Part shown: one piece after another, positions 1 through 64,000 of the stretch | Layout of the letters: each line of letters starts with the position of its first letter | Numbering within the stretch: position 1 is the stretch's first letter | Assembly (NCBI RefSeq): GCF_026914265.1 | Contig: NC_069136.1 | Coordinates: 34,123,368-34,187,367, forward strand | Origin: Mya arenaria | Lineage: Eukaryota > Mollusca > Bivalvia > Myida > Myidae | Length of the DNA stretch: 64,000 nt | Direction of reading: 5' to 3' | The notes under the pieces: model-generated | What the model was told of the DNA's origin: nothing | The model's input: the letters and a program-made list of their open reading frames with translations, nothing else | Databases searched by the model: none | Translations under genes and position numbers: made by a program

Positions 1-3000
1 TGCATGATCGTTATTGAAGTGCTCTAACGGTGAACATACACGACTCACCCCGTGCATGATCGCTATTGATGTGCTCTAACGGTTTACATACACGACTCAC
101 CCCATGCATGACCGTTATTGAAGTGCTCTAACGGTTTACATACGCGACTCACCCCATGCATGATCGTTATTGAAGTGCTCTAACGGTTTACATACACGAC
201 TCACCCCATGCATGATCGTTTATTGAAGTGCTCTAACGGTTTACATACACGACTCCTCCGTGCATGACAATTATTGAAGTGCTCTAACGGTTTACATACA
301 CGACTCACCCCATGCATGACCGTTATTGAAGTGCTCTAACGGTTTACATACACGACTCAACCCATGCATGATTGTTATTGAAGTGCTCTTATGGTTTACA
401 TACACGACTCACCCCATGCATGATCGTTATTGAAGTGCTCTAACGGTTTACATACTAGAATCACCCCATGCATGATCGTTATTGAAGTGCTCTAACGGTT
501 TACATACACGACTCACCCCTTGCATGATCGTTATTAAAGTGCTTTAACGGTTTACATACACGACTCACTCCATGCATGATCGTTATTGAAGTGCTCTAAC
601 GGTTTACATACAATACTCACTCCATGCATGATCGTTATTGAAGTGCTCTAACGGTTTACATACACGACTCCACCATGCATGATCGTTATTGAAGTGCTCT
701 AACGGTTTACATACACGACTCACTCCATGCATGATCGTTATTGAAGTGCTCTAACGGTTTACATACACGACTCACTCCATGCATGATCTTAATTGAAGTG
801 CTCTAACGGTTTACATACACAACTCACTCCATGCATAATCTTAATTAAAGTGCTCTTATGGTTTACATACACGACTCACTCCATGCATGATCTTAATAGA
901 AGTATTCTTATGGTTTACATTCACAACTCACTCCATGCATGATCTTAATTGAAGTGCTCTTATGGTTTACATACACTACTCACCCCATGCATGATCGTTA
1001 TTGAAGTGCTCTAACGGTTTACATACACGATATACCCCATGCATGATCGTTATTGAAGTGCTCTAATGGTGTACATACACGACTCACTCCATGCATGATC
1101 GTTATTGAAGTGCTCTAACGGTTTACATACACGACTCACTCCATGCATGGTCGCTATTGAAGTGCTCTAACGGTTTACATACAAGACTCCTCCATGCATG
1201 ATCGTTATTGAAGTGCTCTAACGGTTTACATACACGACTCATCACATGCATGATCGTTATTGAAGTGCTCTAACGGTTTACATACACGACTCACTCCATG
1301 CATGATCTTAATTGAAGTGCTCTTATGGTTTACATACACGACTCACTCCATGCATGATCGTTATTGAAGTGCTCTAACGGTTTACATACACGACTCACCC
1401 CATGCATGATCGTTATTAAAGTGCTCTTACGGTTTACATACACGACTCACTTCATGCATGATCGTTATTGAAGTGCTCTAACGGTTTACATACAAGACTC
1501 ACTCCATGCATGATCGTTATTGAAGTGCTCTAACGGTTTACATACACGACTCTTCCATGCATGATCGTTATTGAAGTGCTCTAACGGTTTACATACACGA
1601 CTCACTCCATGCAGGATCGTTATTGAAGTGCTCTAACGGTTTATATACACGACTCACCCCATGCACGATCGTTATTGAAGTGCTCTAACGGTTAACATTC
1701 ACAACTCAACCCATGCATGATCGTTATTAAAGTGCTGTTACAGTTTATATACTAGACTCACTCCATGCATGATAGTTATTGAAGTGCTCTAATGGTTAAC
1801 ATACACGACTCACTCCATGCATGATCTTAATTGAAGTGCTCTTATGGTTTACATAAACGACTCATTCCATGCATGATCTTAATAGAAGTGCTCTAACGTT
1901 TAACATACATGGCTTACCCCATGCATGATCTTAATTGAATTGCTCTAAAAGTTCACATACACGACTCATCCAATGCATGATCGTTATTGAAGTGCTCTAA
2001 CGGTTAACATACACGACTCACTCCATGCATGTTTAAATTAAAGTGCTCTAACGGTTTACATACACGACTCACCCAATGCATGATCTTAATTGAAGTGCTC
2101 TAACGGTTCACTTACACAACTCACCCCATGCATGATCGTTATTGAAGTGCTCTAACGGTGAACATACACGACTCACCCCGTGCATGATCGTTATTGAAGT
2201 GCTCTAACGGTTTACATACACGACTCACCCCATGCATGATCGTTATTGAAGTGCTCTAACGGTTTACATACACGACTCACCCCATGCATGATCGTTATTG
2301 AAGTGCTCTAATGGTAAACATACAAGACTCACTCCATGCATGATCGTTATTGAAGTGCTCTAACGGTTTACATACACGACTCCTCCGTGCATGACCGTTA
2401 TTGAAGTGCTCTAACGGTTTACATACACGACTCACCCAATGCATGATCGTTATTGAAGTGCTCTAACGGTTTACATACACGACTCACCCCATGCATGATC
2501 GTTATTGAAGTGCTCTAACGGTTTACATACACGACTCACTCCATGCATGATCGTTATTGAAGTGCTCTAACGGTTTACATACAATACTCACTCCATGCAG
2601 GATCGTTATTGAAGTGCTCTATCGGTTTACATACACGACTCCTCTATGCATGATCGTTATTGAAGTGCTCTAACGGTTTACATACACGACTCACTCCATG
2701 CAGGATCGTTATTGAAGTGCTCTAACGGTTAACATACACGACTCACCCCATGCATGATCTTAATTGAATTGTTATAACGGTTTAAATACACGTCTCATTC
2801 CATGCATGATCTTAATTTAAGTGCTCTAACGGTTTTCAAACACGACTCACACCATGCATTATCTTAATTTAAGTACTCTTACGGTTTCAATACACGACTC
2901 ACCCCATGCATGATTTTAATTGAACTGCTCTAACGGTTTACATACACGACTCACTCCATGCATGATCTTAATTTAAGTGCTCTAACTGTTTCCATACACG

Positions 3001-3155
3001 ACTCGCCCCATTCATTATCTTAATTGAAGTGCTCTAACGGTTATCATGTAGGACTTTCCCCATGCATGATCTTAATTGAAATGCTCTAACGGCTTACATA
3101 CACGACTCGCCAATTGCATGATTTTAATTGAAGTGCTCTAATGGTTTGCATGCCC
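1..3155. repeat. 52-bp tandem satellite, about 60 copies
   Basis: Direct head-to-tail repeats with a 52-bp step: TGCATGATCGTTATTGAAG recurs at positions 1, 53 and onward. The array continues past the left window edge. Copies are nearly identical in the first 2.7 kb and more diverged, with TTAATT in place of GTTATT, from about 2.75 kb. No gene is seen inside. Confidence 0.97.
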
Positions 3156-3897
3156 GACTCTCCCCATGCATGATGTTAAGTCAAGTGTTCTAACGGTACA
3201 CGCGCCCGAATCCTCTATGCATGAGGCTAAGTCAAGTGTTATAATGGTACACGTGCCCGACTCCTCCATGCGTGATGTTAAGTCAAGCATTATAATGCTA
3301 CACGTGCCCGACTCCACCATGCATGAGGTAAAGTCAAGTATTCTAATGACACACGTGCCCAACTCCTTCATGCATCATTTTAAGTCAAGTCTTCTGATGG
3401 TACACGTGCCCAACTCCTCCATGCATGAGGCTAAGTCAAGTGTTCTAATGGTACAAGGCCCAACTCTTCCATGCATGAGGTTAAGTCAAGTGTTCTTATG
3501 GTACACGGGCACGACTCCTCCATGCATGATGTCAAGTCAAGTGTTATAATGGTACACGTGCCCGACTCCTCCATGCTTGATGTTAAGTCAAGTGTTCGAA
3601 AGGTACACGTGCCCAACTCCTCCGTGCTTGATGTTAAGTCATGTGTTCTAATGGTACATGTGCCCGACTCCTCCATGTATGAGGTTAAGTCAAGTGTTAT
3701 AATGGTACACGTGCCCGACTCCTCCATGCTTGATGTTAAGTCAAGTGTTCGAAAGGTACATGTGCCCGACTCCTCCATGTATGAGGTTAAGTCAAGTGTT
3801 CTAATGGTACACGTGCTCGACTCCTCCATGCATGAGGTTTAGTCAAGTGTTCTAATGGTACACGTGCCCGACTCCTCCATGCATGAGGTTAAGTCAT
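3156..3897. repeat. 51-bp variant of the same satellite
   Basis: The monomer keeps the ATGCATGA and CGACTC landmarks of the 52-bp unit but has a step of 51 bp, with TTAAGTCAAGTGTTCTAATG and ACACGTGCCCGACTCCTCC. Because 51 is 17 codons, long open frames appear on both strands (3138-3842). They are repetitive translations and not genes. The array ends at about 3897, where single-copy sequence homologous to 27.3 kb begins. Confidence 0.93.
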
Positions 3898-4145
3898 CTG
3901 TTTCCATTTACTATTTTTGATGCTAATTACAGTAATTAGCAATGTAAATAAATTGGACGCATACAAAGTTTTTCGGCTGACTGAAATGGAATTGAAGTAG
4001 ATAACAAATGTAAATGATGTAACACTAACAGTAAGCTACGTTATTTAATCATGACTTTGTGTATTTGAAATAGAAACTGTGAAATGTAAGATTGTTTGAT
4101 CACTGTGATAGAATCACACTTCAAACATGTCATGTCGGGCCGTAC

Positions 4146-4856
4146 CTTTTGTCGAATGATGTCCGCGATAAGGAGTTCACGGCGTTCACGCTCAACTAGG
4201 GACTTGTTTACCTACAAAAGTCACACAATGGAATGAGAAATACATGTAGGTATATAATTTCATATTATGTGAACAGTCATTATGTTAATTCTTGCCGGGT
4301 GTCGTCGTTTGACTTGTGGCTTTTGTTCGACGAGCTTAAAAAATTATCATATTTAAAAACTAGATGGGATATTTAGGCGGCTATAGCTCGCGGTGAATTA
4401 TTTTCTTCATTCTTAGAAACTTTGAAGGTTTTTAAAAGAAATGATGAATATTTTTCTTTCATTTTATCATTCATTTTTATTTATGTTGATTTAACTTACA
4501 CACCATTCAATGTACCTTATTAAAACTTATTCATGTTATTTTGATTACGTTTAAAAGTAAACTATGAGCTGTCTCTTGTTTGGATTAACTTAGAATTTAT
4601 TGAATCAAATTTGCAAAGACGGTTGCGGTATCTTCATAGCAAATAGCATACTTAAGTTAATAAAGTGAGGAACACATATGATGCTATTCAGCACACTATT
4701 GATATAAGCGAAATTAAGCTTTTCTGTTCTGTTCATGTATTTAAAAAGACAAAGCAAAACATTAACTATAAAGAATAAAAAGAAAAAAGACACTAAATAA
4801 CTAACCTTTCTCTGATACGAAGCAGCTTCTCGTGGAGAATCTCTCATGTCAGCCAT
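4146..4856 (-). pseudogene. HES-like gene, exons 1 and 2 only (copy 1)
   Basis: Exon 1 (4856-4806) starts with ATG and encodes MADMRDSPREAASYQRK, followed by donor GTTAGT. Exon 2 (4211-4146) lies between a TAG acceptor and donor GTACGG and encodes VNKSLVERERR then ELLIADIIRQK. Both introns are phase 0. The sequence resembles the basic region and helix 1 of HES/Hairy bHLH repressors, which bind N-box/E-box DNA and recruit Groucho in the nucleus. Compared with the copy at 27.5 kb, exon 2 lacks ten codons covering the end of the basic region and most of helix 1, so DNA binding should be lost. The third exon (helix 2, Orange domain, WRPW) would lie below 3.9 kb, where the satellite now sits. Homology to 27.3-28.2 kb extends through introns and upstream sequence to about 5290. 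I read it as a truncated duplicate. Confidence 0.72.
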
Positions 4857-6411
4857 AATGAACAAAATATGTTCTCCGTTCTTGCAACATGTAAGGTTTT
4901 AAAGAGTCGGCTCCTTGTATCGTGATAATAATTCTTAAGAGTTTATGTCTGACGGTTAAGGGAGTTTTACGGATACATATAGCATTGGATACACGTGTAA
5001 TTTTTCACGAGTTTGTAATCATCACTTTACGTGGACATCCTTAATTGACGCGTGTTTTGATAATTTTGTTATATTATCATTTTAAATATTCAATCACAAA
5101 CTTCCTTCAACATACTAAAAGATGTATTTGGTAGCCCTGTGTCAGCCCGCTCGTTCGACATTTAATTATCGTTTTAGAAGAAACAAACCATTGTGTTCAT
5201 TTCTGGCTTTTAAGACCCTCTTGTGCCATGATTACGAACAGTCTCATGTTTGAGTTTAGACTCAAGTGGCAAAACTGCAAATCGTCATTTTTTTATAATA
5301 ATTTGAATGGTGCATTGCGCGATATTGGTTTATGACTCCTTCGGATGTGTCATCTCTGACGGTCAAATCTGTCCATCGTTTAAAACCTGCGAGAGGACAT
5401 TGAAAGAAATATACTTAAGATTACCACATTTATTGTTTGAACCAGTTTTAGGGATTTTCATAAGTTAATATGCTTTATTGTTTATAATTTGGCAATTATC
5501 CCGTAATTTTTACTTTTTTATATATCAAAAATGTATTGCAAGAAATGGAACTTGATTGGATATTTTAAATATTAAAATATATATTTGATAACCCTATGTT
5601 AGATTGAACAATTAATTGTGTCAACATCAATATGCCACCATCCACAGCTCCACCCGCAAAGAGCACTCCTAACCCAGTTTAGCCGCGATTTAACATAAAA
5701 CTATTTACATTACGATGCATACAATTGAAAATATGTGCATCTTAAACTTATTGTTTAAAATAAATATAATGTACGAAAACCTTCGTAACAAGCCACACAG
5801 TTCGTCTGGGCGAAAGTTCGGAATTTTGCCGGAGATGGCTGAGTTGTTACGATTTTTGAAATCTATTTTTAGAAACTCACGGAAATGACCGACATTGTAA
5901 GCGTATTGTAGGCGTATGGCTACGTGGTATTCTTCCTGATTCTTGCTGGGATTTGTTATTCATGTTTACGATTAAAAAAAATAAGCCAGCAAAGAAAGTA
6001 AGCAAGTAAGCTACAAATGTATAAAGACAGTACGACTTAAAAGATAGCTGAAACACAATTATAATGGAGAGAAAAAAGTAAACTTTCACCAAGCTCGCGA
6101 TGCAGATACTCGGATAACTAATTCATGATGCAATGAGACGAAAGTACAAGTAAGAAAGCAGGATGAACCAGTCAGAACGCAATATGTATCTTTTGCTTCA
6201 ATGTCCTTCCATATAAACGCACATGCATGTTATCAGCTCATGATATCGTTATCTCATTGCGACATCATATGATATTGCTGACATCACGTAAATATAGCTT
6301 TTTGGAAAATCGTTATTTATTTTCCTATTTAACATTTACTCAATCGTGTAAATTGCTTGTTAAAATATAGTCTTTAATCTATTGAGGTTGGATTTAAGCT
6401 GTTTTTCAACC
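4857..6411. other. Upstream region, no gene seen
   Basis: From about 5085 to 5290 the sequence matches 28005-28200, the far end of the HES-like duplication. It ends with a fold-back motif (GAGTTTAGACTC then GCAAA) that also occurs at 28170 and, in altered form, at 30437. The stretch 6190-6370 resembles 61650-61770 and 9870-9960, so it is the shared 5' flank of the small-gene copies and may hold their promoter. A small minus-strand ORF at 5877-6092 has no support. Confidence 0.5.
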
Positions 6412-7572
6412 ATGGAAAAACATTCCAAACGAGGTGACCTTTCTAATCGTACTAGTAAGTATGTTATTGTACTGATGCAGATTTTCTATATATGGATCTG
6501 ATTTAATAACAACGTAAGAAAAACAAGAATACAAAGGAACGCAAGTATTTCAACACAATTAAAAGAATGATATTTGGATACATATATGCTTTAACTTGAT
6601 TCATGAAAACCACGAATATTTTTACAACAACTAGGGATCCCACACACACTGGGCATCACACAAAACTGGGTATTTTACTATTATAACATGAAAACTGATA
6701 TTAATTTACTTATCATTTAATTATATGTGGGAGTATGTTTATTATTTGTCAAAGATAATGTCTATTTCATATCTAAACGTTAGTCAAATGTGATTCATTT
6801 TCTAAAACCTGCCGGGTTTTAACACACATCTGTTTATAGCATGGGCTTTGCAATGGACATTGAAGAGAAATTAAATAATATAAGCTACTTTTATGAACTC
6901 TCACTCGCTCATTGTGAGGATGTTTTGTGGTTGGTATGGCAAATTGAAATACCAAGTTAAAAATCTAAAACCATTTGTAATCGTTCGATCTTCTAAATCC
7001 CTGGTCAAAATTTATATTCTAAAGTTGAGGGCTACGGTCCAAGGGAATGCCCTCCCTTACGTCAAATCCCGGAACCACTCCCGAGTGCTTTGTTTATTTT
7101 CATATTTTTCCGCACCCACTGAAAGTTTTTTTGTAACTGTTTTTTATCATCAAGGTCGTTCCGATAACGAAGGGAAATCTGCGTCAGGGCACGAGAGGGG
7201 CAAGAAAAGAAAAGGTAGGTAACAGTTTAATCCAGAATGTGTTTAAAAAACAGACCCAAAAGTAATTCTTATCAGCTTGTTGATGGCCTACACACGAACT
7301 GACTTAAATAAGTATGTTAACTAAAAACATCCTTTCATCATGCACATTGTGCTGAATTATCCACGTGTTATTGCTATTTGTATTCAGATCTGTAATGATA
7401 AAACAACCGATTTGCATGGAGTTGAGAGGACATCAGACATATCATGTTAGTCAAGGTTATATTTTTCAGGGTCCGACGTATCCGCTGAAGTCCCGAAGAG
7501 ATCTCGGTCGGGTGCTCAGCCTGGTCCTTCTGCAAAGAACGGAAATGAAAAGGCCACACGGTATACATAAAA
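6412..7572 (+). CDS. Small lysine/arginine-rich protein, three exons (copy A, intact)
   Basis: Exons: 6412-6454 (ATG, donor GTAAGT), 7155-7214 (acceptor ATCAAG, donor GTAGGT) and 7470-7572 (acceptor TTTTTCAG, stop TAA). Both introns are phase 1. The product would be about 67 residues: MEKHSKRGDLSNRT, then a charged middle ending GKKRK, then a tail with PKRSRSGAQPGPSA. It has no signal peptide, membrane segment or cysteine pattern. The basic clusters GKKRK and PKRSRS look like nuclear-localisation signals, and the composition suggests disorder. I do not recognise the family. Support comes from at least four other copies (8.7, 10.0, 17.6 and 62.4 kb) that keep exon position and phase-1 junctions. 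An AATAAA lies at 7889-7894. Short length and lack of homology leave room for a transcribed non-coding unit, but conserved phase and open frames in copy 62.4 kb argue for coding. Confidence 0.55.
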
Positions 7573-8685
7573 GCTAAATGTGTTTTGATAGTAGCTTATA
7601 TCGAGAAGTTTCAAATAGTGAAACACAAAGGCATACTTGAAGCAGTGGCGAAGGGCGAAGGCAAATACAGCTGACCGAGGACAAATAACTGGGCCAATAT
7701 GAAATCACCTAACTAAGAAGAATTTCTTAATTTACTATTACCGTTTTTGCTAAAAACATTCTTATAACTTACCTTTAGTTCACATTGAAGCCGTATTTAT
7801 CCCTTATTAATACATGGTGTCTGCTTTTCTAGACTGGACTTTGCTGATTTTGACATGCATCCTTATAGTGACATTGCACATACTTATGAATAAAGCACTG
7901 TACATTGTAAGAAAGCATGTCTTTTCGTCTTAATTTTGTAAATCGTTTGCCAACACGTCAAATGTTTCACCTTCGTCGTCCATTTTGTCGGCGTACATAA
8001 TCATAATAGTCGTAAAATCCACGAACGGGTTAAATACAACTGTAATATCAAACCGTACAAAGTGGTTCAATCGTTCAATAGGTTCAAGTATGCCAAATAG
8101 GTTTATACGAAGCACCAAATTTTCAACAGTCGGAAATGAAAAACAAAATGGCTACCTTTAAAATTAATTTCCAGCTTATTTCTCATATTAGGTGAGTTTC
8201 GACAGCCAATGAAAATGGCTCATTTCTCAAATCCTATATTAAGCGAGATTTGTAGCCAATCAAAGCGGATGAAACTCATATTAGGCGAGTTTTGTCAATA
8301 TTGGCCGAGTTTGGTCGATATAGAGCGAGTTCTGGCATATATTGTCTTCATTTGTCTTGTATTGATACGGCAATTGTCTCTGTATCTCGTCAAATACGTA
8401 ATAGTTGATTAATAATGAAATTTAATACAATTCTCAGGAAAACTACTTACTTTTTCGGCATGTATATAAACCAGACTTAATCATGCTTTTGACACTACTC
8501 ATGAAAGCCAAATAAACTTTATATAGATATATACACATTTAGACAATATATGTTTAAGTTTTATCGGAGCAAACACGTGGGAAAAAGTTATAATTTTATC
8601 ATGAACCCATCTAAACGCGTATACATTTTGTCTGAAAGTTGAAATATAGTTTTTAACCTAGTCGTATTAGGTTATTAACAGTTCA
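7573..8685. other. Spacer after copy A
   Basis: Contains a possible polyadenylation signal (AATAAA, 7889-7894). A 62-codon minus-strand ORF (7930-8118) is not repetitive but has no recognisable domain. From 8180 to 8340 the motif GCGAGTTT/GGCGAGTTT recurs several times at irregular spacing. No gene is supported. Confidence 0.4.
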
Positions 8686-9560
8686 GCAACCACGGAAAAC
8701 AAATTGGCTTAAAGAGATGACCGCTAGTAACGCTATAAGGTTTGTTTTATTTACTGATGCAGATTTTTTTGGATGTCCTTATCAGTTTGAAGGTTTCAGT
8801 TTTAAACAAGGATTATGCCCATTTGGGTACCAGTGTACATAATAAGGTACAAAGGCTTGAACACAAAGGCACATGAGACGAAAACAATTCGGAGACATGT
8901 TTGCATCAAAATGGTTCGTGAAAAACCATAATAATCTTGCAACAAAAAGGATTAAAGAACCATATGCGTTTAGACAATGTACACTTTTAAAAAGTATAAC
9001 ATTAATACCGTGATAAACTTATTATACTAAATTCTGTATGGGATATATGTTTGTTAAAATGGTGTTTTGTGATATAAGTGTTCAAGATGATCGAGCTATA
9101 CTTTATTTTGGCTTCTTTTATAAGGACACCTATTGACTATGGTGCCATTCAATATACAACTTAAGTTTATCTGAATATAAAGCTACATCGTTCATATATT
9201 CAATATATATACGACTTATAACGAATACCGGTCCAGGTTACAATCCATGAAAACGGACCCGAAAATGATTCATTTTAGCCAATTGATGGCTGACAATCGA
9301 ACTGAACTGATTTAATACATATAAATAAAACCCATCAACGAAAACTCATTCCACCGTGCACATTGTGATAAGTGTTTCAAGATTGCATTTCTTTTCGTGT
9401 TAAGTGAAGTAAAATAAAAACTATCTGATGTTCATGGAGTGTTAAATTAAGCAGTTCTTCAGCATGTTTCAGACGACAACAAACATTTCGTGCTAGTCAA
9501 CGTTCACATTTTTTTAGGGACCAAACAATCTGATGTTGCTTGGAGAGAGAAAAGTTAAAA
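8686..9560 (+). pseudogene. Small basic-protein gene, decayed copy B
   Basis: Aligns by eye with copy A. GCAACCACGGAAAACAAAT at 8693 matches the copy A start site but has ACG in place of ATG. The following intron keeps the same landmarks (TACTGATGCAGATTTT, then AAAGGAACA-like and TTCATGAAAACC-like stretches). I cannot find exon 2. The exon 3 equivalent begins after TTTTTTAG at 9519 and reads TKQSDVAWREKS before TAA, much shorter than in copy A. Loss of the start and of exon 2 makes a functional product unlikely. Confidence 0.5.
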
Positions 9561-10004
9561 AGTATACATTAGAGCTGACAGTGTTTTAATAGTAATTAAG
9601 TATGCAAAACTAATTCAAGCATGAAACAAAAGCACATTAATAAAGATATACATATACTGTTATTTTTCCAAAACATCCTCTATCTTTTCAGGAATGACCT
9701 GCTTTACCTAAATCATAAAAACTCTTACATTAATGTATGACAAAATTATATATTAATATATTTATATGCCTTATTTTAGTCAACAACAGTATTTGTCGAC
9801 GTCAGTTCAAATATGATCATAAACCCTTATAACGTACAAAAATCTTATCAACTAATGCTACAGAAAATTCCTTGAGACAATACATTAATTTTGCTTTTTG
9901 GGGAAATCCTTATTTGTATAAAAATGCATGCATCTCTTCAGTCGTGAACATTGGATGGTTGAAATGTAGTGTTTGACTAAGTCATATTGTGTTTTCAGCA
10001 GTGC
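9561..10004. other. Spacer between small-gene copies
   Basis: AT-rich. The part 9860-10000 resembles the 5' flanks of copies A and F. No gene seen. Confidence 0.4.
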
Positions 10005-10451
10005 AGCAACCACTCGAGGCATAAATACTCCACGCAAAGCCCCATTTACGTGTAAGTATTTCATTTTACTGATGCAAACTCTGTTGGACAAAATTGTAGT
10101 CTTAAATTTAAACAGAATCTGGTAAATCAAGAACTCGGCTCATATGGGCATCAATAAGAGTACAGCAACGCATGAACACAAAGGAACAGTTAAAAGAAAG
10201 ATATTCGGACACATCTTGTGAACATACATTGATTAACCATTAAATAATATTAAGGTTATTTCGTGGGAGTGTGATGGATTGGGGGCAAACAATATCAAAT
10301 ATATCTTACTGAATATTTTAATACGTCTGCAATCAAATCTTGGAACCGCTCATACTGATTTGTTTAATATTAGATTATTTTCCGACTGTTTCAGATAAAG
10401 ATGATACCATTAAGGACGGGGGTGGTAGCACCAAGACAGAACACCACAGGG
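10005..10451 (+). pseudogene. Small basic-protein gene, partial copy C (exons 1-2)
   Basis: CAGCAACCACTCGAGG at 10005 corresponds to the exon 1 start of copy A, with ACT where ATG would be, and is followed by donor GTAAGT. An exon 2 equivalent lies at 10395-10451 between acceptor TGTTTCAG and donor GTAGAA. In phase 1 it reads KDDTIKDGGGSTKTEHHR, which resembles the charged exon 2 of copy A. The intron before it holds TCAAATCTTGGAACCGCTC, the same relic transposon piece found upstream of exon 2 in copies A and F. The terminal exon may be the one at 17645, separated by later insertions. An alternative upstream start is possible but not seen. Confidence 0.45.
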
Positions 10452-11284
10452 GTAGAAACAATTAGAACAAAAAATACTATTTATAGATCGTGATTTTGTT
10501 AGTGTACCGAGTTAAGTTGTAAAACAATTAAACCAAAAAAATGTGATCTAGTGGTATCAGCGCTCGTTTATTAAACATAGTACTAAGTGTTTATTGCGTA
10601 CGAAGTTCGTACGAAGTATCTCTGACTGTATTACAGTTTGTTTTTTTTTCTGAAAAAGCACTGTTTTTGTAGATATACGCAATTTCTACGAAAGCTTTTA
10701 GGGTGTCTTAAGATTTTCGTGAATAAATGGCCGCCGCTAAAGCTAAACAATTTTAAGTGGTGATCTTTACTTTGCTTTGGAGTATTTTAACTAAACCAAC
10801 TGCAAATTTTACGACAGACGGCGATTCTGTGGCATCTTCTATCGGTGAGTAAATAAACATTTCGTTACAATGCTGTTTTCACTGAATACTAAGGGGTCGC
10901 AACCTCTCCCGATCTGTCAAATGTTTTAACAAAAAACAAAATGCTATTATTTCGATGCATTTCATGAGATACTTGTGATTCCAATGCTGGAATCTGAGTC
11001 TGAAATACTATCAAAACATCTTACTCAGGTTATGTGCTTTTTTACATTTTTTAAGTGAAACAAACGAGCTGTGGTAATTTCCATCTTTCTTAAAGATACC
11101 AATTTACAAAGGTTTATTTGGGGTTTTATCTTTCCTTAAGATATCTGCATAACCCGTATATTCGTCCTAGAAAGTGGCTTTTACCTTCTACAGCAAGCAT
11201 GCTCCTTGCATGAAACCCCGCTTTTGGCTCCCGCTGTCCCGTTGTCATGGCTCTCTTGGACTTATCAACAAGGTAGGTACCAGT
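10452..11284. other. Spacer with SINE-like piece and a possible micro-exon
   Basis: At 10545-10600 a tRNA-like A-box stretch (GATCTAGTGGTATCAGCGC) matches one in intron 2 of copy F at 63270, consistent with a SINE present before duplication. At 10818-10844 a 27-nt open piece sits between ACAG and GTGAGT and fits phase 1-1 (GDSVASSI); it is too short to call an exon with confidence. Confidence 0.35.
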
Positions 11285-11350
11285 AACGGACGATACCATA
11301 CTCGTCCGTTTTATTATTATACCCCCACAAACGAAGTTTGAGGGGGTATA
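11285..11350. repeat. Two adjacent hairpins heading a mobile repeat
   Basis: AACGGACGA pairs with TCGTCCGTT around an 8-nt loop (11285-11310). Directly after it, TATACCCCC...CAAAC pairs with GTTTG...GGGGGTATA (11318-11350). They precede a GGTC microsatellite and the 145-bp array, a layout like the pearl/Helentron-type non-autonomous elements known in bivalves. The assignment is inference. Confidence 0.6.
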
Positions 11351-11365
11351 TAGGAGTGAGCTTGT

Positions 11366-11450
11366 CGGTCAGTCGGTCGGTCGGTCGGTCGGTCGGTCGG
11401 TCGGTCGGTCGGTCGGTCTGTCTGTCTGTCGGTCGGTCTGTCGGTTTTCA
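11366..11450. repeat. (GGTC)n microsatellite, partly GTCT
   Basis: Uninterrupted GGTC repeats pass into GTCTGTCT and back. The ORF running through them into the 145-bp array is a repeat translation. Confidence 0.95.
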
Positions 11451-11454
11451 TGGT

Positions 11455-12755
11455 TTCCGGACGATAACTCATGAAAGGCTAGACAGATTTGAAATTTTTT
11501 TGGTACACAAGTGTAACATCAGAAGATACAGGTCAAGTTCGATATTGGGGCTGGTGGGGCCAAGGTCAAGGTCATTGTTACTAAAAATAGAAAAACGGTT
11601 TCCGGACGATAACTCATGAAAGGCTTGACAGATTTGAACAATTTTTGGTACACAGGTGTAACATCAGAAGATACAGATCAAGTTCGATATTGGGGCTGGT
11701 GGGGCCAAGGTCAAGGTCACTGTTACTAAAAATAGAAAAACGGTTTCCGGACGATAACTCATGAAAGGCTAGACAGATTTGAACAATTTTTGGTACACAA
11801 GTGAAACATCAGAAGATACAGGTCAAGTTCGATATTGGGGCTGGTGGGGCCAAGGTCAAGGTCATTGTTACTAAAAATAGAAAAACGGTTTCCGGACGAT
11901 AACTCATGAAAGGCTTGACAGATTTGAACAATTTTTGGTACACAGGTGTAACATCAGAAGATACAGGTCAAGTTCGATATTGGGGCTGGTGGGGCCAAGG
12001 TCAAGGTCACTGTTACTAAAAATAGAAAAACGGTTTCCAGACGATAACTCATGAAAGGCTAGACAGATTTGAACAATTTTTGGTACATAGGTGTAACATC
12101 AGAAGATACAGGTCAAGTTCGATATTTGGGCTGGTGGGGCCAATGTCAAGGTCATTGTTACTAAAAATAGAAAAACGGGTCCGGACGATAACTCATGAAA
12201 GGCTAGACAGATTTGAACAATTTTTGGTACACAGGTGTAACATCAGAAGATACAGTTTGGTACACAGGTGTAACATCAGAAGATATAGGTCATGTTTGAT
12301 ATTGGGTCTGGTGGGCCGAAGGTCAAGGTCACTGTTACTAAAAATAGAAAAACGGTTTCCAGACGATAACTCATGAAAGGCTTGACAGATTTGAACAATT
12401 TTTGGTACACAGGTGTAACATCAGAAGATACAGGTCAAGTTCGATATTGGGGCTGGTGGGGCCAAGGTAAAGGTCACTGTTACTAAAAATAGAAAAACGG
12501 TTTCCGGACGATAAATCATGAAAGGCTTGACAGATTTGAATAATTTTTGGTACACAGGTGTAACATCAGAAGATACAGGTCAAGTTCGATATTGGGGCTG
12601 GTGTGGCCAAGGTCAAGGTCACTGTTACTAAATATAGAAAAACGGTTTCCGGACGATAACTCATGAAAGGCTAGACAGATTTGAACAATTTTTGGTACAC
12701 AGGTGTAACATCAGAAGATACAGGTCAAGTTCGATATTGGGGCTGGTTATGATGG
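11455..12755. repeat. 145-bp tandem array, about nine copies
   Basis: Landmarks such as CGGTTTCCGGACGATAACTC and TTTTTGGTACACAGGTGTAA recur with a 145-bp step (for example 11595 and 11740). One copy near 12190-12290 carries an internal partial duplication. Copies are very similar, suggesting recent amplification. With the upstream hairpins and microsatellite this forms one composite repeat. Confidence 0.93.
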
Positions 12756-13000
12756 GGGTGACCAGATTAAGATTGTGGTTGGAATGACTAGGATTCTTTA
12801 AAGGAGAACTGGCCGGACTTATCTGAGGCTAAGACAATACCTCGCAGCTACAGACGTTTATACCAATTTTACAAAAAAAGTGGCTCTGTGAAAAAATATG
12901 TGAATGTTAAAATGATTTCGTTTTAAATGTTTACTTAAAATTTTATTTCATCATTGTTTCCTTTTTGCTCTTGAATAATAACTTATGATTTTGGTTTCAG

Positions 13001-13086
13001 TGACCCGTGGCCATCTTACAAATAATTCAGAACCTAGATTGAAAGCTGCAGAAAGAGACATGCCATTCTCTACAAAATTCATCTAA
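13001..13086 (+). other. Possible orphan terminal exon
   Basis: After TTGGTTTCAG a phase-1 reading stays open for 27 codons (TRGHLTNNSEPRLKAAER and onward) to TAA at 13084-13086. Phase 1 and a tail-like charged sequence fit the small-gene family. Without a matching upstream exon, chance is a real alternative. Confidence 0.2.
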
Positions 13087-13235
13087 ACCTTGTTTGATCG
13101 TATTACTTGAGGCAACCACAGAATTTTCAAGGACAGAATTCACAAAACTGTGTATGCCAACATCATATATTTAAGGACTATGCTTGAGTTAAACCGCCTT
13201 CAGCAGAAAATGTTTCAGTTTAATCTTGCAGCGAT

Positions 13236-13430
13236 CTAAGCAATCTTTAACATCATTTCAACTTTGTAAATAGTTTTAACTTGATTTTTAGAATTGACAT
13301 TTATTTCGGCTCTATACAGGAAGAAAAGACCATCTTTATACTTGCTTGATATATCATACGAAGAAGGGATAAATATTTCAAAACCAACCAGCACTGGTAT
13401 GTCATTCAAGAACTCAGCTACTCGCTCCAT
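13236..13430 (-). CDS. Short hypothetical ORF, 64 codons
   Basis: Starts MERVAEFLNDIPVLVGFEIF and ends with MLKIA before TAG. Composition is protein-like (aromatic, hydrophobic and charged residues mixed) and it is not in a tandem repeat. I see no signal peptide, zinc motif or known domain, and no splice partners. It may be a remnant exon of a decayed gene or chance. Confidence 0.18.
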   Translation of the reverse strand: MERVAEFLNDIPVLVGFEIFIPSSYDISSKYKDGLFFLYRAEINVNSKNQVKTIYKVEMMLKIA

Positions 13431-13439
13431 TGTTTAGTA

Positions 13440-15007
13440 GAAACGTCTGTGTCAATGTTATTTTTTGTGCATGATGAGGCGTTTCCTTAAGCTCACCTGA
13501 AGCCTCTAAATTTAGTGTACATGATGACCATTTGTAGCATGTTTTTCTTTACTTTTTATAAATTATTTTCGATTATTTCTTCCCTGGAACCATTTGACTA
13601 ATTATATCTCCTTCATAAATTGAAAAATTTGTTTTTTGTCAAGTTGTATGTCCGTCTGTCTGTCACAAATTGTGGCCGCAGCGTATTTCTTGAACCGCTC
13701 GAATTATTTGAAATCACTCGCAAAAAATGTTCAAGAAATTGAGAGGATGTGCAGAGCGCATGTTACAACCAGCTTGGTTCTATGTCAAAGTTAACAGGTC
13801 AATAGTTGTATAACTAAATTTCGGGTCCGCTCTATATCTCTTGAACATCTTGAAGGATTTGATATTTCTTGCCACATGGTAACCATTTTGAGAAAATGTG
13901 CAGAGGGGAGACAACAGTTTTTGATTACAAAAACAACCGAAATAAAGTAGTACTTAACACTCAAATATTTAATGAGAATCTGCACTTTTAAAGGTGTCTT
14001 TATAGTTTTAAGAGATAATATATAGTTCCAACATTTCATCTGGTCCACTACTGTTTTATGTTTGCAACATGTTTTTTTTTAAATCTTTATTTAAATTGAG
14101 TAATATATCATGACTTTTATAAACAAACACCAAACAGCAACTGGCAGATATACTTTTGAGCAGAATTTTGTGAATTCAAGCCTTAGGTCATTCCATTTTT
14201 CAATGTTTTTTTCGGAAAATGTTTTTTTTGTCACATTCAAAGATAAATGTTAACAATAAAGCTCAAACTTGAATATTATCATCTTTTTGTGCATATTTCA
14301 AAATGAAAGGATTTTTTTCTTTGATGTTTGACACTAAAACGTGAACGAGACCTTTAAGCTTATGTTCTATGACAATTTTGTGTTTGTCTATTGGTATTTG
14401 TTTATTTAAAATATTTGTCAAACTAACTTAATATGAATAAAATGTTTGAAATATTTCATATGTTTTTATTTTTAAACAATTTGCATAGGTCATGAGTGCA
14501 TTTTTTAATACAATACTTATGTGAAAAACTACAGAAACAAGCTCAGTAGTCAAAAGTTTTAACATGAACCCTGTTTTATTGCACACGCTAAAGACATAGA
14601 ACACAAAAACAAAAAAACAAAAAACAAACAAGAGCCTTGCAATATCTCAATTTTAAAATGCCTGTATACATAGTTGAACAATGCAGTATATGCATTGTTA
14701 AATACAACTTGGAGAAAAAGGTTGCATTTATCAGCATTTATACATACTAGAATGTTGTGTGTAATATAAAAAAAACTATATTACATGCATCTCATTATTT
14801 CAAAACCATTTCGTATTATTAATAAAAGAAAAACGGATTCTTAACAATTTTATATAACTAATTTTTAACCAAAATTCATTTTATGTTAATTTAAAGTTAT
14901 TCTTTAATTATCTAATTGTTTTTCGGATATCTATAAATTAAAATAACAAACAATTCTAATAATTTATTTCATATGACAAAAAATGAATTTATTTTTACAT
15001 CATGATC
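13440..15007. other. AT-rich spacer with old dispersed repeat
   Basis: Around 13640-13900 the phrases GTCCGTCTGTCTGTCACAAA, TTGAACCGCTCGAA and CTCTTGAACATCTTGAAGGA look like an eroded dispersed repeat related in style to the 145-bp composite. The rest is AT-rich with no gene seen. Confidence 0.4.
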
Positions 15008-15130
15008 AGTCATAGAGCTAGAGTGAGTGTAGTCTAGTATAAAAGGCGTTTGTCTGACTTCCTCCTGCTAAGGAGGGAATGGGTTTGATCCCTAAGTGGG
15101 AAAATGAGTTTACAGGTCAGTTGATGTATC
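15008..15130 (+). repeat. tRNA-derived SINE-like sequence
   Basis: GTGTAGTCTAGTATAAAAGG resembles a Pol III A box and GGGTTTGATCCC a B box, spaced about as in a tRNA. No clean cloverleaf forms, so it is read as a SINE head and not a tRNA gene. Confidence 0.45.
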
Positions 15131-17278
15131 TTGCTCGCGGGCAAAGAAGTACTATGTATAATGGGCACCTGTAAAGTAAAAGACGCATATATGTATTTAC
15201 TTTTCTCCTTCAAAGAGAAATTTATTTGTAAACAAAAAAGAAAAAGTCGTCCATTTTGTTCAATTGCTATTTCTAATAATATTTGTAAATTTTATATAAG
15301 CTTACTCACTTTATAATTTAAATACTGTGTCAAACTTCAAATTAAAATTAAATGCCTGCACCGATCAGTGATATTTTGTATTAATTAGGATTAACATCTA
15401 TTGGTAAAAATAGATAGATGGCGAGAAGCAATAGCCATTACTTATATCCTATTTTCATACATTATTTAATGGCAATTTAATTTGTTATTTCGAACACGTT
15501 TTATTATGGTATGCATAGTATATGCAATAGTTCAAATAATGATTTGCTGAGCTTTATAGTGATACCAAAAGCTTTTCAAGATTCGCAAGATTGCATCTCA
15601 GATGAATGTTAGAGTTTATCTTTCGAAAGATTGCCTGAAATGAAAAGAACTTATAATTAATAATATCACAAGTATACACATAGAACATACCTCATTACAT
15701 TACTTGTATATGTATATGTCATTGATCAATAGTAAACCAAGGCTACTGTAGAGGCAATTAACATTAGCCGTACTGATTTAGTAATGAAAAGAGGCATTTG
15801 CCTAGTATATAGAATGGTTAATTACAACATATTTTAGTGTGTTTAAATATTTCTGAGAAAAAATCGAATAATATGTACTTTCTAAAACATTTTCTTTTAC
15901 CCAGATTTGCTCAATTTATCAACGAACGTAATAATACCGACAAGTATGCGTATTATTTTAACCTGTTAACGCAATAATATACACAGTAAATGTCTTATTA
16001 AGAAAATTGTTGACAATTATCATGATGTGTCATAACATTGAAGTGCATTGAAACACAGAAAAGGCTGTTAAAATGTATTTTTCGAATAGCAAAGAAGATC
16101 AACCCACAAGACATTGATTAATTAAGGGTACTCACATCTACGGTTTGCTTACATTTCGTCGGTTTCCATCTCCTTTTAAAGATTGATTACGTACGTGTTC
16201 GATCGAAATACTGCACAAACGCGTTAAATTAAAGGTCGCAGAAATCTTCGAACGTAAGTTCGTATGACGTGATCGTAGATTTAGGGTCTAGTTCGTACAA
16301 TTTTTAATAAAACTGGCCCATGCTGTTCGCCTTTCACCAAATCATGTGAACTTATACCTCACTTAATATCGAGCTAAAACAATAAATGTATAAACTCAAG
16401 AACATTAATAAAATGAAAACTTCAGGGACGACCCCAGAAGTTAAAAAGAACAAGCATATTGTGTTACAAGATTCAAGGTTTTATTGTTATTTGTAGTTAG
16501 CGGTATCGTGAAACAATGTGAGTTTTAGGGACTATAAATTAAAGCAGGTTTTAAAATAAATCATGTTTTCGATGACGCCACTCATATCACAGGGTGAGGA
16601 ATCAGGTGTCTTAAAGTGTTCTCACATGGTCACAAAGGGTCACAACCGATGTAAACAAACAATTTAGTAACGTTGATTTCTGAATAACATTTTGACAGAA
16701 ATGATTTGAAAATATATGTCTAAGCCTATAATAGATTATGCTATTTTGTGCTTCTACGCGTGTGAAATATTTTAGATTTGCTTGTATTTTAATGATTTAA
16801 AATGGCAATGTTCACATTTAAGTATAAAACTTTCCTTTTGAATAAACATTTAAACACTTGAAAATACTTGAAATCCGAGTGAATATATTCTAAAATATCA
16901 AAACGTTATATTCATTAGTATATTTCTCAATTATTGTAATATGTGTTGGGTGTTTGTTTATAAGTGCTTGATATTCACCGAAATTATACATGTGTTTAAC
17001 TTGGTTTATTATTCAATAATGCTTCATATGATTTATTTTTATCCTTTTTGCTATTTGAATGATAGTATACATACGTGGATTGTGTACCTTTGTCTAACAT
17101 GATGAATTATTTATTCATGCTTTAGATGACTTGTTGTTTATCGTTTTTAATGATATTTGAATAATAGTATCTGTACAAGTGTGAATTGTGTAATGCTGTA
17201 TGTCATTATGTTTTGTTTAAGAATGCTATATTGAAAATATTATGTTTTATAGTTGACACTGTATTTAAGCCATAATGT
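15131..17278. other. AT-rich spacer, nothing recognised
   Basis: No ORF, tandem repeat or RNA gene that I can support. Confidence 0.5.
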
Positions 17279-17404
17279 GTTACATTCTTCTTCGTCTTCT
17301 TCTTCTTCTTCTTCTTCTTCTTCTTCTTCTTCTTCTTCTTCTTCTTCTTCTTCTTCTTCCTATTATTATGATTATTATTTTTATTATTATTATTATTATT
17401 ATTA

Positions 17405-17462
<58 letters not shown>

Positions 17463-17480
17463 TATTATTATTATTATTAT
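17279..17480. repeat. (TTC)n followed by (ATT)n microsatellite
   Basis: About 25 TTC units run straight into about 40 ATT units with few interruptions. The poly-Ser/Tyr and poly-Leu/Ile ORFs here are artefacts of the repeat. Confidence 0.97.
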
Positions 17481-17644
17481 TTTATTTTTTTATTTATTTA
17501 AATGATGTAAGCCTCAAACTTAACTTGACGTCACTTAATTCTTTGTTTACATCGGTTGTGATTCGTGGTGAACAATGTCAGAACCCCTTTAAATCACTTA
17601 CCTCCTCAACCTTTATCCAGTAAGTCAAAGTTCCCATTTTTCAG

Positions 17645-17754
17645 GGACCCACACATCTGATGCGCGTCCGGTTAAACCCAGGTCTGTTGTCGATGATGAC
17701 ATACTGGTTGGGGAAGACCTTCCCGAACCAAATTTACGCAGGGATCGACACTAA
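17645..17754 (+). pseudogene. Terminal exon of the small basic-protein family (copy D)
   Basis: After TTTTTCAG, a phase-1 reading gives GTHTSDARPVKPRSVVDDD and continues to LPEPNLRRDRH, then TAA at 17752-17754. The start (G-x-x-SD, then a PKRSRS-like PVKPRS) matches exon 3 of copy A, but the acidic end differs. No exon 1 or 2 is seen close upstream. It could be the last exon of copy C (10.0 kb) across a 7-kb intron swollen by insertions, or an orphan. Confidence 0.42.
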
Positions 17755-19259
17755 CTATATTTGCCTAAGATCCTGACCGGACACCACTAGTTAAAAAGTT
17801 AAAATCAAAAGACAATTTGACTTTGTTTTCTTCTAAATTATATGTGTAAGTAAGGGCTAAACGAATGATGTGTTTGAAAACATAGAATACGCAACAGGCT
17901 TAACTTAAAATTAAATTTGATTAAAAATAAATAAAAATGAAAATAATTTAGATATAATTAAAATTACCAAATCAAGCAAATTTAATCAAATTAGAATTAT
18001 ATTTAAAATTTAAGTAAAATTATAATAAACATACAATGGTATTTAAATCAAAATTTAATTGAAATCGTCTCTCGTTCCATAATATAACATAGTCAGTTAT
18101 TGCTATGACAATTGGCATGCTCTTAATTTGGTTAGTTCTTTCTCGAATGTATCTTGATTCCTATAACCTGATCAAGAAATCCTCTTTTTTATTTTGATTG
18201 GGTGATATGATTTACATGTAAGAAGCGCCAACTTTGCAATGGTAATACAATTTCGTTCACAAACATCTGCGTGAGCATATTCGAGTATGTAATTGACCAC
18301 TCAAGGGCAAATTACACCAATTCGGAAGTGAGTTCTCATTGTTGCGTGTTTGTTTATATATCTTTTATTGATACATGGCAGATTATATCGTAACTATAAA
18401 TTTATATACAGATTTTGTTACAATTTAGCTTTTTAATTAACTAGGAATTACTCTTTATAATAAGTTGAGAACTGTTTTGAAAAGTGTTATTATAATAACA
18501 ACACAATGTTTTGTATTGTCTTGAAATATTTTTAATTGCTACTTTCTTGAATTTTGTTGATAACAATTATAAATTATGATTTACCATGTAAACAGAAGAA
18601 TTGCTAAAGCATAATTTTGATTTTCTATGTATCATGTTTGTGAGTGTTTAAATAAATAGTTTCACCGGTTAAACTTACAGTTGTATATTTCGGTTGTAGT
18701 TATGTTTTTTTATACAATATGCGGGACCTCATTGAACGACGATACACACAATACAGTTTGCATGTTTTGGTAAATGCACCAACATTTTGGATGCTTGAGA
18801 GGTTAAAATCTAGTGTAGCCAAAACTAATTTTATCCAATGTATAAATAATTAATTACAAATGATTAGAATCTAGATCAAATACATCAAAGAAGACGGTAA
18901 ACAAAGCCAACGGTGTGCACCATATTACGTCATTTTGTAAATAATTTTCAAATCAAATGTATTTTTCGATTGTGCCAACTGAACTTAACATGTTTGTTGG
19001 CTTCATATCTAACTTCCAGACAAGTTATGGTGTCCCGTCACGATACATGACTCGAAGGCTCTGGTGTCCCCCAATGGGAGTTGATATGTCATCGGCCAAC
19101 CTGGGGCACCGCAAGTGTCGAACGCTGCTTACTGTTTGGTTATTCCTTCAAGTCTGTATAAAAATAAGTACTTTCGCCTGAAGCAAGTTTATTCATATGC
19201 GTTTAGATGAAAAGAAATATCATATTAATCAGTAATAGGTATGCTTTTGTGCAAAATAA
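17755..19259. other. AT-rich spacer, nothing recognised
   Basis: No supported gene. A patch at 19010-19120 is richer in GC than its surroundings, but its ORF has no recognisable domain. Confidence 0.5.
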
Positions 19260-20893
19260 TCAGGAATTGAGCTATATCAGACATTTCGTTTCTTACTTAG
19301 CTCATACATGTTGACATATTTGATATTTTATATGTTTTGTGTTGTTGACGATGAACAGGTCGGAAATAAACTGGCCTTTTGCACCACAGTTTTGCAATAA
19401 ACATGCGAATATGTTTATAACAGTTTAAGTCAAATATATCATACACTGTTGCTCTACTTACACGCGGTTGCAAAATTCTAAATAGACTAAAATCCTCGTC
19501 TGACAGAGTTCGTGCTGACCATAATGAGGTATCTTTCAATGAAACAATAGTTTTAACTGTATGTTTCCATTGACGTCTAGAGAGAATTCGTTCTGGATTA
19601 ACTAAAGCATTGTTGATAAAGCTTTGAAGTCCATATGTACATAGGATTTTACATATATCAGGAATAAAACCTAAAGAAACATTTCTATCTGTTACAAACT
19701 GAAAGTATCGTCGTAGAAAAATATTCTTAGTGGTGCATTTAGAGTCTAGACAAAGTATCAAATGTAAGAATAGCAATTTCTTAATGATCACCGATGAATA
19801 CAATTTGTGAAGCCCAAGCATTGATTCACACATATCAGATCTCGTGCGAAAATGAAATCCCTGTATTTTCTTAACCATAAAATGCTGTAAGCGATTAACT
19901 GAAGTTATATCGCTTTGTACAATATTATTCCATAATTCACTACAATAGAGAACAATTGGCATTATGATTTTAACATAGAGATTAACCGAAACTAATGGAT
20001 TAAGACCATGTGGGTGTACACCTTGAGCAGTCATTGCAAAAAATGCATTTTTAGCTTTTTGGCATCTCTCTTCAATTTGTGCTTTGCACTTCATGTTAGA
20101 AACTTGTTTCACACCCAGGTGGTTCGCACTATTAGTTTGAGGGAGTATCTGGTCACCATACATTATTGCAACTTTGGGTGGATCACGTTTTCTTGTAAAT
20201 ACGATTATTTCTGACTTGTTTACATTCATGTCTATTCGCCATGACTTACAGTAGCGATATACGATGTCCATCAATTTCTGAAGATTCAAGGGAGATAACG
20301 CCAACAGGGCAATATCATCGGCGTATGCAGGATTGCCGGACTTGGTTGAAAGAACACAACAGCCTTTGTTACTGATCTCAAGATCTTTCAGAAAGTTGTC
20401 GACGTAGATTAAATAGTAAAATGTAGATAAAACACCTCCTTGGCGAACTGATTTTTGTATGTTGATGCTATCTGATGTATCGCCATTAAGCTTAACAACG
20501 CATTTAAGATTGCTATAAGATACTCAGACTGCAGACTAGTGGCAAGTGGTCTGATGTTATAATGTTTGCACTGTCTTCAATTATAAAGTTAGTACACAAA
20601 GTAACACATGATGATTCAAGCAATATGTGGTCGATTACTTTCCCCGTTGGCACAAACGTACCGTCATATCTATTTCCACGTACATGTTGTAATGATACCA
20701 AGTTATTGTTCATTATTAATTCTGTTAGCAATCGTGACTTGGTGTTAGCACTCTTGAACTCATGGTTTCCAATTAGCTGTCCATTGAAATCCCCTGCTAG
20801 TAAAACGTCCCCAACCTGGGTGTAATAGGCTATTAATGACTGGATTTCACTTAAAACCGACTTATAATATTCTATGTTGTTACACGATGGCAT
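19260..20893 (-). mobile_element. Non-LTR retrotransposon (LINE) remnant, endonuclease joined to partial reverse transcriptase
   Basis: From the upstream side, 20893-20513 encodes the C-terminal part of an APE-type endonuclease: VLLAGDFNGQL, DHILL and SDHLPLV. It stops at 20513. Reverse transcriptase follows at once in another frame: RQGGVLST (palm), then YADDIALLAL (catalytic YADD), then a long C-terminal region down to 19297. The fingers part of the polymerase, normally well over a hundred residues between the endonuclease and RQGG, is missing, so the element carries an internal deletion as well as a 5' truncation. The C-terminal region (MLGLHKLYSS, FLHLILCLD) is of the kind seen in many mollusc LINEs. 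The clade is not assigned. It cannot mobilise itself. Confidence 0.85.
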
Positions 20894-20894
20894 A

Positions 20895-21068
20895 TACTTA
20901 CACTACGGGCAGTGTTGCCTGTTGGTCAGGTAAAGATACTTACACTACGGGCAGTGTTGCTTGTTGGTCAGGTAAAGATACTTACACTACGGGCAGTGTT
21001 GCCTGTTACCTGACCAACATGCAACACTGCCCGTAGTGTAAGTATCTTTACCTGACCAACAGACAATA
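20895..21068. repeat. 42-bp direct repeats followed by an inverted copy (hairpin)
   Basis: TTACACTACGGGCAGTGTTG begins at 20898, 20940 and 20982 (42-bp step). Just after the third copy the reverse complement runs from about 21010 to 21068. The whole can fold into a long stem with a very short loop. It abuts the 5' end of the LINE remnant. Confidence 0.93.
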
Positions 21069-22192
21069 ATGTCCGTAGTATTTTGCATTTCACACTAAAA
21101 TGTTTGATAAGAATCTTAATGAATACTCATATATATTGCCAACGCCTGGTTACCCTTATAAATGTTTGGTATTATTTGAAAGCGTTTAATGTAAAGAGAA
21201 AAGAAATACTAAGCTGATTTAGGTATTTCAAACATGCAAATTTGGCCTTGAAATATAGCCCGAGAATGAAAATACAAACTGTATTTGAACACAAAAACAT
21301 TTTTCTGTGAAAACTACCTTAAACAAACTTATACTTAAACTAACATTTATCAATCCAATACCAAAAAAGTAAGGGAAGAAACTTCAGGTTTGATTGTCAT
21401 ATACTGTCAAATACTTCCATAAATATATTTCAAATCCATCACCATCATCATCATCATCATAAGCAGCAGCAGCATCAACAGCAGCATCAGCAATACCACC
21501 ACAACAAATACCACCACCAACACCACCACCACCACAGACACCCATGTAATTGGATTATTTTAATTTCATTTAAGTTTAACCTTGTCACTTATAATATAAG
21601 ACACAAAATACATGATACAAAAATCTTTTATTCTAATTTTAAAATTTATATTCGGGTATATGTTAACAAGAAACATTAGCTCAATGAGCATTTTCCGACA
21701 TGAATAACAAACATACATAACATATTAACGCACAACAATGAGCATGTGTTCGGAAAATAAATCATATACACATGCAGTTTAAAATTGGTACACATGTTGG
21801 AACAAGTATTTACAAAAGCCGTTCCTTATTATATTCATGCATATTATTACAAAAAATAAGATGAATTAGAGCATTGAAAACAGTGATAACATCAAAAAGT
21901 TATGGGAAACAGCTAACAATATTCTGGAAGGCGTTTCATAAAGAATCTTAGAAGTATGATTTTATGTCCTAGGGGTGTTTCATCATTTTTCAATCGTTTA
22001 TAATTAGAAACATATTAATCTTATTAACATATCAATTCAAGAGAAATAATGGTCGTTGTTTCATAAATATACATTTTATAACTACAAGAATCTTATTCAC
22101 AACTAATGTTCAAGCAGAAAGTTACATTTATTTTTATAATAAATAATACAAAACTGTTTTATTTATTTCTTAGCCTGAATACAACAACACTT
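21069..22192. other. 3' flank of the B-box gene with trinucleotide microsatellite
   Basis: A CAT/CAG/CAC-type microsatellite lies at 21437-21540, followed by CACAGACACCCATG and TTTCATTTAAGTTTAACC. The same order is found at 38715-38960, showing that the duplication including the B-box gene reaches this far. 21960-22110 likewise matches 40495-40640. No gene seen. Confidence 0.6.
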
Positions 22193-23977
22193 TTATTGTA
22201 CTATTTTAAACAGTTTCAGTGTTTTCAGTTGTCTCGCATCACCTGCACTGTTGGTCACGGCCATTCTCGAGCCATCCCTGGAGACGGCAACGGCGTACGG
22301 ATACATCATGTCGACGTCACATGACGCCAATATGTCCCCGTCCGGCGATATCTGGATGACAGAGTTCGTGTTTGCACAGCAGACAAACACGGAGTCATCG
22401 GGACCAACACTAGCGCCTCTTGGTACCTGTATCCGCTCATCAATCAACTCGCTTCTCTTACCGGTCAAGGTATTGTACTTGTAAACTATGTGAGCTTGAC
22501 TATCAGTAAGAACAAGACTATCCTGGGATGGTAGGTATGTACATTTACTTTCATCAAGCTTATATGTTTTTCTGTTAAACTTCACGTTGTCAAAGTCGCT
22601 CTTCTTGCCGTCCACGTCAATCATCCTGGCAGGCCGTTGGTCGTCAATAGTGCTCACTACGAACGTGCGGTCGTTCACGGGATAGATGGAGAAGCAGTTG
22701 GTGGACGTGTTCAGCGTCTTCATCAGCGTGATCGTGTTATTACTGTTCACAGTAAGCAGACAGATTTTTCGGTTATTGAAGGTTACTGCAATATTGTTAT
22801 AAGAGTAGGCTGATACGTCATAAGGATTTGTCTTAAGTTTATAAAATGTGTCGAACCTTTTCAAAGTTTCACTCAATATAAAACATTTACAGTTAAAGCT
22901 ATCCACGGCGACGATCCTCCCGTCCAGCAAAAAATCCAGCCCAGTAACAAATGGCTCCTTCTTGTCGTCCCCGGTCTTCACGAGCTCCATGATTTCCAAC
23001 AGTTCCAGACTCACCTGCCTTTGTTGCTTTGTATGTTTCTCAGTTGAACTTTTTGCTGTTTTGATTACATCGTCTCCATTTAATTGTTTTTTTGGCTCTC
23101 CTGTTTTATCTAATGAGAATAATGCGACATCAGTTGTTTTTATTTTTAAAATGTTTTCGTTGATTTGTAGTCCAACTTTGACGGTGTAATCATTCTTTAA
23201 TAAAGTGTTCAGTGTTTGTGCTGCCTTGTCTTGCATCCTTTTAAGAATGTGGTTTAGAATGAATATTTCCGTTTCTGTGCCAATCTCGCGAACGCTATCA
23301 GACATTGCCAAATGCGTGTTAAGTTCTTTCTTCAGGTTTTCAGCCGCAGTTCTCCTAGTATTTAGACGTCCGTTTTCCTGTGAGTTATGGTTCGTCATTT
23401 CGCTGACAATTCGCGCCTTGGCTTTCTCAATTTTTGTTAATAAGTCTTCCTTGTAAGTATCAATTTCTTTTACGATTTCTTCAATTCGCGAAACGTTGTT
23501 CAATTGATCCTCCTTGCATTTCTTTATAACATCTGAGGCAGTAACAATGGATGCACGTATCTTATCCCTTTCATCATCTTTCAAATTCTTAGCGACCTTT
23601 GCTATTTCGTGGATATTATCGCATCTACGATGACGAGAAAAGGCACACATTTCACAACACAAATCTTCGTGGTCTTCACAGTGAAACATAAACACTCGTT
23701 TATGTTCGCAACACTGATCCAGTCCCTTCATATCGACATCGGGCTTGACACAGTCTTCATGTGCAGCCACGATATGATGTTCATCTACGTTAGTCATGTG
23801 CACCTTGTGCCCAACACAGCAGTCCTCGCATAGATATACCTTGCATGTATTACAGAACAACGAAGCCACCTCTGACCTGTCCCGACGACGACAAGGTTCA
23901 CACTTTCTCTGGACTCTTCCACCGACGGCGTCACTAGCACATTCTGGAAGTGTATCGTCAATTCCCACCGAAGCCAT
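22193..23977 (-). CDS. Double B-box TRIM-like protein, no RING, 594 residues
   Basis: A single uninterrupted ORF starting ATGGCTTCGGTG at 23977. B-box 1 spans about residues 26-68 (C26, C29, C42, C45, C50, C53, then H57 and H67/H68). B-box 2 spans about 89-123 (C90-H92, C100-H103, C108-C111, H116, H123). A helical, probably coiled-coil region follows to about 270. The C-terminal third (about 330-594) has repeated blade-like phrases such as VTGLDFLLDGRIVAVDSF and ISPDGDILASCDVD, typical of NHL/six-bladed propellers. There is no N-terminal RING, so ubiquitin-ligase activity is not expected alone; such proteins probably act as adaptors. Genes like this are greatly expanded in bivalves and often linked with innate immunity, which is family-level inference. 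The stop codon overlaps an AATAAA motif (CAATAAAAG). A paralogue with one stop lies at 40.7 kb. Confidence 0.9.
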   Translation of the reverse strand: MASVGIDDTLPECASDAVGGRVQRKCEPCRRRDRSEVASLFCNTCKVYLCEDCCVGHKVHMTNVDEHHIVAAHEDCVKPDVDMKGLDQCCEHKRVFMFHCEDHEDLCCEMCAFSRHRRCDNIHEIAKVAKNLKDDERDKIRASIVTASDVIKKCKEDQLNNVSRIEEIVKEIDTYKEDLLTKIEKAKARIVSEMTNHNSQENGRLNTRRTAAENLKKELNTHLAMSDSVREIGTETEIFILNHILKRMQDKAAQTLNTLLKNDYTVKVGLQINENILKIKTTDVALFSLDKTGEPKKQLNGDDVIKTAKSSTEKHTKQQRQVSLELLEIMELVKTGDDKKEPFVTGLDFLLDGRIVAVDSFNCKCFILSETLKRFDTFYKLKTNPYDVSAYSYNNIAVTFNNRKICLLTVNSNNTITLMKTLNTSTNCFSIYPVNDRTFVVSTIDDQRPARMIDVDGKKSDFDNVKFNRKTYKLDESKCTYLPSQDSLVLTDSQAHIVYKYNTLTGKRSELIDERIQVPRGASVGPDDSVFVCCANTNSVIQISPDGDILASCDVDMMYPYAVAVSRDGSRMAVTNSAGDARQLKTLKLFKIVQ

Positions 23978-24859
23978 AGCTTTCTTGTTAACTTAGTGCC
24001 TTTAATGTATAAAACAAGCTTAAACGTTTGGTGGGGTGAAACACTCATGCACTGTCGATTTAGAAATATTTCAAACCGAAATCCACCCACTCCCGATTGA
24101 GAAATATGTACAATGTTTCAAAAGGCCATATCTTGATAAGCGTATCTATATCATCTGATCATTTTAACGTTCAACAAGGTCAGATAATGAAACTGGTGGT
24201 TAAAATCTTTAAATTTATTGAATGTCATCGTTTTTTAAAAAAAAATATTTGAAATGTGGAGGAATGTGCTTGACTTTGCGTTTACATGTCAGTAAATAAA
24301 TCCTTAGTTTATAACATAATTTGTTAAGTGCATTTCTCTTCAAAATCGTTTTCAGTTTACACTTGCGAATCCAGAGGGGTGGGGGCGCATTCGGTGTCCC
24401 CCGTGCCGCCCCCAAAATCGTCAAAGTCTACCTTCTTCTTCAACATAGCAGAAAAAAATGATAAAATACACCCTAAATGCACCATTTCGGACTAGACATT
24501 GTTCAAATTTGCTTAAGAAGGTATCCCCAAACCCTCATGCCAACACTTTAATCCAAATAAATCCGGTTCCGGGAGGGGTGCAAGTCAAGAAAACGTTACG
24601 CCCCCTAAGTTAAGCCCCCCTCCCCTAACGTCAAATCCTGGAACCGTCCCGGGTTGATTCATAAGAGGTAAGTTTATATGATCTGGATTATTAAAAAGAT
24701 AAAGAAATATGGAGAGTTGTTTCCTATTTGGCCAATGTCATAACTCGTTTACTTCACAATAGGACCACATAACTTCATCTAATGTTGTGGAGGACCTTTA
24801 GTCGATGACACACACCAAATATCAAACATGTTGGCCTGGCGGTTTGGGGCATGGAAGTC
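23978..24859. other. Upstream region with a dispersed DNA-repeat copy
   Basis: 24365-24665 carries GGTGGGGGCGCATTCGG at one side and TAACGTCAAATCCTGGAACC at the other. Fragments of the second end recur at 7065, 10330 and 43070 (as GGGGCGGATCCAGGTTTGAC), marking a dispersed MITE-like family. No gene seen. Confidence 0.5.
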
Positions 24860-25186
24860 TAAAAGCTGCACTATCACTGATTGACAGTTTTGACATGTTT
24901 TATTTCATTTGTCTCATAATCATCAATAAACTCATTTAAGATGCCCCACAATATAACATTTCTCAATTGTTCGTAAAACGGCAAAAAAGTTCAATTTTCT
25001 TAAAGCGTTAGTTACGCTTTTAAAAGCCATAAAACATCAATTTTCGACCATAAATATGAAAAAAACTGCGATCTTATCTTTAGTCAGTCTTCTTATAGTA
25101 CTATTGTACTGACGTCTACGCAAAACAGGCTAATTTCAAGTCACACAAAATGTCGAAACGATCCATCTATGAGAGTGCAACTTTAA
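24860..25186. mobile_element. Fold-back MITE, copy 1
   Basis: Left end AAAAGCTGCACTATCACTGA and right end GAGAGTGCAACTTTAA are inverted copies. The inner part matches the element at 30690. No ORF. Confidence 0.65.
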
Positions 25187-26493
25187 AGTGTTTCCTTATA
25201 TTAATGTAAGTCAAGCAAGTGATATCAGGTTTGGGGCTGATATTGACCCCAGTTGAATACTTTTAAAAAAATAAGGTAGACGATTCCTCATACCAAATAT
25301 CAAACCTCTTGGCCTTAAAACATATTATAAAGAAGTTCTTATATAAATATGTACATTTGAAAAAAGGAGCCAAAAGGCCAGGTAGACGATATTAGTATGG
25401 ACCAACTAACCTCTAGGCCTTGTAGTTTTCTTCGTTGATAAGATCATTTTAAACCAGTGACTCCCGGCCCACGGGGCGGGGCAACTGTGACAACTTACAT
25501 CTGCATAACTTACAGGTTGTTTGGTTAGGATCTATCAGACGATGATACACGAAAATAACACAATCAAATGACTTGGATTCGGACGAGATTATTTTAAACG
25601 TGTACTCTTTATACAATTATATGTCTAACAAGTAAACCTCCCAGGAACAACCTTTGACGACTGATAAATTGTAAATAAGTTTGTAAGTTGTTATTAGACC
25701 TTGGTTTATACAGATCACCTAGCAAAAAGATTTGTTATGTTTTTGTCGTCATGGCGACGAGAGTTCTTAATCATTCAACGAATGTGAAAGAATATCACCA
25801 AAGGAACAATTGAAGCTTCTAACATGAGTTTTTATATGTGAAAACACACATATTGTAAGCACATTTATACAATAGTTTGTGTGCATTAAGATAGCTAAAA
25901 CTTTTTTAAGAATATGAGGTAAAGATCTTAAGGATTTTTGTAGTATATTCAGGACCATTCCTTTTGATATAAGGGCAAATTTTCTCTTATCTAAGAATTG
26001 ATTACTAAGAACATTTTTAAGTTATGTCAGGTTAATATACCAATCTTTTGTGGGTGTTGTTGCTGGATAAACATATTGCTCATATAGTGCATTCAGTATT
26101 GCTCACAGTTTTCCATTCTGTGTACATTGATAATTACCAGTGGTTCAGTGAAGATATTGTGTGACATATAGGAACTTGGGCTTAATTTTTATTCTAGGTA
26201 TTTTAATTTGAGTATTACTTATTTGAAATTTATTTTGAACAGTTGCTTGCTTATAAATTTTGTTGTTGTTACATACAGAAGGGAACTAAAAATAAGAAGT
26301 TAATTAAGTTGCCAGGTCTCCTGTATTATTATTTTTGCCAATCATATACATGGATGTATCAAGCTTTCCCAAAAATGCAGAGTCCTGCATAAAAATGCTC
26401 CTTAAGTCCATACTTAATTTTTACTACTTAAACAATTATTAAACAAAATTCAATAACATGTTTGTTTACATTATATACATACAAATCAACATT
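25187..26493. other. Spacer, nothing recognised
   Basis: AT-rich with one GC-rich patch near 25465. No supported gene or array. Confidence 0.45.
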
Positions 26494-27600
26494 CTACCAT
26501 GGGCGCCATACATTGTCTTTGGACACTTCATTGACATCATCAGAGTTACCTCGGTCAAATGACAAACAACCATCTGACCCCAAAGATTCACATCGGGTTG
26601 GTAATTGGCTGTCAGCGGACAGGTCGAAATTTGAAAATCCAGAATCACTGCTCTCGAAACTCAAACCGGAAATGCTTGAATTACGTATGATGACGTCATC
26701 GTCGCCTTTTGTCATCCGCGAGATCGGCGAATATTCTGGAATACTCAAAGAGGATATTGTGATTTGACTAGTTAATCCACTTAACCGTTCGTCCGATCTT
26801 CTCGGCGTTGACATTAACACGGCCTGTGGGTTATACCCTTGATGACTATATGTATAGGGCTCTTGATTCTCAATCAGCTGAATTCGATTCTCCTCTGCTT
26901 CAATCCGTCCTTTAGTAGCCTAACTGCTATTCTGCTTCTGCGCGTAGATGCTCCTGAAATGTTCACTCACATTGGTCGCCACTACCGAATCACAAGCGTC
27001 GTCTGCAGCTCTGTATGTGACAGCTTCCCGTAAGCAATCCAGGAAACCGGTCTTGTAAGAGGTTGCGGATGAGGCGGCTTCTATTTCGTGGGCGACACGG
27101 ACGGCCCTTTGCTGATGCTGGAGCCGCGTCATATGGAACACGGTGAGCTCCAGGATGTCCGCCTTGTCCACACGCGTCATCGGTGACACCTACATTAGCA
27201 TATAATTTGTAAATTTAAAAAACTCATACTTTTCAATTAATTCCAATGAAGCTACATTTTAGAAAAGATCTTAAATTTTCATGATGAGGTTTTAGTATAT
27301 GTCATCTTATTCCATTGACTTTCCTTATTTTCATGTTTATAGGTTAATTAGCAATGGAAATAAAAAGGACGCAAACAATGTCTTTTGGCGAACTGATGTA
27401 AAGTTTGAAAAGCTACATTACCTACAATCATGTGTATTTTCGATGTATATTTAATACATTAATTTGTAAGAATCACACTTGAAACATGTCATGCCGGGGC
27501 GTACCTATTGTCGAATAGTGTCCTCGATAAGGAGTTTGAGGCGGTCAGTACTCGCGTTCATCCGCCCACGGCGTTAAAAATCAACTCGGGGCTTGCGTGC
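26494..27600 (-). pseudogene. HES-like gene, exons 2 and 3 (copy 2), ends in WRPW
   Basis: Exon 2 (27600-27505) lies between a TATAG acceptor and donor GTACGC and reads ARKPRVDF, stop, then RRGRMNASTDRLKLLIEDTIRQ and a stop at its last codon. This is the basic region and helix 1. Exon 3 (from 27192, after a GTAG acceptor) reads VSPMTRVDKADILELTVFHM (helix 2), then an Orange domain (YKTGFLDCLREAVTYRAADD). It meets one in-frame TAG at 26920 and continues in the same frame to VSKDNVWRPW at 26494. HES proteins are nuclear Notch-pathway repressors; WRPW is their Groucho-binding tail. Three in-frame stops and no exon 1 (the matching stretch of copy 1, 4.60-5.08 kb, is absent here) make this a pseudogene, but domain conservation suggests fairly recent loss. 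An unusual readthrough is unlikely. Confidence 0.85.
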
Positions 27601-28284
27601 CTATAAGAAATACAATATCAAATGTGGAATATATGCAGATATACTTTAATAGTATATTCATTGTAAGAAATAGTGTTCATTCTCACTACGGTGTGGATTT
27701 CGCTCGCAAATCTTAAAAAACTAACCAAATGAAAAAATAGATGGGACATTTAGACGGCTTAGGCTCGCGGAGGTTTATATATTTTCTTCTCTCTTAGAAA
27801 CTTTGAATGTTCTTGAAAGAATTCATGAATATTTTCTTTTATTTTATCATTCCTATTTTGTGTTGATGAAACTTACACATGATTCAATGTAACTTAGTTA
27901 AACTTCCTTATGCTATTTTGATTACCTTTAGAAGTCAGCTATGAGATGTCAAATAAATGAGTAAGTATAATTTAAAATGATTGGAACTGAATTCAGTCAT
28001 TCTAAAACGTCCTTCAACATACTCAAAATTGAATTTGGAAGCCTCGTATCCTACCGTTCGTTGGTAAGTTATTACCGCTTTAGAGTTTATTTTAGAAACA
28101 AACTATTGCGTTCAATCCTGGCTTCCAAGACCTTGTCGGGCCATGATTATGAACAGTCTCAAGTCTGAGTTTAGACTCGAGTGGCAAAATTGCAAATCTT
28201 CATTTCATTGTTGCTTTCTTTCTAGTTGAGTTTTGATGATGAAATTGGCTTGAGTTTTTGTTCTATTCGAAATTTCATTAATAT
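27601..28284. other. Upstream part of the HES-like duplication
   Basis: 27770-27950 and 28005-28200 match 4380-4560 and 5090-5290. The intervening piece that holds exon 1 in copy 1 is missing. No gene remains. Confidence 0.6.
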
Positions 28285-29394
28285 TAGGGATGGAAGCGAA
28301 TATCCGAGTATCCGGATATCACGCAAGTATTCGGATACCAAAGTGGGTATTCGAATATTCGTTAAGAATTAAAATTTCAATGAAATAGCTTAGCAGAGAC
28401 ATAGCAATTGTTTCAGATGAAATATTTCAGGTGATCAACAGTGTCTGTCGCGAAGCGGGTATGTCTCACAAATCGTCTGCTAATTGGGTGTTTGCACAAC
28501 GCTCTACCGATTGAGCTAACCGGGTGGACTGTGTGACCTTGTTTGAAATGACAAGTGTTGTTTTATGATCTCAGATGTGCTTAATTGACACTAATTGGCA
28601 CTAGTTGATATTAAACGGACTGATCATTAATCCGTAGGAATTGATCGTCCAATTACAAGATAAGGGTCGTGCAATCAAAGCTATTAATGACCAATCGTAT
28701 TTTTGATGAATATGCATGAAGAAATTATTGCTATCTGAACAATAAATACAAAAACAAATTTGTTTATCTTTTCACTTTTCAATCAAAGACTTATTTCATA
28801 TTTTTCATACGATATGTAAACATGTTTAGTTTATTGATAAATAAAAAAGTACACGCATGTAAATAAAGAAAAATCAGATCGTCTTTTTGTCTTCTTATCT
28901 TTTCCGCAAGTATATCTTTCATTACAAAACACCGCAGAAATTGTAGGTATTGCATTAAATCAAACAATGTAATGAAATAAAATTACAATCGACTATCAAA
29001 TAATAAAAGCGTCATTTAACATGAAACCTGCCGATAAATAACAAACTCGAAAGCACGTGGCAGTAACCAAGCAACCACCTCGGCCGAAGTGACTATCAAA
29101 TTCGCGAGGTGTTTATGTGGTGTTCATCATGAGTTTTATGACGTAAAATGAGTTGTTTAGCTTTGATTATAACATTATAAATTATTAAGACTGAGGAAGA
29201 ATGAATGAAAAAGTGAAATTGCCATATGACGAATTATAAATTAAGTGGACAATTATGTCAAATAACAGAAGGTGGGTGACATATAATAGGAAATTTACTT
29301 ATTAGGAAAACAATTTGATACGAGTATCCAGATAGTATTCGAATACTTGATACGAATATCCGGATACCGATTTGGTATCCGGTTTCCATCCCTC
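28285..29394. mobile_element. hAT-type non-autonomous DNA transposon (1,110 bp)
   Basis: Terminal inverted repeats: TAGGGATGGAAGC at the left and TTTCCATCCCTC at the right, extending inward as a region rich in TATCCGGATA and ATTCGAATA. The ends are flanked by a perfect 8-bp duplication ATTAATAT (28277-28284 and 29395-29402), the size hAT transposases make. No transposase ORF, so it depended on an autonomous relative. It contains a tRNA-like segment near 28450-28540. Confidence 0.9.
28450..28540 (-). repeat. tRNA-like segment inside the hAT element
   Basis: Read on the minus strand, GGTTAGCTCAATCGGTAGAG is a near-perfect tRNA D-arm/A box. The anticodon and T arms are degenerate and no proper B box is seen. 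It is probably a SINE head captured by, or inserted in, the transposon. Confidence 0.5.
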
Positions 29395-29469
29395 ATTAAT
29401 ATCTACTGTTATTTTTTTGTAAAACGAATGAAAAAGATGATTCTTTGAAATTTAATAAAAGTGTTTTTC

Positions 29470-30440
29470 TGTGTCTGAGTCTAGACTTGTACATGCGACT
29501 GCCCGTTATCATATAAGCCAATGAGTCTAGACTTGTACATGCGACTGCCCGTAATCATTTTAGCCAATGAATCTAGACTTGTACATGCGACTGCCCGTAA
29601 TCATATTAGCCAATGAGTCTAGACTTGTACATGCGACTGCCCGTAATCATTTTAGCCAATGAGTCTAGACTTGTACATGCGACCGCCCGTAATCATATTA
29701 GCCAATGAGTCTAGACTTGTACATGCGACCGCCCGTAATCATATTAGCCAATGAGTCTAGACTTGTACATGCGACCGCCCGTAATCATATAAGCCAATGA
29801 GTCTAGACTTGTACATGCGACTGCCCGTAATCATATAAGCCAATGAGTCTAGACTTGTACATGCGACTGCCCGTAATCATATTAGCCAATGAGTCTAGAC
29901 TTGTACATGCGACTGCCCGTAATCATATTAGCCAATGAGTCTAGACCTGTACATGCGACTGCCCGTAATCATATTAGCCAATGAGTCTAGACTTGTACAT
30001 GCGACTGCCCGTAATCATATTAGCCAATGAGTCTAGACTTGTACATGCGACTGCCCGTAATCATATAAGCCAATGAGTCTAGACTTGTACATGCGACTGC
30101 CCGTAATCATATTAGCCAATGAGTCTAGACTTGTACATGCGACTGCCCGTAATGATATTAGCCAATGCGTCTAGACTTGTACATGCGACTGCCCGTAATC
30201 ATATTAGCCAATGAGTCTAGACTTGTACATGCGACTGCCCGTAATTATATTAGCCATGAGTCTAGACTTGTACATGCGACCGCCCGTAATCATATTAGCC
30301 AAGAGTCTAGACTTGTACATGCGACCGCCCGTAATTATATTAGCCAATGAGTCTAGACTTGTACATGCGACCGCCCGTAATCATATTAGCCAATGAGTCT
30401 AGACTTGTACATGCGACTGCCCGTAATCATATTAGCCCAA
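29470..30440. repeat. 46-bp tandem array, about 21 copies
   Basis: CTAGACTTGTACATGCGACT recurs every 46 bp, with unit variants GACTGCCC/GACCGCCC. Two units near 30256 and 30300 are one base shorter, which opens short ORFs that are not genes. The array begins and ends in sequence with GTCTGAGTCTAGAC / ACTCAGACTTAAGACTC, resembling the fold-back motif at 5250 and 28170, which may be its seed. Confidence 0.96.
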
Positions 30441-30689
30441 ACTCAGACTTAAGACTCAAATTTGCAAATGTGTAACTTTTTTTCAAGCGATAACTGTTAA
30501 AATTATAAGCACAAAACAGCTTCACTATCATATAGATTGATGTTGTTGGTGGTAATGGTAGTTTTGGATTTGTTATTTTGCCTTCGTCGATATGTCTATA
30601 ACTTCAAAACAAATGTTGATCAATACTCATTACAGTTTTATAATATATTAATATAGTTACATATTCCAGGACATAAATGAGTTAAATTA

Positions 30690-31054
30690 TTAAAGCTGCA
30701 CTCTTACAGACTTACTGTTTTGACAACTTTTTTTATTTTTTGTCTTGGAATTACATTTTTTTTGCGTAAATATCTTCTAACCAGTAATGAAAGACTGCTG
30801 ACAAAAGATCATATCGCAGATGTTCATGTTTCCATTCCAAATTTAATGTTTCATGGCTTAAACCGTTACTAACGGTTTAATAAAAATGCATAAAACATCA
30901 TTTTTGGGACGGAAATATGACAAGCTGCGATCTGATCTTTTGTCAGAAGTCTTGTATCATAGGTTTGCAGATATTTACGCAAAAATTTGCTCGTTCCAAG
31001 ACAAAAAATAAAAAAAGTTGTCAACACGTTCAATCTGTGAGAGTGCAGCTTTAA
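30690..31054. mobile_element. Fold-back MITE, copy 2 (365 bp, TTAA ends)
   Basis: TTAAAGCTGCACTCTTACAG at the left is matched by TCTGTGAGAGTGCAGCTTTAA-type sequence at the right, both ending in TTAA, which fits a piggyBac-like target. Complementarity continues inward (GATCATATCGCAG versus CTGCGATCTGATC), so nearly the whole element can fold as one hairpin. No ORF. Confidence 0.8.
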
Positions 31055-32461
31055 GAACAGGCCTTGTCAACTCAACACGTTTATTCTTTCAAACTCATGT
31101 ACACCATGAGAACATTGAGGCATATGATATAGACTCCAATGTAGAGGCTCACATGAATCATTGAAAATATAAAATATGGAAATATTACAATGTTGGTATA
31201 ATGGTATTTTATATACACCTTAGAAAACTCATAACTTAGCCGATTTTGATATCGAATAACTTGTCAATTAATCAATATTCCGGCATGGAATTTTTTTATC
31301 GCCTTTAATTAAAATTCAAAATTATTATTATTTGTATTGCAGCAAGATCAACCCTATATTAACCGAGATATGGTCATATACCTGCTTAGATATAAGTTTT
31401 GCTAAGTATTTAAAAGTGTTACATCATGAGGAGGCGCGTAAAGGGGAGTCGGGAGGCGAAGGGGGGTGGGAGTACACCCTAATCACTATGCATCAAAATA
31501 TAACATTAAACAATGACTAGTTAATTTGTTGGTTGAATACCGGGTTGAATACCTTAAAGGGACATACCATCAGAATCTCAAATTAGTTAAAGGCGCACAA
31601 TGGAGGTTAATGTTTCAAATTTTAATACCTTATTATGTTAACCTTATTAGTATTTTATGATGAATAAAAAAACGAAAAATATGCATGTGATTTGTGTACA
31701 GAAAAACAAACAACAAAAGCGATATTATGGCGCCTTTTAATTTGGGAATTCATTGCCATGTAGCCATTTATAGCATAAATCCAACATATTTAAAGGCCGA
31801 TATTTCTTATCTTTACACATATTATATGCACATTTAAGACATGCATATATACACGACAAATTGGGCATAAACTGATAGTGTGCGCTTTAAAATAATACAA
31901 ATACACAGGTTTTGGTAAACGTTGATGTTCAGGGTCTTTGGGATGGTGGTGGTGAGAGGGCGCACGAGTAGAGTGGGGTGAGGGAGGGCGGCGCTGTGGG
32001 GGGGGGGGGGGGGGGGGGGCTTGTAGAGTGGGAGGGGGTACATCCGCAAGAATATTTATAGTAATTATAGTACTTTTTGGCAAAAAATGAGCATATTTGT
32101 ATTCTGATAAGTACGAAAAGTTTCATCATTTGATTGTGTTATGACTGTTTCTACTTGATTCAACAAACTTTATTAGACCAAAATTTTTCATTTATTTGAT
32201 TTTTTGCCATCAGATAGTATAATAATAATGAATTTTCGATATACCTTATTTAACTTTTTCTTAATAGATATGAAAAATATCTTGGCCAGAGCAGAGTGTG
32301 CCCTTTAACGCAAGGGAAGAATGTCCATATAATGGCTTAGATGTGAACTCATGTTAAACAACCTAATGGCCCCTATCAGTAAGGGGCATTCATGTCCATG
32401 TACATATTTGTCTTTACATGTCACTGACGTTTATTTGCAAAACTTCTTTTCAATCAAACTT
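31055..32461. other. Spacer with a 22-G run
   Basis: A run of 22 G lies at 31998-32019 within a G-rich strand (31920-32040). Proline-rich minus-strand ORFs across it are composition artefacts. 31590-31800 holds AAAGGCGCACAATGGAGG and ATGGCGCCTTTTAA-like ends, possibly an old MITE. No gene seen. Confidence 0.45.
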
Positions 32462-32840
32462 CATTTCAGAGAAAAATGCGTGTCCGGGTGGTCGGCTAGG
32501 TAGGAATGCAGCATCTCAGTGCTACGGATGGACGAATATGTAGACACGCAGAAAGCCAGACAAATTGACGGACGAGAAGTAGGCGCGTAGCAAGCCAGAC
32601 AGACGGTTGGTCGGCTAGGTTGGAATGCAGCATACCAGTCAGACGGACGGACGAATATGTACACACTCAGAATGCCAGACAGATGGGCGGACGCATAACT
32701 AGGTACGCAGCAGGCAGCAGTGGACGCATGGAGGGATAGACACATAACAAGCCAGACATACGGACCAGACAGACGGGTGCACGGATAAGTAGACACGCAG
32801 CAATTTACACGGGTGGACGGACGGATACGTTATGTATGTT
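32462..32840. repeat. Degenerate GACGGACG-rich tandem array
   Basis: Phrases such as GGTCGGCTAGGTAGGAATGC, GACGGACGAATATGTA and CGCAGAAAGCCAGACA recur at uneven spacing. The 111-codon minus-strand ORF over it is repetitive and not credible as a gene. Confidence 0.75.
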
Positions 32841-33214
32841 AGTAGACAGGTATTCTGAATGTTGTTGTATAACCACCAATGTAATTTAGATATTGATTGG
32901 TTTGGGAATAAAACTTATATAATCATGGAAAACTTACAGTATATGCTCAAATTGTAAGGTTAAAACAACGTGTACTCATTCTGATGTATTTTTCGTTTGT
33001 AATAAAATAATGAAAAATACAGAGACAGGCCAAGTCTCCATCTTGAACGAAGACAATAATAATTATAATGCGAAAAATTCTTATATAATCATACTTGTTT
33101 TACAGAAGCACAGAACGTCACTTAACAAAGACGGACGAAAGATGTATTAAAATTAGTATTTCACCAGAGCCTTATCGGGTGTGAAAATTTAATATATACA
33201 TATACATCAATACA
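32841..33214. other. Spacer, nothing recognised
   Basis: AT-rich unique-looking sequence before the next array. Confidence 0.4.
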
Positions 33215-34370
33215 TTTTGGGGTAACCGCCTTGGAACATTCAGGGAAACAGGAGTCCACTAGGGTTAGAACTAGCTAACTGGTTCCCAACCTCACACTTG
33301 TCGAAACTTTTGGGTAACCGCATTGGAACAGTAAGGGAAACAGGTGTCCTCTAGGGTTAGAACTAGATACCTGGTACCCAACCTCAAACTTGTCGAAACT
33401 TTTGGGTAACCGCATTGAATCAGTCAGTGGAACAGGAGTTCACTAGGCTTTAAAATAGTTCACAGGTATAACACCTTACTCTCGTCCCATTATTAGGGTT
33501 ACCGCCTTGAAACAATCAGTAAAACAAGAATCCACTGGGGTTAAACTTGTTTAAAATTACTCTCACTTATCGAAATATCTGGCTGAACGCCTATGAACAG
33601 TCAGTAAAACACGAGACCACTGGGGGTTAAAATAGTTCACTGGTACTCAACCTCAAACTTGTCTCATCGTTGTCAATGGGTTACCGCCTGGGAACAGTCA
33701 GCAAGGCAGGATGTCACTGGCGTTTAAAATAGTTTGCAAGTATAAAACCTCATACTTGTCCTTATATTGGTGTTTCCGTCTTGGGACGGTCGGAGAAACT
33801 GGAGATTAAAAAAGTTTAGGGGTAACCAACCTCACACTTGTCCGAGTATTGGGGTAACCGTCTTGGGACGGTCGGAGAAACTGGAGATTAAAAAAGTTTA
33901 GGGGTAGCCAACCTCACACTTGTCCTATCATAGGGGTAACCGTCTTGGGACGGTCGGAGAAACTGGAGATTAAAAACGTTTAGGGGTAACCAACCTCACA
34001 CTTGTCCTATTATTGGGGTAACCGTCTTGGGACGGTCAGAGAAACAAAAGTCAACTGGGATTTAAACTAGTTTAGGAATAATCAAACTCACTCCTGTCCT
34101 ATTATTGGGGTAACCGTCTTGGGACAGTCAGAGAAACAAAAGTCAACTTGGATTTAAACTAGTTTAGGAATAACTAATCTCACACGTGTCCTAAGATTCG
34201 CGTAACATCCTTGGAACGACTAGTGAAGCAGAAGTATTTGGTGTTTAAACAAGTTTTTGGGAATCCAACACAATACTTGTCCAAACATTGGGGTAACTGC
34301 TTTAAAATAGTCAGTGAAAAATGAGCCACTTGGGTTCACACTAGTTTACGCTTCTCAACCTCACAGAGCA
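33215..34370. repeat. Tandem array with 82- to 93-bp units, about 13 copies
   Basis: Each unit has GGGTAACCG, CCTTGGAACAGTCAG (or CTTGGGACGGTCGG), GAAAC, GTTTA and AACCTCACACTTGTC. Three inner units step by exactly 82 bp (33851, 33933, 34015); outer units are about 92 bp and carry an extra CAACTGGG-like stretch. An isolated unit lies at 47320. Confidence 0.92.
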
Positions 34371-34550
34371 AAATGTTTATTTCGTAAAAAATACTAAAAA
34401 TGCAGAGCAAACTTTGAACTTAACAAAACGCATGACATGCTCTGTTTTGAATTGTTCATGTACTTAAATCATAAAATACAGAACTCACATAGAAAACATA
34501 TTCCAGGCAAGGACATTTCACGAACGGAGAAATCGCGATCAGAGACTTAC

Positions 34551-34597
34551 CTAAACAGTCGAAAGAGTTTCTGAAGTCCGCCGTTGCGTGCTTCCAT
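34551..34597 (-). other. Possible orphan first exon
   Basis: ATGGAAGCACGCAACGGCGG at 34597 opens a frame reading MEARNGGLQKLFRLF and then meets a consensus donor GTAAGT at 34550 (phase 2). It is GC-richer than its surroundings. No downstream exon can be found; the tandem array occupies the place where one would be expected. Identity unknown. Confidence 0.25.
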
Positions 34598-35064
34598 GTT
34601 GGTCAACGTTCAAGTATTAAGGCAGTTATAAGCTGATATGAATCAGTCCGTTTCTTGTGGTGTGGCGGGGATCACACCCACGGCTATTTTGTGAGAGACA
34701 AACTCTTTCCGATTAATTCTCTTTATCATTGTCGTAGAATTACAAAAATAGCTGTTTTACATAAATAAATAACGTTAATGTTTCGGTGCAAGGCTGACAA
34801 TAAAATAGATAAATCAATAAGAATAGGATTGTACATATGTTTCATCGTATTGTACACTTAATATTAATGAACGTTAGGAAGCATGTTCTAACAGCCGATA
34901 ATTATCAATCTTGAAAAATGGCCGCGAGTCTGTTTGAGTGATTCACAATTATACTATAGTCTGAAGTCCTGAGTTGAGGCTTAATCCTGAACTTTAAAAC
35001 CCATGCAACTAAAACAGTGACCGCAAAGGCTTCTTGGTAAATGACCCGACCATTTCTATTTCAG
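34598..35064. other. Spacer between orphan exon candidates
   Basis: No supported feature. Confidence 0.4.
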
Positions 35065-35201
35065 ACAGCACCGGCTGCAATATCTTGGCGGACCTTGGTG
35101 TTCACGACATCGACAAGGTTGTCTGGCTCACACGTGCACAGAGGCCAGAGGCCATCTACATAACATGCAACGTGCACGACGAGCAGTTACACGTAACTTG
35201 A
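35065..35201 (+). other. Possible orphan terminal exon, GC-rich
   Basis: After CTATTTCAG the phase-1 reading is open for 44 codons (STGCNILADLGVHDIDKVVW, then TRAQRPEAIYITCNVHD) to TGA at 35199-35201. GC content is clearly higher than the flanks, and codon choice with third-position C/G looks coding. I do not recognise a family. No upstream exon is seen. Confidence 0.35.
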
Positions 35202-35662
35202 TCGTATATACATATAGTCCATCAATTTAAATATACCTTTTATTTATCTTATTGGAACAACGCCGATTCCAGCAGTCTGATAAACATTCAATTGATCAAA
35301 ACATGTACAGATTAATTAGTTTCACATCAACCAGCCAATTAAATCAAAGCCTCAAATTACGCCTTTTTTAAGTGCCGGAAACATACTGTTCGAAATCGAT
35401 TTTGATGCATAATGATTGAGCTTCCAATAATTGACAAGCAATACGTAGTGTGTGAATATTGAAATGTCGTTGTCATTTACCAGCACGCTAGTTATTGAAC
35501 GGTACGACTGGGTACCGTTCTGATGTATGAAGAACTACAAAACCCAAACAAAGGAACACCTTAAGATATTTACAAAGCGTGAAAAGTCACTTTTTCACTT
35601 TGTTACTTTCCTCTTCCAAGGTAAAACATAAAACGAAATTAAAAAAAAATGGTCGGGTCTTT

Positions 35663-35880
35663 TTATGTCAGCAATGCGGTCAGCCTGAGTAGATGGCGGG
35701 CCTCATTAAGTAATACCCGGATGGAGTCTTGGTGACCATGGGCGTGTTCCAAGAGAGCGTTTACGGCTATAACATACGTCTCGGGGTTCGCATCGTTTGG
35801 TAAATAAGATTCATTATACCAGTGAAAATTCAATTGTCTGAGAGGTTGCGAAAGACCACGTGTACGTGTACTTGAATGTG
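35663..35880 (-). other. Possible orphan terminal exon, about 70 codons
   Basis: The minus strand is open from about 35880, with LRQLNFHWYNESYLP, NPETYVIAVNALLEHAHGHQ and VLLNEARHLLRLTALLT, to TAA at 35663-35665. There is no ATG in the convincing part, which suggests an internal or terminal exon. The predicted helices look like part of a folded helical domain, but I cannot name it. It may be a relic of a gene or of a transposon ORF. Confidence 0.33.
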
Positions 35881-36240
35881 TAGCTACACGTACACATTAA
35901 AAATGAAATTGAGTTTAAAAATCGTTTGTTAATATTCACTTCAATCTTGAAGGCTCGCTAAAACTCGCATAAATCATATCCCTAGTTATATCGTAAATCA
36001 TAACAAAAAGAAGATCACACGTACTCTGCATTAATTCTGGTATTCTCGATCATCAGTCGGCTCATCATTTCTTCACTAACATACATTGTAGAACACCGAT
36101 GGTCATAAATTATGGACACATCGCCTATGTCGGTGATCTGATATATTACCGAACGAGTCCATGACTTTGTTTACGCATTATGTGATCAAATCTGTATCAC
36201 ATTAATATTAGACATTATTTTATAATTTGTAAACTCATCA

Positions 36241-36326
36241 GTTGTCGTGGCCGAGTGGTTAATGTGATGGAATAGAAATCCATTGGGATTTTCTCGCGCA
36301 GACCTGTGCGAATCCTGCCGACAATG
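36241..36326 (+). pseudogene. tRNA-Ser (AGA) pseudogene
   Basis: GTTGTCGTGGCCGAGTGGTT is a typical tRNA-Ser start. The acceptor stem GTTGTCG pairs with CGACAAT. The anticodon arm GATGGA-ATAGAAA-TCCATT is intact with anticodon AGA, but position 32 is A where C is usual. The T arm reads GCAGACCTGTGCGAATCCTG, about four bases longer than the normal GCAGG-TTCGAAT-CCTGC. The altered B box makes transcription doubtful. Confidence 0.75.
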
Positions 36327-36699
36327 TAGAATATTTTGTTGAAAAGTTCTTGTTCCAAATTGTAGGCATTTTAGACGTGCACCCCTCCCACAGAAATCTT
36401 ACAATATAATCCCTTTAAGTGTAACTGGTCTTTGAGACGAACCCCAAGAAATAGTTGTTCATTTTAGTAAATAGTAGTGTATTCCCTTTTGAATATGTAT
36501 ATTTTTCCTGCTGTCAAAGGATGTGTTCTACCGACTAAACTACGGGGCCGACTTCACATTTACTTAAGACCGGTGTAGGTAAAGAACTAAGACATACCAA
36601 CGTAGATTTCGCCCCCGATATTCAAAGAAACAGATGAATGTACACATGATCGCGAAAAAAATAATTTTGGGTGTTGTATTTAGTACATATACAATCATG

Positions 36700-37720
36700 G
36701 TCCCTCGTTGAGCGCCAAATATTAACAGGTGAGAAAAACATATAGCCAGACCGGGGCTCAATCCCGGGACCACCCGCAGTTAATGTGAATGTAATACAGA
36801 CTACGCTACCGAGCCGTGAACACCCCTTCATAACACCTGGATAGGTAACGTATAGCCAGACCGGGGCTCAATCCCGGGACCACCCGCTGTCAAGGTGAGT
36901 GTAATACAGACTGCGCTACCGAGCCGTGAACACACCTTTATAACACCTGGATAGTTAGCGTATAGACAGACCGGGGCTCAATCCCGGGACCACCCGCTGT
37001 CAAGGTGAGTGTAATACAGACTGCGCTACCGAGCCATGAACACTCCTACATAACACCTGGATATGTAACGTATAGCCAGACCGGGGCTCAATCCCGGGAC
37101 CACCAGCTATCAAGGTGAGTGTAATACAGACTGCGCTACCGAGCCGTGAACACACCTTCATACCACCTGGATAGGTAACGTATAGCTAGACCGGGGCTCA
37201 ATCCCGGGACCACCCGCTGTCAAGGTGAGTGTTATACAGACTGCGCTACCGAGCTGTGAACACAACCTCATAACACCTGGATAGGTAACGTATAGCCAGA
37301 CCGGGGCTCAATCCCGGGACCACCCACTGTCAAGGTGAGTGTTATACAGACTGCGCTACCGAGCTGGGAACACATCTTCATAACACCTGGATAGGTAACG
37401 TATAGCCAGACCGGGGCTCAATCCCGGGACCACCCGCAGTCAATGTGAGTGTAATACAGACTGCGCTACCGAGCCGTGAACACACCTTCATAACACCTGG
37501 ATAGGTAACGTATAGCCAGACCGGGGCTCAATCCCGGGAGCACCCGCTGTCAATGTGAGTGTAATACAGGATGCGCTACCGAGCCCTGACAACACCTTCA
37601 TAACACCTGGGTAAGTAATATTACACAGACTGGGGTTCAATTTCGGGACCACCTCGCTGTCAAGGCGACTGAGATACCGAGCCGTGAACACACCTTCATA
37701 ACACCTAGATAGGTAATAAA
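36700..37720 (-). repeat. 110-bp tandem array of tRNA-like (SINE head) units, nine copies
   Basis: CCGGGGCTCAATCCCGGGAC recurs at 36751, 36861, 36971, 37081, 37191, 37301, 37411 and 37521, exactly 110 bp apart, plus an eroded ninth copy near 37631. On the minus strand each unit holds GGCTCGGTAGCGCAGTCTG (A-box-like, close to the start of tRNA-Met) and, about 40 nt later, GGGATTGAGCCC (B-box-like). A single diverged unit lies at 56395. Short ORFs here are repeat translations. Confidence 0.93.
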
Positions 37721-38148
37721 CATTACCCTGACAGTCGTATTATTAAGAAAACTAAAATCACCAGCAATTTCATTTTTTCAAAAAAACATTTTGGTTCAGT
37801 TTATTTAACCTCTTTTCTATTTGGTAAATCGAACATTATCAGATTTTATTTTTTAAAAAGGCGCAAACTATGGGTTGATACAATTTTATCTTCTTATTTT
37901 AGAATAATTTTGGCACAGCTCAAAGATGTATGTGCCTTAATTACTGTTATTTTTTGCCACGTGGCCACATATTCTGCAGTGAAAATTGGGTCAAAATTTC
38001 GCTTATATCTTGTATCTGTACCTTAACAGTATGCAATTTCTTTTGAATCATTTAATTCAAATCAGTTAAATACGATAATGCATTAAAATTATAAAAGAAC
38101 ACTTTTTTCATCAATCAGTCTTGTGCGCCTTTAATATTGAGACATAAA
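37721..38148. other. Spacer, possible eroded MITE
   Basis: Ends in TTGTGCGCCTTTAA, like the GGCGCCTTTTAA end at 31730. No gene. Confidence 0.35.
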
Positions 38149-38308
38149 CAGTCGAAACCCGCTATGTCGAACTCACTTCGATTGTCTATTTTACTAAAAA
38201 AAAATCGGAAGAGTTGAGTTTAGTTAGACAAGTTTTGGTCATATCGAATATTCGATATCTCGAAGTATTCCTGCGTCCCAACGACTTCGACATAGCGAGT
38301 TTTGACTG
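38149..38308. mobile_element. Small pogo/Tigger-like MITE (160 bp)
   Basis: CAGTCGAAACCCGCTATGTC at the left and GACATAGCGAGTTTTGACTG at the right are inverted repeats of about 23 bp. This end type is typical of pogo-like elements. A TA target duplication is not clean on the left. Confidence 0.75.
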
Positions 38309-38714
38309 TATATACTGTATTGCAGTATCGTAGCTGCCGAAACGCACACTACGCCCGTGCGTACAATTCATCTCACAGTAAGATGAATGTTTTTCTTATT
38401 ATAAATTAGGGTTTACATAAATCTTTATAATTATGCTACTATGTAAACTAATCAGATTATTGTTTAATCAAACGATTGACTTCGCATCCCAATACGAGAT
38501 ATATTTGGAAAGAATCTTAAAGAAAGATTAAATTAACAAATGCATTATCTCATATCTTTAACATGGCTACATGTTTCTATTGAATCCTCACAAAAATATA
38601 TTTTGTGAGATAGTTATACGGCGATTTATCTTTTGTCGTTAATCAAGATAAACCAGATAATTATGAATGTTTATTTGGTATTTGTTCTATACGGTGCATT
38701 GTCTTGAAATGTCA

Positions 38715-39389
<675 letters not shown>

Positions 39390-40090
39390 ATTTACCAGGA
39401 AAAAACACAAGAGTTTTTAGGAGTAAGATCATGAGCTTATCAGGAGTAAAATCAGGAGCTTAACAAGAGTGAACTGAGGAGATTATCAGGAGTAGAATCA
39501 AAAGCTTAACTGCAATGAAATCAGAAGTTTAACAGGAGTGAAATCAGGAGCTTATCATGAGTAAAATTAGGAGCTTAACAGGAGTAAAATCAGGAGCTTA
39601 ACAGGATTGAAATCAGGAGCTTAACAGGAATGAAATTAGGAGCTTATCAGGAGTAAAATAAAAAGCTTATTAGGAGAAAAGCATTAGTTTGTCAGGAGTA
39701 GATTCAGGAGCTTATCAGGAGTGAAATCAGGAGCTTAACAGGAGTAAAATAAGAAGCTTAACAGGATTGAAATCAGGAGTTTAACAGGAATGAAATTAGA
39801 AACTTAACAGTATTGAAATCAAGAGCTTAACAGCAGTGAAATCAGGAGCTTAGCATGAGTGAAATCAGGAGCTTAACAGGAGTGAAATCAGGAAACAGGA
39901 GCTTTTTAGGAGTTAAATCTGGAGCTTAACATGATTGAAATTATGAGTTTAACAGGAGTGAAATCAGAACCTTAACAGGAGTGAAATCAAGAGCTTTACA
40001 GCAGTGAAATCGGGAGCTTATTAGGAGTAAAATCAGGAGCTTATAAGGGGTACAATCACGTGCTAAACAAGAGTGAAATCATGAGTTATA
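39390..40090. repeat. 23-bp tandem array, about 30 copies
   Basis: AGGAGTGAAATCAGGAGCTT with TAAC between units, many single-base variants. It is absent from the equivalent place beside the 22.2-kb gene, so it grew after the duplication. Confidence 0.93.
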
Positions 40091-40715
40091 GATTAAAAGT
40101 TAATTGTATAGGCTAAGAAAATTGAAATGTGCAAAACTGTTAAATGAATACTATAAAATATATTCTATGACATGATATTATTATTAGCATAATAACCTGG
40201 AATTCAACCATAAGTCATGCAATCACTACCATGGTGATTGAAATGATAAACGAACGGGAAGCGCGAGTTTAATATAACTTAAGTAGCAACATCAGCATCC
40301 TGAACCACTCGCACCTTAAAACTGATAGTATACTTACACATGCAATACAATAATACATCACAGTTGAAAAATATGTTTTTCTATTTAGGACATGTATTTT
40401 GATTGTTAAAGTTTCTCGTACACTTCAGAAAATACAATAGTATGGCGTTTCATTAAGAATGTTAGGATTTGTGTTCGAATCTAAGTGCGATAGTCTCTCC
40501 TAGGTGTGTTTCATCATTATTAAATCAATTATATTTAGAAACATTTATCTTATAAACATATAAATACAAGACAAATAATAGTCTTTGTTTTGAAAATGCA
40601 TTTTATAACTACAAGAATCTTACTAACAAACTATTCGCCAATTCAAACAGAAAGATATATTAACTTTTAAAATATACACTACTTAACATTTATATCCGAT
40701 CTTAAAAATGTAGTT
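40091..40715. other. 3' flank of the B-box paralogue
   Basis: 40495-40640 matches 21960-22110 (TTTCATCATT, then CATTTTATAACTACAAGAAT). No gene. Confidence 0.5.
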
Positions 40716-42509
40716 TTATTGTATTATTTTAAACAGTTTCAGTTTCTTCACGTCGCCCTTATTGTTGGTCACGGCCATTCTCGAGCCATCACTGGAGACG
40801 GCAACGGCGTACGGATACTTCTTGTCCACGTCACATGACGCCAATATGTCCCCGTCGGGCGATATCTGGATGATGGAGTTTGTTTTCCCACTGCAAACAA
40901 ATACGGATTGATCTGGGCCAGCAAATGCGCCTCTGGGTTCTCGTATACGGAAATCCTTTACCTCGCTGCTCTTGCCGGTCGCCGTGTTGTACATATACAC
41001 GGTGTGAGCATGCTTGTCAGTAAGGACAAGAACATCCCGGGATGGTATGTAGGTACATTTACTTTCTTCCAACTTATACGTCTTTCCAGGAAACTTCACG
41101 TTATCAAAGTCGCTCTCTTTGCCGTCCACGTCAATCATCCTGGAAGGCCGCGGATCGTTAAAACTGCTCACTACAAACGTGCGGTCGTTCAGTTGACAGA
41201 TGGAGAAGCATCTGGTTGACATGGTCAGCGTCTTCATCAGCGTGAACTTGTTGTCACTGGACACTGTCAGCAGGCAGATGGTTCGGATATCTCCGGAACT
41301 GACGGTTACTGCAATATTGTTTCCAGAGTACGACGTCACGTCATTAGGATATGTCTTAAATTTATAAAATGCGTCGAACCTCTTCAGTGTATCACTCAAA
41401 ATAAAACATTTCCAGTTCCAGTTATCAATGGCGATGATTCTCCCGTCCCGCAGGAAGTCAAGCCCAGTAACTAACGGCTGGTTCTTCTCGTCTCCTGTTT
41501 TCACGAGCGCAATGGTTTTCAACGGGCTCAGACTCACCGGCCAGTGTTGCATTGTTTGTTTCTCGTCTATAGAGCGTTTTGCTGTTTTCATTATATCGTC
41601 TTCATTTAATGATTGTGCTTTTGACTCTAGTGTTTTATTTAATGAGAATAATGAGAAATCAGTAGTTTTTATTTTTAAAATGTTTTCGTGGATTTTTAGT
41701 CCCACTTTGACGGTGTAATCATTCTTCAAAAAAGTGTTCAGTGTTTGTGCTGCCTTGTCTTGCATCCTTTTGAGAATATGGTTTAGAATGAATATTTCCG
41801 TTTCCGTTCCATTCTCGCGAACGCTATCTGACATTGCTAAATGCGTGTCAAGTTCTTTCTTCAGGTTTTCAGCCGCATTTCTCCTCGTATTTAGACGTTC
41901 GTCTTCCTGTGTGTTATGGTTAGTTATTTCACTGACAATTCGCGCCTTGGCTTCCTCAATTTTCGTTAATAATTCTTCCTTGTAATTATCAATTTCTTTA
42001 ACGATTTATTTCACTCGCGAAACATTGTTCAATTGATCCTCCTTGCATTTTATTATAACTTCTGAGGCAGTAATAATGGATGCACGTATCGTTTCTCTAT
42101 CATCATCTTTCACATTATTAGCGACCATTTCTATTTCCTGGATATTATCACATCTACGACGATGACGAGAAAAGGCACATATTTCACAACACAAATCTTC
42201 GTGGTCCTCACAGTGAAACATGAACACTCGTTTATGTTCGCAACACTGATCCAATCCCTTCATATCGACATTTGGCTTGCCACAGGCTTCATGGGCAGCA
42301 ACGATATGATGATCAGCTACGTTTTTTATGTATATCTTGTGTACAACACAGCAGTCGTCGCATAGATATTCCTTGCATGTATTACAGAACAACGAAGCCA
42401 CCTCTGACCTGTTCTGACGACGACAAGGTTCACACTTGCTCCCGATTCTTCCGCCGACGATGTCACTACCACATTCCAGAATGTTTTCATCCATTCCTCC
42501 GGTAGCCAT
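40716..42509 (-). pseudogene. Double B-box TRIM-like paralogue with one in-frame stop
   Basis: The same layout as the 22.2-kb gene. It starts ATGGCTACCGGAGGAATGG at 42509, then both B boxes (CEPCRRQNRSEVASLFCNTC; CCEHKRVFMFHCEDHEDLCC), coiled coil and propeller region (VTGLDFLRDGRIIAIDNW, ISPDGDILASCDVD). One TAA at 42006-42008 follows NNVSRVK where the intact gene has EE before IVKEID; the frame then continues without further breaks to the normal end. Zinc ligands are preserved. A 167-residue B-box-only product, or a product starting at the internal Met at 41834, is conceivable, but a recent nonsense pseudogene, or an allele polymorphic for the stop, is simplest. The stop/AATAAA overlap seen in the intact gene is kept. 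Confidence 0.88.
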
Positions 42510-43679
42510 GGTATTCTTGTTTAGTGTATATCCTCTTTATGTATAAAACTTGTATAAATCTTCCGTACCTGTTTATCCGCTATGATTATACAAATGTCAA
42601 TCTACTTTCGTTATAGTATAGTTCACTGTACAGTGACGTTTCATGTACATGCACTCTGTTTAAAAAAAAGATCGGCTGTTAGATAGCGTTAACTACCATG
42701 TACGTTAATAAGTATATGATCAATAAAAGATTCATTCTGACATATCATTTGGTCAAATTTGACATAGAAAAGGTATGAATAATGTGTTGTATAAAATTGA
42801 AATATATTTGAAGCCGTAGTCGGGAGAGGAATGTAAATCTTTATAAATTAAAGTAACGCAATTCAAAATTTTAATCGTGAATTTCATAACAACACAATCT
42901 GCATGATCTTGCGAACATGACCTATCTTTATCGACCCCATAAACAGTATCATATTCCTAACAAAAACTATAAACAACAATGTATATATACTTTTTTGGTG
43001 GGAAAGGTAAAGCTCAACTTAAAACTGGTAAAAACTATGGCATTGTTTTATCAGACTCTTAAGCAGGGGCGGATCCAGGTTTGACGCTTAAGTGGGGCGG
43101 GGGTTGATGTAATGGATACATAATTTATCTAATTATTGACATGAAATATTCTGTTGAACTATTTCAGGGGTGTCGCGCATCGGTTGCATTCCTCCAACCC
43201 CTGCCGATTCCTATAATGCTTATGGCATTTTATTAGCACTCAAGAAGAACAAAAACAGATTTAACCTATCTCTTCACTATCGAACCAAGACTGTGAATCT
43301 CACGCCAATTAAAGGCTTTGTCACCACTATCGAATCACGAATGGTAATCGCACTTAAAATATTCTAAACTCTCTAATTATTTTCGAAACATGCCTTGGAA
43401 TCCCACTCCAGAAAAACTTAAACATTTAAAGCTAACTAAAGAGTATCGATACACGCCATTGAATCTCACTCCAGGAACACCCAAAGCATTTAAAGCGATC
43501 TCATCAATATCGAGTCACACCTGTAAATCGTGATTTACAATATATTTATATAATTTTTATCAAAAAAAAATATATAAAAATATAATGAAAGTAACAAGCT
43601 TAAAATGTAAACTGAAGGGCCAATCAGTAACAATGACCCTGCTAAAAGGTCTAAAGTGAAGGCCCTAATACGATCAAAA
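42510..43679. other. Spacer with MITE-like end
   Basis: AGGGGCGGATCCAGGTTTGA at 43075 belongs to the dispersed family described at 24.4 kb. Otherwise AT-rich with no gene seen. Confidence 0.4.
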
Positions 43680-43748
43680 TATTGTGAGACAACGTACAAA
43701 ACAAACGCAGTCATGCCACATACCAAACAGCACAGTCATGCCACATAT
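43680..43748. repeat. Short left piece of the 25-bp satellite
   Basis: AGTCATGCCACATACCAAAC and the next unit, AGTCATGCCACATA, match the large array at 45.4 kb and end where LINE sequence begins. Confidence 0.8.
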
Positions 43749-45425
43749 ATATGGGGTGATACTAGATTTAAACTACTTGGTGTACATTTTGATGTAGATC
43801 TTAATAAAATGTGTGAACTTAACTTTGATGAGAAACTGTTGAAAGTGAAGAATAGCATTCGATATTGGAAAAGAAGGAAATTAACACCTATAGGGAGACT
43901 TACTGTCGTAAATTTTATTACCACTGTTTACACATTAAATATCAGCTTACCAAATCCATCAAACGATTTTATAAAACAACTCAATGATTTATTCTCTGAG
44001 ATTGTATGGGATGGAAAACCTAAAATAAAAAGCACAGTGTTTGTGAAAGATTTTACAGAAGGTGGTATAAATATAATAGATGTTGTGAGTTATATTAAAA
44101 ATAAAATGGCTTAAAAACTATATAGTACATAATGAAAATAAATGTTTCAAAGTGATGGCTAGTTTATTTAATGTTGTTATAATGTTTAATTGTGGTAAAA
44201 TGTTTTGTGAAAATATTTGCCAAAAATTGTCAAATAATTTTTGGAAAGATGTAATAAAAGCATATATGCTATATAGAGATTAAATATGTATAGACAAAAT
44301 AAAGCAGTTTTTGCATATGCCTTTATTCTATAACCATAACTTGAAAAAGGGAAACTATGTATTTATACCTGCCTTATATAATAAGAGGTTACACTATGTA
44401 AAAGACTTATTCGATTTAAATGGTAAAATGTATAGTCTCAGTGCTTTAGAATTGATTGTTGGCAACAAAATGAACTTTTTACATTACAATGGGCTCAAAT
44501 CTGCAATAGATTCATATATGAAACAAAATAGCATTGTGGTAAGAGACATTGACATTGCTTTTTGTAAAAATCCATGTATAAATTGTTATTTATATCCTAT
44601 TTTAGTAAAACATGACCTAAATAGATTTCTTTACAAAACGTTTATTAAAAACACTGATACACCAACTAGTCAACAAAAGTGGGTGTTGTTATATGAAAAT
44701 ATCAATATAAAATGGAAAGATGCATATAGCTATGTATTCTATTGCACAAGAGACTCGTATATGCAATGGTTACAGACAAGAATAATTCACAGAATACTAT
44801 CAACAAAATCGTTGCTTTATAAAATGAAATTAGTTGATGATAAGCGATGTTCTTTATGTGAACGCTGTGAAGAAACTCTCCTTCATCTTTTTGGGGATTG
44901 TAATAAGATATAGTCTTTGCTACAACATATTTTACAAAAAGTGTATTCCATTGACCCAAATATTGTGATAGATAGTATGTTTGTTTTGTTAGGGTCTGGA
45001 AATAACAACTTCAGGTTTGACTTATTGTTCCTAGAATTAAAAAAAAATCACATTTTTGTGCAAAAGAAGTTCCAACAGTGCCAGGGTTTATAAATAGCCT
45101 AAGACTGTCTCTGAAGATTTATAATAGCACAACATTATCAGATAAGAAAAAAGTGATTGGATAGTTGTAGAACGTTTTCTATTGTAACTATTTTTACGAT
45201 AAAATTATACTAGAAAAACAGTTCAATATAAAGCATACGTTGACAATATGTGATATACTTGCATGTCTATTTTTTTTTCTTTCCTATTTTTACTTACTTT
45301 GAAATCATTGATTTTGTACAGGGATTTCAAAATGATACAGTAGAATACGTATGTAGGAATATTACTTTGCATGTTTTGTGTATGTCATTTGTACCTACTG
45401 TTTAAATAAACGAAAATGTCCAAAA
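43749..45425 (+). mobile_element. L1/Tx1-like LINE, 5'-truncated 3' part
   Basis: Two ORF pieces (to 44114 and 44311-44913) encode the region after the reverse-transcriptase core. FKLLGVHFDVDLNKM, WKRRKLTPIGRLTVVNFITT and SLPNPSNDFI are followed by GGINIIDV. Then comes a zf-RVT-like knuckle, CSLCERCEETLLHLFGDC. The frame changes between the pieces and an early stop follows the knuckle. A 3' UTR leads to an A-rich end near 45425 (AAATAAACGAAAATGTCC, then CAAAAAAAC). The catalytic core is absent, the usual outcome of incomplete target-primed insertion. It lies within the 25-bp satellite. Confidence 0.82.
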
Positions 45426-45439
45426 AAACAACCCCAAAA

Positions 45440-47290
45440 AACCCCACTGTCATGCCACATACAGTACAAAACAGACAAGCCACAAACAAAACAACACAGT
45501 CATGACCCACACAAAACAACACAGTTATGTCACATACAGTACAAAACAACACAGTCATGTCACATACAAAACATAACGGTCATGCCACATACAAAACAAC
45601 ACTGTCATGCCACATACAAAACAGTACAGTCATACCACATTCAAATTATCATAGTCATACCACATACAAAACAACACAGTCACACCACTTACGACACAAC
45701 TCAGTCGTACCACATACGAAACAACACAGTCATAAAACATACGCAACAACATTCTCATACCAAATACAAAACAACACAGTAGCACCACATACGAAACAAC
45801 AAAGTCATATCACATACAAAAAGTACAGTTATTCCACATACGAAACAACACAGTCATAACACATACGAAACAACACAATCATACCACATACGAAATAACA
45901 CAGTAATACCACATACGAAACAACACAGTCATATCACATACAAAAAAGTACAGTTATACCACATACGAAACAACACAGTCATAACACGTACAGAACAACA
46001 CAGTCATGCCACATTCAAAACAACACAGTCATGCCACATACAAAACATTACAGTCATGCCACATTCAAAACATTACAGTCATGCCACATTCAAAACAACA
46101 CAGTCATACCTCATACAAGACATCACAGTCATGCCACATACAAAACATTACAGTCATGCCACATTCAAAACAACACAGTCATACCACATACAATACAACA
46201 CAGTCATACCACATACAATACAACACAGTCATACCACATACAATACAACACAGTCATACCACATACAATACAACACAGTCATGCCACATACAAAACACCA
46301 CAGTCATGCCACATTCAAAACATTACAGTCATGCCACATTCAAAACAACACAGTCATACCACATACAAAACAACACAGTCATACCACATACAAAACAACA
46401 CAGTCATACCACATACAAAACAACACAGTCATACCACATACAATACAACACAGTCATACCACATACAATACAACACAGTCATACCACATACAATACAACA
46501 CAGTCATACCACATACAATACTACACAGTCATACCACATACAATACAACACAGTCATAACACATACAATACAACACAGTCATAACACATACAATACAACA
46601 CAGTCATATCACATACAATACAACACAGTCATATCACATGCAATACAACACAGTCATATCACATACAATACTACACAGTCATACCACATACAATACAACA
46701 CAGTCATATCACATACAAAACCACACAGTCATACAACATTAAAAACAAGACAGTCATACCACATACAAAACAACACAGTCATACCACATACAATACAATA
46801 CAAAACAGTCATACCAAATACAAATCAACACAGTCATACCACATACAATACAACACAGTCATTCCACATACAAAACAACACAGTCATACCACATACAAAA
46901 CAACACAGTCATACCACATACAAAACAACACAGTCATACCACATACAAAACAACACAGTCATACCACATACAATACAACACAGTCATACCACATACAATA
47001 CAAAACAGTCATACCACATACAAATCAACACAGTCATACCACATACAAAACAACACAGTCATACCACATACAAAACAACACAGTCATACCACATACAGAA
47101 CCACACATTCATACAACATTCAAAACAACACAGTCATATTACATACAAAACCACACAGTCATACAACATTCAAAACAACACAGTCATACCACATACAAAA
47201 CCACACAGTCATACAACATTCAAAACAACACAGTCATACCACATACAAAACCTAACAGTCATACATCATTCAAAACAACACACCCATTTC
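45440..47290. repeat. 25-bp satellite array (block 1), about 74 copies
   Basis: CATACCACATACAAAACAAC plus ACAGT repeats with a 25-bp step. Variants: CATGCC, TTCAAAAC, AATACAAC. No plus-strand frame of the monomer has a stop, so ORFs of up to 428 codons (46031-47317) with a 25-residue repeat appear; they are not genes. Confidence 0.97.
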
Positions 47291-47319
47291 ACAATTGAAT
47301 CAGAAAGTATTTATTAGGA

Positions 47320-47405
47320 AATGTTGCGGTTACCGCCTTCCAACGGTTAGTGAAACAGGAACCCTGTATGGGGTAAAAAGTATTTGATCAGTACTTAACC
47401 TCTTA
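47320..47405. repeat. Isolated unit of the 82-93-bp repeat
   Basis: GGTTACCGCCTTCCAACGGT, then AGTGAAACAGGA and ACTTAACCTCTTACTGTC, match the 33.2-34.4 kb monomer. Confidence 0.75.
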
Positions 47406-48344
47406 CTGTCATGATTTATTTAAGAAATTTTTCACCGAACTTCCATCCCCTAAATGAATTGCCTTACGGTAAGTGTAAAAAGCACACAAGTTAATCAACG
47501 ATTAATAGGAATGATGTTTTCACAGCGCCGCTCGAAAACCAATGTCTCTTCTTGAACTAGAACTTATTTAAAGAGAGATTTATATTAAAGGAGGGGGTAA
47601 ATAATATTTTATTGGACATACAAAGATATTTATGAGTACTCTCTTAAAAGTAAGAGTTGAGTTCATTTGTTTCGAGTAATTGACAGACAAGGGTAGGAAT
47701 TGAAAAATGTCATTTATTCACATTAAATGACGTATATCGTTAGAGAACGAACGATATACATGTCCGAAACAAAGTTGGAGGTAAATTAAACGCCATAAGA
47801 AACCCCAACCTCAACTTATACGTGATAAGAGAGTGACCAAGAGGACATGATGTAGAAACAATCAGTGACTAGAAAAAAACATTGACATGAACGAGAGAAA
47901 TAATTACAAATAAAGGGAATGAGGCTGTAGAGAAGGAGCCCACAACTCCAATCTTTAAAAAAAAAACAAAAAAAAACCTTAGCAGTTAAAAGAGTACAGC
48001 AAAGAATGAGAGAAAGAGCCCACAACTCTAGTCTCTGAACAGGAATAGCACAAAAAAAAGAGAAAGAACCCACAACTCCAGTCTCCGAATTATGTACCTG
48101 GAATCTACACATATCTGAACACAAGGGGTTGAATATAAAGCAAATAGATTGACATGAACAAGAAACATGCACGGAATACAGCAGAAAAACCGACGTGCTC
48201 GAGCCCACAACTCGAAGCACGCCGCAATATAGATACACACATATATGCATTTATACAACAGGCAAGAAAGTGCTTACACGAGCCCACAACTCGAAGTATG
48301 CATGAAAAGTAATACTAAAACACGGCACGTAGAATAAAAAACTG
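47406..48344. repeat. Non-coding flank of the DIRS-type element, with a recurring motif
   Basis: GAGCCCACAACTC and close variants recur near 47937, 48016, 48068, 48202 and 48281, often followed by GAAGC or CAGTCTC. They lie just past the recombinase end of the DIRS-type element and are probably its terminal region. The minus-strand ORFs here are low-confidence by-products. Confidence 0.5.
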
Positions 48345-48390
48345 TTAATGACTAAAACGATACTTTCCACCGGGTATGGCCCGAAGGCGT

Positions 48391-51300
48391 TCAGTTCTGT
48401 AGCATTGGTATGCGGATGTATTTTTTATAAGCCGAGGATTTCCAACGCCCCATTTTCTGAATTTGCGACTCCGAAAGGCCCTGTTCGGCTGCCGAGGTCG
48501 TAGCTCCAATACGAAAACTGTGGCCTTTGTAGAGTGTGGTATCACATCCACAAAATATCAACGAAGCTCGCAGATGGCTGGAGAAGAATGTTCTTGACAC
48601 TTGCGATCCGTCAGGAAAGGTGAAGAGAGGACCTGGGTTGGATCCACGTAGCTTACAAAACTGCCAAAGGGCAGCCACTGGACAAGTTGTTACAGGAGAG
48701 ACTTTGGCCGGTATAAGCAACTTAAAAGTTTTTCCGTGACTGTGGTTATAATTTTCCAGGTGTAGTTCAAGCGCGGAAGGAATGTCAGCTGTGTAATGAA
48801 ACGTTATGCACGAATAAGTGACTACTGCGGGGCCACGACCGTGTCCTGTCAGCTCACCTACTCTGAGAAAGGCATGGAAAGCTAAGAGGTACATAGCCTG
48901 AAGTAGCCTGAACAACGGTGTGAAGACTGCGAGGTGATAGGTAAGCGTTTGTCTGGCGAACGACATTGATTGTTTTAACCTAGAAGGCATTTCTTGACTA
49001 TAAAGGGTTGTGTAGGGTCGCTAAAATTCAAGAGTTTGGGCGCGTAACCAATCGCCGACAAATACGTTAAGGTTGTAGATGCAGTCAACTTGTTGATGTA
49101 GCAATGTGCAATGAACGCCAAGATAGCCCGTAGAGGTGAGGGATATGTTTGTGGCAGATCTGTAGTGTGTTTTGCCAGGAAGCTCTTGTAGGAAGCCAAA
49201 GCTCTGTTGTATGTTTTTGTCGAAGAAGTTGCCAAAGCGTGGTTGACTAGCCCGTCTGCAACGGCCATCAAATTATCAAGCTGTCGACTGGAATCGGATC
49301 CAGCACATGTTGGTTGGCCGGACAGCTTTGTAAGTACTTGTGGACCTGGTCACGGGAAAGAAAGTCGGCTAAAATGTTGTGAGAGCTGGGAATATGTTCG
49401 GCTCTACAAAATACATTGTGCTGTAATGTCTTCACCACAAAACGGCGAACTAGTTTCATGAGATGCCTATCTTTAGAACTTTGTTTGTTAATAATATGCA
49501 CTACGGCTTCATTGTCTGAATGGAAAACGATACATTTATTCTGCAGGAGTGACCCCCAAAGCTCCAAGGCCAGCACCAGGTTGAACAGTTCTTTCACAGT
49601 TATGTGCAAGGTGTTCCATTCACTGTCGACCGGCCACACCCCTGCGAAGTAACGATCATTAAAATAACCTCCGAATCCAATGTTACTGGCATCAGTATAT
49701 AGATCTAGAGCGGTCGAACTGTCCCAACGGTCTGGGAGCATCATAGAAATGCCATTGAAAGTGTTTATGAACACGGACCAGGCTTCCAAATCTGCGCGAA
49801 CATCCAACGTGAGGCGTCTCTTGTGATGGGGCTGCTGAAGACCCATAGTGAGGTCAATCATGCGCCGAAGAAACGCTCTACCGGGTACGACAACCGCACA
49901 CGCGAAATTCAAAAGACCTATAAGACTTTGCAGTTCCTGTAATGTAGCTTTTTTCTTGCGTTTCATGCGGGAGAGACAATCACGTATTTTTTCAACTTTT
50001 TCAAGGGGCAGCCTTTTAACCATGGCAAAAGAGTCGAGCTCGATTCCAACAAATGTCATCGTAGTATCAGGCAAATAAGTTTTTTCCTCCTTGATGGGAA
50101 CTCCCATGTCCGACGCAAGGTGGAGGAAGTTATTCAGGTGGGCAAGACAGTGGTCGTAGGAAGGTTTGGACACAAAGAGAAAGTCATCCAAAATATGAGT
50201 GCAACCGGAAGTACCATGTTTGTTCGTGGCTATATATTCAAGAGCTAATGAGAATTGTTCGAAAAGGTAACGCGAGTGGCTGAGAATGATTGGCAGAGTT
50301 TTGCCTACATAAAAACGCCATTCAAATGAAAACCTCAATATGTATCGAGAAAACGGGTGTATAGGAATGAGTCTAAATGCTTTTTCTATGTCAGTCTTAG
50401 CCATGTAACAGCCCCGACCAAAGTGTTTAACCAGTGCTTCCGCATCATCAATGGTATTGTAGTGGACGGCACATTTGTCACGAGGAATACCGTCATTGAC
50501 CGAAGCCCCATTTGAAAAAGAAAGATGGTGAATGAACCTGTATTGTCCAGATTTTTAGGAACGGCACCTATAGGAGAAACATGTAAATGTTCGATAGGTT
50601 TAGATGTAAATGGGCCAGCAACTCTGCCGGCCACTAATTCTTCATGAAGGGCTTGTCTCACATCATGGGTGAGTTGAAGCTGATAGAAGATTAGTCACTG
50701 GTTGTTTAGTTAGAGCTCCCTCAAATGGAATTGTATTTGAAAAGCCTGTTAAAAGAAACTCTGATAATTGTCGATTATAGCCGTCTAGCCAACATCGTAG
50801 ACGGTGAACACGGATGGGGGTAACAATGTCTCGATGGGAGGTAGCGATATCTTTATTTGTTGAATGCTGTTTTTAGTCGGTTTGGGTATGGCACTGATGG
50901 CTTAGAAGCTGGTTCTTGATGCGAACTGGAGGCTCCATGTTTGTGTTTAGCACACATGCGTTTGGGATGTGGTCCCCTACAAACTTGACAGGTGTGCGCG
51001 TACCGACATCGTAATCTACTGCACGTGGCGTTGTTGAACTGGTAACATTGTTGTCCGCCCACCCGACCACGAAAGGAACCTTGAGATGGTGAGGATCGAA
51101 AACGATAACACAGGCCTTCAGCTAACGCCTTATTATAAAGTTCCGAATTTGGAAGGTGCCATGAATGTCGAGCTGGGTTGTCTTCGCGAGCTTTTCTAAA
51201 GCGTACGTCATACTGTAAAGCAGCATAAGGGCCGACTTGTCTGGCCAGGTCCTGTATGATAGATGAGTACTTCATTAAGGAAGTTATACATCCAGTGTTC

Positions 51301-51820
51301 TTTTCTGTATACACCGCCACGAAAATGGCGAAGGCCTTGTGCCAGGCTTCCGTTGATTTGATCTCTTCCTGGTCAGCTTTATGAAAGGAGATAATTCCCT
51401 CGCTGGATTGGCGTATTGAGAGTTGGCCAGATTCCTTTGAGGAAATTAATGCCCGAAATGAAATGAACTGCTCGCCCCATATCTTGGCCTTCAACTTCGG
51501 GCCACTCCCGCAGTAAGCGAAATACCTTGAGCGCCAAAAGAAGTGGCGAGCGCGGCGGGAGCGGAAATTGAGTTTGTTGCATCAAGGGGCGTTATGTCTG
51601 GATTGTTAGCTGTAGCATGTGCACGGGCTGAAGTCAGCAACGGATGTAGAGTGTCTGGATCTGAGGGCATAGGGACAGTTGGAGTTGTCAATGCTGGCGG
51701 CTTGATGACGCCCATCTCCAGAAGCGACTTAATAACCGAATCGGTGACGACCGGAGCCACTTTAGACACTATGTCGTCTACAGATGGAGTGGCAGTTGCC
51801 GCACGCTTCCTTTTACTCAT
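48391..51820 (-). mobile_element. DIRS-type (tyrosine-recombinase) retroelement, broken
   Basis: Reading on the minus strand from 51820: a gag-like region with a C/H-rich knuckle (CRYAHTCQVCRGPHPKRMC, about 51494-50853), then reverse transcriptase (about 50660-49900, with LDDFLFV), RNase H (LYTDAS and HSDNEAVVHIINK, about 49720-49270), then a tyrosine recombinase (about 49271-48391, with AFLRVGELT and GHSFRIGATT). The order gag, RT, RNase H, recombinase without an integrase defines the DIRS group. The copy is broken, with about four interruptions, yet most domains are easily read, so it is probably not very old. It is GC-richer than its surroundings. The flanks hold a 44-bp hairpin array and the GAGCCCACAACTC repeats. 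Confidence 0.88.
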
Positions 51821-51929
51821 AGCTGTAAGAAGATGAAACTGCTGGTAATTCAGATTATGACACCTTAAAAGGTACTAACAGAAGATTAATAGGACAATTG
51901 GCCCCAAAGAAGTACTCCTCAAAAGAGTA

Positions 51930-52745
51930 AAATAACATCCGGCCCCAATACTCCAATTCCGTCTTGGCGCCAATAGCCATATTCAATCAATAGGTTAAAA
52001 ATCAACGAACGGCCCCAATAGCCAGACTCTACAATAGAGTAAAAATCAAAATCGGCCCTAATAGCCAGACTCTACCATAGAGTAAAAATCAACGACAGGC
52101 CCCAATAGCCATACTCCATAATAAAGTGAAAATCAACAATCAGCTCTAATAGCCACACTCTACAATAGAGTACCAATCAAAAATCGGCCCCAATAGCCAG
52201 ACTCTACAATAGAGTAAAAATCAACCATCGGCCTCAATAGCCATACTCTTCAATAGAGTAAAAATCAACAACCGGCCCCAATAGCCATACTCCATAATAT
52301 AGTGAAACTCAACAACCGGCCCCCCAATAGCTACACTTTACAATAGAATAAAAATAAACAATCGGCTCCAATAGCCACACTCTAAAAAAGAGTAAAAATC
52401 AATAATCGGCCCCAATAGCCATACTCTACAATAGAGTAAAAATCAACAATCGGGCCCGATAGCCATACTCTACAATAGAGTAAAAATCAACAAACGGCCC
52501 CAATGGCCATACTCTACAATAGAGTAAAAATCAAAAATCGGCCCCAATAGCCATACTCTTCAATAGAGTAAAAATCAACCATCGGCCCCAATAGCCATAC
52601 TCCCCAATAGAGTAAAAACAACAATCGGCCCCAATAGCCATACTCTACAATACAGTAAAAATCAAACAACTGCCCTAATAGCCATACTCTTCAATTGAGT
52701 AATAATCAACAATCGGACCCAATAGCCCATACTCATTATTATTAT
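51930..52745. repeat. 44-bp tandem array with a hairpin in each unit, about 18 copies
   Basis: CGGCCCCAATAGCCATACTC recurs every 44 bp (for example 52451 and 52495). Each unit has TACTCTA-CAA-TAGAGTA, a perfect 7-bp stem. It sits directly upstream of the gag-like region of the DIRS-type element and may be part of it. Confidence 0.93.
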
Positions 52746-53225
52746 AGAGTTAAAATCAAGCCGAACTCCAGAATCGGGAGCCTAATATATAAACTTAGAG
52801 ATAGATACACATATATACCCACATAAATAAACACACATACACGAACATATATGTAAATGTACATACATATGTATGGAAATATATATACACATATCGACTC
52901 TAAACAGATCCTACTAATAGCATGACACATTTGGAGGAAAGCCAAACCGGTAGATGCTAAAATTGTAAGGCAATACAGACAGTAATTGTGAATGCTATAG
53001 CAATGAAACCAAAATTAAATTATTTGACGGTAATCGGGTGTAAATTAATGTGCAGGATGCGCATGAAAGTAGGAATTGTGGTATAAGTACCATAAGCTAG
53101 AAAAATAGCGGAAACTTAATAAAACAAAACATAAAAAATGTAGACATGCGCAATGAGAATGAAATAAAATGATAAAGTCTCTATGTATGTGGTCACATTC
53201 GGCAGGAGCCGAGCATATGACAAAG
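52746..53225. other. AT-rich stretch with TA/CA-rich patch
   Basis: 52790-52890 is rich in ATACACAT and ATATGTA. No gene. Confidence 0.4.
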
Positions 53226-53816
53226 TTAATGTAGCGGCCAACACCGAATGACAGCCCCCCCCCCCCTAATGCTGTGGAATAAAATATTGAGTCCTCTGGC
53301 ATTCAGATGAACACCGTCCAGGAAGATAGCCTTGGAGGGGTCCGAGAGACGTCGCACTTTCCAGTAGTGAATACTGTCCTGTTGTCCACATTCAGCTTTC
53401 AGGGCACGATTAAAGAAGACCACCGCCTCGTTAAACTCCACGACACAAATATTCCTTGTGGTTCGTCGCGGAAGTAGCTGAAGAATAAAAATCCCTCGGA
53501 GATGAAAGCGGGTTGTCCATAGCGACATCAGGGCTACAATGCGCAACACTAATAAATGGGGATCCAATAAGCCATTGGCACTGTCAATGTCGTTTCCCCC
53601 AATCATCATGATAACAAAGCTCGGTGAATATAACGATAACTTCCTTTCAAAGGAGCAGATAACACGACTGTCAGTGAAGCGAGCACCACTGAGTCCAAAT
53701 AGTCCAATGGACTGACCATGAGACAAACAAAAAGCGTCTGCCACCGAGCTGGCATCCTCGAGGAGGAAACGATGAAGTCTTTTCACGTGGGAATCGCCCA
53801 AAATCAAAACATCCAT
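53226..53816 (-). CDS. SGNH-hydrolase-like protein, 196 residues, probably element-borne
   Basis: Starts MDVLILGDSHVKRL: the GDS(H) nucleophile block near residue 8. IMMIGGNDID near residue 90 is the block with the conserved Gly-Asn, and DGVHLNARG near 170 supplies the Asp and His. Spacing fits small SGNH/GDSL-like hydrolases, which cleave esters. There is no signal peptide. The same fold is known as an accessory domain in some non-LTR and tyrosine-recombinase retroelements of aquatic animals. Its position on the same strand, 1.4 kb upstream of the DIRS-type gag region and separated by the 44-bp array, suggests it belongs to that element. An independent host gene is possible but introns and flanking exons are absent. 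The ORF looks whole. Confidence 0.68.
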   Translation of the reverse strand: MDVLILGDSHVKRLHRFLLEDASSVADAFCLSHGQSIGLFGLSGARFTDSRVICSFERKLSLYSPSFVIMMIGGNDIDSANGLLDPHLLVLRIVALMSLWTTRFHLRGIFILQLLPRRTTRNICVVEFNEAVVFFNRALKAECGQQDSIHYWKVRRLSDPSKAIFLDGVHLNARGLNILFHSIRGGGAVIRCWPLH

Positions 53817-54716
53817 TGTCTTTGTTCACATCCGAGGTTTATGTTACGTAAACACACAAAGAAATAAAGAAATATGTTCGTAGCAAAAACCAATCACTTA
53901 ATACCTTCAAATCTTAATAAACTTGAAATTAAAGGCTTGTGAAAACACTGCGTAGCCCGGTTTTGCATAAATTATCTGTGAAATTATTACGTTGTGGATC
54001 AGCGAGAAGAGACGGTTAAATAATACTATCAAAATTGGAAACTCTATACTTATAATTTACTGAGTGATGAGTTAGATCCCTTGAAAGTATCATAACTAAA
54101 TTTATTTCTTAGGCAATAAATTGAATTATGTAATTTACAATGGTGTGGGCTCAATTATTTGGTTCCTTTAGTGTTTCTTCGTCAGTAGGTCAATTTCTAA
54201 ATTAAGCATCATTTGGGGTAGCCAGCCAATGAAAAGCCGTTAGCCATTAAGTCTTTGTTTTTTCGCGAGTGTGCATCGCATGATTTTCATTTTTTTAATT
54301 CCACCTCCTCCCATTCCTCCCCTACAACTTGACTTACACGTCCAGTAGAGTTGATATAATTTTATCTAGTCATACGTCAGTTTACGGCTACCTCAAATTG
54401 CCATACATGCTACTTTATATCATTTGATACATCGTTCAATATTGTTGTTGTTTAATTTTCTGTTATGTTTGCATAATATTGTCACGCATGCTACTCTACG
54501 TACATCAAACATTGTACGTATAAAGACACATAAGCATCCAATAATTTGCATCAAATGGTGTGTCCGTTTATTTGGAATGTACATAACCAATGTAACTATA
54601 TTGCGTTAATTATGAATGTGGCCGTTTTATGAGTCGAATTATGTTTAACGTATGCTAAACTATTGATTCTTAAATGTCAGATTCATTGCATTCACATTTT
54701 ATTTTAAAAAAAACAC
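53817..54716. other. Spacer, nothing recognised
   Basis: AT-rich with no array or supported ORF. Confidence 0.45.
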
Positions 54717-55003
54717 TTTAAAGCTGAACGTTCACAGATTAACCGTTTTAACATGTTTTGACATGTCTTTCAATGAGCAAATTTCTATATTTACGTTCGG
54801 AAACTGATGCTTTATGCCTAAAAGCTTTACTTACGCTTTAAGAAAAATGAGTTTTATTGTAGTTTACCAAACAATTGAGATATGTTCTTTAGTGAGTTAT
54901 CTTCTATGACTGAATTGAAGGCATTGGTGCCAATATCAGCTGATTCTGAGACAAAAAATAAAATAAAACACAAAACTGTCAATCTGTCAGAGTGAAGCTA
55001 TTT
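54717..55003. mobile_element. Fold-back MITE, copy 3 (eroded)
   Basis: TTTAAAGCTGAACGTTCACA at the left and TCAATCTGTCAGAGTGAAGC at the right correspond to the ends of the copy at 30690. The interior is shorter. Confidence 0.6.
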
Positions 55004-55534
55004 ATTTTTAAAGCGTTGTTTATAACTGTGCAATATATATTTAATTCGTATGTTTCCGTATACCAGAATGTAAGATACAAACGAAACTTAAAAAAACATC
55101 ATACTGGTGAAACTGAATATTCGGATGTTTAATTAACTGCATTACTTTTATAAAAGTGTTTCAATCGAGAAAGCTGCATAGTTTTTCTGTTTATCTTGCA
55201 TTGTCGTCATACTTTAATCGGTGTAAGAAAGTATTTTGACTCACATTTATTCACGAAACCCAGTCATTATTCTTTCTGCCTGTGAAATACTGACTACCTC
55301 TATAAAATAATGACTCTCTACGATCTTGGCTATAAATAAGTGTCCCCAACCTAACAGAATCGAGTATTATTATGATGAAGCCACAAGTAAAATGATCCCT
55401 TACGAAGAATTTTGACATCGACAGATGAACGACTGCCCGGTATTTGTTTACCTTGTGTACAGTAGTTGTAATATTATCACCCTAATGACGATATAGCATG
55501 ACCCATGGGTCACTTTATCTAATAAAGAAAACTG
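55004..55534. other. Spacer, nothing recognised
   Basis: No supported feature. Confidence 0.4.
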
Positions 55535-56240
55535 TGACGAGTTCATGATGTGGTTTGACCTTCGATACCATTTATATCTGAAGGTTAAAGGCACATATAC
55601 ACGAGTTTATGATGTGATATGACCTTCGATACCATTTATATTTGACATTTAAAGGCACATACGCATGAGTTCATGATGTGGTATGACCTTCGATACCATT
55701 TATATCTGAAGGTTAAAGGAACATATACACGAGTTAATGATGTGATATGACCTTCGATACCATTTATATCTGAAGGTTAAAGGCACATATACACGAGTAC
55801 ATGATGTGGTATGACCTTCGATACCATTTATATCTGAGGGTTTAAAGCACACACACACGAACTCATGATGTGGTATGACCTTCGATACCATTTATATCTG
55901 AAGGTTAAAGGCACATATACACGAGTTTAGGATGCGATATGCCTTCGATACCATTTATATCTGAAGGTTAAAGGCACATAAACATGAGTTTATGATGTGA
56001 TATGACCTTCGATACCATTTTCATCTGAAGGTTAAAGGCACATACACACGAGTTCATGATGTGGTATGACCTTCGATACCATTTATATCTGAAGGTTAAA
56101 GGCACATACACACGGACTCATGATGTGGTATGTCCTTCGATACCATTGATATCTGAAGGTTAAAGGCACAAACACACGAACTCATGATAAAGTATTGCCT
56201 TTGATATCATTGATATTTGAAGGTAAAAAGCACATACACA
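55535..56240. repeat. 64-bp tandem array, about 11 copies
   Basis: GACCTTCGATACCATTTATA recurs every 64 bp (ttcgat at 55561 and 55625), with GGTTAAAGGCACATA and CATGATGTGGTAT between. The short minus-strand ORF here is repetitive. Confidence 0.95.
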
Positions 56241-56289
56241 CGATTTCATGATGTATCATTTCTTTAAGAGACCCCTATATAAGTACATA

Positions 56290-56440
56290 ACCTAGAATCC
56301 GTGACCTTCTCCTGTCAAGATATGTGTTCTAACGACCGAAATACCTGGCCGACTACACCTCTTCTCAACACCGGTATAGGTTAAGGTACCGTAATACAGA
56401 CTGCGCTACCGAGCCGCGTACCCACCTTCACAACACCTGC
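56290..56440 (-). repeat. tRNA-like SINE fragment, related to the 110-bp array
   Basis: CAGACTGCGCTACCGAGCCG at 56397 is the same A-box-like core as in 36.7-37.7 kb. Just before it, GTGTTCTAACGACCGAA resembles the stretch at 36523, so both loci keep the same SINE neighbour. Confidence 0.6.
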
Positions 56441-56849
56441 ATAGATAACGTTACCGTGACTATCGTGTAGTTCTGCCTTGAACCGAAATTATTTCACTTC
56501 TGGTAAAGGTGCCTCAATAATTGAAATGAAAATAATAATGCGACGAAACCAACATGTCCTTGAAATAACCCGCATACGCGCTTTTTGCTATAATCAATCG
56601 TTATCTAATTAACCTCAATCATTGCACGTAGCTGACATATTTCAAGCCTTTAACACTTTGTACCGAGATAAAACACTTGATATGATTGTATAGTTTTATT
56701 AAAGCAGATTGCAATTTTCGTTTTCGATTGAAGCATACGAGTCATAACCTTTCTTATTTATACGCATAAATTAACTTCCTCTTTATAAGTGACAATATCA
56801 ACATTTAATGATTAGTTCTCTTATTAGTTGTTTTCTTTTTAATAATCAC
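56441..56849. other. Spacer, nothing recognised
   Basis: AT-rich. No supported feature. Confidence 0.4.
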
Positions 56850-59800
56850 AGTCATACCACACACGACACATTACAGTCATGCCACATACAAAACAACATA
56901 GTCATACCACATACAAAACAACACAGTCATACCACATACAGAACAATACAGTCATAACACATACGACACAACACAGTCATACCACATACATATCAACACA
57001 GTCATACCACATACAAAACAACACAGTCATACCACATACGACACAACACAGTCATACCACATACGACACAACACAGTCATACCACATACAAAACAACACA
57101 GTCATACCACATACACAACAACACAGTCATACCACATACAAAACAACACAGTCATACCACATACATTTCAACACAGTCATACCACATACAAAACAACAAA
57201 GTAAAACCACATACAAAACAACACAGTCATACCACATACAAAACAACACAGTCATACCACATACATATCAACACAGTCATACCACATACAAAACAACACA
57301 GTCATACCACATACATAACAACACAGTCATACAACATACAAAACAACACAGTCATACCACATACAAAACAACACAGTCATACCACATACAAAACAATACA
57401 GTTATATCACATACAAAACAACACAGTCATACCACATACATATCAGCACAGTCAAACGACATACATATCAACACAGTCATATCACATACAAAACAATACA
57501 GTCATACCACATACAGAACACTACAGTCATACCACATACAAAACAACACAGTCATACCACATACGACACAACACAGTCATACCACATACAAAACAAAACA
57601 GTCATACAACATACATATCAACACAGTCAGACCATATAAGACACAACACAGTCATACCACATACAAAACAATACAGTCATACCACATACAAAACAACACA
57701 GTCATACCACATACAGAACAATACAGTCATACCACATACGACACAACACAGTCGTACCACATACATATCACCACAGTCATACCACATACATATCAACACA
57801 GTCATACCACATACATATCAACACAGTCATACCACATACATAACAGCACAGTCATACAACATACATAACCAAACAGTCTACCACTTACATAACCAAACAG
57901 TCATACCACATATATAACCATACAGTCATACCGCATACAAAACAACACAGTTTTACCACATACAGAACAATACACACATACCACATACGACACAACACAG
58001 TCATACCACATACAAAACAACACAGTCATACCACATACATATCAACACAGTCATACCACATACGAAACAACAGAGTCATACCACATACAAAACAACACCG
58101 TCATACCACATACGACACAACACAGTCATACCATATACGACAAAACACAGTCATACCACATACAAAACAACACAGTCATACCACATACAAAACAACACAG
58201 TAATACCACATACAAAACAACACAGTCATGCCACATACATATCAACACAGTCATACCACATACATATCAACACAGTCATACCACATACGACACAACACAG
58301 TCATACCACATACGACACAACACAGTCATACCACATACGACACAACAGAGTCATACCACATACGACACAACACAGTCATACCACATACATATCAACACAG
58401 TCATACCACATACATATCAAAACAGTAGTACCACATACGACACAACACAGTCATACCACATACATATCAACACAGTCATACCACATACGACACAACACAG
58501 TCATACCACATACAAAACAACACAGTCATACCACATACGACACAACATAGTCATACCACATACGACACAACACAGTCATACCACATACAAAACAACACAG
58601 TCATACCCAATACAAAACAAAACGGTCAAACCACATACATAACAACACAGGTACCCCACATACAAAACCACAGAGTCATACCATATAAATAACAGCACAG
58701 TCATACCACATTCAAAACATCACAGTCATTTTACACACAAAACAACACAGTCATAAAACATATGAAACAACACAATAAAAACACATATGAAACAACACAG
58801 TCATACAACATACAAAACAACACAGTCATAACACATACGACACAACTCAGTCATACCACATACAAAACAACACAGTCTGCCACATACGAAACAACACAGT
58901 AATACCACATACATAACCACAAAGTCATACCACACACAAAACAACACAATTATACCACATACAAAACAACACAGTAGTACCACATACAAAACAACATGCT
59001 AATACCACAATTATAACAACAAAGTCATACCACATACAAAACAACACAGTCATACCACATAAAAAACAACACAGTCATACCGCATAAAAAACAACACTGG
59101 CATACCACATACATAACCACACAGTCATACCGTATAGAAAACAAAACAGTCATATCACATACATAATCACACAGTCATACCACATACATAACAACAAAGT
59201 CATACCGCATATATAACAACACAGTCATACCGCATACAAAACAACACTATCATACCACATACATAACCACACAGTCATACCGCATAGAAAACAACACAGT
59301 CATACCACATACATAATCACACAGTCATACCACATACATAACAACACAGTCATACCACATACATAACATCACAGTCATACCACATACATAACAACACAGT
59401 CATACCGCATATATAACAACACATTCATACAACACACATACCCACACAGTCATACCACATAGATAACCACACAATAATACCGCATACAAAACAACACAGT
59501 CATGCCGCATACATAACCATTGAGTCATACCTTATAGATAACAACACAATCATACCACATACATAACCACACAGTCATACCACATACAATACAACACAGT
59601 TTTATCACATACATAACCATACAGTCTTACAGTATACATAACCACACAGTCATACCCCATAGAAAACAGCAAAGACATACCACATACATAACAACACAAT
59701 CATACCACATACAAAACCACACAGTCATACCTCATACATAATCACTCAGTCATACCACATACAAAACAACACAGTTATACCACATACGTAACAACACAGT

Positions 59801-60675
59801 CATCCCACATACATAACCACAGAGTCATACCACATACATAACCAAACAGTCTACCACATACATAACCACACAGTCATACCACATACATAATCATATAGTC
59901 ATACCGCATACAAAACAACACAGTTTTAACACATATATAACAACACAGTCATACCACATACAAAACCACACAGTCATACCGCATACATAATCACACAGTC
60001 ATACCACATACAAAACAACACAGTTATACCACATACGTAACAACACAGTCATCCCACATACATAACAACAGAGTCATACCACATACATAACCAAACAGTC
60101 TACCACTTACATAACCACACAGTCATACCGTATATATAACCATACAGTCATACCGCATACAAAACAACACAGTTTTACCACATATATAACAACACAGCCA
60201 TACCACATACATAACAACACATCCATACCACATACATAACCACACAGTAATACCCCACATACATAACAACACAGTCATACCACATACAAAACAACACAGT
60301 TTTTCCACATCTATAACAACACAGTCATACCACATACATAACCACACAGTCACACCACATAAAAAAACAACACAGGTTTTCCACATTTATAACAACACAG
60401 TCATACCGCATACATAACCAAACAGTCATAACACATACATAACCACACAGTAATACCACATACATAACAACACTGCCATACCACATATAAAACAACACAG
60501 TCATACTACATACAAAACAACACAGTCCTACCACAAACATAACCACACAGTAATACCACATACAAAACAACACAGCCATACCACATACATAACAACACAG
60601 TAATATCACATACAAAACAACACATCCATACCATATATAAAACAACACAGCCATACTACATACAAAACATTATCA
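56850..60675. repeat. 25-bp satellite array (block 2), about 150 copies
   Basis: The same CATACCACATAC monomer and orientation as at 45.4 kb. The first half is rich in ACAAAACAAC, ACGACACAAC and ACATATCAAC variants; from about 58.9 kb ACATAACCACACAGT variants dominate and copies are more diverged. Plus- and minus-strand ORFs (for example 56879-57868) are repeat translations. Confidence 0.97.
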
Positions 60676-61789
60676 GTTATATGACATATCCTTCATTATT
60701 CCAAAAAATCTTGTTTTTAAATCCATTTGAAATCATTGAGAAATGACCAAACATATGTATTATACAGGATAATACATGGTTGACATATATTGTCCCAACG
60801 TTAGGAATGTGGAGATTCCTCAACGTTATTACAGCGTTAGTTTGACAATGAAAGCACAACATTCATGTAACCTTGTAACAAGCATTGGGTGCGGAAAACA
60901 AACCGAAAACAAAACGCTTGTCAAATGCAGTCGTAACAATGAAATAACACACATAGCTGATAATGTATTTTACTGTTTTATTGCTCGTTTGGTAGATGAT
61001 TTATTCTACTACAACTCTGGTAAGACGCATATGTCAAACACGCTCGGCAAATAATAGGGTGCGTGATTAAGAATGCTAGATTATTATTATTTACTTTTCT
61101 ATCCTCTAAGCAAACAACTTGTTTTAATATCATTATATAGTAATTACATTCATGTTATACAATATTCTATTAAAACAACAAATCGAGAGTATTTACTCAT
61201 ATGTTGTTGTTTTTTTATTCTTAACTGCGTCTATTAAAGGGACCAGGACAAGGTTGTCAGCACGATTTTTTAAAGTTAAGGGAATCAGCGAAAACATGAC
61301 CTTGAATTTTTTTTTGATTACTCATCGATCATTTTAACAATAGTTGGTGGAAAATATGTACACATTATTGTGGCACTAACGTTTTGACATAGTTACTACA
61401 ACGTTATAAAATAACATTAACATGACACAAACTCCACACAAAGTAAAACTAACTATATTTGTATACTGAACTAGCAGCGTCCTCCTTAGTCGCCATCAAG
61501 AAATAAAAACAAGTAGCGCGAGGCCATCAATTGATATCTTGTATGGGAGGTTTAAGGCTAGCAAGATTGGCAAACACATTTTCTATACACCGCTTTGCCG
61601 GGGTGCATGAAAACTTGTATCATAATCCAATAAACACGCTCATCAATCTGTTCAGCCCATAGTACCCTTATCTCATTGCGACTTTACGTAAACAAATTTA
61701 TTTAGAAAATCCGTTTTTATTTTCCTGTTTGACATCTTGACATCCATCGTGACCGTAGCTCTTTGGAATATAATAATTAATCACTTAGA
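60676..61789. other. Spacer; right part is a small-gene 5' flank
   Basis: A 92-codon ORF at 60776-61054 is non-repetitive but has no domain I recognise. 61650-61770 matches 6240-6370, the region before copy A. Confidence 0.4.
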
Positions 61790-62010
61790 TTGACAATGGG
61801 GAAAACATCGAAAAAAGTTATCCTTTTTTAATCGTACATGAAAGAATTTAATTTCATTGGTTTTAATCGAGAACTAGTCCTACATGGGCATCTGTTTTAA
61901 TAACAACGTACAAAAAATGTACATAAAGGAACTATTATTACAACACAGTTTGAATAATGATATTCGAATACATATTTGCATCAACTTCATTCATGAAAAC
62001 CATGACTATT
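61790..62010 (+). pseudogene. Small basic-protein gene, exon 1 relic (copy E)
   Basis: ATGGGGAAAACATCGAAAAA at 61796 aligns with exon 1 of copy A, and the following TTTAATAACAACGTAC and AAAGGAAC match its intron. The donor site is lost and a stop follows, so it is a dead copy. Confidence 0.5.
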
Positions 62011-62430
62011 TCTACAACACCAATATTGTGGGTCCAAGAGACATAACGTGCGCATTTATTTTATTGCATGTGGGAGAATGTTTATCGTTTGTCCCACATT
62101 AAATATATATATATACTATCATCCTGGTGATCAAAGTTATTGAGTGGGATCCCATTGGGTTTCTAAACATATCTTTATATAGCACGGGCTTGGTCATCAA
62201 TCGTAATCTTGAATAACAGTTTAACGTCTACCAAAGTAAACAAATACATTTTCTATACTCCACTGCGCAGGGTTATCAAATTGGGCTGACAGACTACTTA
62301 TATTACAAACACGATCAGTTCATGATTAGACTAAACCTAATGATAGTTGTTTCGTTATGTAATCCTTATTTATACACCTTCTTAATCGTCACCGTTGCCT
62401 GTTGGGATACAATCTTTAATTTATTCAGAT

Positions 62431-63807
62431 ATGGGAAAAGCACAGGGTAACCGTGCCAGTAAGTGTTTTATTTTACTAATGCAACTTTTGTTATTTTAAT
62501 TGAAAGCTATTCCTATATAGGCATTTGTTTTATTTACAACTACTAAACGCATGCACGCAAAGGAACATAAATATTATTTTAACTAGGTTTAAACAATGAT
62601 ATTCGAATACATATTTGTATGAACTTGATTCAAGAAAAACAGCAGCAACAATAAGTTCACTTTTAAGTATTTTAATATGAATTCCGAGATTTACTTACTT
62701 ATATTTAAATTTATTTTGAATATGTCTATTATTTGTCAACGAGTTTAAATACTACTTTTCTTCACAGTAAAGCGGTTTTTGTATTTTCTGGAAACTGAAA
62801 TTCGATGGGATCCAGTTGTTTTCTACATATTTCTATTTATAGCACGGGCTTTGAAACTGGGTATTGATGAATCGTTTAATAATGTGAAGTTATTTTTATG
62901 AATTCACACATGGGATTTTTTTTTGTGGTTGTATTGGCAAACAAATTACCAATTAAAATCCCGTTCAAACAATTATTACGTAAGATATAAACACTTAAAC
63001 AAGTTTAGAGCTACGGCCCCAGGGTTCCAGTGTTTGACACACTCCGACTTCTTTTATTTTCATATTTCATGGTCCGCTTCGACTGATTTGTATGTTCTTT
63101 TAACTTTATCTTTTCTATTTCTTTTGATCTAGGTCGTTCCGTTCGCAAACGAAAGTCAGGATGCAAGGGAAAAGAGAAAAAAGGTAAGAACTGTTAAAAC
63201 CAAAAGTACTTTTTATAAATTGTTTCAGTGTTAGTGAATCAAATCGTTTAACAATCAAACTCAAAAAGGACGGTCTAGTGGTATTAGTATCTGCCTCTCA
63301 TTCAAATGGTTCGAGCCACATCAGGGACGTTCCTTTGGCCTATAAATATGGGGCATGTTTCTATCAAGAAAACGGACCGGAGGTTGATTGATATCAAATG
63401 ATAGATTGGTCACACACAAGCTGAGCGTCATACGATAACAGATTCAAAACAGAGATGAAGAAAAAGAGAAGAAAAACCAGCAGGCATATTATGTTAAATA
63501 GTCCAAGTTAAATTGCTATTTGAGCTTAACGATATAATGAAAAAAACATAAGATTTCCATGGACTATCAAATAAATAGTCAATTTCAGAATAATCGTTGT
63601 TTCAGCGGAAACCACACAGGTCAATATTCATATTTTTCAGGGACATTCAAATCCGATGCTTTCCAGAAAAAAATCAGGTTGGGAGTAAGCACTAAAGATG
63701 AATTTAGATGGAAAGCGAAACGGTACATAAACGCTTTAATTTATATCTATATATTAAGACTGTGTTTTAATAGTAACTTAGTATATGAAAGCCTGATGGA
63801 TACATGA
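62431..63807 (+). CDS. Small lysine/arginine-rich protein, three exons (copy F)
   Basis: Exons: 62431-62458 (ATGGGAAAAGCACAGGG, donor GTAAGT), 63133-63183 (acceptor GATCTAG, donor GTAAGA) and 63641-63807 (acceptor TTTTTCAG, stop TGA). Both introns are phase 1, as in copy A. The product is about 82 residues: MGKAQGNRA, then SRSVRKRKSGCKGKEKK, then TFKSDAFQKKIRLG and a long tail ending YESLMDT. Compared with copy A the third exon has lost bases near CGGTACATAAACG, so it misses the homologous stop and reads into former 3' UTR (INALIYIYILRL). The tail is therefore novel, and the copy may be either a young variant or starting to decay. Function unknown. Confidence 0.45.
63268..63320 (+). repeat. 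tRNA-derived SINE head in intron 2 of copy F
   Basis: GTCTAGTGGTATTAGTATCTGC (A-box region) and GGTTCGAGCCAC (B-box-like) are spaced as in a tRNA. The same piece, truncated, is at 10550 beside copy C. Confidence 0.5.
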
Positions 63808-64000
63808 TGCAAAGACACATTAATAGTGAATTATACTAAAATAAAAAACAGCGAACCTTACAAAGTCTTCTTTAAATTTTAATGTGCTATAGTATTAATT
63901 AAGGGCACACCTTTAAAATATTATTATAATATGTTCAGTTTAAAATATTGAGGTGATTAGATTTATCGGAGCAAACACCAGTCCAAGGCGACGACCAATA
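63808..64000. other. Start of a further small-gene 5' flank
   Basis: TTTATCGGAGCAAACAC at 63962 matches 8557, which precedes copy B, so another copy probably lies beyond the window. Confidence 0.45.

Follow-up and report, generated by a model that had tools for sequence, protein, structure and literature searches.

The window analysed here is a 64,000-nucleotide stretch of Mya arenaria (assembly GCF_026914265.1, contig NC_069136.1, forward-strand positions 34,123,368–34,187,367) and holds one multi-exon gene (gene A), the start of a second (62k) and related relics (Table 1). A sequence-only reading had drawn gene A as three exons encoding about 67 residues, and its start codon, both donors, both acceptors and the phase 1 of both introns stand as drawn. 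Its end is not supported: exons 4–6 carry the frame on to the end coordinate that the reading itself had given, and the joined six-exon frame is open for 136 residues, with a stop at 17,754. Exon 3 most likely runs past its TAA and is spliced in phase 2 to exons that begin at 10,002, 10,395 and 17,645. Judged from the DNA, the gene looks real but probably incomplete as first drawn, with six predicted exons rather than three and about double the length. The terminal exon is homologous to those of two loci elsewhere in the array (95k and L019), which end NLRKPKR, and the sequence of 95k has an in-frame stop directly upstream of the start. The exon-3 donor is weak (GTATAC, 3 of 6 matches to GTAAGT) and is the same in 95k and L019. 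Counting against the six-exon reading are an intron of 7.2 kb and a dead module that would have to be skipped.

That module, at 8.7–9.6 kb, is better read as a broken middle module inside gene A. No exon 5 was found in it, and in a tree its exon-4 piece clusters with exon 4 of 95k, L005 and L007. Two open readings of this piece (8662–8726 and 8671–8726) both use other splice sites; no open reading is listed for the exon-3-like piece.

Table 1. Exons of the two genes and related features; positions are those of the window unless stated otherwise
Feature	Position	Strand	Remarks
Gene A exon 1	6412–6454	+	ATG start; phase 1 at end; donor GTAAGT
Intron-1 block	6503–6620	+	In all 10 aligned module starts
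Gene A exon 2	7155–7214	+	Phase 1 to 1; AG/GT sites; encodes RGKKRKG
Gene A exon 3	7470–7560	+	Phase 1 to 2; encodes PKRSRSG; end put at donor CG/GTATAC, not at TAA 7568–7570
Degenerate middle module	8634–9596	+	Exon-4-like piece has an in-frame TAA and its donor is damaged; exon-3-like piece (9488–9596) with in-frame stop
Gene A exon 4	10002–10051	+	Phase 2 to 1
Gene A exon 5	10395–10451	+	Phase 1 to 1
Gene A exon 6	17645–17754	+	Terminal; last residues LPEPNLRRDRH, then stop
First-exon relic and intron-1 block	61743–62019	+	Relic without donor (61743–61853), then block (61890–62019)
Second gene (62k) exon 1	62431–62458	+	
Second gene exon 2	63133–63183	+	
Second gene exon 3	63641–63722	+	Donor CG/GTACAT; next in-frame stop 82 nt past donor
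Second gene exons 4 and 5, fused	64203–64273 of joined stretch		Past the window's end
Second gene terminal exon	64699–64856 of joined stretch		Past the window's end

For the second gene the two junctions proposed earlier (62458/63133 and 63183/63641) are correctly placed, but the gene does not stop with them: it is open from 62,431 over five exons and 129 residues, reaching 64,856 of the joined stretch, 856 bases outside the window. Searches with nhmmer find the related pieces in the order first described, with first-exon-class matches at 8.6 kb (E = 9.6e-6), 9.9 kb (5.5e-5), 61.7 kb (9.8e-4; donor missing) and 62.4 kb (1.1e-8), and a third-exon-class match at 17.6 kb (6.4e-7). The exon-1 and exon-3 profiles also pick up exon-4- and exon-6-like pieces. 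What the sequence-only reading took for separate copies at 10.0 and 17.6 kb is better understood as exons 4–6 of one two-module gene. The module starts that share the intron-1 block were selected for matching it, and the block folds no better than its shuffles (z = 0.83).

A local array of open and broken genes

A whole-genome DNA search returns four other full-length matches at 78–99% identity and shorter ones at 66–85%. One 1.06 Mb array contains every scored match other than a 3' repeat and a single match to intron 1 on C7; this bears out the proposal of local multiplication. By our count, 256 kb contain eight gene loci, of which five are open and three broken. The complete frames (A, 136 residues; 62k, 129; 95k, 138; 143k, 129; 250k, 129) are built from five or six exons whose splice positions agree and whose phases run 1, 1, 2, 1, 1. 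L019 is open over exons 2–6, its N-terminus being absent; L005 is open over exons 1–5 and over the part of exon 6 that its locus contains, with exons 5 and 6 judged by eye; the sequence of the 157k copy has lost exons 4–5.

Frame conservation and selection

Between A and 95k there are 26 indels in introns 1 and 2 (22 of them not multiples of three) and none in exons 1–3. Exon-length differences among A, 95k, 62k, 143k and L019 are all multiples of three, with splice sites set at homologous motifs except in 143k exon 3, which uses a donor 12 nt further upstream without a change of phase. In six loci, chosen because they are open, stops number 1–4 and 8–14 in the remaining two forward frames. 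If substitutions are placed at random, the odds of meeting no stop are low for A versus 95k (P = 0.04), 95k versus L019 (0.02), A versus L019 (0.015) and 62k versus 143k (0.014), and not small for closer pairs (62k versus 250k, 0.43; pairs with L007, 0.27–0.30); these values are flattered, because the loci tested were chosen as open.

Signs of selection on the protein are weak, and they weaken further under DNA-guided alignment. A comparison of synonymous with non-synonymous change, proposed earlier as a check, comes out divided: over the whole sequence, with DNA-guided alignment and an uncorrected threshold of P < 0.05, three of ten pairs have a synonymous excess (95k versus 62k, P = 0.0006; 95k versus 143k, 0.011; A versus 62k, 0.039) and seven have none, as do eight of ten over exons 4–6 and nine of ten over exons 1–3. 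For A versus 62k, the exons 4–6 value moves from P = 0.0002 under protein-guided alignment to 0.28 under DNA-guided alignment, in which exons 4–5 are left out for that pair and 20 codons remain. Omega ranges from 0.28 to 0.95, and dS exceeds 1 in many of the distant pairs. The sequence-only reading had named equal change across codon positions as evidence against its gene; A and 95k come close to this (36/40/44), 62k and 143k less so (26/31/40).

These patterns bear on the strongest competing explanation, that the copies are decaying relics, or a family of non-coding multi-exon transcripts, whose open frames are leftovers. The weak selection is what it would lead one to expect, as are the many broken modules and the intron block that, between A and 62k, is less divergent than the exons. 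It sits poorly with indels found only on the intron side of the A–95k comparison, with length changes by threes and with the scarcity of stops, and we consider it unlikely.

The end of exon 3 and the proposed two-module gene

Among 19 exon-3 copies, 10 have a stop 7 nt behind the weak donor position, 2 are dead, and in the other 7 the first stop lies elsewhere and a phase-2 donor matches GTAAGT at 4 or more of 6 positions. The first group, together with the 157k copy, which could make only a short product, favours short genes of three exons that encode about 67 residues up to RYT-stop, each module being its own gene or a short isoform with intron 3 retained. Against this, 62k and 250k are stop-free until 82 nt past the donor, the 143k donor overlaps the stop, second modules open with an acceptor where the first module has its start codon, and terminal exons retain an open frame and motif. 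Poly(A) signals fail to separate the forms: AATAAA or ATTAAA occurs no more than 400 nt from all 6 exon-3 ends and from 6 of 7 exon-6 ends (the seventh has only 116 nt of sequence to scan).

Trees of the module pieces (26 and 25 pieces; L005 exon 6 was entered one base early) also go against the short form. In the best trees the exon-4-class pieces split from first exons with 77% support (96% for the exon-4 class without k72), and all nine terminal exons group together (77%). In these trees the split between modules 1 and 2 precedes that between the genes, with modest support. With exon-4 pieces apart from first exons and terminal exons together, what has been amplified looks like a gene of two modules, and the short form is a still less likely account than decay. 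Tests for an internal protein repeat are not significant, the likeness between the two modules staying within that of shuffles in all six proteins (P 0.13–0.47).

Protein features and database comparisons

The description of the predicted products as small, basic and disordered in style, with conserved intron phases, holds: pI is 9.4–11.6, and charge–hydropathy values fall on the disordered side in six of six. Lysine and arginine make up 24–37 of 129–138 residues (18–29%), beside 8–22 acidic residues. Residues invariant across five aligned proteins fall in both halves and include LP..NLR in the terminal exon. The highest 11-residue mean hydropathy is 0.13–0.57 in the five complete proteins, none of which has a hydrophobic N-terminal signal peptide by this measure, and a secreted antimicrobial peptide was rejected as a candidate.

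As first suggested, the family goes unrecognized: Pfam gives no relative for the short protein, two full proteins or five aligned members. FRG2 (PF15315) and DUF4553 (PF15090) were rejected at 8.4–9.6 and 8.7 bits against a curated cut-off of 27, and the aligned-member search returned DUF4553 only, for one of five members (E = 0.98). One full protein and the alignment found no sequence relative in the PDB; 87 pattern matches of the alignment to viral contigs yielded no confirmed relative; scans of the window for Rfam families and tRNAs were empty; and the titles and abstract openings of the literature searched carry no account of such a family. That the copies belong to a transposable element or to an array of viral origin, for which their number and repeat-rich surroundings might speak, is highly improbable given the near-confinement to one array and the lack of a Pfam or confirmed viral-contig relative.

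Interpretation

The explanation we favour, as a reasonably probable one, is a tandem array of protein-coding two-module genes that yield a short, basic, disordered nuclear protein. Each gene would consist of two copies of a three-exon module, exons 1–3 with the start codon and exons 4–6 with the stop, which the trees suggest diverged before the genes did. Spliced as drawn, the exons would give a product whose KKRK- and PKR-type clusters could take it into the nucleus, where it may bind nucleic acid or nuclear partners. Growth and decay of the array could both stem from unequal exchange, among modules as well as among genes, leaving genes with deleted or extra modules. On present sequence grounds the likeliest description is an orphan family, evolving fast, whose proteins are basic, disordered and probably nuclear. 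A bolder version, speculative and rather doubtful, makes it an undescribed clam-lineage disordered nuclear family born of an intragenically duplicated three-exon module; it would diversify rapidly as modules are gained or lost and exons fuse, have B-box genes in the same array and perhaps serve a nuclear defence or chromatin system.

The analysis corrects a gene model that seemed complete and probably is not, and offers a compact putative example of genes that grow by duplicating modules while the reading phase is preserved, including a fused exon and a moved donor. If expressed, the set would allow changes in module number, fused exons and shifted donors to be traced from neighbour to neighbour among young genes for disordered proteins.

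Three known systems invite comparison. The protamine-like sperm nuclear basic proteins of bivalves are dominated in composition by arginine and lysine; the clam family shares their small size and basic character, but its lysine and arginine content and its acidic residues place it far from protamine composition, and membership is rejected. HMGN proteins are small, disordered and nucleosome-binding, with about six exons and the core motif RRSARLSA. The clam family resembles them in size, basic character, disorder and exon number, yet on reading the five aligned proteins the core motif is absent, no sequence relation was found and membership is again rejected. The third comparison is with the tandemly amplified orphan, or taxonomically restricted, gene families of animals, which are alike in their local arrays, small proteins lacking any recognised domain, fast change and many broken copies, and from which the clam genes differ in that each looks like a duplicated three-exon module with fixed phases.

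A probable two-module gene family

The sequence-only reading had made gene A a three-exon gene of about 67 residues, with the other matching pieces as separate copies. The start codon and the two introns it gave, phase included, are confirmed; the three-exon gene itself is probably wrong, as the aligned pieces join into a longer open chain. Among these pieces, first exons are of two kinds, one carrying ATG and the other having a CAG/TTCAGCAACC-type acceptor in its place (slash, splice boundary), entered in phase 2. Third exons are likewise of two kinds, one reaching a GTATAC-like donor in phase 2, the other longer, with an LP..NLR motif and then a stop at its end. The assembled chain has phases 1,1,2,1,1, and gene A is best modelled as module 1 (exons 1–3, with the start codon) followed by module 2 (exons 4–6, with the stop). 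Downstream relatives, named by kilobase position, hold open frames of 138 (95k), 129 (143k) and 129 (250k) residues. Exons 4 and 5 are separate in A, 95k and the further locus L019, and fused in 62k (64203–64273), 143k (145645–145724) and 250k (252776–252846; joined-stretch coordinates), meaning that the family has lost or gained an intron here.

Genomic distribution and loci

The window occupies C15:34,123,368–34,187,367. Searching the genome (1,216,080,610 bases, 18 contigs) with copy A DNA gave at least 66 matches, held within C15 33.886–34.945 Mb except for a short 3′-end repeat and one C7 match to part of intron 1; the 67-residue protein version gave at least 14, all within the C15 array. 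These counts are lower bounds, because the genome search scores best candidates only. Exon profiles (each exon plus flanks, built from at most eight copies) were run over a joined stretch of 256,633 bases, comprising the window and 192 kb downstream with window coordinates continued, and over seven further loci. Pieces like exons 1, 2 and 3 recur there in the same order, with clusters at about 6–18, 62–65, 70–81, 91–99, 143–158 and 250–253 kb.

By our count the 256 kb hold eight gene loci, five of them open (A, 62k, 95k, 143k and 250k), with fragments at 61.7, 143.1, 149, 152–154 and 250.2 kb left out. Outside the joined stretch, L019 is open over exons 2 to 6 and L005 as far as its locus reaches; L020 has lost its exon-6 acceptor, and L002, L007 and L008 are seen in part only. 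Positions 4901–9200 have a 99.44% identical copy at C15:33,923,655–33,927,955, about 205 kb upstream (over the whole locus available), which reflects either duplication in the very recent past or a second haplotype remaining in the assembly.

Family loci and neighbouring features (joined-stretch coordinates)
Feature	Position	Strand	Remarks
Gene A	6412–6454, 7155–7214, 7470–7560, 10002–10051, 10395–10451, 17645–17754	+	Open, 136 residues
Second gene (62k)	62431–64856		Ends beyond window; five exons, 4 and 5 being fused; open, 129 residues
Broken locus	69–81k		TGA in exon 2 (read by eye); several extra modules
Broken locus	91k		Exon 3 deleted
Broken locus	157k		Exons 4–5 and exon-6 acceptor absent (read by eye)
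B-box zinc-finger ORF	22193–23992	-	Weak propeller-type matches
B-box zinc-finger ORF	40716–42536	-	Weak propeller-type matches; split by in-frame stop at 42006–42008
Reverse-transcriptase ORF	19297–20523	-	RVT_1 above cut-off
Reverse-transcriptase ORF	49268–50554	-	RVT_1 above cut-off
Reverse-transcriptase ORF	44284–44913	+	zf-RVT just below cut-off
GDSL-lipase-like ORF	53226–53825	-	
25-base tandem arrays	45438–47282 and 56847–60669		Open in several frames, giving long artefact ORFs
52-base tandem array	1–3896		
145-base tandem array	11452–12747		Inside intron 5 of gene A
46-base tandem array	29476–30437		
110-base tandem array	36737–37665		

The two B-box ORFs are 82% alike in DNA; by reading, five more similar-looking sets lie on the minus strand of the next 192 kb, interleaved with the two-module family.

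The exon 3 boundary and module history

A stop lies 7 nt behind the donor position in 10 of 19 exon-3 copies (A, L002, 95k, 157k, L005, L007, L008, L019, L020 and k74), whose donor is mostly GTATAC (3/6 matches). Seven others (k62, k71, k73, k78, k143, k153 and k250) first meet a stop elsewhere and carry a phase-2 donor with at least 4/6 matches, the stop overlapping the donor in k73 and k143; the remaining two (A_M2 and k149) are dead. If intron 3 were retained, a shorter product, of about 66 residues, could result. Directly behind exon 3 a repeat starts (7651–7700 and beyond), these 50 query bases having exact matches at at least 22 sites on other contigs, often with an inverted copy adjacent.

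Trees of 150-base stretches (26 first-exon-class and 25 third-exon-class pieces) separate all exon-4-class pieces from all first exons at 77% (the class reaches 96% when k72 is left out) and unite the terminal exons (9/9) at 77%. Support is modest; on this reading, the split and the union place module duplication before gene duplication. In gene A, the dead middle module (8634–9596) falls with exon 4 of 95k, L005 and L007, and the exon 4 in use falls with k78 (78%) and k73 (50%); these different groups suggest that the gene probably carried three or more modules at one time.

A block within intron 1 (6503–6620) is common to 10 aligned module starts, chosen for matching it. Its identity between A and 62k is 72% across 133 bases, against about 54% for aligned coding sites; the single C7 match spans this block alone (flanks outside view), and no fold signal was found in it. 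The block is possibly a candidate regulatory element.

Coding tests

Exon lengths of A, 95k, 62k, 143k and L019 differ by multiples of three. Between A and 95k, introns 1–2 carry 26 indels, 22 of them not multiples of three, and exons 1–3 none. The used frame lacks internal stops in six sequences, chosen as open, while other forward frames hold 1–4 and 8–14. Under random substitution placement, this outcome arose in 4% of trials for A versus 95k, 2% for 95k versus L019, 1.5% for A versus L019 and 1.4% for 62k versus 143k, and in 27–43% for three closer pairs.

With protein-guided alignment, the synonymous-change test gave P < 0.05 in four of six pairs for exons 4–6 and two of six for exons 1–3. 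Because such alignment favours synonymous codons, we repeated the test on ten DNA-guided pairs: P fell below 0.05 in three over the whole sequence (95k versus 62k, 0.0006; 95k versus 143k, 0.011; A versus 62k, 0.039), in two for exons 4–6 and in one for exons 1–3. Omega was 0.28–0.95. We read the frame as maintained and its residues as loosely constrained; slow decay of the frames is a possible alternative.

Predicted products and comparison with known families

The predicted proteins have a pI of 9.4–11.6, lack hydrophobic stretches and are of disordered-type composition. Their composition argues against both a protamine and a secreted peptide. Some members carry KKRK, PKRSR and C-terminal RKPKR clusters, which we take to resemble nuclear signals, and the product is most likely a nuclear disordered protein, as predicted from sequence. 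Searches of Pfam and PDB with family proteins gave no match, and none was confirmed in viral contigs; among the papers listed by literature searches, none had a title or abstract opening on such a family. By kind this is an orphan tandem family, a common type; what distinguishes it is the proposed two-module build, in which exons have fused and a donor has shifted.
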